Shown here piece after piece: positions 1-64,000 of a stretch of DNA of 64,000 nt. Position 1 is the first letter of the stretch. Each line of letters opens with the position of its first letter. Source of the stretch: Nautilus pompilius (lineage: Eukaryota; Mollusca; Cephalopoda; Nautilida; Nautilidae); assembly GCA_018389105.1 (NCBI GenBank), contig JACATO010000933.1:186001-250000 (forward strand). The letters run 5' to 3'. The notes beneath the pieces are model-generated. The model was not told the origin of the DNA. It saw only the letters and a list, made by a program, of their open reading frames with translations, and did not search any database. A program made the translations under genes and the position numbers.

Positions 1-3000
1 AAAGCCTAATGAACCAAATTTATCAATGTCTATTGCTAAAGCAATGAAAGAAATATTGCTGGCTTATCCAGCAGCACGACTTGTATTAGAGGTGCAAAAC
101 ATCGCTTATCAAATCAAAAGAAACTTCTATTTAGCATCACAAATGCCAAGGCCAAGGACAGCAGAAGCCACTTTTATTATAGAAACACAACATGCAGCAA
201 ATTCCATTTTGGAACTAGAGCAGAGTGCACTATTAATCATAAATGTGCAACCAGTTATAATACACACAGTTGGATTCTTCATCTGTAAACCTCTTCTTCC
301 ACCATTTCTGTTACCAGCAATTGTCTTGTTTACAACACTCATCTACATATTCTACTGTTATATCCTAAAAACCATTACATAATAATAAAAAATGACAGAT
401 TTGTTTCTGTTAATACATAAATATTAAACAGTATTTTTATGAAATTAAGTATTTTTCCATAATAACCAATCTGTAGAAACATTAGGTTCTCTTGGTACAA
501 ATAGTAACATCTTTATGCAATAATTTCAAATAAAATGTTCAACAATATCCATCATCCAGTTATCTGACTGCAAAATCAAATTAATGGTTCTTTATCTATA
601 CTTTGCAATGCTTACAAAAATCTGAAATGTTTTAACTCAAACAATGTATATCACAGTTCTAGATAATCCCAATTTATCATCAGTGATCAAATTCCATCAA
701 TTCCCAATGAGACCTATGACTATGGACTTCGAATCAATTTGAAAAGTTTATTATACATCATTTCGTAGGAGTCATCTAACAGTTACCCAACTCCACCTTA
801 TACTTCCTAACCACATCCACTATAAACCAGAGTCTCTGTTGGACATATAGAAAAGTGCAGAATAGAATATTAATTGGAACTAAATGACTAACCCAAAGTA
901 ACATTAATGTTACAATGGCTCAATTTATCAATCTATTATTATGAAAAGTTAAATGTGATCTGTGCATTCAAACTGTAATAATAATTTGTACCATGTTTGT
1001 GTAAATCATTAGTGTTCTTGAATATTTTAAACATTCATTGGATTAAAAAGTATCACAAAAGCAAATTCCAAGTTTTTATTACTTTTAAAACAACCTAGCG
1101 TGCATTTCAATAAATGCTCAGAAAATTAGTAGAATAAATATTGCAATTTGTCTTATACGAAAATTAATCCCCTTATATCCAGTGAGGTATAACATTTTAA
1201 AACAACAAAATAAAAACTCATTAATTTAAAACACTGGTATCTAATTTCAAAACATATTATAGTCGTCAGGGTTTGTTTACTTTTTAAATTGAACCGTCTT
1301 AAGATATCTTAGCTAAACACTTTAAAATAAAACATGAAACTGGTATTTCAAATAATCAAAAAAGAAAATTAAACAGACTTTAATAATAAGATTTTGAAAT
1401 AGCAAAATAATGGTGACATTGTTTCATTTCAGTACACAAGTTATCTCAAAGCTTTAAAAGACCATTTGTATACAAACACACACACGAGTGATTACTAATA
1501 AAGACATACAAATTGTGAGATCAAATTATGGTCCAAAACATGTTTGATTAACAATAATTTAGGAATACATTACACACACAAAAAGATACTACTTACAGAA
1601 TTTAAAAAAAACAGTTAGCCTAACATTTAAGTTGCTTCCAAAGTGTAAATGACCAGCAGGGATAGAAAATAGTTACAAGCTTAAACTAAAATAAAACACA
1701 TTACCTATAAATTATTCATAAATATACAAATTTAAATAATTTGTGCCAAACATTAACTGTTATGCTGAAGTCCCTAAATAACAATTCATCTTGACTATCA
1801 AATCTTCTTTACTGTTTTCAAAATCTGATGCTTATTTAGCTCACATCACTGTCTCTGCCATATTTCCACCTTTTTACTTCTTTAGTCTTCTTGATCTCAG
1901 TTATTAAAAAAAGCCCCAAAACTTTTTTAAAAAAGTACATCTCTTCCAAAAACAATTGGAATTTTTTTCTTTTTAAAGAATAACACTTCTCATCAACAAA
2001 TAAGGTATTTATAGCAAATACAAAATTGCTGCAACTTATATATACATTTCATCCATAAGTATGAAAATTATTGGACAGCAGATAATTTATTATTTCTTAC
2101 CTTTCAGAATCTGAAATAAATGCTATAAACATTACCATACAATGTAAACTTAAAAGTGACATGATTACAATTTTACTAGTTATAGTTAACTGACCAGAAA
2201 AAGTGAAGATTTAGTTGTGTTCCTAAAAATAGCAAGTGGTTAAAAAGAGAGAAACACATTTCTGCTGCCACAATATACTGAATGATAGTGAAGAGGAATT
2301 TCTGTATCTTATTGTATTCATTTTGATTATGTGCAGACTCTAAGTACCTTTAATGCAAAACCTTTCTGAGAAAGAAGATCCACAAAGAACACACTACCAC
2401 AGTAATTTAAAATGTAAAGATAATGATAAATTCCAACATCTTACAGCTTTGAAATAATCTAATCACAAAAAGTAAATGTTATTTTTCAAGCAGATTTTTA
2501 AAAAAAAAAAAAGATAGTGAAATATTATTTTCAGTTATCTCCTGTAATAAAATGGAAAACAAAACAATTAAAACAGCTATTTATTTATTTTTATAGTTTG
2601 CTCCTCAGTAAAAAAAAAAATTTTATCACTTATTAAAGAGGAGAAATTTAGTCCATACTGTGACATGTTAGGGGCGGAGTTAGCAACAAAGAGCACACAT
2701 CATATCAGCTATATTAGTGCAGAAATTTCAGAAGTTTTCAAGAATCTTCTTGGTCTAGAAATAAGCACCCAAGTTCCAACCCCATCTCAAGTCTTTGGTG
2801 CTTAAAAAAAATTGTAATATTTTAGTTTTGTGTGCAGGTTTGTTTTTTTTTTTTTAAAAAAAACAAACTAACTTTTACATTTTTTCATGCAAGAAAACCA
2901 AGGCAACGATTAATTAACAGATAGTCAGTTCAGATTCTCGATTTTGCAAGGTGGATATTTAGAAAATGTAGTGAGACAAGATGTTTCAAACTTAAAACTT

Positions 3001-3756
3001 TAATTCCTTGTGGCAACTAGAACAGAATCATTACAGTTGATTCCAGGTAGTGGCCTGTTTAAAGATGGACAGACAGACAGACAGATACAAAAGAAATGTA
3101 TGGACTAAACTAAGGTTGCAGAGATGCAGACACAAGGCACTAAATAGTGGGAAAATCAAATGAAAGTATTTTTTGTAAAAATAAGGTGATTAATAACCAC
3201 AACAAGATGCTAAACCAAAGCCTGCTAACCTTTTCACAAGTTTTATCCTTTAACTTAGTATTAAACATAAGCTTTACAAATGCAAAGTCCATCCAGTAGT
3301 CACCAAAAGGCAGTAATACAAAATCAACTTTTTTATTTTCTTTTGACCAATTTTCGAGAGAGAAAACAGTTCTAAACTGTGAAGATCAGTAGTTATTCAT
3401 TGAAAATAACAATTCAGTGTATCTAAAAACAATGTAATTCCCATCTGTGAAGGCATGGCGATCTTACCTTACACTGCCTGTCCATCACTATCATAAAAGA
3501 AAATTTATTGGAAAGTGTCCAGAAAAGATACACATACAGACTTTCAGCCAAACCACATCTCTCATATGTGATCAGCTGAAAGATATTCATTCACAGTGAA
3601 AATATTTCACAATTACAAAATATAAACCAGGTGTTTTTCAAATAATAACCAATTTGCTAAGATACCATTTAGGTGCTATTTCTTTTTATCTATCATCAAA
3701 TAAAAGTCAAAAAAAACAACCACAATTCAAATAATCCCACAGCCAGTATTACTTTC
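1..3756. other. Downstream AT-rich sequence, no recognised gene
   Basis: Either distal sdk 3' UTR or intergenic DNA. It contains a GACA repeat at 3066-3085 and several A/T homopolymers. A plus-strand frame is open from the window edge to 382 (MSIAKAMKEILLAY...), but I recognise no family in it and see no supporting signal. Confidence 0.5.
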
Positions 3757-4523
3757 TTTATTGAGCTGTCAATACATCAGAAACAAAATTATTTAGTTTA
3801 AATTAAAATATTTCCTATGTTGGGTCTTTCAAATGCTATTGACTTTTGGAAAGTTTCTTCCCCTTCACTAAATTGTTTGGCATAATCTAACTCCTCGCTG
3901 GACCATTTTTCTACCAAATTGCACAAGTGAACTCACCATGCACACCTCACACAGGCACACGTCTTGTGGGAATAAAAGCAGCTACAATTTAAAAAAAAAA
4001 AAAAAAAAAGTACTTTTTGTTTAATTTTTCAAAAACATTAAATTAGCAGAATATTTTTCCAAGGAAAAAAAAGAGACTGTTTACCTCAAATAATTATTAA
4101 ATTAGTATAAATTAACAATGACTGGCAATGGCAAGAAAAGTTGTTTATACCGAGTTCTACAAGCACGTGAAATGCAATGTCTATTTTAGATACACAAAGC
4201 AGTGGCAGACAAAAGAAAACGAAACAAAAGTTTCCTTTATCGTTATCTTTTTGACAAATCACAACCGTGAACGAGGACATCAAACTGCCCCAAAGCAAAA
4301 TGATTTTCACAGGAAGGAAGGAAGGAAGGAAAGAAGGAAGGAAGGACTTTACAATAAAAGTTCCCTGCAGTTATAATTTACCAAAAAAAAAAAAAAATTG
4401 CTTGTGTATAATGCTGTATCAAAAATTTTATACAAAATATATTTACAACGATCAAAAAATGTCATTTTTTAACATGAAAAAATATATTTGGTCCTTTTTT
4501 TTGTTGTTGTTGTTGATGAGCTG
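3757..4523 (-). other. sdk: sdk 3' UTR, first candidate extent
   Basis: Downstream of the stop the sequence is AT-rich and non-coding. The first well-placed AATAAA on the minus strand is at 3762-3757. Further AATAAA motifs lie near 2590 and 1075, so a longer UTR is equally possible. The region holds a GGAA/TTCC repeat at 4311-4346 and an A tract at 3992-4009. The true cleavage site cannot be fixed from sequence alone. Confidence 0.35.
4311..4346. repeat. (GGAA/TTCC)n simple repeat in the 3' UTR
   Basis: Imperfect GGAA tetranucleotide tract on the plus strand (TTCC in the sdk transcript), about 180 nt after the stop codon. Expected to vary in length between individuals. Confidence 0.9.
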
Positions 4524-4775
4524 TCATACAAATGAAGAGAACCCTGCCACCGGTGCTCTTGATCCCGCAGTATTGTTCATCATCATGTGGCCTGCATTTA
4601 GACTCATAGCATACTGGTTGCTGTCAGCATCCTCGCTGTCTGCATAACAATAAGCACCGCCGGCTGGCTGACTCTGACGTTTCCAAGATTCGCGCACTGA
4701 GTCATTGATGAACTGGTTATGAAAAGCCTGCTGAGGTTCCTTCTCACTTCCAACTTCACTCTCATCTTCGCTGGG
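4524..4775 (-). CDS. sdk: sdk terminal exon: tail end with PDZ ligand GFSSFV
   Basis: Acceptor AATATTATAG| in phase 0, then 83 codons and a TGA stop at 4526-4524. The peptide runs PSEDESEVGSEKEPQQAF, then SVRESWKRQSQ, and ends SRAPVAGFSSFV. The terminal hexapeptide GFSSFV is the conserved class I PDZ ligand of Sidekick proteins, known to bind MAGI-type scaffolds in vertebrates. This ending is the single strongest identifier of the gene. Confidence 0.97.
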   Translation of the reverse strand, partial: PSEDESEVGSEKEPQQAFHNQFINDSVRESWKRQSQPAGGAYCYADSEDADSNQYAMSLNAGHMMMNNTAGSRAPVAGFSSFV

Positions 4776-7700
4776 CTATAATATTAAACAGCCTTGCTTA
4801 CTAACGACAGTCTGATTATCCAATCTTCATCTCAAACAAATTAAAACTAAATAAAAAAAATTCTATCAACAACAACATCTTACCAAACTTAATTTAACAT
4901 AACCTCAAAAGCCTTTCCTCGGAATGTAAAAGACAAATTAGTTTTACATCTAATAATTTCTTTAGTATTAGTAATTAATCTGCCATAAACATTATCAAAA
5001 GATAGAACAATTACAGTACATGAAAACTTTATATTTTTTTTTTCAAAATGTCATCAATTTTAAGAACCACTGAAAGCTAAAATATTAAAGTGTCGGGGAA
5101 AATTACTGTATACTGTCATAAACTGAAGTTTTTCACAATCTGTAAAAACCCACCACTTCTAATACAACAGTAAAAAACAAACAACCACCATGAATAGCTC
5201 AGCATATTACTGCAAAGATATCTAAATAGCAGCAAATAAACATTTAAAATAATTTGCAATAAAAAAACCAAAATAAGATTAGTGAGCTAAGCAAAAAATA
5301 GTAAATGATAAATATAATATAATATTAAAAAAATCTGGCTTCTTTGGGACCAAGCAAATGTTAGGTTTATAATTTTGTCCGCTTTTTTGAGACACTTTGT
5401 ACTTACCCAAAATCCCCTCTCTTTTTGATCCCCAAAGTACAGTAAACAGACTGGTGGGTGCACATCACAGAAGATGAAGTGCCTGTGGGTGGCATCAGGC
5501 ACAGGTGAGGCTGATGCAGGATATACCCACTACCTCATTTATGGTAAGCACAGTATGCTGCTTCTTTGATACACTAGACACAGTACTATCACTTGGAGAG
5601 GGTTTTTTCAATGCCATTTAGGGGAGTAAAATTTATGCAAAAACCATAAAGTTAACCAAGAAAGCCACAGAGCTTTATGTTCAAACAATGAGAACAACAA
5701 TTAAGCATTGGTGCAGGTCCATGAGTTGGGATACAGCAGTACTAGAAACTTGTGGCAAGAATCTTGAATCTGCTGGGTTATTTTCTAGTTGCTGGAATTT
5801 CAATATTATACTGTACAAATTTTAAGATACGTATCTTTAGAGCTGCTGCAAAAAGCTTTATTAATAAAAATATGAGGAGAATGAAATACCATTTTTTCTT
5901 ATTTTTATATTTCATGTTTTGTTTAATAGTTTCTACTATACTACTGGAGCATGATAGATAACAAGAATATAACTACCCCCCCCATAATCCCCTCAGTTAT
6001 AAGCACAATGTAGACTCTAGGAGATTTCCTTTTTGTCTATGTTGCCAGATTAAAAATGTAGAAATGAGAGGACAGCTTGCTTGCTTGCCCTCTTCGACTG
6101 AAGCAAGTATCTTTCTACCTAGGTGTTGTTTCAGTGGCATAAATGAATGATAATCTCTAGGGCATGTTTTGACTGTAGAACGGCATTTTCTATATGATCT
6201 TGAAACAGACTGTATTTGAGGATGGTCATTATTAAAACTGAAGTGATTAAACATGACCTTTTCTTTGAGAACTTTAACATGATCACAAAGAAATTCACAA
6301 AAAAAATAGGAACAAAATTTACATGAATGATCATGTGCCATAACTTTACTAGCTGAGTCTTACATTTGTTCAGTTGGGTTGCCAATGTTTTTCATTATTT
6401 AGATATCCTTTTTAACTCATGTAGTGATGTGATATTAATGAGATGCAAACCCAATAGACAATATCACAATAATCTGCAAGAAGTTATCTCCATTCAGCAT
6501 ACCACTGGTGAGTGTTTTTGGTCAGAGGTCAGTGGTTTGGAAACCTATCTGACATTAATTCACCTTACTGAACTTTAAAAGATTAAGTATTGTATTAACC
6601 AGTGTGAAAGTGTTTTCATGCATGGTAACATGCCTGTCCTTTATATAGGAATATTTTCATTGGTAAAACCAGTCCAATGGCCCTAGGAAGTCATCATTCA
6701 ATATATATCATCCTATCTTAGAGTGCACACCAATTTTGAGAGAGACAGTTTCTGCACCAAAATGTCCATTTTGTCCGTAATGAATTTGAAAAATGGGATA
6801 CTTTCTTTTACAAGAAATCTCATAACTTCTTGCTCTACAAGGATACTTGCAGACAACATATCCACTGACATGTTACAAATATTACATTTAACATAGTATA
6901 TGAAGAATTAATGAGAGAAAAAATTAGGTCCCCTTTCCTCTTGCAAGTAGATAAATCATCTATTTATTCACTTACTTTTTAATAAATTCAGAGCATTCTT
7001 CAGATTTTTTAAAATGATAAAAACTTTAAAGTACAAAGTATTGATCATTTTATCATTTTAAAGTTTAAACCTTACCTCAGTTGAATCCTCAAAATCAGAG
7101 GGTTTTTCTGTAAGACTGCTGCTGTTATCATCCAGTGGAGGCTTTGTGTCATCATCTGAGTATGTGACACTAGCTGGACTAGGCCTGGGTGGAGATCTAC
7201 AATTTATAAAACCACTTTTGCCGCTAAAACAACTCATATGATTCAATAAATTAAAAACTATTTTCATATGTATTCCTTATGCAATCACATGTTACTTTGT
7301 CAGCTGCTGGGATGACAGGTACTAACATGACATTTTACAGGTTTTTCAATACTTCAGAAGATATTAACTTAATAACGATGAAAATCAAGTGAAATACATG
7401 GCAGCAAATTATTGTGGCTTTCGCTTATATTTTCCTTAGCAGGTGGGTTCTATACAGGCAAAGTTGTCTGTTAAGAATGGAGAGTCTGATTGGATCAATC
7501 AAAATAAACTGACAACAAAACTTGTTTCCTTTTTCTGTTGTTGGATGGGTGTTTTCCTGTCTGCCAAGGCAGAATAAGATAATTGAAAAAAAAAAAAAAA
7601 AATCGCAATTAAACTTCAGTTTTCAGTCTCACAAAGTTAGAATTTTACTCAATTCTTTCTGCAGTCAAGCAGCACATAATTCTAGCAAACCCCGATCTGC

Positions 7701-10700
7701 TAAATCTCAGGAATTTAAAAGGAGAATGTCTGGGGTCCTCAAACATTAGATTTGTTAACTAATGAAAGGAACTAAATATGAAGCAGAATAACATGTAATA
7801 GCAAACAAAACTAAATTGGAAGACAGGTATTAGTGAAACAATTGTGCAGTAAGTGTTGTCTCAAGGGTAAAATTTAAGTAAATACTCTCTCATGTCTTCG
7901 AGAGGATTTCAACATCAAAGTCATCTATGAGAAAAGGCACTAGCATGGTAAAGAACCAGTTAACGCATCTGGGCCTAACCTAAGCAAGATCAACTATAAG
8001 CCAGGGGAACAGTTTCATATCTTGTGGTTATAGAAAGAAAACAATCAATGTAATAAAAAACCAATAATGAAAAATAGAAATAAAAGAATAAAAATCAGCT
8101 AAAAAAGAAACGATCTATCAATGGTGATTTTCTGACTTGTGACCACCACCATGTAAACTGGAAAAATTAGTCTAATGTACAGTATGGCTCTGGAACCTCT
8201 CACACAAAAGTGCAAAGTATACCCCTGAAAGCTACAGGAAGGTCAAACCAACACCCATTCATCATAGTGGCAGCTAGGGTTTGATCCCTGATGGACCAGG
8301 ATATGTACTTGCTATTTAGCTAGTAACATGGTTTGTTTCTCTCACTTCCTAAGGCAAGCACATTGGAAAACTACACCTCCCCTGCCCACCAGGAAGCTGC
8401 TGGATGGCTGACCAGCTCATATTACACATTAATTTTCACAAGGTTAGATAACCCTCACTTATAAGCAGTTATGATGGCTGAATGATCTGCACCAGACTTT
8501 GGTCAACCAAGGGGTTCGAGCTGGTTCCTCCACAACTCAAATTGGCCAGATACCCGATGAACTAAAGTTTTTGTTTTGTTTTTTTTTAAAAAAAAAAAAT
8601 AACAGAGAAAACTGAGTAACAAGAAAAAAATTTTTTTAAAGAATTAAAATAGCACATAACTTGATTTACAGTGGATATTTTCAACAAACTTTTACCAAAC
8701 ACCCCCCCCTTTTTAAAGCACTAATCCTGTTAATGGTGAGATATGATGCATGTTTAGCAATCAGTTAATAATATGTTGTTAACAAGTTCGAATAAATCCT
8801 TTAATTTCTATAGGAAAAAAAATCTCTATAAATTCCCCTATTTATTTTTTCACAAATTTCTGTTAAATAATATGTAGATATATTTTAATTTGTGATTTTT
8901 AAGACAAAACTACTAAAGCGAAATTTATTTAATACTCAAAATTGCACAAAAATAATGAACAGGAAAGAGTCGAAAGAGAGAAATTAAGTGTGCAGAATTT
9001 TTAAATGTACATCAAGTGATGCAGAAAGTAGATTCATTAGTTTTGAACTATAATCAATGGCAAAAAAATTACTATAGCGTATAAAAGTTTATGGATATTG
9101 AACTTTATCACGATTAAGTAAATATTCTCTTACGTGTAGTTGGATCATTCTTGCAAGTGTCATTTAAGTGATCTGAGTTTTAGTTCCAACATTAGAGAAA
9201 GATTACATTATTAGGTGTAGGAAAGGTTTTCTGCATTTGAGTTTTGCCATGCTGGGCCAACAGAGCTTGAGAGAATGTGAATGCAACTGTACAATTGCCA
9301 GAAACAAGTGATCAGTCTGTTGATATAATAGTGGTAAATGACAACTAGAAAAATCCAAGACAAGCCTTCAGTGATAAACCCAGAGAAATAAATTATTATA
9401 ATGTCAGGTTTATTGTGGACAGAAGCCTGAGAAACTACATTTTTGGGCACAGCTCTATATCAGCAACACAGAAAAGTCCAGAGCAACAACATTTCCTTTC
9501 AATGGGAGCAATCACTTAAATGATAAATATTTACATGGCTACACAGCACTTTTCTCATGACTGCCAGACACCAGAGAGAAAAACCCAAATAGTGCTTAGC
9601 TTGCAGGTGATGAACATGTGTCTCAACCTCCCTGACAGTAGGATATGTGAGAATCTAAATCAGATAACCCTGTCTCAGCATTATAAATGGCTCATTATTA
9701 GTATAATGGTGTGGGTAGGCATCACTGAGTGCCAGAAAATGTGTAATAAGTTGTCCTAAATGTACACATTTTCTAGCTGACTGCTGTGCCAGCTATTTTC
9801 ACAATGATATGAGCCTGACAATGCATGTTCCATCAGTTCCTATTGTGAGGGCTCTCATCCAAGCCAATGAAGCTTACTGTCTCACATGATCTGCCATGCT
9901 GCTAGCTGCTAGATTTCTCACTGATTGATGGAATATTCTCCATCGAAAAGTTATCCATAATTGCCAAAATGCATCAAGGGTGTTGGATGTTCTGCAAGTT
10001 GGGCCAGTGAAGAATAGATACAGAATACACTCACATGGCTCATCCACAGCAATAGACACCCTCCGTCTGGACTGTAAACATGCCAATGGGAGCTGACATA
10101 TTATTAATGTGATGGTCTACTCAATGTGTTTAACCCCTCGTGTTTTGCAAAATACTGTGACATCATGTAAAAGTGAACAATAAACCCTTCAAATATTGTA
10201 CTTAATTAAATACAATAAATTTTCAGAGTAACTGGCTTAGCATTTTTTGTTTTAATTTTTTTGTGCACAGTATATATACTGAAGCACATTAGAAGTGAAA
10301 ATGTTTGCCATCTACATCAGTTTACTTTGAAAAAGCAGCATCTTTGAATGGTCAAGGAAGCACAAACTTACTATGGCAAAGAAAATCCCTTTGATCCTGT
10401 TGTGAACAACAATAGGCATTGAACAAGGTAGCATTAACAAGACATTTCTTTCTCAAATGAATTGAGATTTCATCTAAGGAATGCTGATAGATAACTGAAG
10501 TTTTTCTCTAGGTGAATAATAGCACAAAAAGTGAATTCTGCAGACTTACAGATAGAGAGGAGAGCATTTTGGGTAGCATTATTTTTCACCACAAGACATC
10601 ATTCAATGTCTTTAGAAGTTGTAATAACAGGCAAATATATCTGAATAACCTCTTAGCAGGCATTGTTTTCCTTTCCTTGGATCACAGGGAACTTCACGTC

Positions 10701-13700
10701 TCTGCAAGGTAGCATGTGCCCTCATGATGTTAGAGAATGTTAATATTATCTCCAGCAACAAGTCATCCATGTGCTTTTATAATTGCCTGTCCCCTGATAT
10801 GGCATCAAATGAACATTGATGAGATGAGATTGAACATCACCTACATCATCACATCAATGCAGACTCCAAATCAACTCGAGGCTACAATTTTTCAGAGTAC
10901 ACCACATCTCTCCATGCATAACATTATAAGGTCAATGAAGCAATACCACATGTCATGTAATAAGGGCACTGAAAGGTATACCCACAATTAACTTTTGTGT
11001 AATAGCTTGTGCCTTTAAGATGCCCTCTATTAAAATGCTTTGAGATTACCTTCCTCTTCATATTGTGTCCCCATTGCCAAACTGAAATAATTGATGTATA
11101 ATTTTCAATGCATTAGCTACATTATAAACTAACAGCTACTGAAAAATGCCTGCATGTTCCTGATGTGCTTCATATGAATGCAGTTACTTTAGAATAGAAT
11201 TGGAAAACTTTATAAGAAATGAATATTTTCATACTGGATGCATGTGATGAAAATTTGTGATTGAACTCAAATGTTCCTTTTCCTTGCATCTTACTCTTAA
11301 CTTGCATTATTATTTTAGCCTTTATAATTCTACCATTCTAACAATATGCCAAACACAGCTCATTGCAGAGTTTGATCTTTTAATTTGAATTTCATATAAA
11401 CTCTAGATACAATTACAAATCTCTCTCACCTGATATTCCTCAGTGTCCCATTGCGCATACTAAGAGCATGTCTAGACTGCCTTGTTTCAAATGTTGAAAA
11501 GCCCCCATCATCTGGTTCCAAATGTGAAGTCATAGGTTTGACATGCTTTTTTGCTTCCCCTAAAATAAAAAAGCTACTTTTAGTAGAAATCATTAAATAT
11601 ATATTTTAATTTTTAACCTTTTCCCATGCAAACTGTCTGAAATTGTCCTACAAAACAGCCAAAAAAGTAGGGCATTGACAAGTCATTTCAATCAATTCTA
11701 TCCATGCTATAGATAAAAGGATGCTCATCCACATTATCACTTCCTATCTCTATATTTAATGCTTTGTTTTCCTATGAAAGTGACTTTTGAAGTACGAGCA
11801 TTACCTAGTTGCTTTTATTTATTTGCTACATGATGGACCAACACTGGATTATTTTCTTCTGGTGATGTAGGGATGTCAAGTGTGCATACCTTAGAGCTTT
11901 CACCATTTAGCTGGTCGGACAGAAAATAAAAGAATGAACAGAAGAGGAGGGTGACAATGACAGCAAGGAGAGCAAACCATTGAGTAGAATTCAAGTCATC
12001 TGTGGCCAATTAACACACCAACATTTTTGCAGTCTGTCAGCTCAAAGATGATGTCAATGATGATGCAAGGCAGTGGATTTCTTCTATGGGCTGATATCAG
12101 AAGATTTCCACCACATGGCTAAGGAAACTAACCACTACACCACACACCAAGAGGAAGGCAGGTACAGCTAACACCTGGACAGACATGAACAGGGAGATGA
12201 ACACATTTGTAGTCTGTGCCAGCCACTGAAGATTTTTTTGGAGCAAAAATAACAGTCAAAAGTAAGAAGTAAAAAAAAAGGTGAATCAGTATAGGCACTA
12301 CATTTCTTAGTTTCTGCACATATTTTCTTTTCGTTTGGATTACTTAAAATTGTTATGAGTCATTCAATGACTTCTTAGCATGCTTTTTAGTACCATATTT
12401 TTAGACCTATAAATCAATGTGATAAGTTGAATTGTCTAATTTTCCCATTTTCTTTCCTTTTTTCACATTGATATGGATTATAAGGTGAGGATAGATCAAC
12501 TACAGTAGTTAGCCAAACTTTCAGTCAGTCAGAACAATACATTAAATCCTTCATATCACATCACATCACATCTGTTTACAGTACTTCCAGGCTCATGAAT
12601 ATTAATGAGCTGCTTGTGCATATCACTGAACTACTTTGTGGGCCAATTTTTCTGGATAAATGGGATGTTGAAAGGTTTTTCAATGAGCTTGTAATCATGG
12701 AGACATGAAACAAACTGCAAACCTTATCATCAGTTTTGGTTTCAAAAAAAGTCTATTTTTAGTCACTGCATGACATCAGTGATCATCAGGTGATCCCATT
12801 ACATTTGCACTGTGTTAAATCACCTACTTTATAAAGCCAAATATGTCAGTTTTATCTATCTTTGTCACTTTTATTTGATATTGAAATATTACAGCACACT
12901 AAAATTCAGAAATTCAACTTGCAATTATATTTTTGATAGTATGATGCGATATTCAGATCATTTTAAAGTTCTTCAACATTTGGAGTTCATAACTAGGCCA
13001 ACATACAGGTCAGTAAGCAAGCTGTTCTTTGAATGGATAATACGGTACATACTTTCAGGAAACAACCATGGTGAATACTACACACCAGCAAAAAGAAGGG
13101 AGAAGTGTAAAGATGGCGATCATCAAATACAATTTGTTTGGCCATTAGTCTCAGCTGTGTAGTACTATGTCCACAATGAGCGGTGTGTTGGGTTAGCACA
13201 CATTCCTCCAACTTATCCTGTGTTAGTCCACCTAGCTTTGCAGCTGCAACTCGCCTTATTGGTTTTCTTTGTAGTTCATAAAGTATCTTTTGCTTTATGC
13301 CAGTCCCAAACATGTTTATTTGCTGATTCTTTATTTCCTTGGCAGAGTCATACTACCATCATTTTCTTCAGAAAACTCAGTAATTTCTATTAAAAGCAGC
13401 TATATGAAACTTGCATGACTTCACAGAAGCCATTTTCAATAAGGCAGAGGAGTTTTGGTGGGTATCTATACATAAGGATAGACAGAACACACATAATTGG
13501 TGAGTACTCACTTGTTACTGATTGGATAATTTTGCATGCTTTGGGGTGCACATTAATGGCGAGTTGCTCACCCATGGCAGTAATTTCCGTAATCCATTTC
13601 AAATAAATATTTTACAGTTTATTTCAGAAAATATCACAGCCATTTTATATTTTTTCATTAAAGCAATTTTAATGGCTCTATCCATAGATAAGTCTAAGCT

Positions 13701-16700
13701 TGGACTTATAGGCCAGAAAATATGGTAATTTTAATCAGGTAGGTACATTTTGTGAAGCCAAGAAAATTGTCCGACTATTTGTGAATGTAGAAATAGTTTT
13801 GTTTTTTTTTATTAGGAAAAAGCTAAGCTACAAAAAAGAACAAAATCAGACTTACGCTTTGTTGTGGTTTTCCTTCCAATTAGACACAGCAATAAAATTA
13901 CAGCTAATATAACAATAAATCCACTTAAGGCAATAATAACTAAAAACCACCATTTAGTGTGAAAAGGTCCAGCTTTGGATACCAATCCTTTATCTGTAGA
14001 TTTATTACCTAGAAGAAAAAAAAATTATAAAAAAAAAATTAACTATATATTTTGAATTGAATCATTCTTAAAGTTTTATGAAATATCTTTATCGAAATAG
14101 TATTTTTTATTTTAAGCAGCTACTTAGAAATTTTTTTCTACATTTGCTTGTTTGAAAACCTTAGTACAAATTTTTCATTTAAACTATTTTTATCCAAATA
14201 ATGACAAATGTAAACAATTTCTATGATAGTATCTATTGTTTAGGCTTCTGCCACCATCCTGATAATAAAACTAGTTGATAAATCTTCATTTCAGCTATAA
14301 TTTCCATAATCAAAATTCTTAGTGTGCAAATGTAGGTTTTGGTTCTACATGCATCTAACATTTTTACAATGATGCAGGCTGGTCTCAAATGACCAACCCA
14401 TCACTACCTGTCTAGCTTTTCGAGCTGCTCCTGCCTAACTAGAAGTGACTTTTTCAGGATATTTAAACTTTCCTGGTGTCAGTTCCAAAGATGTGCTGCT
14501 GCTGCTTAGTGGAGTATCTTTTTTGTTTTAAATACTGAGAGTAGTTATTATCAGGATCCCCTCCTGCCTACTTTTTCTGCTGAGTGAACTAAAGCCAGTA
14601 TTTAAACCAGCGACTTTCTCTACGTTCTCAACCAATTTCTACAAAAAGCACAATTTATGTTACAAAACAGCCACAGTTCTAAACTTAAAAGATCTGCCTT
14701 ATATCTATAACCAGGATAAACTTTGTTAATAACAACAACAAGCTGGTGGAAAAGGATCTGTATGTATGTGTATGAAATCATTATTCAGACCTGAAATATT
14801 TTAAAAAATTCAAAAGGTATTGTATTTAGAAAAGGAAAAAAAAAATTACAATATTTACCACCCCGATGATCTAATGCCGTTATTCTGATTGCTTTAGAGG
14901 GTTCACTAAATTCACCAATTCCAATTTTGTTAATGGCAGCAACTCTGAACACATAAAAAGAACCTGTCTGAAAACTATGAAGATTTATCAGTATGCCAGG
15001 TTGCTTGGACTCTTTTTGTAGAATGGTTTGCCAGTGATCTTTTTCAGCTAGTCATAAAAAAAAACAATCAGAAAACAGTTAATTTAAAGATATTACAACC
15101 ATAAAATTTATAGTTTGAAATATTTAAAGCACAATATCACAAAAACTTTCAGAATTCATGCTATAAAATGTGCAAAAAGAAAAAAAAATAGCAAAGATAA
15201 GATTAAATAAAAGATGAATTTAAAATCAAATTATCTTGCTTAGTGTACCTTTCTCTAACTTTCTTCAATTTCTCAGACGTACACAGAAAAACAGATTTTC
15301 TGACATTTTTGAGATCACCTTTAACATAGTAATACAAACTTTTAAGAAGAAATAACTATTTTTGGATAAAACATGTTTATGCAGTGATTCACAATTAAAA
15401 CAACAGAAAATAAGCAGAAAAAGTTAGATGAAACACATGCAATGCTCCCAACTCAGATAAACAAATACTGCAAAACCAGAACATGCCTACTAATTTCATT
15501 TTTTTTTTTTTTGTGGTATTTTGTTGGATTGTTAGTGCCCTAACAGATTTTTCATAGGTTGAGAATGAATTGAAGTATTGTTGTATTCAGCTGTAGGTGT
15601 TTTTGTTGCTATTCTGTTTTTGGTGACAAAAAAAATCTAACTCCTCCACAGTTCCCACCTCTTTTTTTTTTTTTTTTTTTTTTTAAATATTTGCTTGTAG
15701 GTAACCAAAACCAGTATCAGCATTCTACTAATGTTGATCATCTATGAGACTATTTAAAACTCAGGTTTTAGTATGTTTTTGCATTGCATGTGCTTATTAA
15801 TTACTATATTTATAAATTGTTTCCTTTTTTTTTTTGTTAAACAAAAAACTTTTGTTTCCAAAATATTTCATTTGTAGTTTTAAGTACTATAGTTCCTTTA
15901 TCTTTGAAACTTATCTTAGAATAGTAATAGAAAAACATATCCAATGACATATTTTTAGCCATTTAGTGCTATCAATAGAATGTTATACAACTACTTCAAA
16001 GTGTTACGATGCAAGACATGGTGGCATACACACGAAAATGCTAAGAAAACAAGGTCAGTGCCATAATGTTGTCAGGTACCATAAGAAAAGCAATGTTGGA
16101 TTGTGTATAAATTATCCTTTAAGTAGATATTAATGTTGAAAAATGTTAAATTTTAAATAATGTCACAATAGATTAATAAAGACACTCTAAAACTACTTTA
16201 AATCATCAAGACAGAGCAAAATCTGACATTTTGCTCCAAAGTGGCAAATTCTTGCTCAGAATTTCCACTACCTCACGTGAAAACCTCTAGCATCAGTGTC
16301 TCATGCAAATGAGTTTTTGAATGATGGACTGAACCAAATCATCCCATTCCTCTGTGTGCATTACCAAGTTCTTGCAAAGTTCACGGCAGCACATTAAAAG
16401 TGATAGTGTGTTTCTAAATTGTCCATGTTCAGGTGCTTTCAGAGGCAGAAATGTGTGGAAATTGTGCTAGCATCCATTTGAAGCCAACACCATCACCGAA
16501 AAAAAAAAGGGCCAAAACAAGCAGAGAAAATATTCAATCTTACTTTCAATGTTGATTTGAACTAATCTTTCAGAAGAACTAGAAACTAAAAGAACAAAAT
16601 GGTCAAATCTCTACAACTTCCGGAAAAAACACAGTAAAGACCACAGAGAAACCAGGCAGAAAATTTTAAAAAATGGTGAGAGTGGAAGGTGGCCACTGAA

Positions 16701-19700
16701 AAGCAGATGAAAGTGATAGAAGCAATGGCCAGAGAGAGCTGATGGTGTGTGTCATGAAAAATTAACAGCCATGAATTTATTTGAAAATATGCTCAATAAA
16801 AAATAGAAAAACAAAACACTGCTATAGCATCCAAGTAGTGCAAAAGACATGCATTGATGAGAGGAGTCAAAAAAAATAATGCTCAATTCTACAACATAAG
16901 AACAAAGGTACAAGCATACACTGAATATTAAAGTGTAGTATGACAAAAGCTAAAATAAAATCAACAATGTAAAGAAAAGACAAAAAATAAGGGGTCATAG
17001 CCAGGAAAAGAGAGGATACTTTAACCAGTGGGAACCAACTGATTATTTCAAAGACATTAATTCCATAGAAGCAAATGAAAGTTTACAATTTACAACAATA
17101 TTCACAGAACAATTCCTTTGAACATAACCCAATACCTAATTTCAAAAAAAGCCCTTTCTAAAAGTAAGTCTTCTAGAAGTAGAATTTTTATATTGTATAA
17201 TAACATCATCAAGAATGTGCTATAGAGTCAGATAGAAGTTTAATAAATGCCCTGAAAATTAATTACACCAGACAATGGACTAACTGGAATTCTGTGATAA
17301 TTAAAAACAAAATTATTTTTAAGTAATTTAAACAAGCTACCCTCCAAAAATATTTTAAGTCATTAAAAGATTTAAGTAAATTTTCATGCCATGGTTTTCA
17401 AAGATAGATAAATAGATGTACTTTGAAAATACCTTAGCAATACCAAACAGAGAGAATGAATCAAAACAAATTAGTGTTTTAGCCTTTTCAACACCATATA
17501 CATATTATGTAGGCAATAAGACAGACAAACTCACCCAGGATTATATTTAATTTCTTCTTATTTTTTTAAAATTCAATGTTAGTAGCATGTTGATAGTGAA
17601 AAAGTTATTAAAATTTACAACAGATGAATGGTTTGCCAAAAGACAACATGAATGTGAATAATTCCTTATAATATTTTTATAGTGTGGTTTTAAGAAAAAG
17701 ACAACATTTTGTCCAGTGCAAAACTTAACTAATACGAAACTGACCTCTTCTGGCAAGCCATGTTTCTTGACTTCTGCGATCCCTATGAGCATCTGGAGAA
17801 GTTACGTAAAAACTAAGATTAAAGCAAAACATGCAATATGTAGCAGAGATTAATAAGCAGAAAATAATTATTGATTCATTTACACAATCTCAGTGTTTCT
17901 AATTTCTTCATTTCCAAAATGCTCATTTCCAAATTTAACATTTCTTTAATTTAAAACTCAAAAGCAAAGCATACCATATATAAATACTGTGGCATGCTTT
18001 TAGAATTTTTTTTTGCTGAGATTTGCAAAAGCCTCTGATAAGTTGGGAACATTGGTGCTACTTATTTAAAAGACAGCAAATGCAAACAGAAACAGGACAT
18101 TAGAAACGCACATCTTGTGATTATCAAAAATGTTGAAATATTTAACCAGTCATCCTGGGACTCAAAACTGAAAGAGCTTAAACCAATTCATTAAGGCATA
18201 AGCAAATACAGATCATATATTTAATAATATTTTATAAAAATAAAACTAATAAATAATTTATTTTCTTTAAACAAATAAAAAAACAAAACAAAAAGTAGTT
18301 AAGTTAAAATATTTCTCTTTAAATTCCACTCTCCAAAAATAGATAAAAGTTGAACTTCTTCAGTATTCAGGCTACTGTTACAGATATTACAAATCAATAT
18401 TAAATATAAAATGCAAGCAAGTTTATCCAAAATAAATAAAGCATGGAAGTTTCCAATCAAAAATGATTTCAGATATTGGCTTTTTTTATTTTTTTAAAAT
18501 TTTTACGTTCATTAGAACTTTAAGATAATATACACTATTTTCCTATCTGTAGGCTATTCTTAAGGCATGCCAACTATTCTCAAGGTCCCCCCTTCATTAC
18601 ACATTTCATAAACTTCTTTTAGCATTTTTAATGAGCTCTTTTCTGATGTCTCACATCACAAGTGTGGCAGAACAAATTTGACCAGATGTGCACATTTAAA
18701 CAACCAGTTAGAATAGCATTATTACATTAGTAAAAACAACAACAACAACAATTCTCTGGAATAAATGAAAAGCTCCAATTCGTAACAAATCCATGCTCAA
18801 TATTTACTTGACAAAAACATTATACAACCCTGACAAGATTCTGAACTGTAGTAAACAAAAGCACATTTGCCATCAAGTTTGTGTAGTTTTACCAGAAGTT
18901 TAAAGCATCTTTATTCTAAAGAAATGTAGATATATAAGATTCATATGCCCTTCATTTTGCACAGACAAAAATTAACTTGGATAAGACACACAAACTATTA
19001 ATATGTATCTAATAAGCGTTCCTTCTAACATACTTTTCAGAGATTATTTCAAATCAACACACAAAAATTAATATTTGGTATTTTTTTTATGCTTTTATAA
19101 GTGCACTTTTGTTTATTAAAAACTCTCAACAAAAATTATTAAACTAAGCTCTGTGTGTATTATCCACACATTCATAAGCAAGAATATAACAATGTTCAAT
19201 TCAATATAAGCATTCCTTTTTCTTAGTTGATTTGTGCAGTAATATGATTTTAGAATATTGAGATTTAGCAAGTTATGATAGATTACAGGTTCTAAATAGA
19301 TCAGAAAAGTTGTTTCGATAATAACCACATTACTTACCACAATCACACATTACAGATCGCTTGCTCTTGCCACCTAAAATTAAAGACACAAAATCTGCTG
19401 AAATCCCTGCATAGGCCAATTCAAACAATGTGAAGTAAAATAACAGCTAAAAAGGTACCAAACTTTGCAGACCAGAACTTTTATTACTGTTTATAGTAAA
19501 TGTCAGCTACATTTTCATAAATATTTTTTTTTCCTTTTCTAAATCATTTTTCTGTCAACAGCTTCAAATTGACAAACAAGAATTAGTTGGAAATGAGAAG
19601 ATAAAATTACACAAAGAAAAAAACATCAGATTTTCTTTCATGTTAACTAAAAACAAAAATGTTGCAGCAGTGAAACATTTTCACAATGGAGTGAAACCGT

Positions 19701-22700
19701 GAGAGAGCTCTGACTATTTCTCATACTCTGAGACTTCATGAATTTGGCACATTTAAATTTTGCATTCACAAGGAGTGGGTATTGTCACATGACAACAATT
19801 GCCTGTGGCATGTAGACACCACACAGAAAACTGGGTTGAAGATATTTAAAATGAAAAATGCAGGTTCTTGATCTTGTTATAGGGCCTGGAACTTAAATCC
19901 AACAGGCGCCACTAAAACATTCTGGAGCCTGTCACTGCTCATTTTGACAATTACCTGCTTGCTGCTACTAGACCATTATTTGTGGATAGTAATGCCAAAT
20001 TTATCATGCAGCTGCAATGATGCAGTATCTCCAGAGCAGTCTGATCAGGTTCCTTGCTTTCCCTGCCATGAGCTGGGATCTGCAATCATCAGAGCATCTT
20101 TCAGATCAAATCAAGTGTAGTTTTGACGAGGAGGAATCCTGCTCAGAATACTGCTTAACTGGCACAGGCTTTACAGCAGAGAATACCATATAATTATTTG
20201 ACATCTTATGAGCCGTATAAACAGAAAGTGTAAAGAAATATCTGTACAAGGGTATATAACATAACAACAACATTAAATTATCACAAACAAGCTTCCAGGC
20301 ATAAAGTGGAACTTACCTTGAAAAATACACACTTTTCAATAACCATTTAACAAAGTACAGTGGAACCTCGGTTCACGAATGCTTCTGAGTACGAACAAAT
20401 TGGGTTACAACCAAAAATTTCATCAAAATTTTGCCTCTGTTCACGAACTCCATCTTGGGGTACGACCAGAGTCCCGGGGTCCCAAGCCTCCACTATCAGC
20501 TAAACAAAGGTACGAGCGTGTTGCCCAGGGTAGTGAACCGTTGACAAATGCACCATGGACCAATCAAAATTGACTATTCTTAGAGACGCTGTTTGTAAAA
20601 ATTCAGTAATGTTTGCGCATAAATTGGTGTTAATGGGGTTTTTCAGACGTTTATCTTTAAGAAAACAATGTCCTTTCTGCCTTTCATCATATAATTGATA
20701 AGTTAGTTGCATAATTGAGTTTTAAGCATTTTTGAAAGAACTTCTTTAAATTCTGCCAAACAGTTTATTTTTTGATAAGATGAAACAGAAAATTACACTT
20801 ATAACCTGTTTACTTAATGATGGGCTTTCCTATTCTTTAACATGTGAGTGTATGTGAATGAATTACACCAAAATAAAAGTTAGCCACAACTTAGGGACTG
20901 TTCTTTCCATCAATTTCATTGGTCCATGGTGTAACATTCATTTGCCAATAGAATATCGCCGTTGCCCAGCATTACATCTCACATGAGTGCATCACTCTCA
21001 CCTAGTCCTCCATCCCGAGCAGACATACGCGCAGCAGTTGTAACCAATGTTGTGGCATTTTCACATTATTTCTATAATTTACAGTAATAATAATAATTCC
21101 AGCATGCCCCTAAGAAAATGAAGAGCGATAGTGGTGTTGAGAAGGTGGTGGTGAAGAAAATAACCATAGAAGTGAAGAAAGAAATTATTTAGAAGCATGA
21201 ACGTGGTGTTTGTGTGTTGGATCTCGCGTCCGAATACAAAATGGCCAAGTCGACGATCTCAACAATTTTGAAAAATAAAGAGGCCATCAAAGCAGCTAAA
21301 ACAGCAAAAGGAGCAAGTGTGCTAACTAAGCAAAGGTCTCAAGTGTTAGAGGAAGTTGAAAAACTTTTATTAATGTGGATTAATGAAAAGCAGCTTGCTG
21401 GTGATAGCGTGAGTGAGGCAATAATTTGTGAAAAGGCAAAACAGTTACACAGTGATTTGCTGCAGAAAACCTCCAGTACGAGTGCTGAAAGTGAAGATTT
21501 CAAAGCGAGTAGGGGTGGTTTGAGAAATTCTGAAAGAGAAGTGGCATTCATAGTGTAATAAAGTATGGTGAGGCTGCGAGTTCAGACGAGGCAGCTGCGG
21601 ATGCGTTCGCGAAAGAGTTTGGCAAATTCGTGGATGCCGAAGGTTATCTTCCAAATCAAGTTTTTAACTGTGATGAAACAGGCTTGTTTTGGAAGAAGAT
21701 GCCGAAGAGGATGTACATCACCCAGGAGAAGGCATTACCAGGGCACAAGCCAATGAAGGACAGGCTCATCCTTTTGTTGTGCGCGAATGTGCGTGGGGAT
21801 TTCAAAGTGAAGCTGCTGCTTGTCTATCACTCTGAAAACCCGCAAATATTCAAAAAGAACAATGTTATGAAGAGTAAACTGCCTGTATTGTGGAGAGCGA
21901 ACACGAAGGCTTGGGAGTGACAAGGCTCCTCTTCATGGAATGGCTGCAAGAAGTGTTCACACCAAGCGTGGAACAATATCTGCAGGAGAAGAATCTGCCC
22001 CTTAAGTGCCTCCTGGTCATGGACAATGCCCCGACACACCCACCAGGCTTGGAGGATGAGTTGGATGTCAAGTTCGATTTTATCAAGGTCAAGTTCCTGC
22101 CCCCACAACACGACTCCTCTCCTGCAGCCCATGGGCAATCAAGTGATGGCAAATTTTAAGAAACTGTACACGAAGGCGCTCTTCACATGGTGCTTTCAGG
22201 TTACAAACAACACCGATCTGACCCCGAGAGAATTTTGGAAAGATCACTTCAATATCCTCCACTGCATAAACCTCACTGATAAAGCCTGGAACAACGTCAC
22301 TTACTGGAACTTGAGAGCAGCCTGGAAGAAACTGTGGCCAGATTGTGTCCCTGAAAGGGATTTTGAAGGCTTTGAGACTGAGGATGTAGCAGTAGTGGAG
22401 GATATCATGTCCATGGGCAAGAGCATGTATGTCGACTTTTTGGATGTGGAGGAGCTGGTTGACAGTCATAAGGATGAACTCACGACCGACAAACTCAATC
22501 AGCCTTCAGAGTGAGCAGTGGAAGGCCTTGGTGGAGGAACAGTTGTCCGAGGAAGGAGGAGACAGGGAGGAAGCTACCAGCGAAATGATAAGAGACATTT
22601 GCACTAAGTGGGGTGAAGTGCAAGCCTTTGCCGAAAAGTTTCATTCAAACAAAAAAAAAAAGAGTGGCGAACAGAGCACTAAACATCATGAACGACAATG

Positions 22701-25700
22701 TGATGTCATATTTTAGGACGATTCTACAGCGCAGAAAGAAACAAATATTGCTGGATAGATTTTTTATTAAAATGGGTTCCAAGGACGAACCAGAGGCCAA
22801 GAGAGCAAAATGAGAGAAAACCCCTGAAGGAGAGTTATCCAGTGTTATTATGGAAGAGGGCTCATCTTCAAAACAGTAACTTCCTCTCATAATCTTCCTC
22901 TCTTCCATTCCTTCACGCCAGCAAGTCTCCCTAAGAAAGATACGTGAGCAATACGCCATGTAAAAATTAAGTGTTCTCTCTCTTCTGTGCTGTTTTTTTC
23001 ATATTTAGTATTAAATTTAGTATTATTTTCGTATATTTAAGGCTTTTTTATATTTTGTTTCATATTTTTTACTATAAAAAACCTGAAAAAAAAAATTACA
23101 TAGGTTTCGGTGGGGTCAGGAACAGATTAATTCTATTTCAATACAACCTTATGGAAAAAATTGACTCGACCTACGACCAAATCGGTTTACAAACAGAATT
23201 CAGGAATGAATTAAGTTCGTGAACCGAGGTTCCACTGTACTGTATAATACAAAATATAAACAAGAGTCATCTAAATTCTACTCCTTTCTAAACTAGCAGT
23301 ACTCTGTCACATCAGGTCACTTTTAGTCAAAAATACATTTTAGATTATATAGTAGTTCTGGAGGAAATTTATAAAAATATCTGGCAGTGCTTAACTCATG
23401 CTAACACATTGTGATTATACTAATGTTTTGTAGTGATACCAAAATTTCTTGGTTTTATTTAATATTTTTAATCTGTAAGCATTTTAGCAAGTATTTTACA
23501 TAATAGTACATTTTATTTTCAGTTTTACTTTTTTTGGCAATCGCCTTGACATTTTTTTCCTGAACCAACATTTTTAAAAAGCTTCAACCTTTAATCGAAT
23601 TTTGCTTTCCATGTGCGCTAAACGGCATCTTTCATTTTGGCATTAATTGGACAATCTGATAAATAAGACGTCTGTAGCAAGTACCCCGTTAGACTAATTT
23701 GACGACTGAGATAATGAACCATTTAAAACAACTCACTCCTATCTATTTTCTAAACTATTTAGGTATAACAAAAGGTTATTTACTTTTCTACAATTTCTAA
23801 ATTAAGTTTTTATTCAAATTTTTTTAAATGCTTTACTAATTTCTGCATAACCAATGGCTGCTTTATTCTTATCAATTATATAATTTTAAAAATCGAAGAT
23901 ATTTGTTAAGAAACTGAGTTTTCCAAATCAAAATTGTAAATTTATTAAAATATTTTAATAAGATTTATAACCCATTTTTAATAACAATGAATGCTTTTGT
24001 ACAAAGTTTCTGAAGTCTAGTTTAACATCTCAAGTCTTTTATTTTAAAGAAACCTCGTCATTTTCAATTTCCAACAATTATTAAAATATTATCATTAGAT
24101 ACCATTGTAAATTATTTTATTTTCTGTCTATCTAGATGATGATGATGATGTCCCAAGTTATTCCTCTACCTTCTCAAAGTAATACCTGATTTTTTAAAAA
24201 TACAAAACATTTTTCCTAAAAGTTTTTGTATACTTTCGCCATTTACAGTCTCTATCTTGCATCACACACCAGTCTCAACAATGGATGACGACAACCCTAG
24301 GGAGAGGCCTTGCACTTCCAACTTTGGCAAGAAAATCCTTACTAGAACCCTTCATTTTTAGATGTGGAGAGAAAGAGAAAAACCCTCATGACCAGTTCAC
24401 AAGGAAGAGGAAGAAACCATGCCAGGGAGGTATGCCAACCAAACTGACTCTGACCAAGGACCAAATAAGAGTCTTCAGTCTTGGCAGTCCAGTCCATGGC
24501 TACCCAGCTGTTTTTGATATATAAAACCTGCCATTTTCACATAATCTTTCCAAATCAAAAGAGGACAAAGATAACAGCAGCCAATCTATCTCTTTGCTTG
24601 TTGCTAGTCACAAAAAATAATTTGGGGTCTAATAAATCTGTTTGTAATTAACTGAACACTATGCATAGTAGGATACAAAATGAAAGCAAATATAGTGAAA
24701 AACCCAAACTGTAAGTAGACAGCTGCTGTCCTCAAAACTTCAAATAGTTTTTGTAAACAGTAAGGCAGATTCAAAAATAATGGCTTCAGTTTTAAAGCGT
24801 CACACTTACTATTTTTTCTGGCTTGTAGACAGTAACTATTTATAGGATAGGCACCTTCATCAGCATTTGTCCAAGATATGTTAACACCGCGAATGGTCAT
24901 CTGAACATTCAGTTTTGAAACCTTCTCTGGTGAACCTGTAAATTTTCAGGCAAACAATTAACCACATCAATCTTTAAAAAATTACCAACCAATCAATGTA
25001 CCAATCACTAACAGAAATTTAGATCTATTATCTATGAGGATAAATAAATTACTTTCTACCTTTTTTTGTTTGTTTGTTTGTTTAAGAATAATCAGCAACT
25101 TCGAAAATTAAAAACGCTAAAGTATCCAATCCAATTTTTATTTCCAGTATCAGAAAATTATAATAGGCATTTAAAATCATAACTAAAGAAAATCAAATAA
25201 TAAAAGCAATTTTTAAATAAAGTCTGCAAAACTAAAATACTATTTAACAATGAGCAGAACTTTTGCATACATAATAGATCTTTAAAAAAATATTTTCTGT
25301 TGTTAATACGTAAACTAGTTTTCTTTCCAGTCTATAATGCAGTCAAGTGCATGTGTGTACCTGGCTGTGGTCCTGTAGTTACATTTCCTGCTTTCTCTTG
25401 ACCTAGACCAGCAGATGTTTTTGCCCTGACTTTGAATATGTATTGTGTGTTTTCTTCCAAATCTTTTGCATGGTAATATAACTGATTTCCATTGACAGTA
25501 AGCTGAACAAGCTTACTTTCACCTGTTTGGAAAAAAAAAATCATTAAGTGAAAAAGAGTTTTTTTTAAAATAGTAGTTTTGTCATTATATTTTGCTTTAT
25601 TAAAGAAAAACAATACAAACTAGTTTGTGAACATTGCACATACTTTTGAACACTATTTAATGTCTTTATGGTTCAATACCAAATAGAAAAAATAATTTTT

Positions 25701-28700
25701 TTTCTTACTTTTGTGTTATCTACTACAAAGGAAAGTAGCAGACAGAGTTAATAACAAAATTTAAATATAATCAAAACATAATAAGAGAAAACGTTTTCTT
25801 TTTAAAAAAAAATATTTTAACTTCAAAACATGGATAAACAATTACAACTAAAAACATTAAAACAAACAAAAACTCACCATCATTTGCATGCACCTCATAA
25901 TATGTTATTTCATAAGATAATATGAGACCATTAGTCTTCACAGGAGGGCTCCAGCTCATATTCAAAGACTCTAGCATTATCCATAAGAACATAAGTGATC
26001 TTGGTTTTCCGGGTGCTGTTAACACATTAAGCAGGGAAACAATTTTAATAATTTTCTCATAATTTTGAAGATTCTTGTTATATCAAAAAATAAATACTTT
26101 TGAATGAAAAAAAAAATCGATCTATATTTTAACAGCGCAAGTCATAATTCCAAAATAAACAAGAGTATATCTGCCTACTTCAATTCTGCATACTGTTATT
26201 CCTGATAGAAAAAAGGAAAAGGCTCTAAAATACATCACAAAAATGCTATAAATTAAAGATAATAAAATATTGATAAAATATGTACATGCAACTATTTTAA
26301 CATAAACAAGCATACACTACCTGCCATATTTATTTGGAAAACCAAAATAAATTAATGCATCTGACTGAAATGTACATACGTCAGATGTGATTAGGTATAT
26401 ATTGTGGTGGGCAGATAACCAGTATACATTATTTTCACCATGCTGAAAACAAGTAGATTCCCTGACATTTCTTCATTTATCTGAGTTCCTGTTATAAGCC
26501 TTTTGGAGTATGGCTAAAGTCAGTGACAGATTGCCAATGATCTCAACATTTCTTGTGGATTTGTGATCAGTATTAGTGTCAAATACAGAGATGAATGGTG
26601 TTGCTGTGGCAAAGTTAACCAGGAAAGCTTGCGTACAGAGATATCATGGGATCTACCTGTTTTCAGCATGGTGAAAGTGCACACCCAATCAGCTGTCCAA
26701 TATATAAACAAACCCCACACACCTAAAATATTTAAATTTCAGTTAGATACACTCATTTATTTGGGTAGCCAGATTAGTAATGGCAGGCACTGTGTCTGTC
26801 AGAGAGAGAGAGAGAGCATGAAAACAAATTGCATGTCATATTTTAATAACATAAGATGCCATTACTTGCTACATCAGAACTCAGTCAAGATTATCCTGCT
26901 GACATTGCCCCTCAAAATGAGCCAAAGAATAGTCTAATATTGTCATCACCAACTTGGCTACAGATGGTGTAGAACGTAAGCAACTTATTGTTCAACAGGA
27001 ATAAAATGATTTTAAAAATCTGGTCAGAGGGTGTGTTTGGCAAGATATCAGAGTGTTGTGTGTGCTTGCTTCTCTGATGCATTCAGGTTTCAGCAAATGA
27101 CAGAGGCCACACTTGGGTTTGTAGAAGGCCTAACAAAGACCTTCAAATCCAATCTCTTTTTCCCATGGTCAAGTATGGAGGTGGGAGTGTTATGATATTA
27201 TGAATTGACATCCTGAAGACAATATTGATATTTGTTGAAGGACATCTCAATTCTGCTGGGTACATTGCCATTTTTAAAGACATATTCAACAAATGTGATA
27301 CAAGGAATACTAAAATTAGATGCCCATATTCTTCAGGAGGATGGTGCTACATGCTACCTCTTATAGGTGACTAAAGTTGGAAAAGGAATCAACTCATTCA
27401 GCTTCTTCCCTGGGTACCTGGAAGCCTTGATATAAATCTGATGAACACCAGGAGCAAATTGATCAACAGCTGAGAGCAACCTTGAACAGACTGTCTTGTG
27501 ATGCAAAATTAATTTGAATCAATGCTAAATAGGATATAGTCTTTTTATGCAGCAAAAGGTGACACAATTATCATACAAGTTTATAGTTCATGGAGGAAGA
27601 GCAACATGTCTTCCTAGAACAGCCTGAACATCCTCAAAGAATTTAAGTCAAGAGAATGTGCATGACATATCACATGAGTAATAGTTTCATCTCGAAGATA
27701 TGAGTCAATTACATGTGCTCTATTTTGACAAATACTACTAAAATAAAGTTATCTCCAAATGCATGGTCTGACATAGGGATCCAGAACCACATCCTTATAT
27801 CTTAATAAATTCACAGTACTTCCATGAAACAAGTGCAGGATATGCCCCTCAAAGACATTCCAGCCCAGACCATTACTGTAGTGATTTCATTCTATGTTTG
27901 TGTTCCATATTCCCTCCAGCACCTTGAAATGATCTTGAAACAATGCCTACATGCATTTGAAATTATATTGGTAGCTGAGACATCCCACTTCAGTTCACAT
28001 CTAGCCCTTCAACCAGCTGAGTCTGGTTCTGTCTGGGCTCTATCCTACCAACAGCTCTCGAATCTGCCAAACAACTGTGACTACCTATTTGAACATTGCC
28101 CACTCAAAAAATATCCCAAAGAGAGCCAAAATTAATATAAACTCAATTTTTTTTTTTTTTTACATGTCTGTATACCAAAGCTAATTTACATGTTTCTTTG
28201 ATCAAAGTTGTGCTTCATGAAGAGAAGTTTGTGTAAAAGATTTTGCGAAAAAATTGAAACCATTTTGGAAATTTTTTTGTTCAATGTTAACCTTTAAAAA
28301 CTGGTCAAACAAAAGTCAGAGTAAACCGGCAATAAATACAAGGCAAAAAATCCTGGGAAAAAATTCTATACATGTATAAATGTTATGGAAAAGAAACAAC
28401 ATGACAGATTTACCATCAACCAAATAAAAAAACAACATGAATCAAAGAAATCCCAAAGATTCTAGACACTCACAATAACAATAAATGCCCACTATACCAA
28501 TCCTGATCAAGGATTTCTGTGAGCCAGCAAATACCCCACCCCAACCAGCCCAAAAGAATGAAAAGTACACATGGTCATAGATCTAACACTAAGGTTGGTA
28601 ATCCAAAATTTGCAAAGTCTCATGAATTAACTTGGGTTGACACAAAATTAATGCAGGAAAAAATGTAAACAAAATTCCCTCCCGTCACAAAACTGTAATC

Positions 28701-31700
28701 AAACCTGAGGTCAAGAGGTCATGACTTCAAAACTTAAATGACCAAAACAATAGAATTTTAAAAAAACCAAGGCATGAACAAAAGGTTCAGGGATCAGCAC
28801 AAATGTAGAACACTGCTCTCTGTGCTTAAATACAATTTAAGAATGTCTGCATCAGGTAATAAATTTTAAATGCACAAACTGTGTTATATGCCACATAGAA
28901 ACTACAATAAGGAAAAACTATCACAAGCATGACAATTCAAACTAAGAGGAGCAAAATATGACCTGATTAATTACCACAATAATCTTTAATTAAATAGAAC
29001 AGTAAATTTGATAAAAGCCATTTGTGACATACATACATGATATGAAGAATACCAAAATTTTATAATCTCCAATAAAAGTATCATAATATTTAATCATATT
29101 GTATCTTTCTTTAAGCAAACACCTAGAATTTAAAATGCAACAATTATAAATCTAATAGAAATGAACTACCAATACCAGAAACCCTTAATTCAATAATTCA
29201 ATGACAACAGGTATTACTACAAGATTTGCAGTATTATTAGTTTTTTTATGAAAGTTTAAAATTGTGAAGTTTTTTAAAAAGCTATTTATTGGTAGTTTGG
29301 CTGTCTCAGATGTCATGGCCTTAACCCTGCTTCTGTGAAGTTGGCTATTTGGATGAGAAAGGGTAATTTGTCCAAGGCAAACAAGTACATCCTGTTTTTA
29401 GGCATCCATGCTGAGTGTCCTAATTAGGAATAACCTGAGTGCCTGAATCCAGTATCAGCCCAAGAAAAGGTGGACTAAACAAGCCACCACCACCCGTCCT
29501 TTATCTTGTTTGCAAATTAAATTTTCATTGTTGGAATGTGACTTTAATCTCAAGTTTTGATTCAAAGTTATATTTTGATAATTCAAGGTAAACTGCTTGT
29601 GTATTAAATACAGTGCTACATGGCAGCAGAACAGACTACCTATAGTCATCATGAGAAACTATTAAATAGTTTTCTATTTTTGCAATAGTGTGGGCATGTC
29701 TGCAGCATGCCAAATGGGTGAATCCCTAATGATGTCTATTATGATGAAATGCTTGCAAGTGGAGGAGGATATACATTCAATGTCTACTACATAAAAAAAA
29801 ATTGAATATGAAGCAGGATGTAGGAAAAAATTGGCATAATCAACAAATATTAGCTGATAGGTAACACTCCAACCTTCCCTTGCCCCAATTGCGGAAAGAT
29901 GTCTAGTTCAAGACCTAACTTGTATTCTCATCAAAACTGAAAGAAATATGACCATTTTCATTGATTAATTACCCATCAGATAGCAAATAGCCATTTTAGT
30001 TTGTAGAAAATCAGTGATTTTTATTTTCTTTTGTATTTAAGACACTTAATCTTACTGAAATCTTAAAGCATTTGTGGGGACATTGAATTTTTCAGGAGAA
30101 CTCTTTCTAGGCTTATTTCTGTGAACTTGCACATCCTTCTTGTTCGCCATCGCCTACAATTTTCTAATCACCACAAAACTATTAATGACAAATGATACAG
30201 CAGCAGACAAAGTTTCTTAAAACCTTTCTACAAGTCATCATCCAGCAACATGTATGAGATAGCACAGACCAATGCCATGGTACAGAGGGTGTCATTTCTG
30301 GTTTTGTATTTCCTTGATAATCACAAAATAGTTATTTTCATCATGATGGTAGATGATATTTTAATATATGGCAATGCTAACTACTTGAAATAAAGATTTC
30401 TAAAAATGTTTTTGATAAAAACTTATTTAAATTATTAGTAAAAGTGTTTAGTATGTATTAAAAAAGAGCAGTTTCTATGGTTACACTAAATAATTATCAA
30501 ATATTTTACAAATTCACCAATAAGTATCTGATTAGTTACAATTTTTTTTAATAAGGAGAAACTGAGTTTTAAAAATTTTAAAAATAGAAAACATTCATAA
30601 CAAACAAAATAAAGAATTCATTCTGGATACCATATTTCCAAGCAATCTGAATAAAAATGACATTATTAAGAATATTATACAGAATAAAATCTCTACTAAT
30701 TCGAGGATTAAAATGCTGGTTAACTCACCCTGACCACAATGAAACAATAATACTTTAACATTTTCAAGAATTTAATAGGGAAAAAATAAAAAGTGCGTGG
30801 AACAGTTTAAAATCAACAAAATTAGAATATAAATATGCATAACTTATAGAGAGTTCTGCACATCTACAACCTCTTTCCCACTTTACCTCCTTCCAGTGTA
30901 CTGATGTTACATTCCTGGCTTCTGGGTCCTTCTCCAGCAAGATTAAATGCAAGTACCGACACAGCATAATTTGAATACACTTCAAGGCCTTCTAGAATAA
31001 TGTGCATCTCTTGAGCAATAACTTCGTGGTTTTGATTTTTGGAAATAAGTCTATAATAGACCTGAAACACATTAAAGTACCATTTGCAGAATTATACAAA
31101 CACATACCACATTCCACCAAAAACAAAATACAGTGGGTTTGGAGGATGCTATCAAATAAGATAGTAATTCTAAGAATGCAAACTTTTTCAACTTTAATTT
31201 GATTTTCACTTAATTGAAATTAAAAAAAAAAAAACTATGAAGAAATTTAATATTAAATCCTTAAAATAAAATCAACAGAAAATAGATGAAGTTGGCAGAC
31301 AATCTATTATTATTACCTCATCTCAGTAATAACATTTAATGCAGCTTTACATTCAGTATGTGAAGAATAAACTGTCTATAAAAACATGTCAAATTCTCCT
31401 ACTTTGTATCCTGAGAGTTCTCCATTTTGTGTCTTAGTGGGTGGTGGGAGCCACTGTACAATTACTTTTGTTGAGTTCAGAGCCACTGCAGTCAAGTTCT
31501 GAGGTGATGCTGTAGGTGCTGAAACAAGAGAGCTATCCAAATGAAATACCTTTGAAATCTAAATAGCTTTAAATTATGTTTGCATATTGCTTTTTCTTTT
31601 TAATTAAGAAATAATATTAATAATTAACTTAATTTTTTATTTTCTTTTGTTTAGTTGATTGTTCAATTAATTTTGTGGGTTATCATCTAATCAGGTAGCA

Positions 31701-34700
31701 GATAAAGTTGTTAAGAAATTTGAGTTTTTTCCCCATCTCCCAGCACTAAAAATAACAAAGGTAAAATTTAACAAATAAGTAAAATTTGAATACCTGTGAT
31801 AATTAACACATGCATCAGAATTACTTAAATATATATATATATATATATAGAAAGACTAATCTCAAACAAAAACATGACCAAAAAAAAAGAAAAAAGTTAC
31901 ATCTGTAATACTGAATTAAAATATACAAATACAACATTCATATCATACTTACGAGCTTCACCAACAAAAATGATGACAGGTTTACTACTGGGACCTGATC
32001 CAATATCATTGAAGGCAATCACTCTAAACTCGTAATTCACAAAACTGGTTAAGTTGCCCAGCCATAGTGTGTTTGTTGAATAATTCACTTGAGTTTTTTG
32101 ATAATTGGCCATGTTTGTCTGCCGGTATTGTACAATAAAACCTTTCAGAGGTCCATTCCACGTTGGTTTGGAAGGTTCCTATAAAAATAAATACATATTT
32201 ACAGAAATTTGTGTAAGTGTTGAAATATAAATTCAATGCTAAATTCTTTATATTAAAGAAAAACATCACCAAATGACTAGATTCATTTAACATTATCCAG
32301 TTTACAAAACATACATCAATAAATATTAATCCAAATAATCTTATACTTAATATAATATTAATATTTACAGAGCACTTTTCCACCTACCTTCCAAAATAAC
32401 ATTTCCCACAACTCTTTGCAAACAACCTATTATCTATATTCTTCAATGAGATATAGTTAATCAGTGCTCTTTTTTAAGGCTTATAGCATACAATATTAAT
32501 ATGACATGGGAGTTTAATTTAGAACAAATTTTGGGAAAAAACAGCAAGAAAAGGATTTTCAGTATTAAAAATGTTTCTGAAATTAATTACCTGCCAAGTA
32601 AGATTTACTGAATTGGTTGTCAGAGGAACTACCCGAACATTTTTTGGAGCACCCTCTGGTTCTGAAAAATATGTAATGTACATGACTTTAGAAAAAAGAA
32701 CTAACTCTTATAAAAAAATGTATACATATACCTGATAAATTTCCTCAAATTGTTATTTAAAGCAATAAACAGTAAACAATAATAAATTCCTAAAACTCTT
32801 AAGAAATCTCTGTAAAATAGATTTCGTTATTTTATCCTATAGACCATTTTGAATATGGATCATCTAGCACTAAGAATACATATTTACAATGTGGTCCACA
32901 ATTAAAGTCATTTTTAATACACTGCCAAATGGGTCAACCTCATTATCTAAAATAACAAAATAAAGATAATTACATTTTGTGTGGGTAAAAATTATTTACA
33001 ATTTGTTAAACATTTTGATCTACCAAACAATTCCTGGATTCTCATCATGCATCAATATTATATACCTGTATTGTTTTACTAAAATCAACCGAATTCATAT
33101 CAACAGTCGATGGACTTCAATCTAAAATAACCAATTTTGGCCAACCATTTTAGAGTAAAAATTATTGTCAATGTAAAATAGGAAGAATCAGTGTGGCTTT
33201 TCTTCAGATGTAAAGACAATTACCATGTTTAAAATATAGGATTCCTTTGTTTAATTAATGCATTTTCAAAGACTTTAAAAGCAACCACAAAAGCACATTA
33301 GTACTGCCATTAAATATAAGACTTGCCTGATTGCACACCACATTTTGACTCCTTTTTATTTTAACTAAGGACCTACTGCTATATTATAATGTGTGTAAAC
33401 AACAAAACCTAATTCTTTAGGCTTCTTCTTACTAATACTTTTCTACTCTTCAGATTAGCATACAGAGTATCCAATGAAAGCCATTTGCATGAACTAACTG
33501 CTTCCTCAGAAATCATTGAGCAGCCGTACACTTTGGCACCATTTTGTTTAGTCTATTATTAGACATTACTAAATATGAAGATCTCTGTGCTGATGACATG
33601 ACTATTTGGAACTCTACTCAAAATGTTGAAGATATCATTTACTTTTTTTTTTTGCATTGATTTTTGAAAATTTCAATAACTATCAACAAGGTGGTTATAT
33701 CACTCTTCACATTTGACAACCTCAAGGTAAATTACCAGTCAAAAGTCTGTATTAATAAAAACAACTTCATTTAGATAGAAACCCAAAATTTCTTGAAATG
33801 TCAGACCAACAACTGACCTTCAATACCCATTTTCTCACAAGCAGCAGACAAATCATGGAGAGCAACTCTAACATCATTACGAATCCTATATCATTTTTAC
33901 CTCAAACCAACCATTGGCTACAGAGGGAAAGTCTAAAATGCCTCACATCTAAAAAAAATTAAGCTAAACCTTCAAAATATTTTTAAAAAAATCTTGCAGC
34001 AAGGCTTATGGAACCATAAAATCCTCCAAAAAAAAAAGTAACAAGGGAAGCATGTTTACCTCCTCTCCAAAATCAGACGATAAACTGCTACCTATTATGA
34101 AAGAATCTACCATCAACTCAGTGAAGATCCAATACAACAGATAATTAAAAGATTCATGAAGTTGTATAAAGGGATCAAACAAAAAGAAAAGTAATCAAAG
34201 ACCAAATTACAGAAACATTCATAACCATTATTTCCATAGAGCAGAAGAAAGCCTCCATCATAATCTGCAAACCTAATAATTAATAATCTAATTGCCCCAT
34301 GCTGCAAAAACAAAACAAACAAACAATCCAAATGTACTCAAGGCACTGGCCACTAAAGTGCTGGATAACCTACCACAAGTACCATATTACCACAGTTATA
34401 ACGGAAATAGACTTTTTTGTCTTAAGCGAGACCAATTTTTTGTAGTGGAGCAACCAATGCCAAAGACTTGGGCTCTGTCACCCAATATATGGTATTTGCA
34501 TAAAATTCAGCTTTTCAGACATGGCCTCTCTTGATAATGTTGAGTTGATCAAGTCAATTTCTGAGTGTGAGAGTGGCTCTGATGATGAGATCGTTCCTGT
34601 TGAAGGTGGTGAAGCTTTCAGTGATGGATCAGATAACGAAGAGGAAAATGTATTGTTAAAAGTGTTTTTGTCTGCTTTGTAAATTATACTGAGCTGTACT

Positions 34701-37700
34701 AACTTGATTTTTGTGCTATTGCTGAAAATTAACTTATTTTTTTTTTACATTCTGCCCCATACCTCACTTATAATGGCATGCTTCTATAAGTGAGGTGTTA
34801 GGGTAGTGTGGATATCAGCTGAGCTCCAAAGTTTTCATCAAATTCCAAATTGCTATGGTAGAACATCATTTTCTAGCAGAAATTACATCTAACTGAAAAG
34901 TGGAGATTATTGCCTGTTTAAGGCAATATAAATTCTGATATAAAAACTTACCAGAAATTCTGTCACATCGATATAGAGCATTGGAAATAATTATAGGAAC
35001 AGATGAAAAATTGGGAATAAAATGCAAATAAAATGTGATAGAATTGCACATAAAATAAAATGCTCCATAGTACATTCATGTTGTTGTTGTACACTGATTG
35101 GTTGTTTGACAACCAGTCAGAAAGTGTCACCTGCAGAAGAACTATAAAAGTATAGGCAGTAGTGTGGTGAATACTATGGCTCTTGGGAAGGAAATACCAC
35201 ATGACAAGCATATAGAAATAAAAGTCTTAGCTAGTGAAGGCTACTTAATACAGCAGATTATGCCTTACGTTTCAGGAGGAGCTGTATGTGTGGCTCTGAG
35301 GATACACAAAACTGGTGCTGTTGACAAAAGATGCAGTTGGAGAAGAAAGCCCAAACTCAATGTATGCTAACAGACAACAAATCAGTAGAGATCTTGCAAA
35401 TGGCCTAGCTGCAAGTACAGATATTAATGTTTCTTCAAGAACAGTAAGATAGACATTGGCGCAAAGTAGTCTTAGTGAACGCGTAGCTGAACGAAGACCT
35501 TTACTAAAGAGGAAACCAAACAACAAGGTTGAAACAAACAACAAAATGAAACAGTGGGATGACCAAATCTGGAAGGTGGTGGTGCTCTTTACAGATGAGT
35601 CAAAGTTTGAACTGTTTGGTGATAATCAACAGCCATTTGTTCAAAGGCAAACCATGGAGCAGAATAACAGTCAGTATACAAAAACTACAGAGAAGCATGG
35701 AGGTAAATCAATTCAAGTTTGGAGCTGCCTATCAAACAAGAGTATTAGAGATTTGCATAAAATCAAAGATTTACTGACAGGTATGCGCAGGTTCTCATTC
35801 CCTCAGGAAGACATCTCAATGGATGAGGATTCATCTTCCAAAATAACAATGACTTCAGGCATGCAATCTGTGTGGTGAAAATATTTGGAACGTAAAGAGG
35901 CTGTGCACTCTGTAACCAAACACCTGGGATGTTTTGTGGAAAGTGCTACAGGATATTTAAAACAACATTGCACAGTCATACAACAATAACCTGTATAGGA
36001 ACATGAAAACAGTGTCATGCCCTACAAAAAAACAAAAGGCTCACATGCCAAATACCAATGCACAGTAAAATGTATTCATTTTGTTTTGTATTTTTTCTGT
36101 AATACAGTTGCAATTACTCATTATTTGCACATGCGCTTGTTTCCATAATTATTTCAAATATATACACTGACATAAATCACTTTAGCATCTACAATCAGAT
36201 AAGTCTTCCAAATGTACCTCAGACAATGAAGGAATCTAGGCTGAAATTAACCACCTAACCCTACAGAGAGTACCATGTCAGGAAGGATAACACATGTCCA
36301 AAGAGTTTATATAGATTTCCCAGCAGCAAAGTTAGCATGCTGCCAAACAAATAAGAAATTGAAATCCTGAAATACAGCTAAAGCAAACAATCACCACAAT
36401 TCTGATCCATTGATAAACTGCCAAAACACTAAATGGCAATAACCAGAATGAGGCTTCACCACACCTTCCCTCCATGGATTTTACGCCAAGATCAACAAAA
36501 GTATATCTCAAGAATGTGAAGACACTGAAGTTGTGGAACATTAATTACTGACCATACAAACCTTGATACATCTGAAGAGATGGAAAAAAAAGTTTGTTAT
36601 ATCCATGGTTTACAGTAAACAAAGAAGAAATCTGCCACCACCTCCAATGCATACAGCCCAAATGCAACAGCTGATTTAAAAAATAAAGACATGCATAACT
36701 TTCTCTAAAAAGATCAACATTAACTGAAGATGAAAGTAAAGTGGCTAAGGGTTTCCTCTCCAGTTTTAAAATTGTATGTATGTATAGGATTTAAAACAAA
36801 TTTGATGGAAAAAAAACCTCAATGTTGAGTAAAGGTTTCATAAACAAAGTTAGCAGCAGCATTTCTAACAATCTTGTCCTGAGATACTGTGTCTTGCACA
36901 TTATAAAGCATATGTATGTACAGTACTGCAGTCAACATGAGATTTCCACTAATTACAAAATCACAAATCTGAAAATGACCCTTGTTAACAAAAATACAAC
37001 AATTTAAAACCAATGCTTCCAATCCAAAAAAATTAAATTTCTTTCAGTTCAACAGCAGGATCCACTTCTACAGATAAGGCAATTTGGTGATCTTTCACTG
37101 ATTTAAAGATACATGGCTGACTGCTTTGATGAAGATAGGGCCAAACTACAGTTCTCACCAGTATTTCAAATGGCCCACCAGCTGCCCTGTAGCAATGTGT
37201 TAGTGCCACTGTTTAGTGGTAGAACAGACTCCACCAGGCAATGATTTTGATGACAAAACCTAAGGCATTAAACAGCCATAACATAGCAGCATGATTGTGT
37301 GCGGGATATTTTTTAAATCTTGAAATTATTTGATGGTCAGTGAGAGATCCCAGCGGAATGAAGTGGGAAGAAATGTCATAAAATGTCATGTACAAGACTG
37401 ATACATAATGTTGATCCTCATGGCTAACTAGCAGCATTCCATAACCATTTTATTCCAGGTGGTGATTTGCATTCATGACTTTTGTGAAAAGATGAGTCCC
37501 TCAACAAAAGAAAAGCAGACAGTGGATGAAGAAGTCAGAGTAGTGTGAGATGCCACTATAATTCCAAGCTTACAGATTTTTGCAGTAAGCATCAGCTAAT
37601 GAAAAAACTAGAGCTCAGGAACCTTTGATTCAGTGGTATTTATTGGTACTGGATGATAGCATAGGCATCCCTGACAGAGCTCACAGAGCAACGCTGCATG

Positions 37701-40700
37701 TCTTCACATCAAAATAGACAAGACTTTAAAATTCTTGTCCCATAGAGATGCTGGTACAGTAAATCTTATTATTTATTCTTACCTGAGACAAGGAAAGAGA
37801 ACAAAAAATAGGTTTAAATCCTCATACTTTATATTTTTCCATGTCCAAGTAATTGTATGCCATCAATTTTAAAAAAATTTAATTGAAATAAACTACTTGT
37901 ATATAATCCATTTTTTAATATTAAATACAGCTCCTTTCCTCAGTCCAATATGGCCCACAGGCTGAAATGTTTGCCCACTCCTGCTCTAGAGCAATGAAAT
38001 TATGTCTGTCAATATTCTCAAAGCTTTGTAAAATGGTACAAATATCCCTGAAACTCTCAAAAGCCTCACTAGCAATCAGTACTCTGGTTCTCTCATCAGT
38101 TTTCTCTCCTTTAGTGACTTCTATCAGCAAAGATTTGTAGTCTTTTATTTTAGCTGCAACTTCAAACTCTGTAATTTCACCTATTGTAGTAGGCAAATCC
38201 TCATCAGCAGTGACAGTAGTCCATGAATGACATGCCACTGTTAACAAGCAATGGTGTTAGACGATGCAGGGTTATTTGCATAAGCACTCTCATCAGTAAC
38301 GTTTTTGTAGTCTTGTTTATACAATTTTTTTCCATTTTGAAGCAGTGTGCAACCATCTCCCTCAAGTCATGCCAAACATAATGAAGCATATCTAGGACAT
38401 CTTTAAAAATTATTCTAGTCTCCGTTGCAGTGCCAATGTTAGCCATCAGGTGTTTGAGGTGGCAATAACAATAAAACACCTTGCTTTCATTGGCTATAGT
38501 TTGTGTTAGGCAGGAAAAATTTCACTATCATGACTTTCAGAGTTAGATTGTTGAGAGAGCTTGTTATTGAAAATAAGCAAAACCTTCTGTGACAGCCAGT
38601 ATTGTGATCAAAATTTATCCTTCACTTGTTGAATAGAATGGTATGTATCCAAGCTTTAGGTTAAGCATAGTACAAACCCAGAATGGAGAGACCTTAGAAC
38701 ATTACGTTTCTAAACTTTTCAATGACAGACAGTTTGCACTTTTCCCTTCCATCCATGTTAGAAAAGAACAAAACTGTTACCCTTTACTTTATTTCACTCT
38801 GTTCCATAACAGTCACTTGTTTTTATTAGTAGTCATTTTGAAGCAGCAGCTTCATCTATTCATAAATCACATTGGGCAAGTTGTTCTTCCAATTGTCAAC
38901 TGTTTCCAATAAAGCTGATCCACCCTAACCAAAGCAGCCTCGAGCATGATTTAATGGCAGGGTCTAAAATGATCAAGCCAACCAGTGACTTGCTCTAACT
39001 TGTTCAAATCATTTAAAAAGTGCAACTTCTACTTTTAGATGCTTCGTTCTGATACTCTCTTTGCCTATTTATACTCCCCCAGATTTTGCCACACTTGTGG
39101 ATTATAGTGTAAATTGTCACCTTGGCTAAATTGTCTGGAAAAAATAAAACTGAATGTTTCATTGTTGCAGTAATCTTTAATCATCTCAGCCTTTACTACA
39201 ATGGATATGTTTTCTTGCTTGCTCACCATCACGCTATAAATGATGTGGAAAGCACAGTAGGATCAAAACTTTAAAAGTTTGCTTCAGCAATGAGGATCAA
39301 TTGTATACCCAAAACTAAATTGAATTCAACAGAACTTTTGCCACGAAAACCATCTAAAATCTATGCAACTACAATCCAAGCACAACTGGGAACTATATGA
39401 AAAATATTCCAAAATGAAGGCTTCTGACCTGCTATTGATGAGATGTGATCTTAATCAGCAACCAACTTTGCTGACAAGAGTTTCCATGAATATTTTCTGA
39501 ATTCATCTCATCAAACAATAATATTAAAATACCGCATACACACACAAACTAAAATTCAATGGTATATAATAGCTTAGTCTCTTTTTACAGAATTTCAATT
39601 TTACAGGGTGGGCCACAAAAATGTGACAAGTTTTGATAGACCACCAATTTTTTTTTATATTTCTAATGACAGAAATGAACAAGATACACTAAGAAGCCAA
39701 AAAGTTTTATTTTGTTATAATGTTTAGACTGTCCTTCTGCATTGTGTGAACATGCATGAAGCCTGATGGCAAAGTTTTAATTTGTTACCCAAAGAGTTTT
39801 ACATAAAACAGTTGAAATCACTTAGTTTCACTGTCTTTTAGTTTGAGAGTCATCGACAGTCTCAGTTTGACAAAATTAACAGATTTTTCCATTTCCAAAA
39901 TGGCAATTTTCTTTGTTGACCATCCAATGGAAGAGGCACATGGGGTACTTCACTGAAAATAATATTATTAAGGCTTATCTTGCTATGGTCATACATGTCA
40001 CTAATTCAAAGGCAAAATCCAGTGCAACTGTGCTTGTCACTGCTTGTCAAATGTTGCAGTAGTTCAAAATATCTTAATATCACATTTTAACAGGCATCTC
40101 ACACTTGTTTATGACACACCATTTCATGAGTCATGTGTCATGTTTAGTTCCTTGGGATATGAATAATTGCATCCTGGATAAATTGGACATTCTATAGAGT
40201 TCAAATATCTTGTGGATAGCCTGTGTGCTCGACATTTAAATTTCCTATGCTTTCACTAGCCAGAGCGCTATGTCCATAGAAAGTAGTTCTGAAAGCACAC
40301 TGGATGCTTGTTACAGATCACAACTCCAAATCAGTTGCAATATTTTTCATCAGCAAAAATAACAAGTGAAAAATATATTAGTTTTTTTCTAAAAAATAAA
40401 CTTTATCATACATTTCTATCACTTACAGTAAGAATTTTACATTTGTCACAATTTTTGTGGCCCACCTGTATCACATTACAAACAAATATAAGTTTCTTAT
40501 CTGTTGTTTGATTGGTTGGTTTTACTTTGCTCTACTAATACTTAAACAAAATCCTAAGTTAAAATTATTGCATTTGAAAGTATATACTATGCAAGCCAGA
40601 CAATAGTATTGCCTTATAATCTTAGTATTTAATCTGAAATCTAAAATATTTCATATTTAACATGCACATATTTCATTCATAATCAGTAAAGGTTATCACC

Positions 40701-43700
40701 TGTATTATGAAAAGATGTCATGCATTATGTCAGTAGTCGGTGTTTGCTCACATCATTTGTTCTTTAAAATAAAAAGCAAATTCAGGAAACAGCCTTTACC
40801 ATCAAACCATTACCATTCTTTTGAAACCAAAACTGATGATAGCGTTTGTAGTTTTTTAAAACCAGAACTGATCATAATGTTTGCAGTTTGTTTCAGATAC
40901 GCCTCCAAGATTACAAACACACTGAAAAACTTTTTCAACACCCCCATTTATCCAGAAAATTATCCCACAAAGTAGTTCGTTGATATGCACAAACAACTCA
41001 TCAATATTCATGAGCCTGGAAGTACTGTAAACAGGGATGAGATGTGATGTATTGTTCTGACTGAAAGTTTGGTTAACTACTGTAGTTGATCTAGCCTCAC
41101 CGTATACCTCATATTGACTTATGAATAAAGGAAAGAAAAATGGAAAAATTAGCTAATTCAGCTTATAGGCCAAAAAATATGATACAGTGCATTCTACATT
41201 TTTTTTTAACATAGGAATTAGTAGAAAAGAAATAAATGAAAAAAATCCTAATGAAAACTTGTAACCAGAAAAGTAAAAAAAAAATTAATAATTTTGAAAA
41301 TAAAATTGCACAGAAAGGAAACAACAAATATTCAATCAATAATTTCAAAACCAGATACTCTCATAAACCATATAGTTTCCTCTTGAATTTTTTTCTTGTT
41401 CTTTAAATTACAAAAAGTTGCTCAGGTGAAAGTTGATTTTCAATGAATGGAAGAAGCAACACTGTAAAGTACAAACATACAGTGTACAATTCCTAAGTGT
41501 GTAAGTACTTGCTCAGAATTAAAAAAAATAGCAGCAGCCTTGGAATTTAAATGTTATTGTACAAAAATTAACATTCGGCTCTCCAAACCCTTTTCTCTAT
41601 TTGTTCACAATTTTGAAACACATTTCTGCAAAATTTTACCAGCTGGTGGCCGCTTTAAAAAAGAATGTACATACAGACAAAAAGCAACTTTCTTAATTAA
41701 TATATTTTCTAATATTTTTCAGCAGCATAAAACTTTTTATTTCTGAAAATGTAAACACTCATAATACTCACTATCTTCTAATGTGTGTGTTTCATTAGAC
41801 GGCCCACTAAAGTTACTCACACCTATGTCATTAGCAGCAGCCACCCGGAACCTGTAGATCTTATCTGGGAGCAAGCTGGCGTACATAATCAAAAAGAAGA
41901 TGTTATTACGACAAGTTTAGAAAAACAAACAAAGCTCAATAACTGTTATCCAACTGTTAGAATCACCTGTCGTCAGCTTGCTTCTTCAAGGTGGCTCATG
42001 GTGACTTGTCGATACAAATAATTTTCGTTAATAACCTTGAAAGAAGTAACAGTTTATCTGAAATTGTTTTGAACAACTGGATGCTATTTGAGATATAAAA
42101 TGTATATATAATCCAACCATATTTTTGTGTTTTTATTTATACTTTCATTAAAATTTATTTACTGTAGCTGGAACTAACAATTCTCTGAGCAAGAGATTTT
42201 TCTCCATACAAAGTAATATTTTAAGCTACAAATTTCAAATCAGTTGAAAATTCAGCAATTGATACATATTCTAGAAATGTTTGCAAATATGTATTTAAAG
42301 CATTATCATTATTTTGTTTATTTTACAACCACACAAATGATGTCCATTACCGGATTAAGTTTACCTTCAATCTTCACAGCTTCGTACAGTACTAACTGAT
42401 AAAGAAAATAATTTCTTAGCTGTGCTATCATTTTTTTCATTATAATTTATTCACTTCAAGACTTTTCCAATATTAAATTTGTACTCTTTTTTTTTTTTTT
42501 TCTAATAAGTTCAAAAGTATCTTAATTTAGAAACCTGCCTCAGGCAGAACTAGGTTTTTGGTCAAACAACAAAAACCTTAATTTGTTATTTCCTTACCCT
42601 TTCACAGTGTACAAAGATACATCAGGCTTCACAACTTCTGGAACAGTAACCCACAAAACAAAGGGCTTAACCTGGTACTGGATTGTGAAATTCCTAAGTG
42701 GACCATAACCATCATGTCCAGACTGCCAACTAATTGGAATGGACCGAGCTTGAACTTGTGACCCAATATGTGGTATAGAAGGACTGTCTGGCTTCTCTAG
42801 AAAAATGAAATAGATAAATAAAACAAATCCTGCCAGCCATTTGTATCACGACAAAAAATTAGTAGTACAATATATTATACCTTTAGTTTATTAACTACAA
42901 AAGAAATTTGGAAATAATTTAAAACTCTTGGAAAAATAACTAAATGAATAATCACAAAAATAACTAGAAAGTGGGGTTCATGAGAAAAATATCCAGTCAT
43001 TGTAGACATTTTGTGTTACATACTAGTTTAAGATATGTTCTTACATAAAATAGTAATTTTTAATCTATAAAATATCATACTTGCCAAAAATAATAATATT
43101 TTAATTGAATAGTAAACTAGTAAATTAAGTTTATTTAGAAATTAAGACATATAGTGTATATATATTTCTTATCATAATGACCAGTATTCATTCCACTGTA
43201 TCTGTATTTTCTGCCTTTAAAACCAATATTTAAAATGTAAAAATTTTTTTATCTAAATGTAAATACATTTAATATAGTAGTATAATAACAATAATTCATC
43301 CTCAAAGTTTTTTTAAATCACTTATCAATATAATCCATACTTGTTTACGCACCATCTCAGCACAATTAAGATAGATATACTTTATACTGTTTTTTTTGTT
43401 ATTTACAACTATATTTGACCAAAACATCAGATATTCCCATTAAGAATAACTTGAAGCTGCAAAAAAACATTAAAAAGCAAAGTGAAAATATTTTAAGTTC
43501 ACATTTTCAAACGCATTATTTTAAACACCAGTCAAATCCCTGTCACCAGTCTTTATATCTAACCCAACAAATGCTTCACACAATAAACTCTCCAAGCTGC
43601 TCACTAAACTAAGCTATTTCAATTCTATCTGAAAGAACTTAACATTCTACAAACAGCAAAGCCATGTATATTCAGTTATTATAAAAATCTAAACTTGACG

Positions 43701-46700
43701 TTTCTAAATTTTAATCATAAGCACTACCTCCATCCTTTATCCAGAGTGACATTAAAAAAGATAAATAATGATGATAACTAAAAATTTTGGGGTACTGAAA
43801 ATTTGCTTTTAAATTTTCTTGTTCATGTTGCATTTTAAAGGCCAGATGTTCATCTTCAATATTAATATTATATCTGATAAGGAATTTAAATTGGTTTGAA
43901 ACAGAAATATATGCCTAGATTTTAGAATGTTGTGGTATATCTTTTCAGTACATAGCTATAGAAGGTAAAATATTTAATTAAAATGCATTAGATAAGCTGT
44001 AAAAACCATTATACCCACCCAGTCCATTTATAGCAGGCATACCATATAAAACCCTAACATTAATTTTGGATTGTTTCCAATTTATATGTAACAGATGATA
44101 ACTCCTGAATCAATTCTCATCCTGGTTAATGATTGAAGAATTTTCAGAGAGAAATGGAATTAAGGAAGAATTTTTAATCAAGCATACATGAAATAAGCAG
44201 ATAGGTGTGTGTTATTTATCTTATAGCAGGGATATTATTCGATCTTGCTGAGAAAAGTAACACTGCCAAAATGACATTTACTTGATTTGTGCTGCTATTA
44301 GTTAGCTACCGTGAGCAGTTATGGTACATAATTACTGTCAGGGCCCCAAGACACAAACTATCAAAAATAATGTCCCAAAAACCTGATGCTTAATTGTTCT
44401 TTTTTTTCCTGACAATCGTTATTACCACAGACTACAAAAATATTTTAAAATTTTTTATATTTTTATACATATCAACGTTATCCAAAATGGTTTGAGAACT
44501 TACTCAATAACAAAGATATACTCAATCTGCTCTCTGGAGCATGCAAAATAATTAACACAGCAGTCATAAACAAAAAGAATAATGAAAACAGATTCCGAAT
44601 ATTTGCACCCATTCACACAAAAAAAAACCCCACATCAAAGCAAGGAGAATACCATTAGGAGGACTGTACATAACCAATCCATTAACAGAGTGAGAAAGAT
44701 GCAATATGCAAGTTTATCAGAATAAAATAAACATTCAAAGCAAAAAAATCTTGATGATCTGTGTCCTTTGAAGGAAGTGTCTGGATTATAAAATAAATAA
44801 TTCTGTAATTTGTTATTTGCAATCAACAGAGAACCTGGCCCAAACCCCTACATCAAAGCATTGTAACTGTAAATATTAGTTGGCGCATTAATTATCATAG
44901 TTTTAACTCACTAATGTTTGAGAGCTTATTTCTGAGTTTAATTTCCTTTGTTTTAAAAAAAAATATATTTAGGTAACTTTTTTTAAAAAAGCATGCTTTA
45001 AAAAACTGCCATTTCATAATTCTGTTAAATTAACCTTTACAGAACATTAGAATTTTAGTTGCTTATTTTCCTATATAAATAAAAGTGAAAGCAGATTTGT
45101 TTTTATATATATATATACAGGGTGTCCGTAAAGTTACTATACAGTTTACCAGTTTACGATCACGTCCCAATTGAACCAGCCTGGAATAACTGTCTGGGCA
45201 GGAATATCGTCTGATGGAATTGTGGGTCCACAATTCTTCGACGGAACTGTTACAGGAGAAAGGTACCTGGACAAACTGAGAAATGTCATCGTACCGGCAT
45301 TGAAACAACGACCAGTAACTTGTAAGACTGTATAGTAACTTTACGGACACCCTGTATATATATATATATATATATTAAATCAAACTAGAAATGTGTGTAG
45401 TGTAAAACATGCAACTTACGTCTGTTGACCATGGTAAATACCAGAACTTCAGCCGAGGGACCCCAGCCCAAACCAGTACGAGCAGCAACGCTGAATACAT
45501 AATATTTTTCTCGTTGTAAACCCTCTGCCGTATAATCATGAACAGACGCATTCATTGTAGCGTTGTTGACAACAGCACTACTGGCGGAGCCCCTTTCTCT
45601 ATATGACACTCTGTAGCCTCTGATGACTCCATTTGGCTTCAATGGAGGAGCCCACACAACTTTGGCAGTTTCATATGTAACATTTGGAAAGTAAATGATG
45701 ATTGGTGGATCTGGTACTGAAAGAGGAATTTCACATACGAGGAATTTATACTTTAAATAGATAAGACAAAAAAATTTCATTATTTAAATGTGATCCATTG
45801 TGATCTAAAAACTGTTTACAAAATACATTTGTGAATGTATAATAAACTAGTTTTCTATATATATATATATATATATAGAATGAAGCACATTCCAACCAAA
45901 CTTTCTAATACAATCATCAGATGATTTTATTGTGCCACATTAAATGATCCTAACTGGCAATTTACAACCGATACATATTCAAGAAAATTTTGTTTAGATT
46001 CCCAGTGCATCTGCACAGCTTACTATCAACTCCCAATCCTGTTGTATTCAAAGACAATAAATGCACTCAATTTATCTGACATCTCCAGCCTGTAAAAAAA
46101 AAAAAAAATTGCAATAAACAAATCTTTAAACAAACATATGAACTTAAAATAGAAAACTTACCATCTTCATCGGTCCTGACTGAGAGCACAGATTGGCTAA
46201 GAACACCATCACCCATCTGAGTATATGCCAAAACCTGGATCTCATAAACAACATATTTGCGGAGATTTTCAAGAACAGAATAATACGTTGTATCACCAGG
46301 AACTCTCTTAAATTTAGGTGGAATGCTCTGTTCACTGGAATGGTATTTTATCTTTAATCAAAAAAAAAAAAAAAAAAATTAAATATCACAGTTGTTATAG
46401 AAGCTTCCACCAATTACATTCCATACAGAAGAAAACAGGCAGACATACACAACAACACGATTAAAATAAATGCAACATAAACACAGTTTAATTAAAGAAA
46501 CTTAGAATTTATTAATTAGAAATATTATGGAAATACACAACTATCTTAAATTATTATATATGAAAATCAAAAAAAAATTCCTAATAAGAATAATAATGAA
46601 AATTCAACAAAAGTTACTACAACTCATGGAAAGAAATTCAGGTAAAATCCAAGTACAGTACATTCAGGTAAGAAAACTTATTTGACAGGAAAAAAAATAA

Positions 46701-49124
46701 AGAAAGAAAGATGATAACATAACAGAAAAAATTAATGAAGTGTGTTCATGAAAAGTTGCCCATTAAATTCTGAATTCAAACACCTTTAAAAGGATGCTGC
46801 TAGTTGATAATCCATTGTATGAATGCCCATCCATACCTGCATGATTAATTCAGAAAATTAAAAAAAAAAAAGCACACCTGATCAATGATTCAGCGTAAAC
46901 AGGTTGAGCTCGACAATCTAAGAACTGCAGCACTGTCCAAGCTTGAGTTGAACAGAAATTAATGCATGCAGACAAAAAAAACGGAAACAAGTCAAAACCA
47001 TTTCTCCATCAATGTAAACAAGACTGAGGTCAGAAGATCTCGACATCAAAAACTAAAAGAAAACAAAATCTGGTAAACAAAAACGAGAGACACAAAGGCT
47101 GATGTAGACTGACCTGAAAGACGTTACATAATAATGTTACAAAACTGTAGCAACAATTAACTATTCCACCCACATAAAAGGCCAGAATCAAAATGCGAGC
47201 TGTGAAGTATAAAGGGAAGAAAAAAACAACAAAAAAAACAACTTATTATTTTGTTATTTAATAAACAAGAAATTAATTCTCTACTTAAAATATAATTCAT
47301 TACATCTTTAACTTGGAAATTTTGCAAGACTGAATAACAAACTCTACAATAATGATAATAAAATTAGTGAAGTAATCGTTTACAAACATACTGAGTTTGC
47401 TTACACTATCTGAGCAACAGTCTATGTTGGTTAATTCTGTATTAAACAATACAATCATCTTTTTAAATGGGGAAAGAATCTTAACTTTTAATTTAATTTT
47501 AATGGATATCTTTTTAATCTGAGGATATTTCAAACTAATAAAGACAATAATTATTCCTAATGATAGCTTTTAATTTTGCACCATGAAATTTCATATTAAT
47601 ATTTATTGAGTATGTAAATACATGCACCAAAACTATAAATAAGAACAGTATATATATATATATATATTAGTGTTGTGATTCAAACTTTTTTATAATTCGA
47701 ATTCTGTGTTTTAGCTTTGTTTACATGAACAAATTCAGTTAAGTTTCAAATTTAGAAAGTTTGTTAATACATCAGCGAGTATGAATGAATTACTCAATGG
47801 AAAATGTTAAAGGAAATGTTCTGAGCATATCAGACATTCTGTTGTTAAACATCAGAATGAAGAGATTTTAAAATGGAAACAGTTTAATTGGTAGCTAAGA
47901 GAAAACTGTAGGAACAGTGGAAACAAACTACTTTATCAAGTCAAGATCAAGCTGCTCATACAAAAGGACTGAAACATTTACAAGATAGTCAATTACCTAC
48001 CATATTTCTTGTTATGTAGTAGCTTTTTAGAACAAAGCATTTTGCACATTCTATGCATTTTAGTGATCACAAAGACTTCAAACTAACCTCTTTTGCCTTT
48101 ATAAATTAGCATACATTTACTACTGCCATAGTTTTGTTATAATAATTATGCCCAGGTAAATGTTTTTTGCTTGGATATTGTGCCCAAGAATAAAACAAAA
48201 ATTATTCAAGCTACTTTGTATATCTCACCAACTTTATTTGAAAGAAATTTTTATTTTACAATTCTGCCCTCAACAGATCTTCCTGGAACTGTTTCGCATT
48301 ATTTTTTTGTAATAACACTTTACATTTTTTCTTGTACAATTTTCAAAAAAAAATCTTTTTTATAATTTAAATCTCGATAAAAGATGTTAACGAAGAATTA
48401 TTTAAAGATGAATACAAATCTAAATGTGAATTGTCTGAAGAAAATGGGGAGGCGGCGGAGGAAAGATGGCTCAGATGATTTATAGTTGAAGAGATAGCGC
48501 ATCTGAATCTGATGATTAGAGGATTATGATAGTTACAAATATTTGAAAGTCTTGAGTTCACAGAATGAAATGAAAGCGAAGGTGAAAGTGAGCCTGAAAT
48601 TAAATTGAACTAAGTGACACTAAATGATTTTTTTTAATTACAAAAGTATACATAGAATGATTATAGCAGGAAGTGGATACTTGTGCATGTTATTAGATCC
48701 AGTTTCTAGATTATCTTTTTGGAAAATATTTACATCAACTGTTTGATTCAAATTTTAAAAACTTATTTTTTTAATGACTTTGTGAATGATAAAAATTAAA
48801 CAAACCATAAATTATTTTATACTAGAGATAAACTTAATAGCATTAATAGTTTCTATACTTCTCAAAACTATCACAAACTTCCCAGACAAACCACCACAAG
48901 TAATTCAAACTCTACTATCTTCTTTCCATTATCTAAAAAAATATCTTCAACATACCTGGAATGACTTAATTAGTAAAGTTAGGTCTTTTGATGAATTTTA
49001 ATATTTTACAGAAAAATGTTGGGAATCAGATTACTGGTTTGTAGTTACAGATAAATTATCTAATAAATATATTAAGAATCATTTGAAAGTTTGATAATTT
49101 TATCATCCTACCTAACATTAACAA

Positions 49125-49166
<42 letters not shown>

Positions 49167-52100
49167 AATAAAGGAGAGAGAATAAAATTTAAGAATTTTA
49201 TTTCACCTAAAGAGAGATTTTAAAATATTTCTTGAAAAAAACATAAGTGAGCAATATTTTTATACCAAATCAATGAAACTGTCTCAGCTGATTATAGATA
49301 TAAACAAGCAGTTAACTTTACCTGCTCTGCCTACCTATCAAGGTCTAGAAAGTGGCACCTTTAACACCTCAAAAACTAATATTAATAAAAGAATCATTAT
49401 TTATGGTTTCACCTGATATCAACAGCTTTATTAGCTGACAGCTGTCTCTCTGAAATAGTAGATGCAGCTGTGGCAGATTATTTTTTAAATTCAAATTCTG
49501 GCAAGACAGTTGGCCAACTAAAGAGAGACCAGACACACACAAAAAAAAAAAAAAAAAACTGGAGGCATTTTAAGGAGAGTATGGTTGAATTCAGATAATG
49601 GCTCTGCAAAATTATACTGAGACAAAAACTTAATTGAAACTGTGGCAGGCCAGTTGGTCGGTATAAGGGAGACTACTCTAGCCAAAGAAAATAAAATAAA
49701 TTATTTGAGGCTTATAATGAGAATATAAAATCTTAGTTTGGGAAATTGATCATCCTTAAGAAGCTCAGTCTGCATTAGCTTTGCAACACTTGGATTCTAA
49801 CAAATATTCAATTTGACTACCTATCAGAGAAGTAATTCCTAACAAGCTTAACACTGATAACTATATATAAATGATAATAAAGGTAAAAATGATTGATTCT
49901 TTTTAGCTATTTACTTAACTATCCAATACTTTTTGTATGTATGTATGTATGTAAAGCAAAAATATAAAATATAGCCAAAACTTACCTTATAACCCAAAAT
50001 CAGGCCATTCTGCTCAAAGTGGGGTACTTTATACCAGCTAACAGAAATGGATGTAGAAGAGTTAGCTTCAGCACTCACATTTCCTGGACCAGATGAAGGA
50101 ACTGCATATAATATAACAACCAAGCTTAAAATTACCTTTATGTCAAAAAATCTATTCTGGTGATTTATACAGAGATAATTTCCCATTTGTGACACACAAA
50201 GTTAAATATAAGCACATCAATGAATGATAACATTCTTTCTCCTTTATATATTATGCTTCTGTGCTTGATTGTTTTTTAAGCCATATTAAATAAAAAGTAT
50301 AGTTCATTGTTTTTTTTTTTTAAATCTGCTGGTATACAACAAAAAAAAATAAGATGATTTTTAAAAATGATTACCTGACTCCTTTGTTCTCTGGGTGGTA
50401 ATTGGGCTGAAAACACTGCTTCCAACATAGTTAAAAGATGTCATTTTTACTTCATATTTTATCCACTCCTGCAGACCAGACAAGATATAGCTGTCTTTGT
50501 TCACTCCATTATCTAGCTGCACAGTTTTAAAATCATACTCCTCCTCCAGTTTGTAGTATATTTCATATCCTCTTGGCACACCATTCCAGTCTTTTTTTGT
50601 CAATAGCTGTCAGAAAGGTAAGCAATCATTGTCACTCACATTTTGCAAGAATGAATTTATAACTAGTGACAATATCTGATGTAATTATTTCGAAACAGCT
50701 CTCTTAAAATTATATTTAAAATGTATCATTAAAGTTTCCTTTGCTAAAGATGCATTAGACCCATTCACTGATTCTTTTGCATTCAGGATTAGATCTGAAC
50801 CAACCACCTGGATTTTAGATTTACTGTGGTTTCTAAACATGGTTATCTTTTCTTCATATTTCAGCCTTACACTGTAAGGTTTCTACTGTATTTTCTGGTT
50901 TACAGGTCGATACTCCGCCCCCAACCTACCTATGACTGAACTAAAAAAAAACAAATTAAAACAGCTATACCAAGTGTCAAAATAAAATTATTCATGAACA
51001 AAATGACTGCATTAAATCTACCCTAGCAGCAGTAGTTACACATGTGCACAGTCTATCGTGAAATGTGTGTTCTAGAAAGACCCTTTCTAAAAATCAGGAA
51101 ATTCAGAGAGACTATTATCTCACTATATGACAAAATGATTAACAGAAATGCAATTGGCAATATGTGGCTATATTTTATTTATGAAAACAAATTTATGATT
51201 AAATATAAACAACTTCAAAAATGTTTATCTGTTAAAAGAATTTTTTTTTTTTTGCACAGAACAAATTCCACAAATCCAAATAATGATAGAAACAAATCTA
51301 GTTAATCTACTAGCAGTCACACTTAACTTACCTGTAAATAACTCCAGTTGCAGCATTTTCTTTATCACTTACGAGAACTGGAGACCAGAACTCGAAATCC
51401 AAATTCCTTTATTTTAAAAGACATCTATATCTGCTCAAGTATTGGCAAGCACTATCTAAGCATCTAACAAACTAAAAGGCACAAGGTGGTTTTCATCTTG
51501 GCCAAATTATCACCTTCCCACTTTCAAAGACCTCAAAGTTTGCTTCCACATTTCTTTCCCTTTTTAACATCCCATCCGCTAAGCACTGGCACCCCTTTAT
51601 TTATGGAAAAAAGTTTTATTTTTCCCTTTTAAAATTAGATTTGGAGCAGCCCTAAACACACTTTTTTTTGTTTCACATCACAATAATTTATGATTTGATA
51701 AAGTTACAAACGTTCTCCACTTTATTTCAGTTAGAATTATTTTATTAGTGCTATTTTTTATATGAGCTCAAAACTAATGAAACAACATATGAACGAGTTC
51801 ACACGTGGAAATTAAAATAGTATGCTTCAACCTATGCATGAATGAAGTCCAATATTCTCTCATAATTTAAACATCCAATTGATACTCCACATCAACCTAT
51901 AACCCAGATAATACAGTATTTGAAAAATTGCATATTTTGATCAGCTGGCATTTAAAGGAATAATACTGTGAATTTCTCTCCAAAGAAAATTGCAGGCCTT
52001 ATCAGGTTACTATAATTTCTTTGAAACAATCAGTTTTCATCTTTAAAAATAAAAAGTTTCAATTTCAGTGATGGAGTTCTATCTCAGCCAACATTTGGAA

Positions 52101-55100
52101 ATTTAACAAATGATTCCATTCACTATGGAAAGTCTGACAAATTCATCCTTGACATTTGCTTTAATAGAAAAATCAGGTTTAAGTCTTTTAGTACATATAA
52201 AAAGTTCCCCCACACTGATACTAAAATTAGTTTTAATTACTAACTTCTACCAATTACACAGTTCACTGTGCTCTTTTTCAATATACATCTTAAATTTGCG
52301 ATGCCCAGTCTCCTGTCAACAAAGAATTAGTTTAGTGCTATATTATATTTCCTTCTAGAATTTAGCTCATTCATGTGAAAAGATTAAATACAATGAAAAC
52401 TATTTTTAAAATAAATTTCAAATTATAATAAAAAAAAAAAATAACTTACTGTCCAGCTGACACGAAGAGAATTTGCAGTCAGTGCCCTGACAGTAACATT
52501 TCCTGGTGACTTTCCAGGTCTATCAGCACTAGTCAAAAATGTCCTGGATGCTTCGCTGGAATTACTCTGACCTACAATGTTCTCTGCCTTAATTCGAAGC
52601 CGGTAACTTGTATATGGATTTAGATTAAGAACTCTAATAGATGTAGCATCTGGGTCAGATATGCTGTAAATTTTTTTCCAGCTGGGAGTATTTTCTTCTT
52701 TGGCTTCTATTATCCACTTTGTAATAGAAGTTTTTCCAGGATAACCAGGTATGAACCGCAGCAGAGCAGAATGTGCCTGAATTTCATTCACATCAAGATT
52801 GTAAGGAGCTGTGGGTTTCTCTGGGAAAAAAAAAAAAGATGAAGAATACATGCAGGCAGAAATTAAGAGCAGAGTTTACCCTTCTATTTCTGAGGGATTT
52901 ACAGAAGTCCACTGTTTTATTAGCATACATCAACAAACAAGAGCAATATTTATGAATCCAAACCAACAGACCACCAATATTTTGGCCTTTACACGTTTCT
53001 GTTATCCTAGCAACCATCATTTGTTGTACGATTAGCTTGGAGCTCCTGCAGTTCCAGTCTAACATCAAGCTGGTAAGCAAAAAAAACTTTGATGTCCCTT
53101 TCAAATGTTATGTAGGCCTGTAATCAAGCCAATGTATATGAACAGTGCATCCACCAAACCAAGTCTGAACATTATTATTTTGTGCCTGCCACAAAATTAC
53201 TACTTTCATTTACCTCAGCTGTTGAACTTAGTTTTTCTCTTAAAAAAAAAAATTTTTTTTTTCCCTTTTCTAATCATACCAAATGGCATCATGGTGCGAT
53301 GGCTAGCAAGTTCACTTGTCAGTCCTTGTGTCGCGGGTTCAATCCCCAGTGGGGGTCGGAGGTGCTGCTGCTGCTGAGGGCCAAAAGTCCAAAACAGCTG
53401 TAGCACTCCTCTGGATGCTGACATTCACCTTGACTCTCAACCTGGAGAGAGATGGGCTCTGCTAGGTGGTAAAATGCACTAGACACACCTCTCAAGATGC
53501 CGCATCAACCTATGGGTTATGGGACAGGTGAAGAGAAGTGAATCGTACCAAAGACAAAAATGAAGTGATTTGATGAAAATCAGCTATTCAGAAAGATGTA
53601 AATTGCCAACTTCATTTCTGCTTCATAAGTAAAATTTAAAATTCAACATTTCTTCATATGACAGTAATATTTCTAAACTTTCAAAAGGCATTGAAAACCC
53701 ACCAGGAGTTACTCCAGATTGAAAATCAGCTGTTTTTGCAGGTCCTGGTCCAACTTCTGTCTTAGCAGAAAGCCAAATAGTATACACTGTTACAGGTGAA
53801 AGATCTGACAGTGTATGTTGGTTTTTCTGAGACTCAAATTCCTTCTTCACTTTTGTGCTGCTGTCGTTTTTCTTCTGGTAAAACATTATATAACCTAAAA
53901 TTAAAGTAGATATAATTATTATAAAATTGCATAACCAGTAAAAATTTTTTAAAATAGTAGCAAGTTACTATTTGAGTTACATTTTCAAAATGCAGACACT
54001 TTTGTAATTTTTTATTTAAATTAATTTGAACTACTCCAGCTTCACAAAAATATTTAAAACCAACCACTCTCTCCTTTTTAGTTATCATTAGGTTGAAAAA
54101 ACCTCAATGTTAAGAGCACAACCATCAAAAGTGTACATCACACACTTATACAACACACACACACACAGAGAGAGAGAGAGAGTAAAACCTTGATTTAACT
54201 GACTCCCCTTCCCTCCTATTAGTCCGTTAAATCAAGGTTTACTGTATGTATGCATGTATGTATATGTATATATTGCATGACATTTAAGGTGAGATGGACT
54301 CAAAGTCAGAAACATTTTTAAATTTCATAAATTATAATATATACACAAAGGAAAAGATTTTTGGAAATTATGGAGGGATTGATAATTTCAAAAGATACTT
54401 ATCACTGTTATCAGTGACAGATAGCTCTTGCAGGTACTATACATGCAGCTATGACAGAATATTTTAAACAAAAACTTTCATTTTGCATTCAAAATACAAA
54501 TATTAATTATTTTATGTCAAGTGTAATTAAGTATTTAGAAGTTTTTTTTGTTTGTTTTTTTTTTCGGATGATCCATACCTATAAGATAGTGGATGGAAGT
54601 TGATTATTTATAACACAAGACTTCCAGAACTTTAGAGCCCAGAAAACAACATCATCATAACAACAACAACTTAAAAAGAATTCCTAAACTAATACTTAAT
54701 CCTTTCTTTAGAATATTAGAGTGGAAGTGATGTTTCTGTAGTATACAAGTTAAGTATTGCAGTATTAGCATAAAGTAAAAACAAGACTAGAAACAGTTCA
54801 ATGTAGTAATTATTGCTAACTTTTCTTTGTCTGTATACCAAAAGAAAAACCATTAGCAATAAAGTCTATGATTAAAATAGTAAATAAACGAACAATGGTA
54901 ATTGTAAACATCAAATTCACTTACCTAATAAAATTCCATTAATGTTCCGTGGTGGTTTCCAAGTCACTGACACTGAAGTATCTCTTACATCATCAAATGC
55001 AATACTGCTAACTTCATCAGGGACTACACAATATTAAGATTAGAATCAAAACACTGTCAGAACAAAATAATTTCTCACAAAAAAGTTAGTTTTATTTAAG

Positions 55101-58100
55101 CTCAGAAAAAGTTGTTGTTCAACTATTAAAGAGCAACTTTTTTCACCAGTGATGATAACAACATACAGAAATAGATGACAAGCAATTTTCATCATCAATT
55201 TTACTTACTTTTTCAGAGGAATAGTCACATACAAGTAAAAATAAACAACTCTGAATACAAAATAAACAGTCTTTCTACATATAATTCAAAAACAAAGAAA
55301 AAATTACCTTTAGTTTTTATCTTTTTGTTGATCAAGCAGCAAAAATTTTAAAAATATTATGAATTCAATGTGACAGTGAAAGCCCAAGTGACACAGGTCT
55401 TTTTTTAAAATTTTGTTACTTTTTCAATAAAATCTAACAAGATTTTTTATACCAAGCTTTAAATAAAAATAAATAAAAAGAGAAAAATTGTATATTATTC
55501 ATAAACATTATTTTCATATGCAAATCTTAAAGTAGTGATTAAAGAGTCTTTATCATTTAACACATCTACGACTCATTTTCATTACAAGTTCAGAGTTTTA
55601 TCATAGCTGGTAGTCAGCTGACAAATAAGATTTAAAAAAATTATTTTTGAACTTTAGTATATCATATCATTCACTCTTTTCTGAAGCAAGCATAAAGGAA
55701 AGTTTTTTTTTTAAAAAAATCAAACATAAACATCAACTTACTGTCTTGCAGAGTTTCCACTGATTTTGAAATACTAAATGGACCATTTCCCTTGTGCGTA
55801 AAACAGGTTATTGTCACAGAATAGTTGGTAAACTTCTGCAGCCTCTGAAGTGAATGACTTTGCTGGCCATAAAGATTCTGAGTATCTACATACACCACAC
55901 TTCTTACTACCTCACTTGCGTTTTTCAAAGATCTGGCAATTATTTTGTAACCCTGATTAATGCCAAATATCTGTGACTGGTCTGGAGGATCCCAAGTCAG
56001 ATTTACAGCAGTGGATGTCCATGGCACAGCTTGTACATTTGTTGGTGGTGCTGTTGGATGTCCTTCATCTGTCCACACACGGATTTTGTTGCTATAAACA
56101 CCAATGCCTTTTGCATTATAAGCTGCAATGTTTATGTCGTAGTGTGTGAAATAGATTAAACCTTTTAATACATAAGTGGTAGTTGTGTGATCGGTTATAT
56201 TTTGATACTGGTTGGAAGCATCTGAATAGCCATTTGGAACATAGCATATGATATATCCTAGCAAAGGACCATTCCGGGTGCTCTGGTCTGGTAACTGCCA
56301 CATTAGAATGATAGAGGAATTACTTCTTGGACGACCAACAAGGCCACCTGGAGCACTACTTGGTGCTGAAAAGAAAATAACAAGACTAGAATATTTTTAA
56401 ATAAAAAAGAGCCAACAGAATTATGTAAATTATATGGCAAAAATTATATTAATAAGTGTAATAATGTTCACGTGTTTAATTATAATGTAAGTGGCTAAGT
56501 TATTTACCAATTTGATTACTAAACAGATCAGCTCCAGTTCTGACTCAGCTACATCTAATTTCACTCACTCTAATATTATAGATATGGAAACTAATGTTCT
56601 CACACAACACTAGCCCTAAGAACTGTCCAAGACTCAGCAGAACTTTGTCTTGAACTTTATGTAAAGCAGTTACATGCCACTTTGAATAGTACCTTTTCCA
56701 TCTCATTTACATGCTAAATACTATTTGCCACTGTAAAATTTATTAAGCCATAGTAATAATCTAAACTGATAGTATAAAAAATTGGCAGTTTGACTGTTCT
56801 GAGAAAGATCTAGAGCTGCTTTCCTTTAGAAAACTATCTAATAAGCTTTGCACATGCAAGATCTATTGTAACAGATCCTAAAAAGTCAACTGTCATGGCA
56901 GACAATCCTCCACCTACTGCTTATAAAATTCAATCTTGTGAATAGTATAACCAAAACATCAAAGACTTGAAACTAGATACTGATATTGGAATGGAGATAG
57001 AAATGTAAATGAACAGTGTATTTTAACTGAATTATTGTTATAAAAATTAATCATGCCACAAAACAAATATTAGAACTCTTAAGATAAGAATTTAATCATG
57101 TCACATTCATAATGTAAATGCAGGCCTTGCATCCCAGACAAAAACAATCTCTCTCCAAAACGAGAATTACCAATGTCACCCATTTCTCTCGCATGCTTTC
57201 TGAAACATTCCAAACATTTAAGACAAATTAGAATTAACCACTTTTGCTTTGTAATTTTTTGAAGACCAGATAGTTAAAACAAAAGGTTTTAGGTGTTCAT
57301 AAGTTAAAGTATTTCTTTTTTAACATAAAGACCAAGTCATCATTAAATTATACTTACTTTGAATAAAATAAATTAAAAATGCAAATTATTTCATTAGAAT
57401 TTTAACTATTTTTCTGTTTTATTCAACAGAATAAGCTTCACCTTGTAGGTAAAAAAAAAAAAAAAAGGTTTTAAAAAGTAATAAGCGTACGTCGTTGAGG
57501 CATAAGCAAGGGCTTTTCTGGTGAAGGGGAGCTTGGTGGACCTTCTCCAACACCATTCACTGCTCTGATTTGGAACTGGTACATCTTGGCTGGCTGTAAT
57601 TCACGAATGCTGTGTTCCCGAGAATCACTGTTAATGACATCTTGATAAGTGATCCAACCATCAGCAGGCATAGACTGAGCTCCTGGAATTTACAAGTCAT
57701 ATCATTTTTGTGGAGGGGGAGAGATTGTTTATTAAAACAAAATCAACCAAATGTAACTGTTAGCAGATCATTGACCGAACTAGTTACCAAGCAATAAAAA
57801 AAGTCAACAACCTTAATACAAGTTTTTCAGAAAGGTGGAAACCAATACAGATTTAACAGGCGGAAGAGTAACAAGTAGTAAAATTATCTGACCTTATAAT
57901 TGAATCTATATATTAGAATCCAAAAGTAACTTTTAGCATAACAAAATTACATAATGTATACATATATATTCTATACCTGAAATTACTATTAAAATGTGTT
58001 TTTATAAAGAAAAACTCTTGCTAAGAGGAATAACAACATCCCAATTTACTGCACTAATATGAACCATTAGTGCTTTGAAGGTGACTGTCAATTTAACACA

Positions 58101-61100
58101 CGCAGTCGATAAATGGTTGGGATAGTCTTGACTTGTCAGAAAATGACATTTATCTGGTGTGAGAACCACTCGCCAACAGGAAATATAGGTTCATATAGAA
58201 TCTTAGAAGGCAGTAAGTTAAATGTTATTCAGAAGCAAATCCAAGACAAAAGCTGAGAATGGCATTTGAATTAGTAGATAATAAAAAGTAATTATCTGAA
58301 AAAATGCTTATGTATAGTGTGACTTAATTTTCTTTTATAGAAAATTGTCAAGTCAGTTTCCAAAAAATTTATTCAGTTACATCTAAAACATTGTTTATAA
58401 CTAAAAAGTAAACGAGGATCTTATTCTCAGCAGATTTGTCATAGGTAAGATTAATACTGCATTCTAAATAAAATAGCTGTCTTTTTCATGTGAAATTGAA
58501 TAATAAAGGTGTTAGAATTTATTTACTTTTATTTTATAAATCATAACTTCCAAATGTGTGTAATTTCTAAAAATAAGAGTTAAAATTTTAAAAGATGAAG
58601 AAATGTTTTCAGTAATCACTTGAAATCGTGTTTATTTTCCTACTGTTTAAATGGAAAGATCAAATGAAAATAGAAGCTTAAAAAAACAGGAGAGAATAAT
58701 TTTTTTAATACAACTTTTTTTTACTGAAAAAAATTATTATACTCCATAAATGTGTGGTAAAAGACCTAGTAGTACCCTACCCTTTCAATTAGTATGTAGT
58801 GAAAGTCAAAATGTTAACAATAGATCCAGCTTCCACACAAAATGCCAGTACATTTGAACGAGGCCTACTTTCTTTTATATGCAATCCTAGACACTTTAAA
58901 GTAGATTTTGAAATTTTCAAATTATTAATGTCAAATTTACCTGGCACAATTTCTTTGTATTGAATGATAAATCTTTTGATGGGACTATTACCATTTGCTC
59001 CTGGGTCCCACCTAATTATCACAATTCCGGGATTGTTTGGGTCAAGAGTTACAGACCGTATTATTGGTTTGAAAGGTAACACTGAAAAGCAAGCAGTAAT
59101 ATGATTTTAGCACAAAACGTTTAGTTTGAAAATAAATATTAAGATGAGGATAAACTTTGGGGAGACTACTGTAAAATAGACAATTTACTATTTTGTTTCT
59201 ACTCTTAAACAAACAATAAGACAAAATTTTGAAAATTGTTTTAAACAATAGTCTGTTAAGAAATTTCCAAATACATCCACAAATAGTAACAAGTTAATAA
59301 CCGAAAATATTTATGTTTTGTTTAAATTTTTCCAAATCCTGATGAAGGTTGCCAGTTCTGTATAAGTATAATGTAATACAATCTAGAATACACTCACTTT
59401 TGCTTTGATTTTTTTCTTCTTATAAAGTCTAAAAGGTCTTTCTAAGCAAAGAATAATCAGGACAGATAAATCTACCACCAATATACTAAACAGACACTGA
59501 GAGGTCAATAAAGAGTTCCATCAAAGTTCTGGGAAAAAATCTGCTGTACAAAAAAAATATATGAAAACTAACAAACTTGAAAGTACAACTACTTCAAAAA
59601 GAAAATTTTCAGTTAAATCAGGTGAAGAAATAAAAACAAAATAATATGATAGCTTATTACAAATAAGATGAACCAGAACTATTAGAGAAATAGTTCAAAC
59701 AGGAAAAATGTTAAAAGACTAATCTTAAAACAGCTGTAGTATATATACCTTAAAAATTACCAAAGCACTGGCAGATGTTTAACAGGAAGAACTACAAAAC
59801 TACTGTAATTTGAAGTCAACATCAATATATTTATGACAGGTGTTAATTAAAATAAACCATTAGCTTCTGAAAGTCTCCATAAATATTTAAAAAATCACTG
59901 CTGTAGACTACAAATAGCTGTGTTAATATTCAAAATTTATCAGTCTATATCAGTGCTTCTCAAACTTATGAGGCATGAAACCTTTTCAAAGTTGGATACT
60001 GCATTGCAGAACCCATGACACGCTTCATTGAAAATATGAGAAACATATTTTAATAGCAAACCATACATGCACAAATTACAAATACGATTCAAGAATTACA
60101 TAGAGTACTAAATTTAATTAATTAATGACTAAGTGTTGCTGCTTTGATTTAATCATAACCTCAAACCAAGGAATATCTTTGCAAAGCGTGCACTGCATCG
60201 CAATAGCCAAATTCTTTCTGAGACTGTTCTGCATTTTTGTTTTGATTTGAGACAAGAAAATCCCTTCTTACAAAGGTAAGTGTTTGGAGTTTTGAAAGCC
60301 TCCTCAGAAATTACAGGAATATCACCTTGTGTCAACAAGGACACCCGAAACCTTCCTCTGCTGCCCCATTAAATCTTTGAAAGAGGTTCTTCAGAACAAC
60401 ATCAGCAATGAGTTCAGTGAGAGGATCCATATCCAATGCTTTCCCCTCCAGCTCAGTAACTTCTGTGGGAAAGTATACTGCAAAATTTTCTTCTAGATAT
60501 TTCAAATGAGGACAAAAGTTCTTTTATCTCTTTAAAATCATCTGCATAAGCATCTGGAGAACTTCTTGTAGGGTGTGAAAACTTGAGAAATCTCCAAGCT
60601 CTACCTTGTCTTTCCACAATTTAAGCCTCAACATGAATGCTTTCTCTTTGCTGTGTTGAGTGAAGACATCAATCTTTTTGCTTTGCAGGCTCAGATCAAA
60701 CAGAGACACCAGGTGTGCCAATTTCGATATTCATACAGGATCCATGAAAAGGGAAGCCTTCTCATGCTTCTCCTTAGTCGAAAACACTAGAATTTTCTCT
60801 CATAATTTGAACACCCTGCTGAGAATTTTTTCCCTTCAAGAGCTAACAACTCCGAGTGAACCCAGTGTTTCGTACTCTACTCCTATTTCCTCGCACAATT
60901 CCTGGAACATGCATAGTTTTTCCCTTTCCACCAGCCTTGACATGATCTAGTTTCTAATCATATCTTCCAAAACAACCTCAAGTTCCTCGCTGATATTCTG
61001 CAGTAAATCATTTTACAGCAAGTGCGTCACAACGAATTTGCAATGCTTCGAAATAAGTGGGGGTGTAGGTACTCATATCCTGGTAATTATTCCCAAAATT

Positions 61101-63563
61101 ATCCCCCTCATAGCTGCCACCCCATCTGTGGTAATAGTTGAGCATGTCGCTGTCTTTCATCAAGTTATCTAACTTCATGAAGATGGCTTCACCTGTTGTC
61201 AAAACTCATGTCCAAGCAGCAAAGGTATTCTTCTTGGACAGTCTTGGTCTCAGAATTGGGATAGCTATGCTCAACTACTCATGTCAGTAGATACATAATT
61301 TTGGAGGCCAAACCAGCAGAGTGCTCGAAGTTTTTGAAACAACTGATATATCAGATTGAGAATGTCTGAAGCACACCGAAACAGTGTTTTTGGACAAAGA
61401 CAGGTCCTTGACTCTCTTGACAGCCTTTTCACCATAATTTCTTCAGCTGCAATGATATGGCTTGGTTTGCTGACATTTCCTTCAGTGAATGTTTGCTTTT
61501 GCTTACACCAAACATTAGCAATGTGATATGCTGCTCACAATAGGTCCGTATGTTGCCTATTAGAAATCATTGTAGACTTGAAGGAGTCTTTCTGCTTGCA
61601 GGAGAGTTGAAGCATCCTCTTGACATATGCCTTCATTTTGATTGTGTTCTACATGGTCTGTCTTAAGATGTTGCTTCAGTTTCACCTAAGCCAGAGAAGA
61701 GTTGCACAGCTGATCTCCACAAATTAGACACTCTCCTCCTGGTTCAGAGCACAACATTTGATAATTAGGAAGATAAAATCTAAAAGCAACAAGATGCTCA
61801 TTCCATTTCCCTGACTTATATCCTGTACTAAGATTGGTAATCTTTATATCATTAATGATTTTTTTTTTTGTCTTTTGTGGCTACCCAATAACTAAGTTGC
61901 TTTCTTCTGGATTTTGTTTGTTGCCCTTCTCCAGGGGCTGAGGAGAACTGGTCCCAGGAACATTGGACAAAGTTTTTAAGGAAAAATTTGCCACAGTTGA
62001 CTGCTTTATTTCAAAAAAAAGAATAGTAGTAGCTGAAAAAAAAAATTAAAATGTTCAATGAAGCAATTTATAGTAATGAATAATCATTTAAACTTTTTTT
62101 TAGAAGTTAATGCTACTTAAGTTTAATTATCTCAGCAAAACCTTAAATCCAATCATAACATATTTCAGAATTTTAATTGTGCAGGACAATGAAAGACTAC
62201 TTTTTCAATGGATTACTCAATCTTTAGTGTTCTATGCACTACACTAGTTAAAATAAATAAAGTTTCTGCATTTTTAATACCCTCCTCTGGTTACTAGATT
62301 AATCATTGAACTTACATTGATGGCCGTTGACTTTGGGACCTTCAATCCTCTCAACATTTGATGCTTGACACCTGACTGCTGTTCATCTTCAGACTTCTTC
62401 AAAACAGTAACCTAGCCATTTGTTCAGTTCAGAAAATTCAAACAACAAAAATCTCCCATCCCTCCTTAGTCTTATCTTGCCTAAAGTTAAGAAGATTTAA
62501 CATCAGAATTGCAGCCATACATGTTTTCCTAAAGCTTAATGAACAGGTGTGACCACAAATCAAATCATGTTGTCTAGACTGAATGAAATAAGATGGCCAA
62601 ATATTAACTACACTTTTCAAAAAAAAAAGTAACTCATTGTGATGTAATGATACTCGCATAAATCAACTACACAGAATACAAAGGCAGCTCGAGGTAGAAT
62701 GGTTCAGGAATTCTGCTCAACCAGCAAGGAAATATGTATTGCGTGTTTTTGTTTTGTGGAACTTTTGCTAACCCCAATCATTCATGGAACCCCCACTGAG
62801 AAGTGCAGCCCTACATTATAAAACAAAAAAAATTAATTTAGCAGACTCATTATCATGTGCAGTGGTAAGTAACAAACACAGAAATGAAAATGAATTAAAT
62901 GCAGCAGGAGTGCCAATGAACAAGACAACTAACAATTTGCCAGTTTCTACCTTCAGAGTACAAGAGTTTAAAAAAAATTGCAATTATAATCTAAATAAAA
63001 AAACTATACAAAAGAAAAAAAAAATGCAGTATATTCCAAAGCATATCAAAATGTATTAGGACTATAAAAAAATGTAAACAATTGCAATACTAGAAAAAAG
63101 TTTCATAAACGTCACAGGGAAATGTAAATGCAAAGAGAAATACAATTCTCAACAGAAACAACACACATGGTGGCCAAGCACTTTTTAAAACCATGAAATT
63201 TCAGCAAGTCCTTGTGCTGTATCATAAACATTCAACATATAAGATTTCTGCAATTAGATCTTATATACTTACTCATAACTTTCAACCAGGCAATACGACT
63301 ATCATTTCCTGCAGCAGATGTTACCATGCATTTATAACGACCTACATCGTATCCCGACACACTTCTTATCTCCAAATTTCCATCTGTAATTTTCTGCCGA
63401 TCACTTTCATGCACTTCTTGCTCCACGTATAAGGGAGGCCGATAATGAAACCAATTCCAGGCAACTGCAACTGTGACATCGTGATCCACTCCACACTTAA
63501 GCAAGGCTGTAGTGGCTTTAATCACCGACAAATTCTGTGGAGGTTCTACGATTTGTGTTCTTA
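4524..63563 (-). CDS. sdk: Sidekick-family adhesion protein (partial: last Ig, 13 FN3, TM, tail)
   Basis: Sidekick is a single-pass homophilic cell-adhesion receptor of the immunoglobulin superfamily, known from synaptic-layer targeting in vertebrate retina and from tricellular junctions and eye patterning in flies. The usual plan is six Ig domains, 13 FN3 domains, a transmembrane helix and a tail ending in a PDZ ligand. Here 27 exons join with consistent phases (total 4991 nt in the window, beginning with two bases of a split codon). They give one Ig domain, 13 FN3 domains, one hydrophobic helix and a tail with an SPPRPSP motif and terminal GFSSFV. All introns used are GT-AG. The 5' part (signal peptide and preceding Ig domains) lies outside the window. 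The 13-domain count plus the tail separates it from L1-family, Dscam, contactin and receptor phosphatase proteins. I could not tell which paralogue it is if the species has several. Confidence 0.96.
4776..7075. other. sdk intron before the terminal exon
   Basis: A 2.3 kb intron. Short open frames near 5.3, 5.8 and 6.0-6.4 kb show no protein-family features. I see no recognisable mobile element. Confidence 0.6.
7076..7196 (-). CDS. sdk: sdk exon: cytoplasmic tail, part 2 (SPPRPSP)
   Basis: Acceptor ATAAATTGTAG|, donor ACTGAG|GTAAGG, 121 nt, phase 2 in and 0 out. It encodes SPPRPSPASVTYSDDDTKPP followed by an acidic, serine-rich stretch ending EDSTE. The RSPPRPSP plus YSD motif matches the Sidekick tail in vertebrates as I recall it. 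It is a proline-rich element that could bind SH3-type partners (inference). Confidence 0.94.
8260..8570 (+). mobile_element. Possible SINE fragments (tRNA-like B boxes)
   Basis: A B-box-like GGTTTGATCCC lies at 8278-8288. A second tRNA-like block has ATGATGGCTGAATGAT at 8471 and GGTTCGAG at 8513. It is followed by a T/A-rich run near 8570-8600 that could be a retroposon tail. Ends are not defined. Confidence 0.35.
9500..10090 (+). mobile_element. Decayed Tc1-like DNA transposon fragment
   Basis: The plus strand at about 9690-9727 encodes SIMVWVGIT, matching the Tc1 motif (S-x-M-V-W-G-x-I-S) downstream of the first catalytic aspartate. Neighbouring sequence shows only weak resemblance to a DDE core with many stops. 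Family assignment is tentative and the ends are unknown. It could extend to about 10990. Confidence 0.4.
11430..11559 (-). CDS. sdk: sdk exon: cytoplasmic tail, part 1
   Basis: Acceptor TTATTTTAG|, donor ATCAG|GTGAGA, 130 nt, phase 1 in and 2 out. It encodes EAKKHVKPMTSHLEPDDGGF and STFETRQSRHALSMRNGTLR, a basic, serine-rich intracellular segment. The split codon AG|A makes the arginine before SPPRPSP. Confidence 0.92.
11815..12007 (-). other. Membrane-spanning open frame; candidate alternative sdk exon or retroposon tail
   Basis: Read from 12007 in the phase of the upstream FN3 13 donor, it encodes DDLNSTQWFALLAVIVTLLF followed by more hydrophobic residues, then a polar tail ending HHVANK and a TAA stop. 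The stop overlaps AATAAATAAA. The AG at its start (GGCCACAG|) has a weak pyrimidine tract. An internal donor CTAAG|GTATGC is also present. A tRNA-like SINE head lies about 130 nt upstream on the same strand, so the whole block could be retroposon sequence. Confidence 0.3.
12000..12145 (-). mobile_element. tRNA-like SINE head (degenerate)
   Basis: On the minus strand TGGTGTAGTGGTTAG (12142-12128) matches a tRNA D-arm or A-box. The B-box region is degenerate. The 3' end may coincide with the A-rich AAATAAATAAA near 11815. Confidence 0.45.
12393..13725 (-). mobile_element. Pogo-like DNA transposon, internally deleted, 1333 bp
   Basis: Terminal inverted repeats CCATATTTTTAGACCTATAA (left) and CCATATTTTCTGGCCTATAA (right, reverse complement) are bounded by TA target duplications at 12391-12392 and 13726-13727. 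The minus strand at about 13250-13120 encodes a decayed CENP-B/Tc5-type helix-turn-helix (KLGGLTQDKLEECVLTQ ... STTQLRLMAKQI), as in pogo and Tc5 transposases. No DDE core was seen. A second, shorter copy lies inverted at about 40690-41181. Confidence 0.75.
13856..14008 (-). CDS. sdk: sdk exon: juxtamembrane stalk and transmembrane helix
   Basis: Acceptor TTTCTTCTAG|, donor AAAGC|GTAAGT, phases 1 and 1, 153 nt. A short stalk (NKSTDKGLVSKAGPFHTK) is followed by about 26 hydrophobic residues starting WWFLVIIALSGF at 13952 and ending near 13875. The stop-transfer sequence is RKTTTK. The double tryptophan at the outer edge of the helix is shared with vertebrate Sidekicks as I remember them. Confidence 0.95.
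14009..14858. other. sdk intron, no recognised feature
   Basis: An 850 bp intron between the FN3 13 and transmembrane exons, AT-rich, with no open frame or repeat that I recognise. Confidence 0.6.
14859..15047 (-). CDS. sdk: sdk exon: FN3 domain 13, second half
   Basis: Acceptor TTATGACTAG|, donor GGTG|GTAAAT, phases 1 and 1, 189 nt. It encodes EKDHWQTILQKESKQPG, then TGSFYVFRVAAINKIGIGEF, the strand E-F block, and a G strand ending about 20 residues before the membrane exon. Confidence 0.93.
15048..17744. other. sdk intron between microexon B and FN3 13 second half
   Basis: A 2.7 kb intron with several T homopolymers (15501-15513, 15663-15684). A less AT-rich block at about 16.2-16.5 kb may be an old repeat but matches no family I know. 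Confidence 0.5.
17745..17792 (-). CDS. sdk: sdk microexon B (48 nt) within FN3 13
   Basis: The acceptor is AACTTCTCCAG| with a pyrimidine tract. The donor is AGAG|GTCAGT, weaker than the others. Phase 1 on both sides. In the sdk frame it encodes DAHRDRRSQETWLARR, a strongly charged 16-residue insert, with the split codon G|CT giving alanine before EKDHWQ. The same bases are open in another frame, but that frame does not match the flanking phases. Probably alternative rather than constitutive. Confidence 0.68.
17793..19337. other. sdk intron between the two microexons
   Basis: A 1.5 kb AT-rich intron with a short CAA repeat near 18737-18751. No coding or mobile sequence recognised. Any splicing enhancers for the microexons cannot be picked out by eye. 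Confidence 0.5.
19338..19373 (-). CDS. sdk: sdk microexon A (36 nt) within FN3 13
   Basis: The acceptor is CTTTAATTTTAG| and the donor GTG|GTAAGTAAT, phase 1 on both sides. The 36 nt are open in the required frame and encode SGKSKRSVMCDC when joined to the preceding exon, a basic peptide with two cysteines. It lies between the two halves of FN3 13. Because the exon is symmetric, including or skipping it keeps the frame. Nothing but splice quality and frame supports it, so transcript data would be decisive. Confidence 0.72.
20358..23237 (+). mobile_element. Full-length Tigger (pogo superfamily) transposon, TIGD1-like, 2880 bp
   Basis: The outer 22 bp of the ends are identical inverted repeats, CAGTGGAACCTCGGTTCACG plus AA, with TA duplications at 20356-20357 and 23238-23239. 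The plus strand encodes a transposase close to human TIGD1 along its length. Its parts are a CENP-B-type HTH (KSTISTILKN, from about 21118), the first DDE aspartate in FNCDETGLFWKK (about 21665), the second in LLVMDNAPTH (about 22015), and an acidic C-terminus with ALNIMNDNVMSYFR (about 22670). It is broken by an early in-frame TAG at 21190 and by frameshifts near 21510, 21900, 22105 and 22510. The third catalytic position reads QPMGNQ where the family has QPMD. It is inactive, but ends and ORF are well preserved, suggesting a fairly young insertion in the intron before microexon A. Confidence 0.93.
23240..24809. other. sdk intron remainder after Tigger
   Basis: AT-rich intron sequence with a GAT repeat at about 24135-24150. 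A plus-strand frame at 24285-24524 has no recognisable domain. Confidence 0.5.
24810..24935 (-). CDS. sdk: sdk exon: FN3 domain 13, first half
   Basis: Acceptor ATTTACAG|, donor AATA|GTAAGT, phases 1 and 1, 126 nt. It encodes SPEKVSKLNVQMTIRGVNIS, W, then GAYPINSYCLQARKN, ending in strand C. Direct joining to 14859-15047 makes a normal FN3 domain (YCLQARKNTEKDHWQTIL). Inclusion of the two microexons lengthens the loop at this point. Confidence 0.92.
25361..25522 (-). CDS. sdk: sdk exon: FN3 domain 12, second half
   Basis: The acceptor is TTTCCAAACAG| after a long T tract; donor CCAG|GTACAC, phases 1 and 1, 162 nt. It encodes ESKLVQLTVNGNQLYYHAKD and LEENTQYIFKVRAKTSAGLG. Confidence 0.93.
25878..26015 (-). 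CDS. sdk: sdk exon: FN3 domain 12, first half
   Basis: Acceptor GTGTTAACAG|, donor GATG|GTGAGT, phases 1 and 1, 138 nt. It encodes PGKPRSLMFLWIMLESLNMS then WSPPVKTNGLILSYEITYYE. The upstream sequence contains in-frame hydrophobic codons, but the CAG acceptor and phase fix the start. Confidence 0.92.
26500..27545 (+). mobile_element. Decayed Tc1-like transposon
   Basis: The plus strand near 27090-27200 encodes SANDRGHTWVCRRPNKDLQ and PMVKYGGGSVMIL, matching the Tc1 transposase block (S-x-x-D-G-x-x-W-V-x-R-R-P ... V-K-x-G-G-G-S-V-M). A possible start codon is ATGGCTAAA at 26510. It has numerous stops and shifts. Ends were not identified. A palindrome-like TTATTTGGAAAAC near 26330 could be part of the left end. 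Confidence 0.65.
28600..28790. repeat. Dispersed repeat, copy 1
   Basis: Shares a run of similar words (TAATGCAGG, CTGAGGTCA, GACTTCAAAACT) in the same order with 46950-47110. Probably a SINE or a non-autonomous element. Family unknown. Confidence 0.45.
30887..31061 (-). CDS. sdk: sdk exon: FN3 domain 11, second half
   Basis: Acceptor TGTGTTTCAG|, donor GGAG|GTAAAG, 175 nt, phase 0 in and 1 out. It begins VYYRLISKNQNHEV and has LEVYSNYAVSVLAFNLAGEG. The split codon G|CA gives alanine at the start of FN3 12. Confidence 0.93.
31403..31518 (-). CDS. sdk: sdk exon: FN3 domain 11, first half
   Basis: Acceptor CTTGTTTCAG|, donor TACAAA|GTAGGA, 116 nt, phase 1 in and 0 out. It encodes PTASPQNLTAVALNSTKVIV and QWLPPPTKTQNGELSGYK. 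An NLT sequon lies in strand A-B. Confidence 0.93.
31828..31849. repeat. (TA)n microsatellite
   Basis: About 11 AT/TA units in the intron between FN3 10 and FN3 11. Other TA tracts lie at 45104-45117, 45355-45375, 45856-45878, 47648-47668 and 49128-49160. Confidence 0.95.
31953..32178 (-). CDS. sdk: sdk exon: FN3 domain 10, second part
   Basis: Acceptor TTTTTATAG|, donor GCTC|GTAAGT, 226 nt, phase 0 in and 1 out. It encodes EPSKPTWNGPLKGFIVQYRQ and FVNYEFRVIAFNDIGSGPSS, completing the domain that begins at 32661. Confidence 0.93.
32591..32661 (-). CDS. sdk: sdk exon: FN3 domain 10, first part
   Basis: A short exon of 71 nt, acceptor TTTTTCAG|, donor TGGCAG|GTAATT, phase 1 in and 0 out. It encodes PEGAPKNVRVVPLTTNSVNL and TWQ, strands A and B. 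It is too short to stand out as an open frame and was found from the splice signals and domain continuity. Confidence 0.92.
33390..34300 (+). mobile_element. LINE (non-LTR retrotransposon) reverse transcriptase fragment
   Basis: The plus strand near 33586-33612 encodes CADDMTIWN, the reverse transcriptase Y/C-A-D-D catalytic motif, preceded by HFGTILFSLLLDI (family: L-S-P-x-L-F-x-L-Y-x-N-D). At about 33780-33890 it encodes NPKFLEM ... DQQLTFNTHF, matching the family's F-L-G-V-x-x-D-x-x-L-x-F-x-x-H region. Stops and frame changes are frequent. Jockey-like clade is the best guess. The 5' end is missing and the 3' end undefined. Confidence 0.65.
34390..34800 (+). mobile_element. Tigger-type remnant with acidic transposase tail
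   Basis: End-like sequences TTATAACGG (34397-34405) and CCTCACTTATAATGG (34762-34776), with CTTCTATAAGTGAGG nearby, resemble Tigger termini (CCTCGCTTATAACGG). Between them an open frame at about 34523-34681 encodes MASLDNVELIKSISECESGS plus an acidic continuation, like the acidic C-terminus of pogo-type transposases. Probably an internal deletion derivative. Confidence 0.5.
34966..36171 (+). mobile_element. Tc1-like DNA transposon, decayed
   Basis: End sequences are similar when inverted: TTGGAAATAATTATAGGAAC on the left and TTGAAATAATTATGGAAACA on the right (reverse complement). The transposase starts MALGKEIPHDKHIEIKVLAS at 35176. DDE-region words follow at about 35575-35620 (VVVLFTDESKFELFGDN) and about 35690-35730 (KHGGKSIQVWSC), all typical Tc1. 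It is broken by several stops and frameshifts. Confidence 0.8.
37900..37983 (-). mobile_element. hAT-type terminus, element extent unknown
   Basis: On the minus strand from 37983: CAGGAGTGGGCAAAC, then GGCCATATTGG. This is the classic hAT start (CAGGGGTGGGCAAAC ... GGCCACATTGG). The matching other end was not found. The adjacent minus-strand frame at 38000-38240 (EFEVAAKIKDYKSLLIEV) ends at this junction, so the hAT end seems inserted into an older repeat. Confidence 0.5.
39604..40468. mobile_element. Mariner/Tc1-type element with inverted termini, 865 bp
   Basis: The termini are CAGGGTGGGCCACAAAAATG (left) and CAGGTGGGCCACAAAAATTG (right, reverse complement), each next to TA (39602-39603, 40469-40470). 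No transposase motif was recognisable inside, so it is non-autonomous or heavily decayed. Confidence 0.8.
40690..41181 (+). mobile_element. Second pogo-like copy, inverted and truncated
   Basis: It is the reverse complement of about 12391-12800. For example, the minus strand reads TTCCAGGCTCATGAATATTG where the plus strand at 12586 reads TTCCAGGCTCATGAATATTA. Its outer end TATCATATTTTTTGGCCTAT matches the inverted repeat of 12393-13725. It lacks the helix-turn-helix region and the other end. Confidence 0.7.
41772..41875 (-). CDS. sdk: sdk exon: FN3 domain 9, second half
   Basis: Acceptor GTACGCCAG|, donor GATA|GTGAGT, 104 nt, phase 2 in and 1 out. It encodes LLPDKIYRFRVAAANDIGVS, the strand E-F signature of FN3, then a short G strand and linker. 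Confidence 0.93.
41876..42597. other. sdk intron within FN3 9
   Basis: A 722 bp phase-2 intron. A stretch at about 41966-42038 on the minus strand is open and ends in TGA, but it is not needed for the domain and fits neither flanking phase. Confidence 0.6.
42598..42796 (-). CDS. sdk: sdk exon: FN3 domain 9, first half
   Basis: Acceptor ATTTTTCTAG|, donor GAAAGG|GTAAGG, 199 nt, phase 1 in and 2 out. The peptide includes ARSIPISWQSGHDGYGPLRN and FTIQYQVKPFVLWVTVPEV. The phase-2 donor is unique among the FN3 exons and matches the acceptor of 41772-41875, restoring the motif VKGLLPDKIYRFRV. Confidence 0.93.
42797..45419. other. sdk intron between FN3 8 and FN3 9
   Basis: A 2.6 kb AT-rich intron. 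The only recognised insertion is the small mariner-type element at 45118-45354. Confidence 0.6.
45118..45354 (+). mobile_element. 237-bp mariner-type MITE carrying an intact transposase fragment
   Basis: Its first and last 28 bp are perfect inverted repeats beginning CAGGGTGTCCGTAAAGTTAC, with TA on both sides inside a TA microsatellite. The plus strand is open and encodes QPGITVWAGISSDGIVGPQ, then FFDGTVTGERYLDKLRNVIV. This matches the IS630/Tc1/mariner transposase core between the first and second catalytic acids (V-W-A-x-I-S-x-x-G-I-x-G-P-x-F-F-x-G-x-V-T-G-x-x-Y). It is an internal deletion product of a larger element. Confidence 0.9.
45420..45716 (-). CDS. sdk: sdk exon: FN3 domain 8, single exon
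   Basis: Acceptor CTCTTTCAG|, donor AGAC|GTAAGT, phases 1 and 1, 297 nt. It is a complete FN3 domain in one symmetric exon: PDPPIIIYFPNV, AKVVWAPPLKPNGVIRGYRV, then REKYYVFSVAARTGLGWGPS. Skipping it would delete exactly one domain without a frameshift. Confidence 0.95.
46162..46351 (-). CDS. sdk: sdk exon: FN3 domain 7, second half
   Basis: Acceptor TTGATTAAAG|, donor GATG|GTAAGT, 190 nt, phase 0 in and 1 out. The peptide opens IKYHSSEQ and has LENLRKYVVYEIQVLAYTQM, strands C' to F. It follows GYK of exon 49986-50101 to give a continuous strand C. Confidence 0.93.
46352..49985. other. sdk intron within FN3 7
   Basis: A 3.6 kb intron with TA microsatellites (47648, 49128), A tracts (46360-46378, 49540-49558), a TATG tract near 49935 and the dispersed repeat at 46950-47110. 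No coding sequence recognised. Confidence 0.6.
46950..47110. repeat. Dispersed repeat, copy 2
   Basis: Partner of 28600-28790: TAATGCATGCAG, CTGAGGTCAGAAG and GACATCAAAAACT occur with similar spacing. The copies are diverged, so this is an old family. Confidence 0.45.
49986..50101 (-). CDS. sdk: sdk exon: FN3 domain 7, first half
   Basis: Acceptor ATATGCAG|, donor TATAAG|GTAAGT, 116 nt, phase 1 in and 0 out. Shows SGPGNVSAEANSSTSISVSW and FEQNGLILGYK. The tryptophan of strand B and the NG-x-x-x-GY turn are conserved. Confidence 0.93.
50375..50606 (-). CDS. sdk: sdk exon: FN3 domain 6, second part
   Basis: Acceptor TTCTGACAG|, donor GTCAG|GTAATC, 232 nt, phase 0 in and 1 out. The peptide starts LLTKKDWNGVPRGYEIYYKL and continues LSGLQEWIKYEVKMTSFNYV, covering strands C to F. 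The phase-0 acceptor matches the phase-0 donor of 52450. Confidence 0.93.
50607..52449. other. sdk intron within FN3 6
   Basis: A 1.8 kb AT-rich intron with no recognised element. Confidence 0.6.
52450..52820 (-). CDS. sdk: sdk exon: FN3 domain 5 plus first part of domain 6
   Basis: Acceptor TTTTCCCAG|, donor GGACA|GTAAGT, 371 nt, phase 1 in and phase 0 out. It encodes a full FN3 (EKPTAPYNLDVNEIQ ... WIIEAKEENTPSWKKIY ... LNPYTSYRLRIKAENIVG) and then the A-B strands of the next (SPGNVTVRALTANSLRVSWT). No intron separates the two domains, unlike most other domain borders in this gene. Confidence 0.95.
53281..53570 (+). mobile_element. tRNA-derived SINE
   Basis: The head carries an A-box-like TGGTGCGATGGCTAGC (about 53292) and a clean B-box GGTTCAATCCC (53336-53346), about 40 bp apart as in tRNA genes. 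The body is noticeably less AT-rich than its surroundings and runs to about 53560. No homologous copy elsewhere in the window was recognised. Confidence 0.75.
53703..53894 (-). CDS. sdk: sdk exon: FN3 domain 4, second half
   Basis: Acceptor TTTTAG|GT, donor CCTG|GTGGGT, phases 1 and 1, 192 nt. The peptide begins YIMFYQKKND and continues with LSDLSPVTVYTIWLSAKTE, the strand E-F block of FN3. The long charged C-C' loop (DSSTKVKKEFESQ) is unusual but uninterrupted. Confidence 0.92.
53895..54924. other. sdk intron within FN3 4
   Basis: A 1.0 kb intron with a CA/GA microsatellite (54153-54182) directly followed by the palindrome at 54181-54246, and T tracts near 54542-54564. Confidence 0.7.
54181..54246. 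mobile_element. Miniature Tigger-type palindrome (about 66 bp)
   Basis: The left arm AGTAAAACCTTGATTTAACTGA and right arm TCCGTTAAATCAAGGTTTACT (54223-54243) pair with one mismatch and one extra base, around a 20-bp loop. The arm resembles pogo/Tigger ends (CAGTAAACCTTGATTTAACGG). Probably a solo pair of termini left after internal deletion. Confidence 0.65.
54925..55023 (-). CDS. sdk: sdk exon: FN3 domain 4, first half
   Basis: Acceptor ATTGTGTAG|, donor TTAG|GTAAGTG, phases 1 and 1, 99 nt. Strands A to C: PDEVSSIAFDD, TSVSVTWKPPRNINGILL. The split codon G|GT restores the glycine of the NGILLGY turn, which confirms the join to 53703-53894. Confidence 0.93.
55024..55741. other. sdk intron between FN3 3 and FN3 4
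   Basis: A 718 bp AT-rich intron without recognised features. Confidence 0.6.
55742..56365 (-). CDS. sdk: sdk exon: FN3 domains 2 and 3 in one exon
   Basis: The largest coding exon here, 624 nt, acceptor CTTTTCAG|, donor GACA|GTAAGT, phases 1 and 1. It contains two complete FN3 domains in tandem. The first runs from APGGLVGRPRS through IILMWQLPDQ and HYDINIAAYNAKGIGVYS. The second runs from PPTNVQAVPWTSTAVNLTW through NYSVTITCFTHKGNGPFS. There are several N-x-S/T sequons (NIT, NLT, NAS, NYS), as expected for an extracellular protein. Three introns that would match the usual split-domain plan are absent. Confidence 0.95.
56366..57490. other. sdk intron between FN3 1 and FN3 2
   Basis: A 1.1 kb AT-rich intron without recognised features. 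Confidence 0.6.
57491..57682 (-). CDS. sdk: sdk exon: FN3 domain 1, second half
   Basis: Acceptor AATTCCAG|, donor CGAC|GTACGC, phases 1 and 1, 192 nt. It carries the LQPAKMYQFQIRAVNGVGEG segment, the strand E-F motif (L-x-P-x-x-x-Y-x-F-x-I-R-A-x-N-x-x-G) typical of FN3, followed by a proline- and serine-rich linker. The donor is less canonical than the others (GTACGC), but the phase and the domain continuation support it. Confidence 0.92.
57683..58940. other. sdk intron within FN3 1
   Basis: A 1.26 kb AT-rich intron without recognised features. Confidence 0.6.
58941..59081 (-). CDS. sdk: sdk exon: FN3 domain 1, first half
   Basis: Acceptor GCTTTTCAG|, donor CCAG|GTAAAT, phases 1 and 1, 141 nt. 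The peptide has the FN3 strand B/C signature: VIIRWDPGANGNSPIKRF, then IIQYKE. The conserved tryptophan is in strand B. It joins in frame to 57491-57682 for the second half. Confidence 0.92.
59951..62813 (-). mobile_element. hAT transposon, ZBED5-like, decayed, about 2.9 kb
   Basis: The left end is CAGTGCTTCTCAAAC at 59951. The right end, read inward on the minus strand, is TAGGGCTGCACTTCTCAGTG from 62813. Both have the hAT Y-A-x-x-G form. The minus strand encodes MAHLVSLFDLSLQSKKID and FMLRLKLWKDKVELGDFS (60524-60721). It then carries a C-terminal hAT dimerisation-like block, PVISEEAFKTPNTYLCKKGF plus S (60153-60344). These resemble ZBED5/SCAND3-type transposases. Many stops and frameshifts. 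A matching 8-bp target duplication could not be confirmed. It sits in the intron between the Ig domain and FN3 1. Confidence 0.75.
63273..63563 (-). CDS. sdk: sdk exon: last Ig domain (Ig6 by family plan)
   Basis: The acceptor is AAATTACAG| and the donor ATGA|GTAAGTAT, phase 1 on both sides, 291 nt. The peptide shows an I-set Ig fold: a strand-B cysteine in LLKCGV, the core tryptophan in AWNWF, and DVGRYKCMV with the conserved D-x-G-x-Y-x-C around strand F. One exon codes the whole domain. It is the membrane-proximal Ig, because the next exon (58941-59081) begins FN3 1. The split codon A|TG gives methionine at the junction. Confidence 0.93.
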
Positions 63564-64000
63564 CTGTAATTTAAAAAATTAACATGAAATAGCTTAGAGT
63601 TATTGAAAAACTTATTTCAAGCACATCAACAGACTTTCCAGAATAGGCAATTCAAACAGCCTAACACGTGTCTGTATTAACTTCAGCAGCCCTGGTAAAA
63701 CAAGCCAGCAATACATCAGTCTACCATGAAGCAAAAGCTTTACACTTTAAGAAAGAGCTAAGAGAAGCCAGATACACTAGCATGACAAATACAAAATTTT
63801 AGAAAGCCAGACTTTAAAAGATATACCGAATAGTTTATACTACATATCATCATTGAAGAAATTATTGGTAACTGTCTCCAATGATTAACTTGCTTAACTA
63901 AACTTAACCTTTCATTTACTTTTATATTTTTTTTATTTGCATGCACTTTGTTTTGTATGTGTTTTTTTGTATTTATAAAGGTCATAGTGAAAGTAATTAA
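63564..64000. other. sdk intron upstream of the last Ig exon, runs off the window
   Basis: AT-rich intron sequence. The preceding coding exon must end in phase 1 and lies beyond 64000. Confidence 0.7.

Follow-up and report, generated by a model that had tools for sequence, protein, structure and literature searches.

A Sidekick gene on the minus strand

The minus strand of the window, which is the whole 64-kb stretch of DNA that we analyzed, carries the gene for an invertebrate, probably molluscan, Sidekick (Table 1). The joined protein contains one Ig domain (I-set), 13 FN3 domains, a transmembrane segment, and a C-terminal GFSSFV, the hexapeptide that ends bilaterian Sidekick proteins (PMC7479261). 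Counted by eye, 18 of 20 residues at this C terminus are alike in an octopus entry. The FN3 8 region matches the human sidekick-2 FN3 structure 1wfo (E = 5.8e-23); with a longer query, 1wfo is outscored by receptor phosphatases, titin, and contactins, each of which has several FN3 domains. The first half of FN3 4, at about 55033-54920, was added beside the gene model, and the remaining Ig domains would lie past the end of the window.

The last FN3 domain is split by an intron. Its two halves meet in phase 1 as a normal FN3 domain, and the joined domain matches Pfam fn3 (E = 5.4e-9). The original prediction that the gene is Sidekick and that the split domain is FN3 13 is supported. Outside the region with the short exons described below, this intron harbors a DNA transposon remnant, which we take to be Tigger/pogo-like. 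We considered a repeat origin for the two inserts and rejected it: at an E value of 1e-3, the window yielded no match to the intron other than the transposon ends and a single palindrome. No tRNA was detected when the 64-kb window was scanned.

Table 1. Positions of the Sidekick exons, candidate exons, and transposon remnant in the window
Feature	Position	Strand	Details
Upstream Sidekick exons, one Ig domain and FN3 1-12	25361..63563	-	Gene model; first-exon start uncertain
Sidekick exon, FN3 13 first half, strands A-C	24810..24935	-	Ends in phase 1 after ...SYCLQARKN
27-nt candidate in the intron with ME1 and ME2	24296-24270		Summed score 18.2, above both ME1 and ME2
DNA transposon remnant in the same intron	20354..23241	.	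26-bp perfect inverted ends; HTH_Tnp_Tc5 and DDE_1 pieces
Candidate microexon ME1, 36 nt, SGKSKRSVMCDC	19338..19373	-	KSKR↓S motif and CxC pair
Candidate microexon ME2, 48 nt, DAHRDRRSQETWLARR after ME1	17745..17792	-	Furin consensus RDRR↓S
Sidekick exon, FN3 13 second half, strand C' to G	14859..15047	-	Acceptor 4.9, donor 4.9
Sidekick exon, juxtamembrane stalk and transmembrane segment KWWFLVIIALSGFIVILAVILLLCLIG	13856..14008	-	Translation, gene model
Final Sidekick coding stretch, ends MMMNNTAGSRAPVAGFSSFV	4527..4775	-	Translation; GFSSFV

Two candidate microexons within FN3 13

The intron that splits FN3 13 contains two short candidate exons, ME1 and ME2, whose coordinates, lengths, splice sites, phase 1 borders, and frames are as originally described. 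ME1 is bordered by tttaattttag/GTGGC...GATTGTG/gtaagt and ME2 by acttctccag/ATGCTC...AGAAGAG/gtcagt (slash, exon border). Because our splice matrices are modelled on the human consensus, all splice scores are relative only. The acceptor and donor scored 6.7 and 9.8 for ME1 and 7.4 and 9.0 for ME2, with medians over the model exons of 6.1 and 6.5. The ME2 donor has a C at +3, which is rare among consensus donors, and several AGs lie close upstream of the ME1 acceptor. UGC motifs closely upstream of the acceptor are a feature of neural SRRM-type microexons; the 80 nt upstream of ME2 contain four TGC triplets (about 3% of intron windows have at least four) and those upstream of ME1 contain one. 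All four include/skip combinations translate without a stop and keep the frame, giving the four in-frame isoforms that had been predicted; when ME1 is skipped, the ME2 insert reads NAHRDRR.... Both candidates have the splice sites and frame-keeping length of an alternatively spliced microexon. At 36 and 48 nt, they exceed the 30-nt limit of one definition (PMC8042270), by which they are short exons, and are microexons in a looser sense.

Chance splice-site matches in a long AT-rich intron could also yield candidates of this kind, with neither used to any extent. Base composition and reading frame argue against such pseudo-exons. ME1 and ME2 have exon-like GC contents of 0.47 and 0.48 (exons, 0.41; intron mean, 0.31), reached by 6.3% and 4.2%, respectively, of same-size intron windows outside the transposon. 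ME1 is open solely in the frame that fits, and ME2 is open in the fitting frame and one other.

We also asked how often introns contain matches as good. With cut-offs set at the candidates' own scores (acceptor at least 6.6, donor at least 8.9), the sense strand of the 20 introns (45,403 bp) yielded two matches, ME1 and ME2, and the antisense strand yielded one. Looser cut-offs favor the pseudo-exon explanation, as sense and antisense matches were about equally frequent (6 versus 5 and 14 versus 17). When 1121 open candidates of 30-60 nt from both strands of the 20 introns were ranked by summed splice score, ME1 and ME2 came second and third, below a candidate inside the transposon (17.4). In the transposon-free part of the intron, three candidates reached a summed score of at least 16.3, against 0.19 expected from the other introns (both strands), and none of 300 first-order Markov simulations of the intron contained two. 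The third is a 27-nt candidate that outscores both ME1 and ME2, so that splice scores alone are moderate evidence. Its donor falls 0.05 short of the strict cut-off, and with its neighbors it encodes RLSSSIVETA, in which a convertase motif is absent. Like the candidate inside the transposon, which lies in the same intron, it counts in favor of pseudo-exons. As the thresholds were chosen after the two candidates had been seen, these statistics are moderate support and not proof. We consider it unlikely that both are pseudo-exons. Probably both are used, and the case that at least one is used is a little stronger.

Loop position and convertase motifs

To place the inserts in the fold, we aligned FN3 13 to FN3 8 and titin FN3 domains. 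In the AlphaFold2 model of FN3 8 (mean pLDDT 87.4), strand C spans residues 33-40 and strand C' spans residues 50-55, and the least confident block falls between them. The insert site of FN3 13 is the C-C' loop, directly after strand C, in agreement with the proposal that the two halves join as a C to C' passage. The inserts would lengthen the loop by 12, 16, or 28 residues.

Alternatively, the exons, if real, might always be included, giving a Sidekick with a long cleavable C-C' loop like those of L1CAM and NrCAM. The ME1 and ME2 donors are stronger than the upstream donor at 24810 (AAAAATA/gtaagt, 5.2), and their acceptors are stronger than the downstream acceptor at 15047 (4.9). In Drosophila, a 5′ site stronger than the upstream one marks constitutive rather than alternative microexons, and the 3′ site behaves similarly (PMC8042270); by this rule, the stronger sites would indicate constitutive use. 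However, these scores are relative only, FN3 13 is already an ordinary domain of normal loop length when the halves are joined directly, and its fn3 score drops with the inserts (from 36.6 to 33.6 to 31.1 bits). Constant inclusion is very unlikely in our estimation.

Each insert contains a proprotein-convertase motif, KSKR↓S in ME1 and RDRR↓S, a full furin consensus, in ME2. The original prediction had raised a cleavage site among the possible effects of the inserts, and these motifs make that suggestion specific, with one putative site per insert. For furin, Lys at P4, as in KSKR, is weaker than Arg. Among 1105 open candidates that do not overlap ME1 or ME2, 14 contain [KR]x[KR]R and six contain Rx[KR]R. 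For the 172 of these with a GC content of at least 0.45, the count is three for either motif; neither occurs in the 50 with a summed score of at least 8. When the 21 model exons were scanned singly, the only [KR]x[KR]R was KFKR in FN3 7, and none contained Rx[KR]R; the same was true of the sequence between FN3 5 and the membrane when joined with both candidates skipped. Purine-rich exon sequence also yields basic motifs.

As in the inserts, a basic motif occupies the FN3 C-C' loop of L1CAM and NrCAM, which like Sidekick are large Ig/FN3 neural adhesion proteins. L1CAM (8afo) reads ...YWREGSQRKHSKRHIHKDH at this loop and NrCAM (1uen, listed as KIAA0343) reads ...YWKTQSSSKRNRRHIEK; the contactin-2 loop is six residues shorter there. 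We presume that the cut in the two proteins falls exactly at the HSKR and KRNRR loop letters. They differ from Sidekick in family and in that the loop belongs to the third FN3 domain, whereas the Sidekick insert lies in the membrane-proximal one. Their cleavage motif is, as far as is known, constitutive.

Real microexons could also act uncut, as loop variants in which a basic, cysteine-bearing insert changes how the last FN3 domain packs in cis, contacts the membrane, or binds a ligand. The same exon anatomy, frame, and loop position speak for such variants. According to published work, FN3 domains of Sidekick run along membranes (PMC7479261), and cis clusters probably also involve FN3 or Ig contacts other than those of Ig1-4 (PMC5045292). 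Drosophila sdk contains an RT-PCR-confirmed alternative microexon of 24 nt, ME482 (PMC8042270). However, loop variation leaves the convertase motif in both inserts unaccounted for, a motif that was itself picked after the inserts were seen. Overall, we regard this explanation as rather unlikely. If the candidate exons are used, the chance that convertases cleave the inserts is roughly even.

Possible splice-gated cleavage of Sidekick

From the gene, exon anatomy, frame, loop position, and motifs that we observed, we infer exon use, cleavage, and its consequence: two optional microexons may gate convertase cleavage of Sidekick near the membrane, a reading to which we assign a probability of about one in three. 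The microexons would lengthen the C-C' loop of FN3 13, and with either included, furin or a related convertase would cleave this loop on the way through the secretory pathway. A short membrane-anchored stub, with 88-104 residues outside the membrane, would then hold the large Ig/FN3 ectodomain by non-covalent contacts, and the ectodomain might be more easily released or remodelled. With both skipped, FN3 13 would be made without a convertase site, so that splicing would switch between uncut adhesive and processed Sidekick. Whether a neuron picks a single-chain ectodomain or a cut, releasable heterodimer through two independent microexons is a doubtful extension. As a whole, the original observation is confirmed, and its interpretation is partly supported.

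Such processing would resemble that of NrCAM, which furin cuts in the third FN3 domain and whose two parts co-precipitate (PMC6460357). The FN3 region of L1CAM is cut by PC5A, plasmin, and trypsin (PMC7291284). As putative BACE1 substrates in cell-culture proteomics include mammalian SDK1 and SDK2, release of a Sidekick ectodomain is not far-fetched (PMC2793532). If splice-gated cleavage occurs, neural recognition proteins would have a second convertase route beside the L1-family sites, and both the splice variants of Sidekick and its 13 FN3 domains, whose role is described as poorly understood (PMC7479261), would gain a testable role.

The original suggestion that such a cassette has no precedent in Sidekick was partly wrong. 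It is weakened because the Drosophila sdk microexon is in print (PMC8042270), and Sidekick splice variants, of a significance called unclear, are mentioned in a review (PMC7479261). ME482 resembles ME1 and ME2 in belonging to the Sidekick family and in being a short exon with a length that is a multiple of three; it is 24 nt versus 36 and 48 nt. New here are the location of the insert in the C-C' loop and the convertase motifs in both candidates.

Short optional exons in or between extracellular domains also tune binding in LAR-type phosphatases, DCC, and NCAM; these affect ligand binding or spacing and are not known to affect a convertase site. A literature search combining microexons with octopus found nothing, and one combining SDK2 with microexon found SDK2 mentioned for chromatin peaks. 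Searching for microexon and furin cleavage site returned Gpr126, whose alternatively spliced linker has a reported effect on conformation.

The divided last FN3 domain of Sidekick

A Sidekick gene lies on the minus strand of the window, where it runs from what is presumably the sixth and last Ig domain through to the C-terminus. In the joined protein, the placed exons encode a single I-set domain along with 13 stretches that match fn3; the FN3 8 region is matched by the human sidekick-2 FN3 structure 1wfo (E 5.8e-23), and the final coding stretch terminates ...MMMNNTAGSRAPVAGFSSFV. Available sections of PMC7479261 state that every bilaterian Sidekick ends in GFSSFV and show MMVNNTAGSRTPVAGFSSFV for the octopus entry, a resemblance that points to a mollusc and perhaps to a cephalopod. 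The original prediction placed two short, symmetric exons (ME1 and ME2) between the halves of FN3 13. Its reading of the anatomy holds, and the sequence at the positions given in the table for these four pieces matches its description.

Features of the Sidekick region, listed from high to low coordinates, with transposon-like pieces last
Feature	Position	Strand	Remark
FN3 1	intron at 57683-58940		split by a phase-1 intron
FN3 4, first half	about 55033-54920	-	roughly 100 nt; found after the exon list was fixed
FN3 7, second-half exon	46162-46351
FN3 12	intron at 25523-25877		split by a phase-1 intron
FN3 13, first half	24810-24935	-
27-nt candidate exon	24296-24270	-	frame-keeping; summed splice score 18.2, above ME1 and ME2
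ME1, candidate exon	19373-19338	-	36 nt
ME2, candidate exon	17792-17745	-	48 nt
FN3 13, second half	14859-15047	-
Transmembrane exon	14008-13856	-	gene model
DNA transposon remnant	20354-23241		inside the FN3 13 intron; presumably Tigger/pogo-like; perfect 26-bp inverted ends
Frames resembling transposase	34446-34679, 35453-35875, 45132-45332	+

Joined in phase 1, the FN3 13 halves read ...SYCLQARKNTEKDHWQTI... and match the fn3 domain (E 5.4e-9); aligned with titin FN3 domains, they show no long gap at the insert loop. We located this loop using an AlphaFold2 model of the neighboring, uninterrupted FN3 8 (built on an alignment of four domains from the window; mean pLDDT 87.4; strand C, residues 33-40; strand C', residues 50-55), in which the least confident block lies between strands C and C'. 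When the domains are aligned, with residues placed by eye, the FN3 13 junction falls about one residue past the end of strand C. FN3 1 and FN3 12 are split at about the same loop and in the same phase, so introns recur at this loop within the gene. In these two introns a strict scan yielded no candidate exon on the sense strand.

Splice strength of the candidate exons

Both ME1 and ME2 are in phase 1 at both ends, and all four combinations (neither, either alone, both) are free of stops. Only the fitting frame is open in ME1; in ME2 a second frame is open as well. Using matrices based on the human consensus, which give relative values only, we scored acceptor and donor at 6.7 and 9.8 for ME1 and 7.4 and 9.0 for ME2, against medians of 6.1 and 6.5 for 21 model exons. 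Higher acceptors occur in eight (ME1) and seven (ME2) of these 21 exons, and higher donors in four and five, respectively. The sites flanking the FN3 13 intron are weaker (donor 5.2, acceptor 4.9). GC content is exon-like at 0.47 for ME1 and 0.48 for ME2, values that 6.3% and 4.2% of intron windows reach, respectively. TGC triplets attract SRRM4, a neural microexon factor in vertebrates; the 80 nt upstream of ME2 contain four, as many as in about 3% of intron windows, and those upstream of ME1 contain one.

A strict scan of 20 introns (45,403 bp) returned two sense matches, ME1 and ME2, and one antisense; looser scans gave 6 sense versus 5 antisense and 14 versus 17. The exon list behind these scans lacked the first half of FN3 4, an exon that exceeds their 60-nt limit. 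With the transposon removed, the FN3 13 intron (6,867 bp) contains three candidates whose acceptor and donor scores add up to 16.3 or more: ME1, ME2 and the 27-nt one, which fell 0.05 short of the strict donor cut-off. Both strands of the remaining introns together contain two in 71,282 bp (0.19 expected in the FN3 13 intron), and 300 first-order Markov simulations averaged 0.11 and never reached two, figures that overstate the case because the thresholds were taken from ME1 and ME2 themselves. Among 1121 open segments ranked by splice score, ME1 and ME2 stand second and third, and the first lies inside the transposon. We consider it probable, at roughly 65%, that both candidates are functional exons. 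The 27-nt candidate has no basic motif; its inclusion would lengthen the protein by about nine residues (RLSSSIVET).

Available sections of PMC8042270 describe a 24-nt alternatively spliced microexon in fly sdk, with higher inclusion in males than females by RT-PCR, and define microexons as 30 nt or less, by which measure ME1 and ME2 are short exons. The same source reports that constitutive, rather than alternative, microexons have a 5' site stronger than the upstream 5' site, with a comparable trend at 3' sites. By this rule ME1 and ME2 look more constitutive, which counts against alternation.

The transposon remnant carries transposase pieces (HTH_Tnp_Tc5, DDE_1) on the plus strand in broken frames. 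Three other plus-strand frames resemble piggyBac- and Tc1-type transposase pieces by eye; they had no Pfam match at E 0.001, one having been queried only in part.

Basic motifs in the inserts and in L1-family proteins

The inserts read SGKSKRSVMCDC (ME1) and D/NAHRDRRSQETWLARR (ME2). ME1 contains KSKR↓S, a match to the broad convertase pattern [KR]x[KR]R, and ME2 contains RDRR↓S, a match to the furin pattern Rx[KR]R. For comparison we collected every open segment of 30-60 nt that is bounded by AG and GT in the 20 introns, 641 on the sense strand and 480 on the antisense strand (1121 in all), each overlapping segment counted separately; 16 overlap ME1 or ME2. The remaining 1105 include 14 with the broad and six with the furin pattern; the contrast with ME1 and ME2 is weakened because the motif was picked after the inserts were seen. 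The counts are three and three among the 172 with GC of at least 0.45, one and one among the 189 with a summed splice score of at least 4, and neither pattern among the 50 scoring at least 8. The furin pattern is also absent from the 21 model exons, each scanned singly.

L1CAM and NrCAM have basic motifs at the same FN3 loop: a PDB alignment gives YWREGSQRKHSKRHIHKDH for L1CAM (8afo) and YWKTQSSSKRNRRHIEK for 1uen, listed as KIAA0343 protein, which we take to be NrCAM; both are presumably third FN3 domains. In contactin-2, by contrast, the loop is six residues shorter. According to excerpts of PMC6460357, furin cuts NrCAM in its third FN3 domain, the two parts co-precipitate, and the ectodomain is shed by ADAM10 rather than by the furin cut itself, so ectodomain release would be a further step. 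For L1CAM, excerpts of PMC7291284 report cuts by PC5A, plasmin and trypsin in the FN3 region and cite a title on plasmin-sensitive dibasic sequences in the third fibronectin-like domain.

On the best reading, inclusion of ME1 or ME2 would open Sidekick to a convertase cut in the ectodomain, 88-104 residues away from the membrane; that the exons are used, that the cut is made and what it does are what we infer. Each insert has a convertase motif, placed at the loop where L1-family proteins carry theirs, and this makes the finding more testable than first supposed. The open-access literature searched, with subscription journals mostly outside it, brought up neither a convertase site nor a pair of microexons for the last FN3 domain of Sidekick. 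Among the 21 model exons, the sole other [KR]x[KR]R is KFKR, in the second-half exon of FN3 7.
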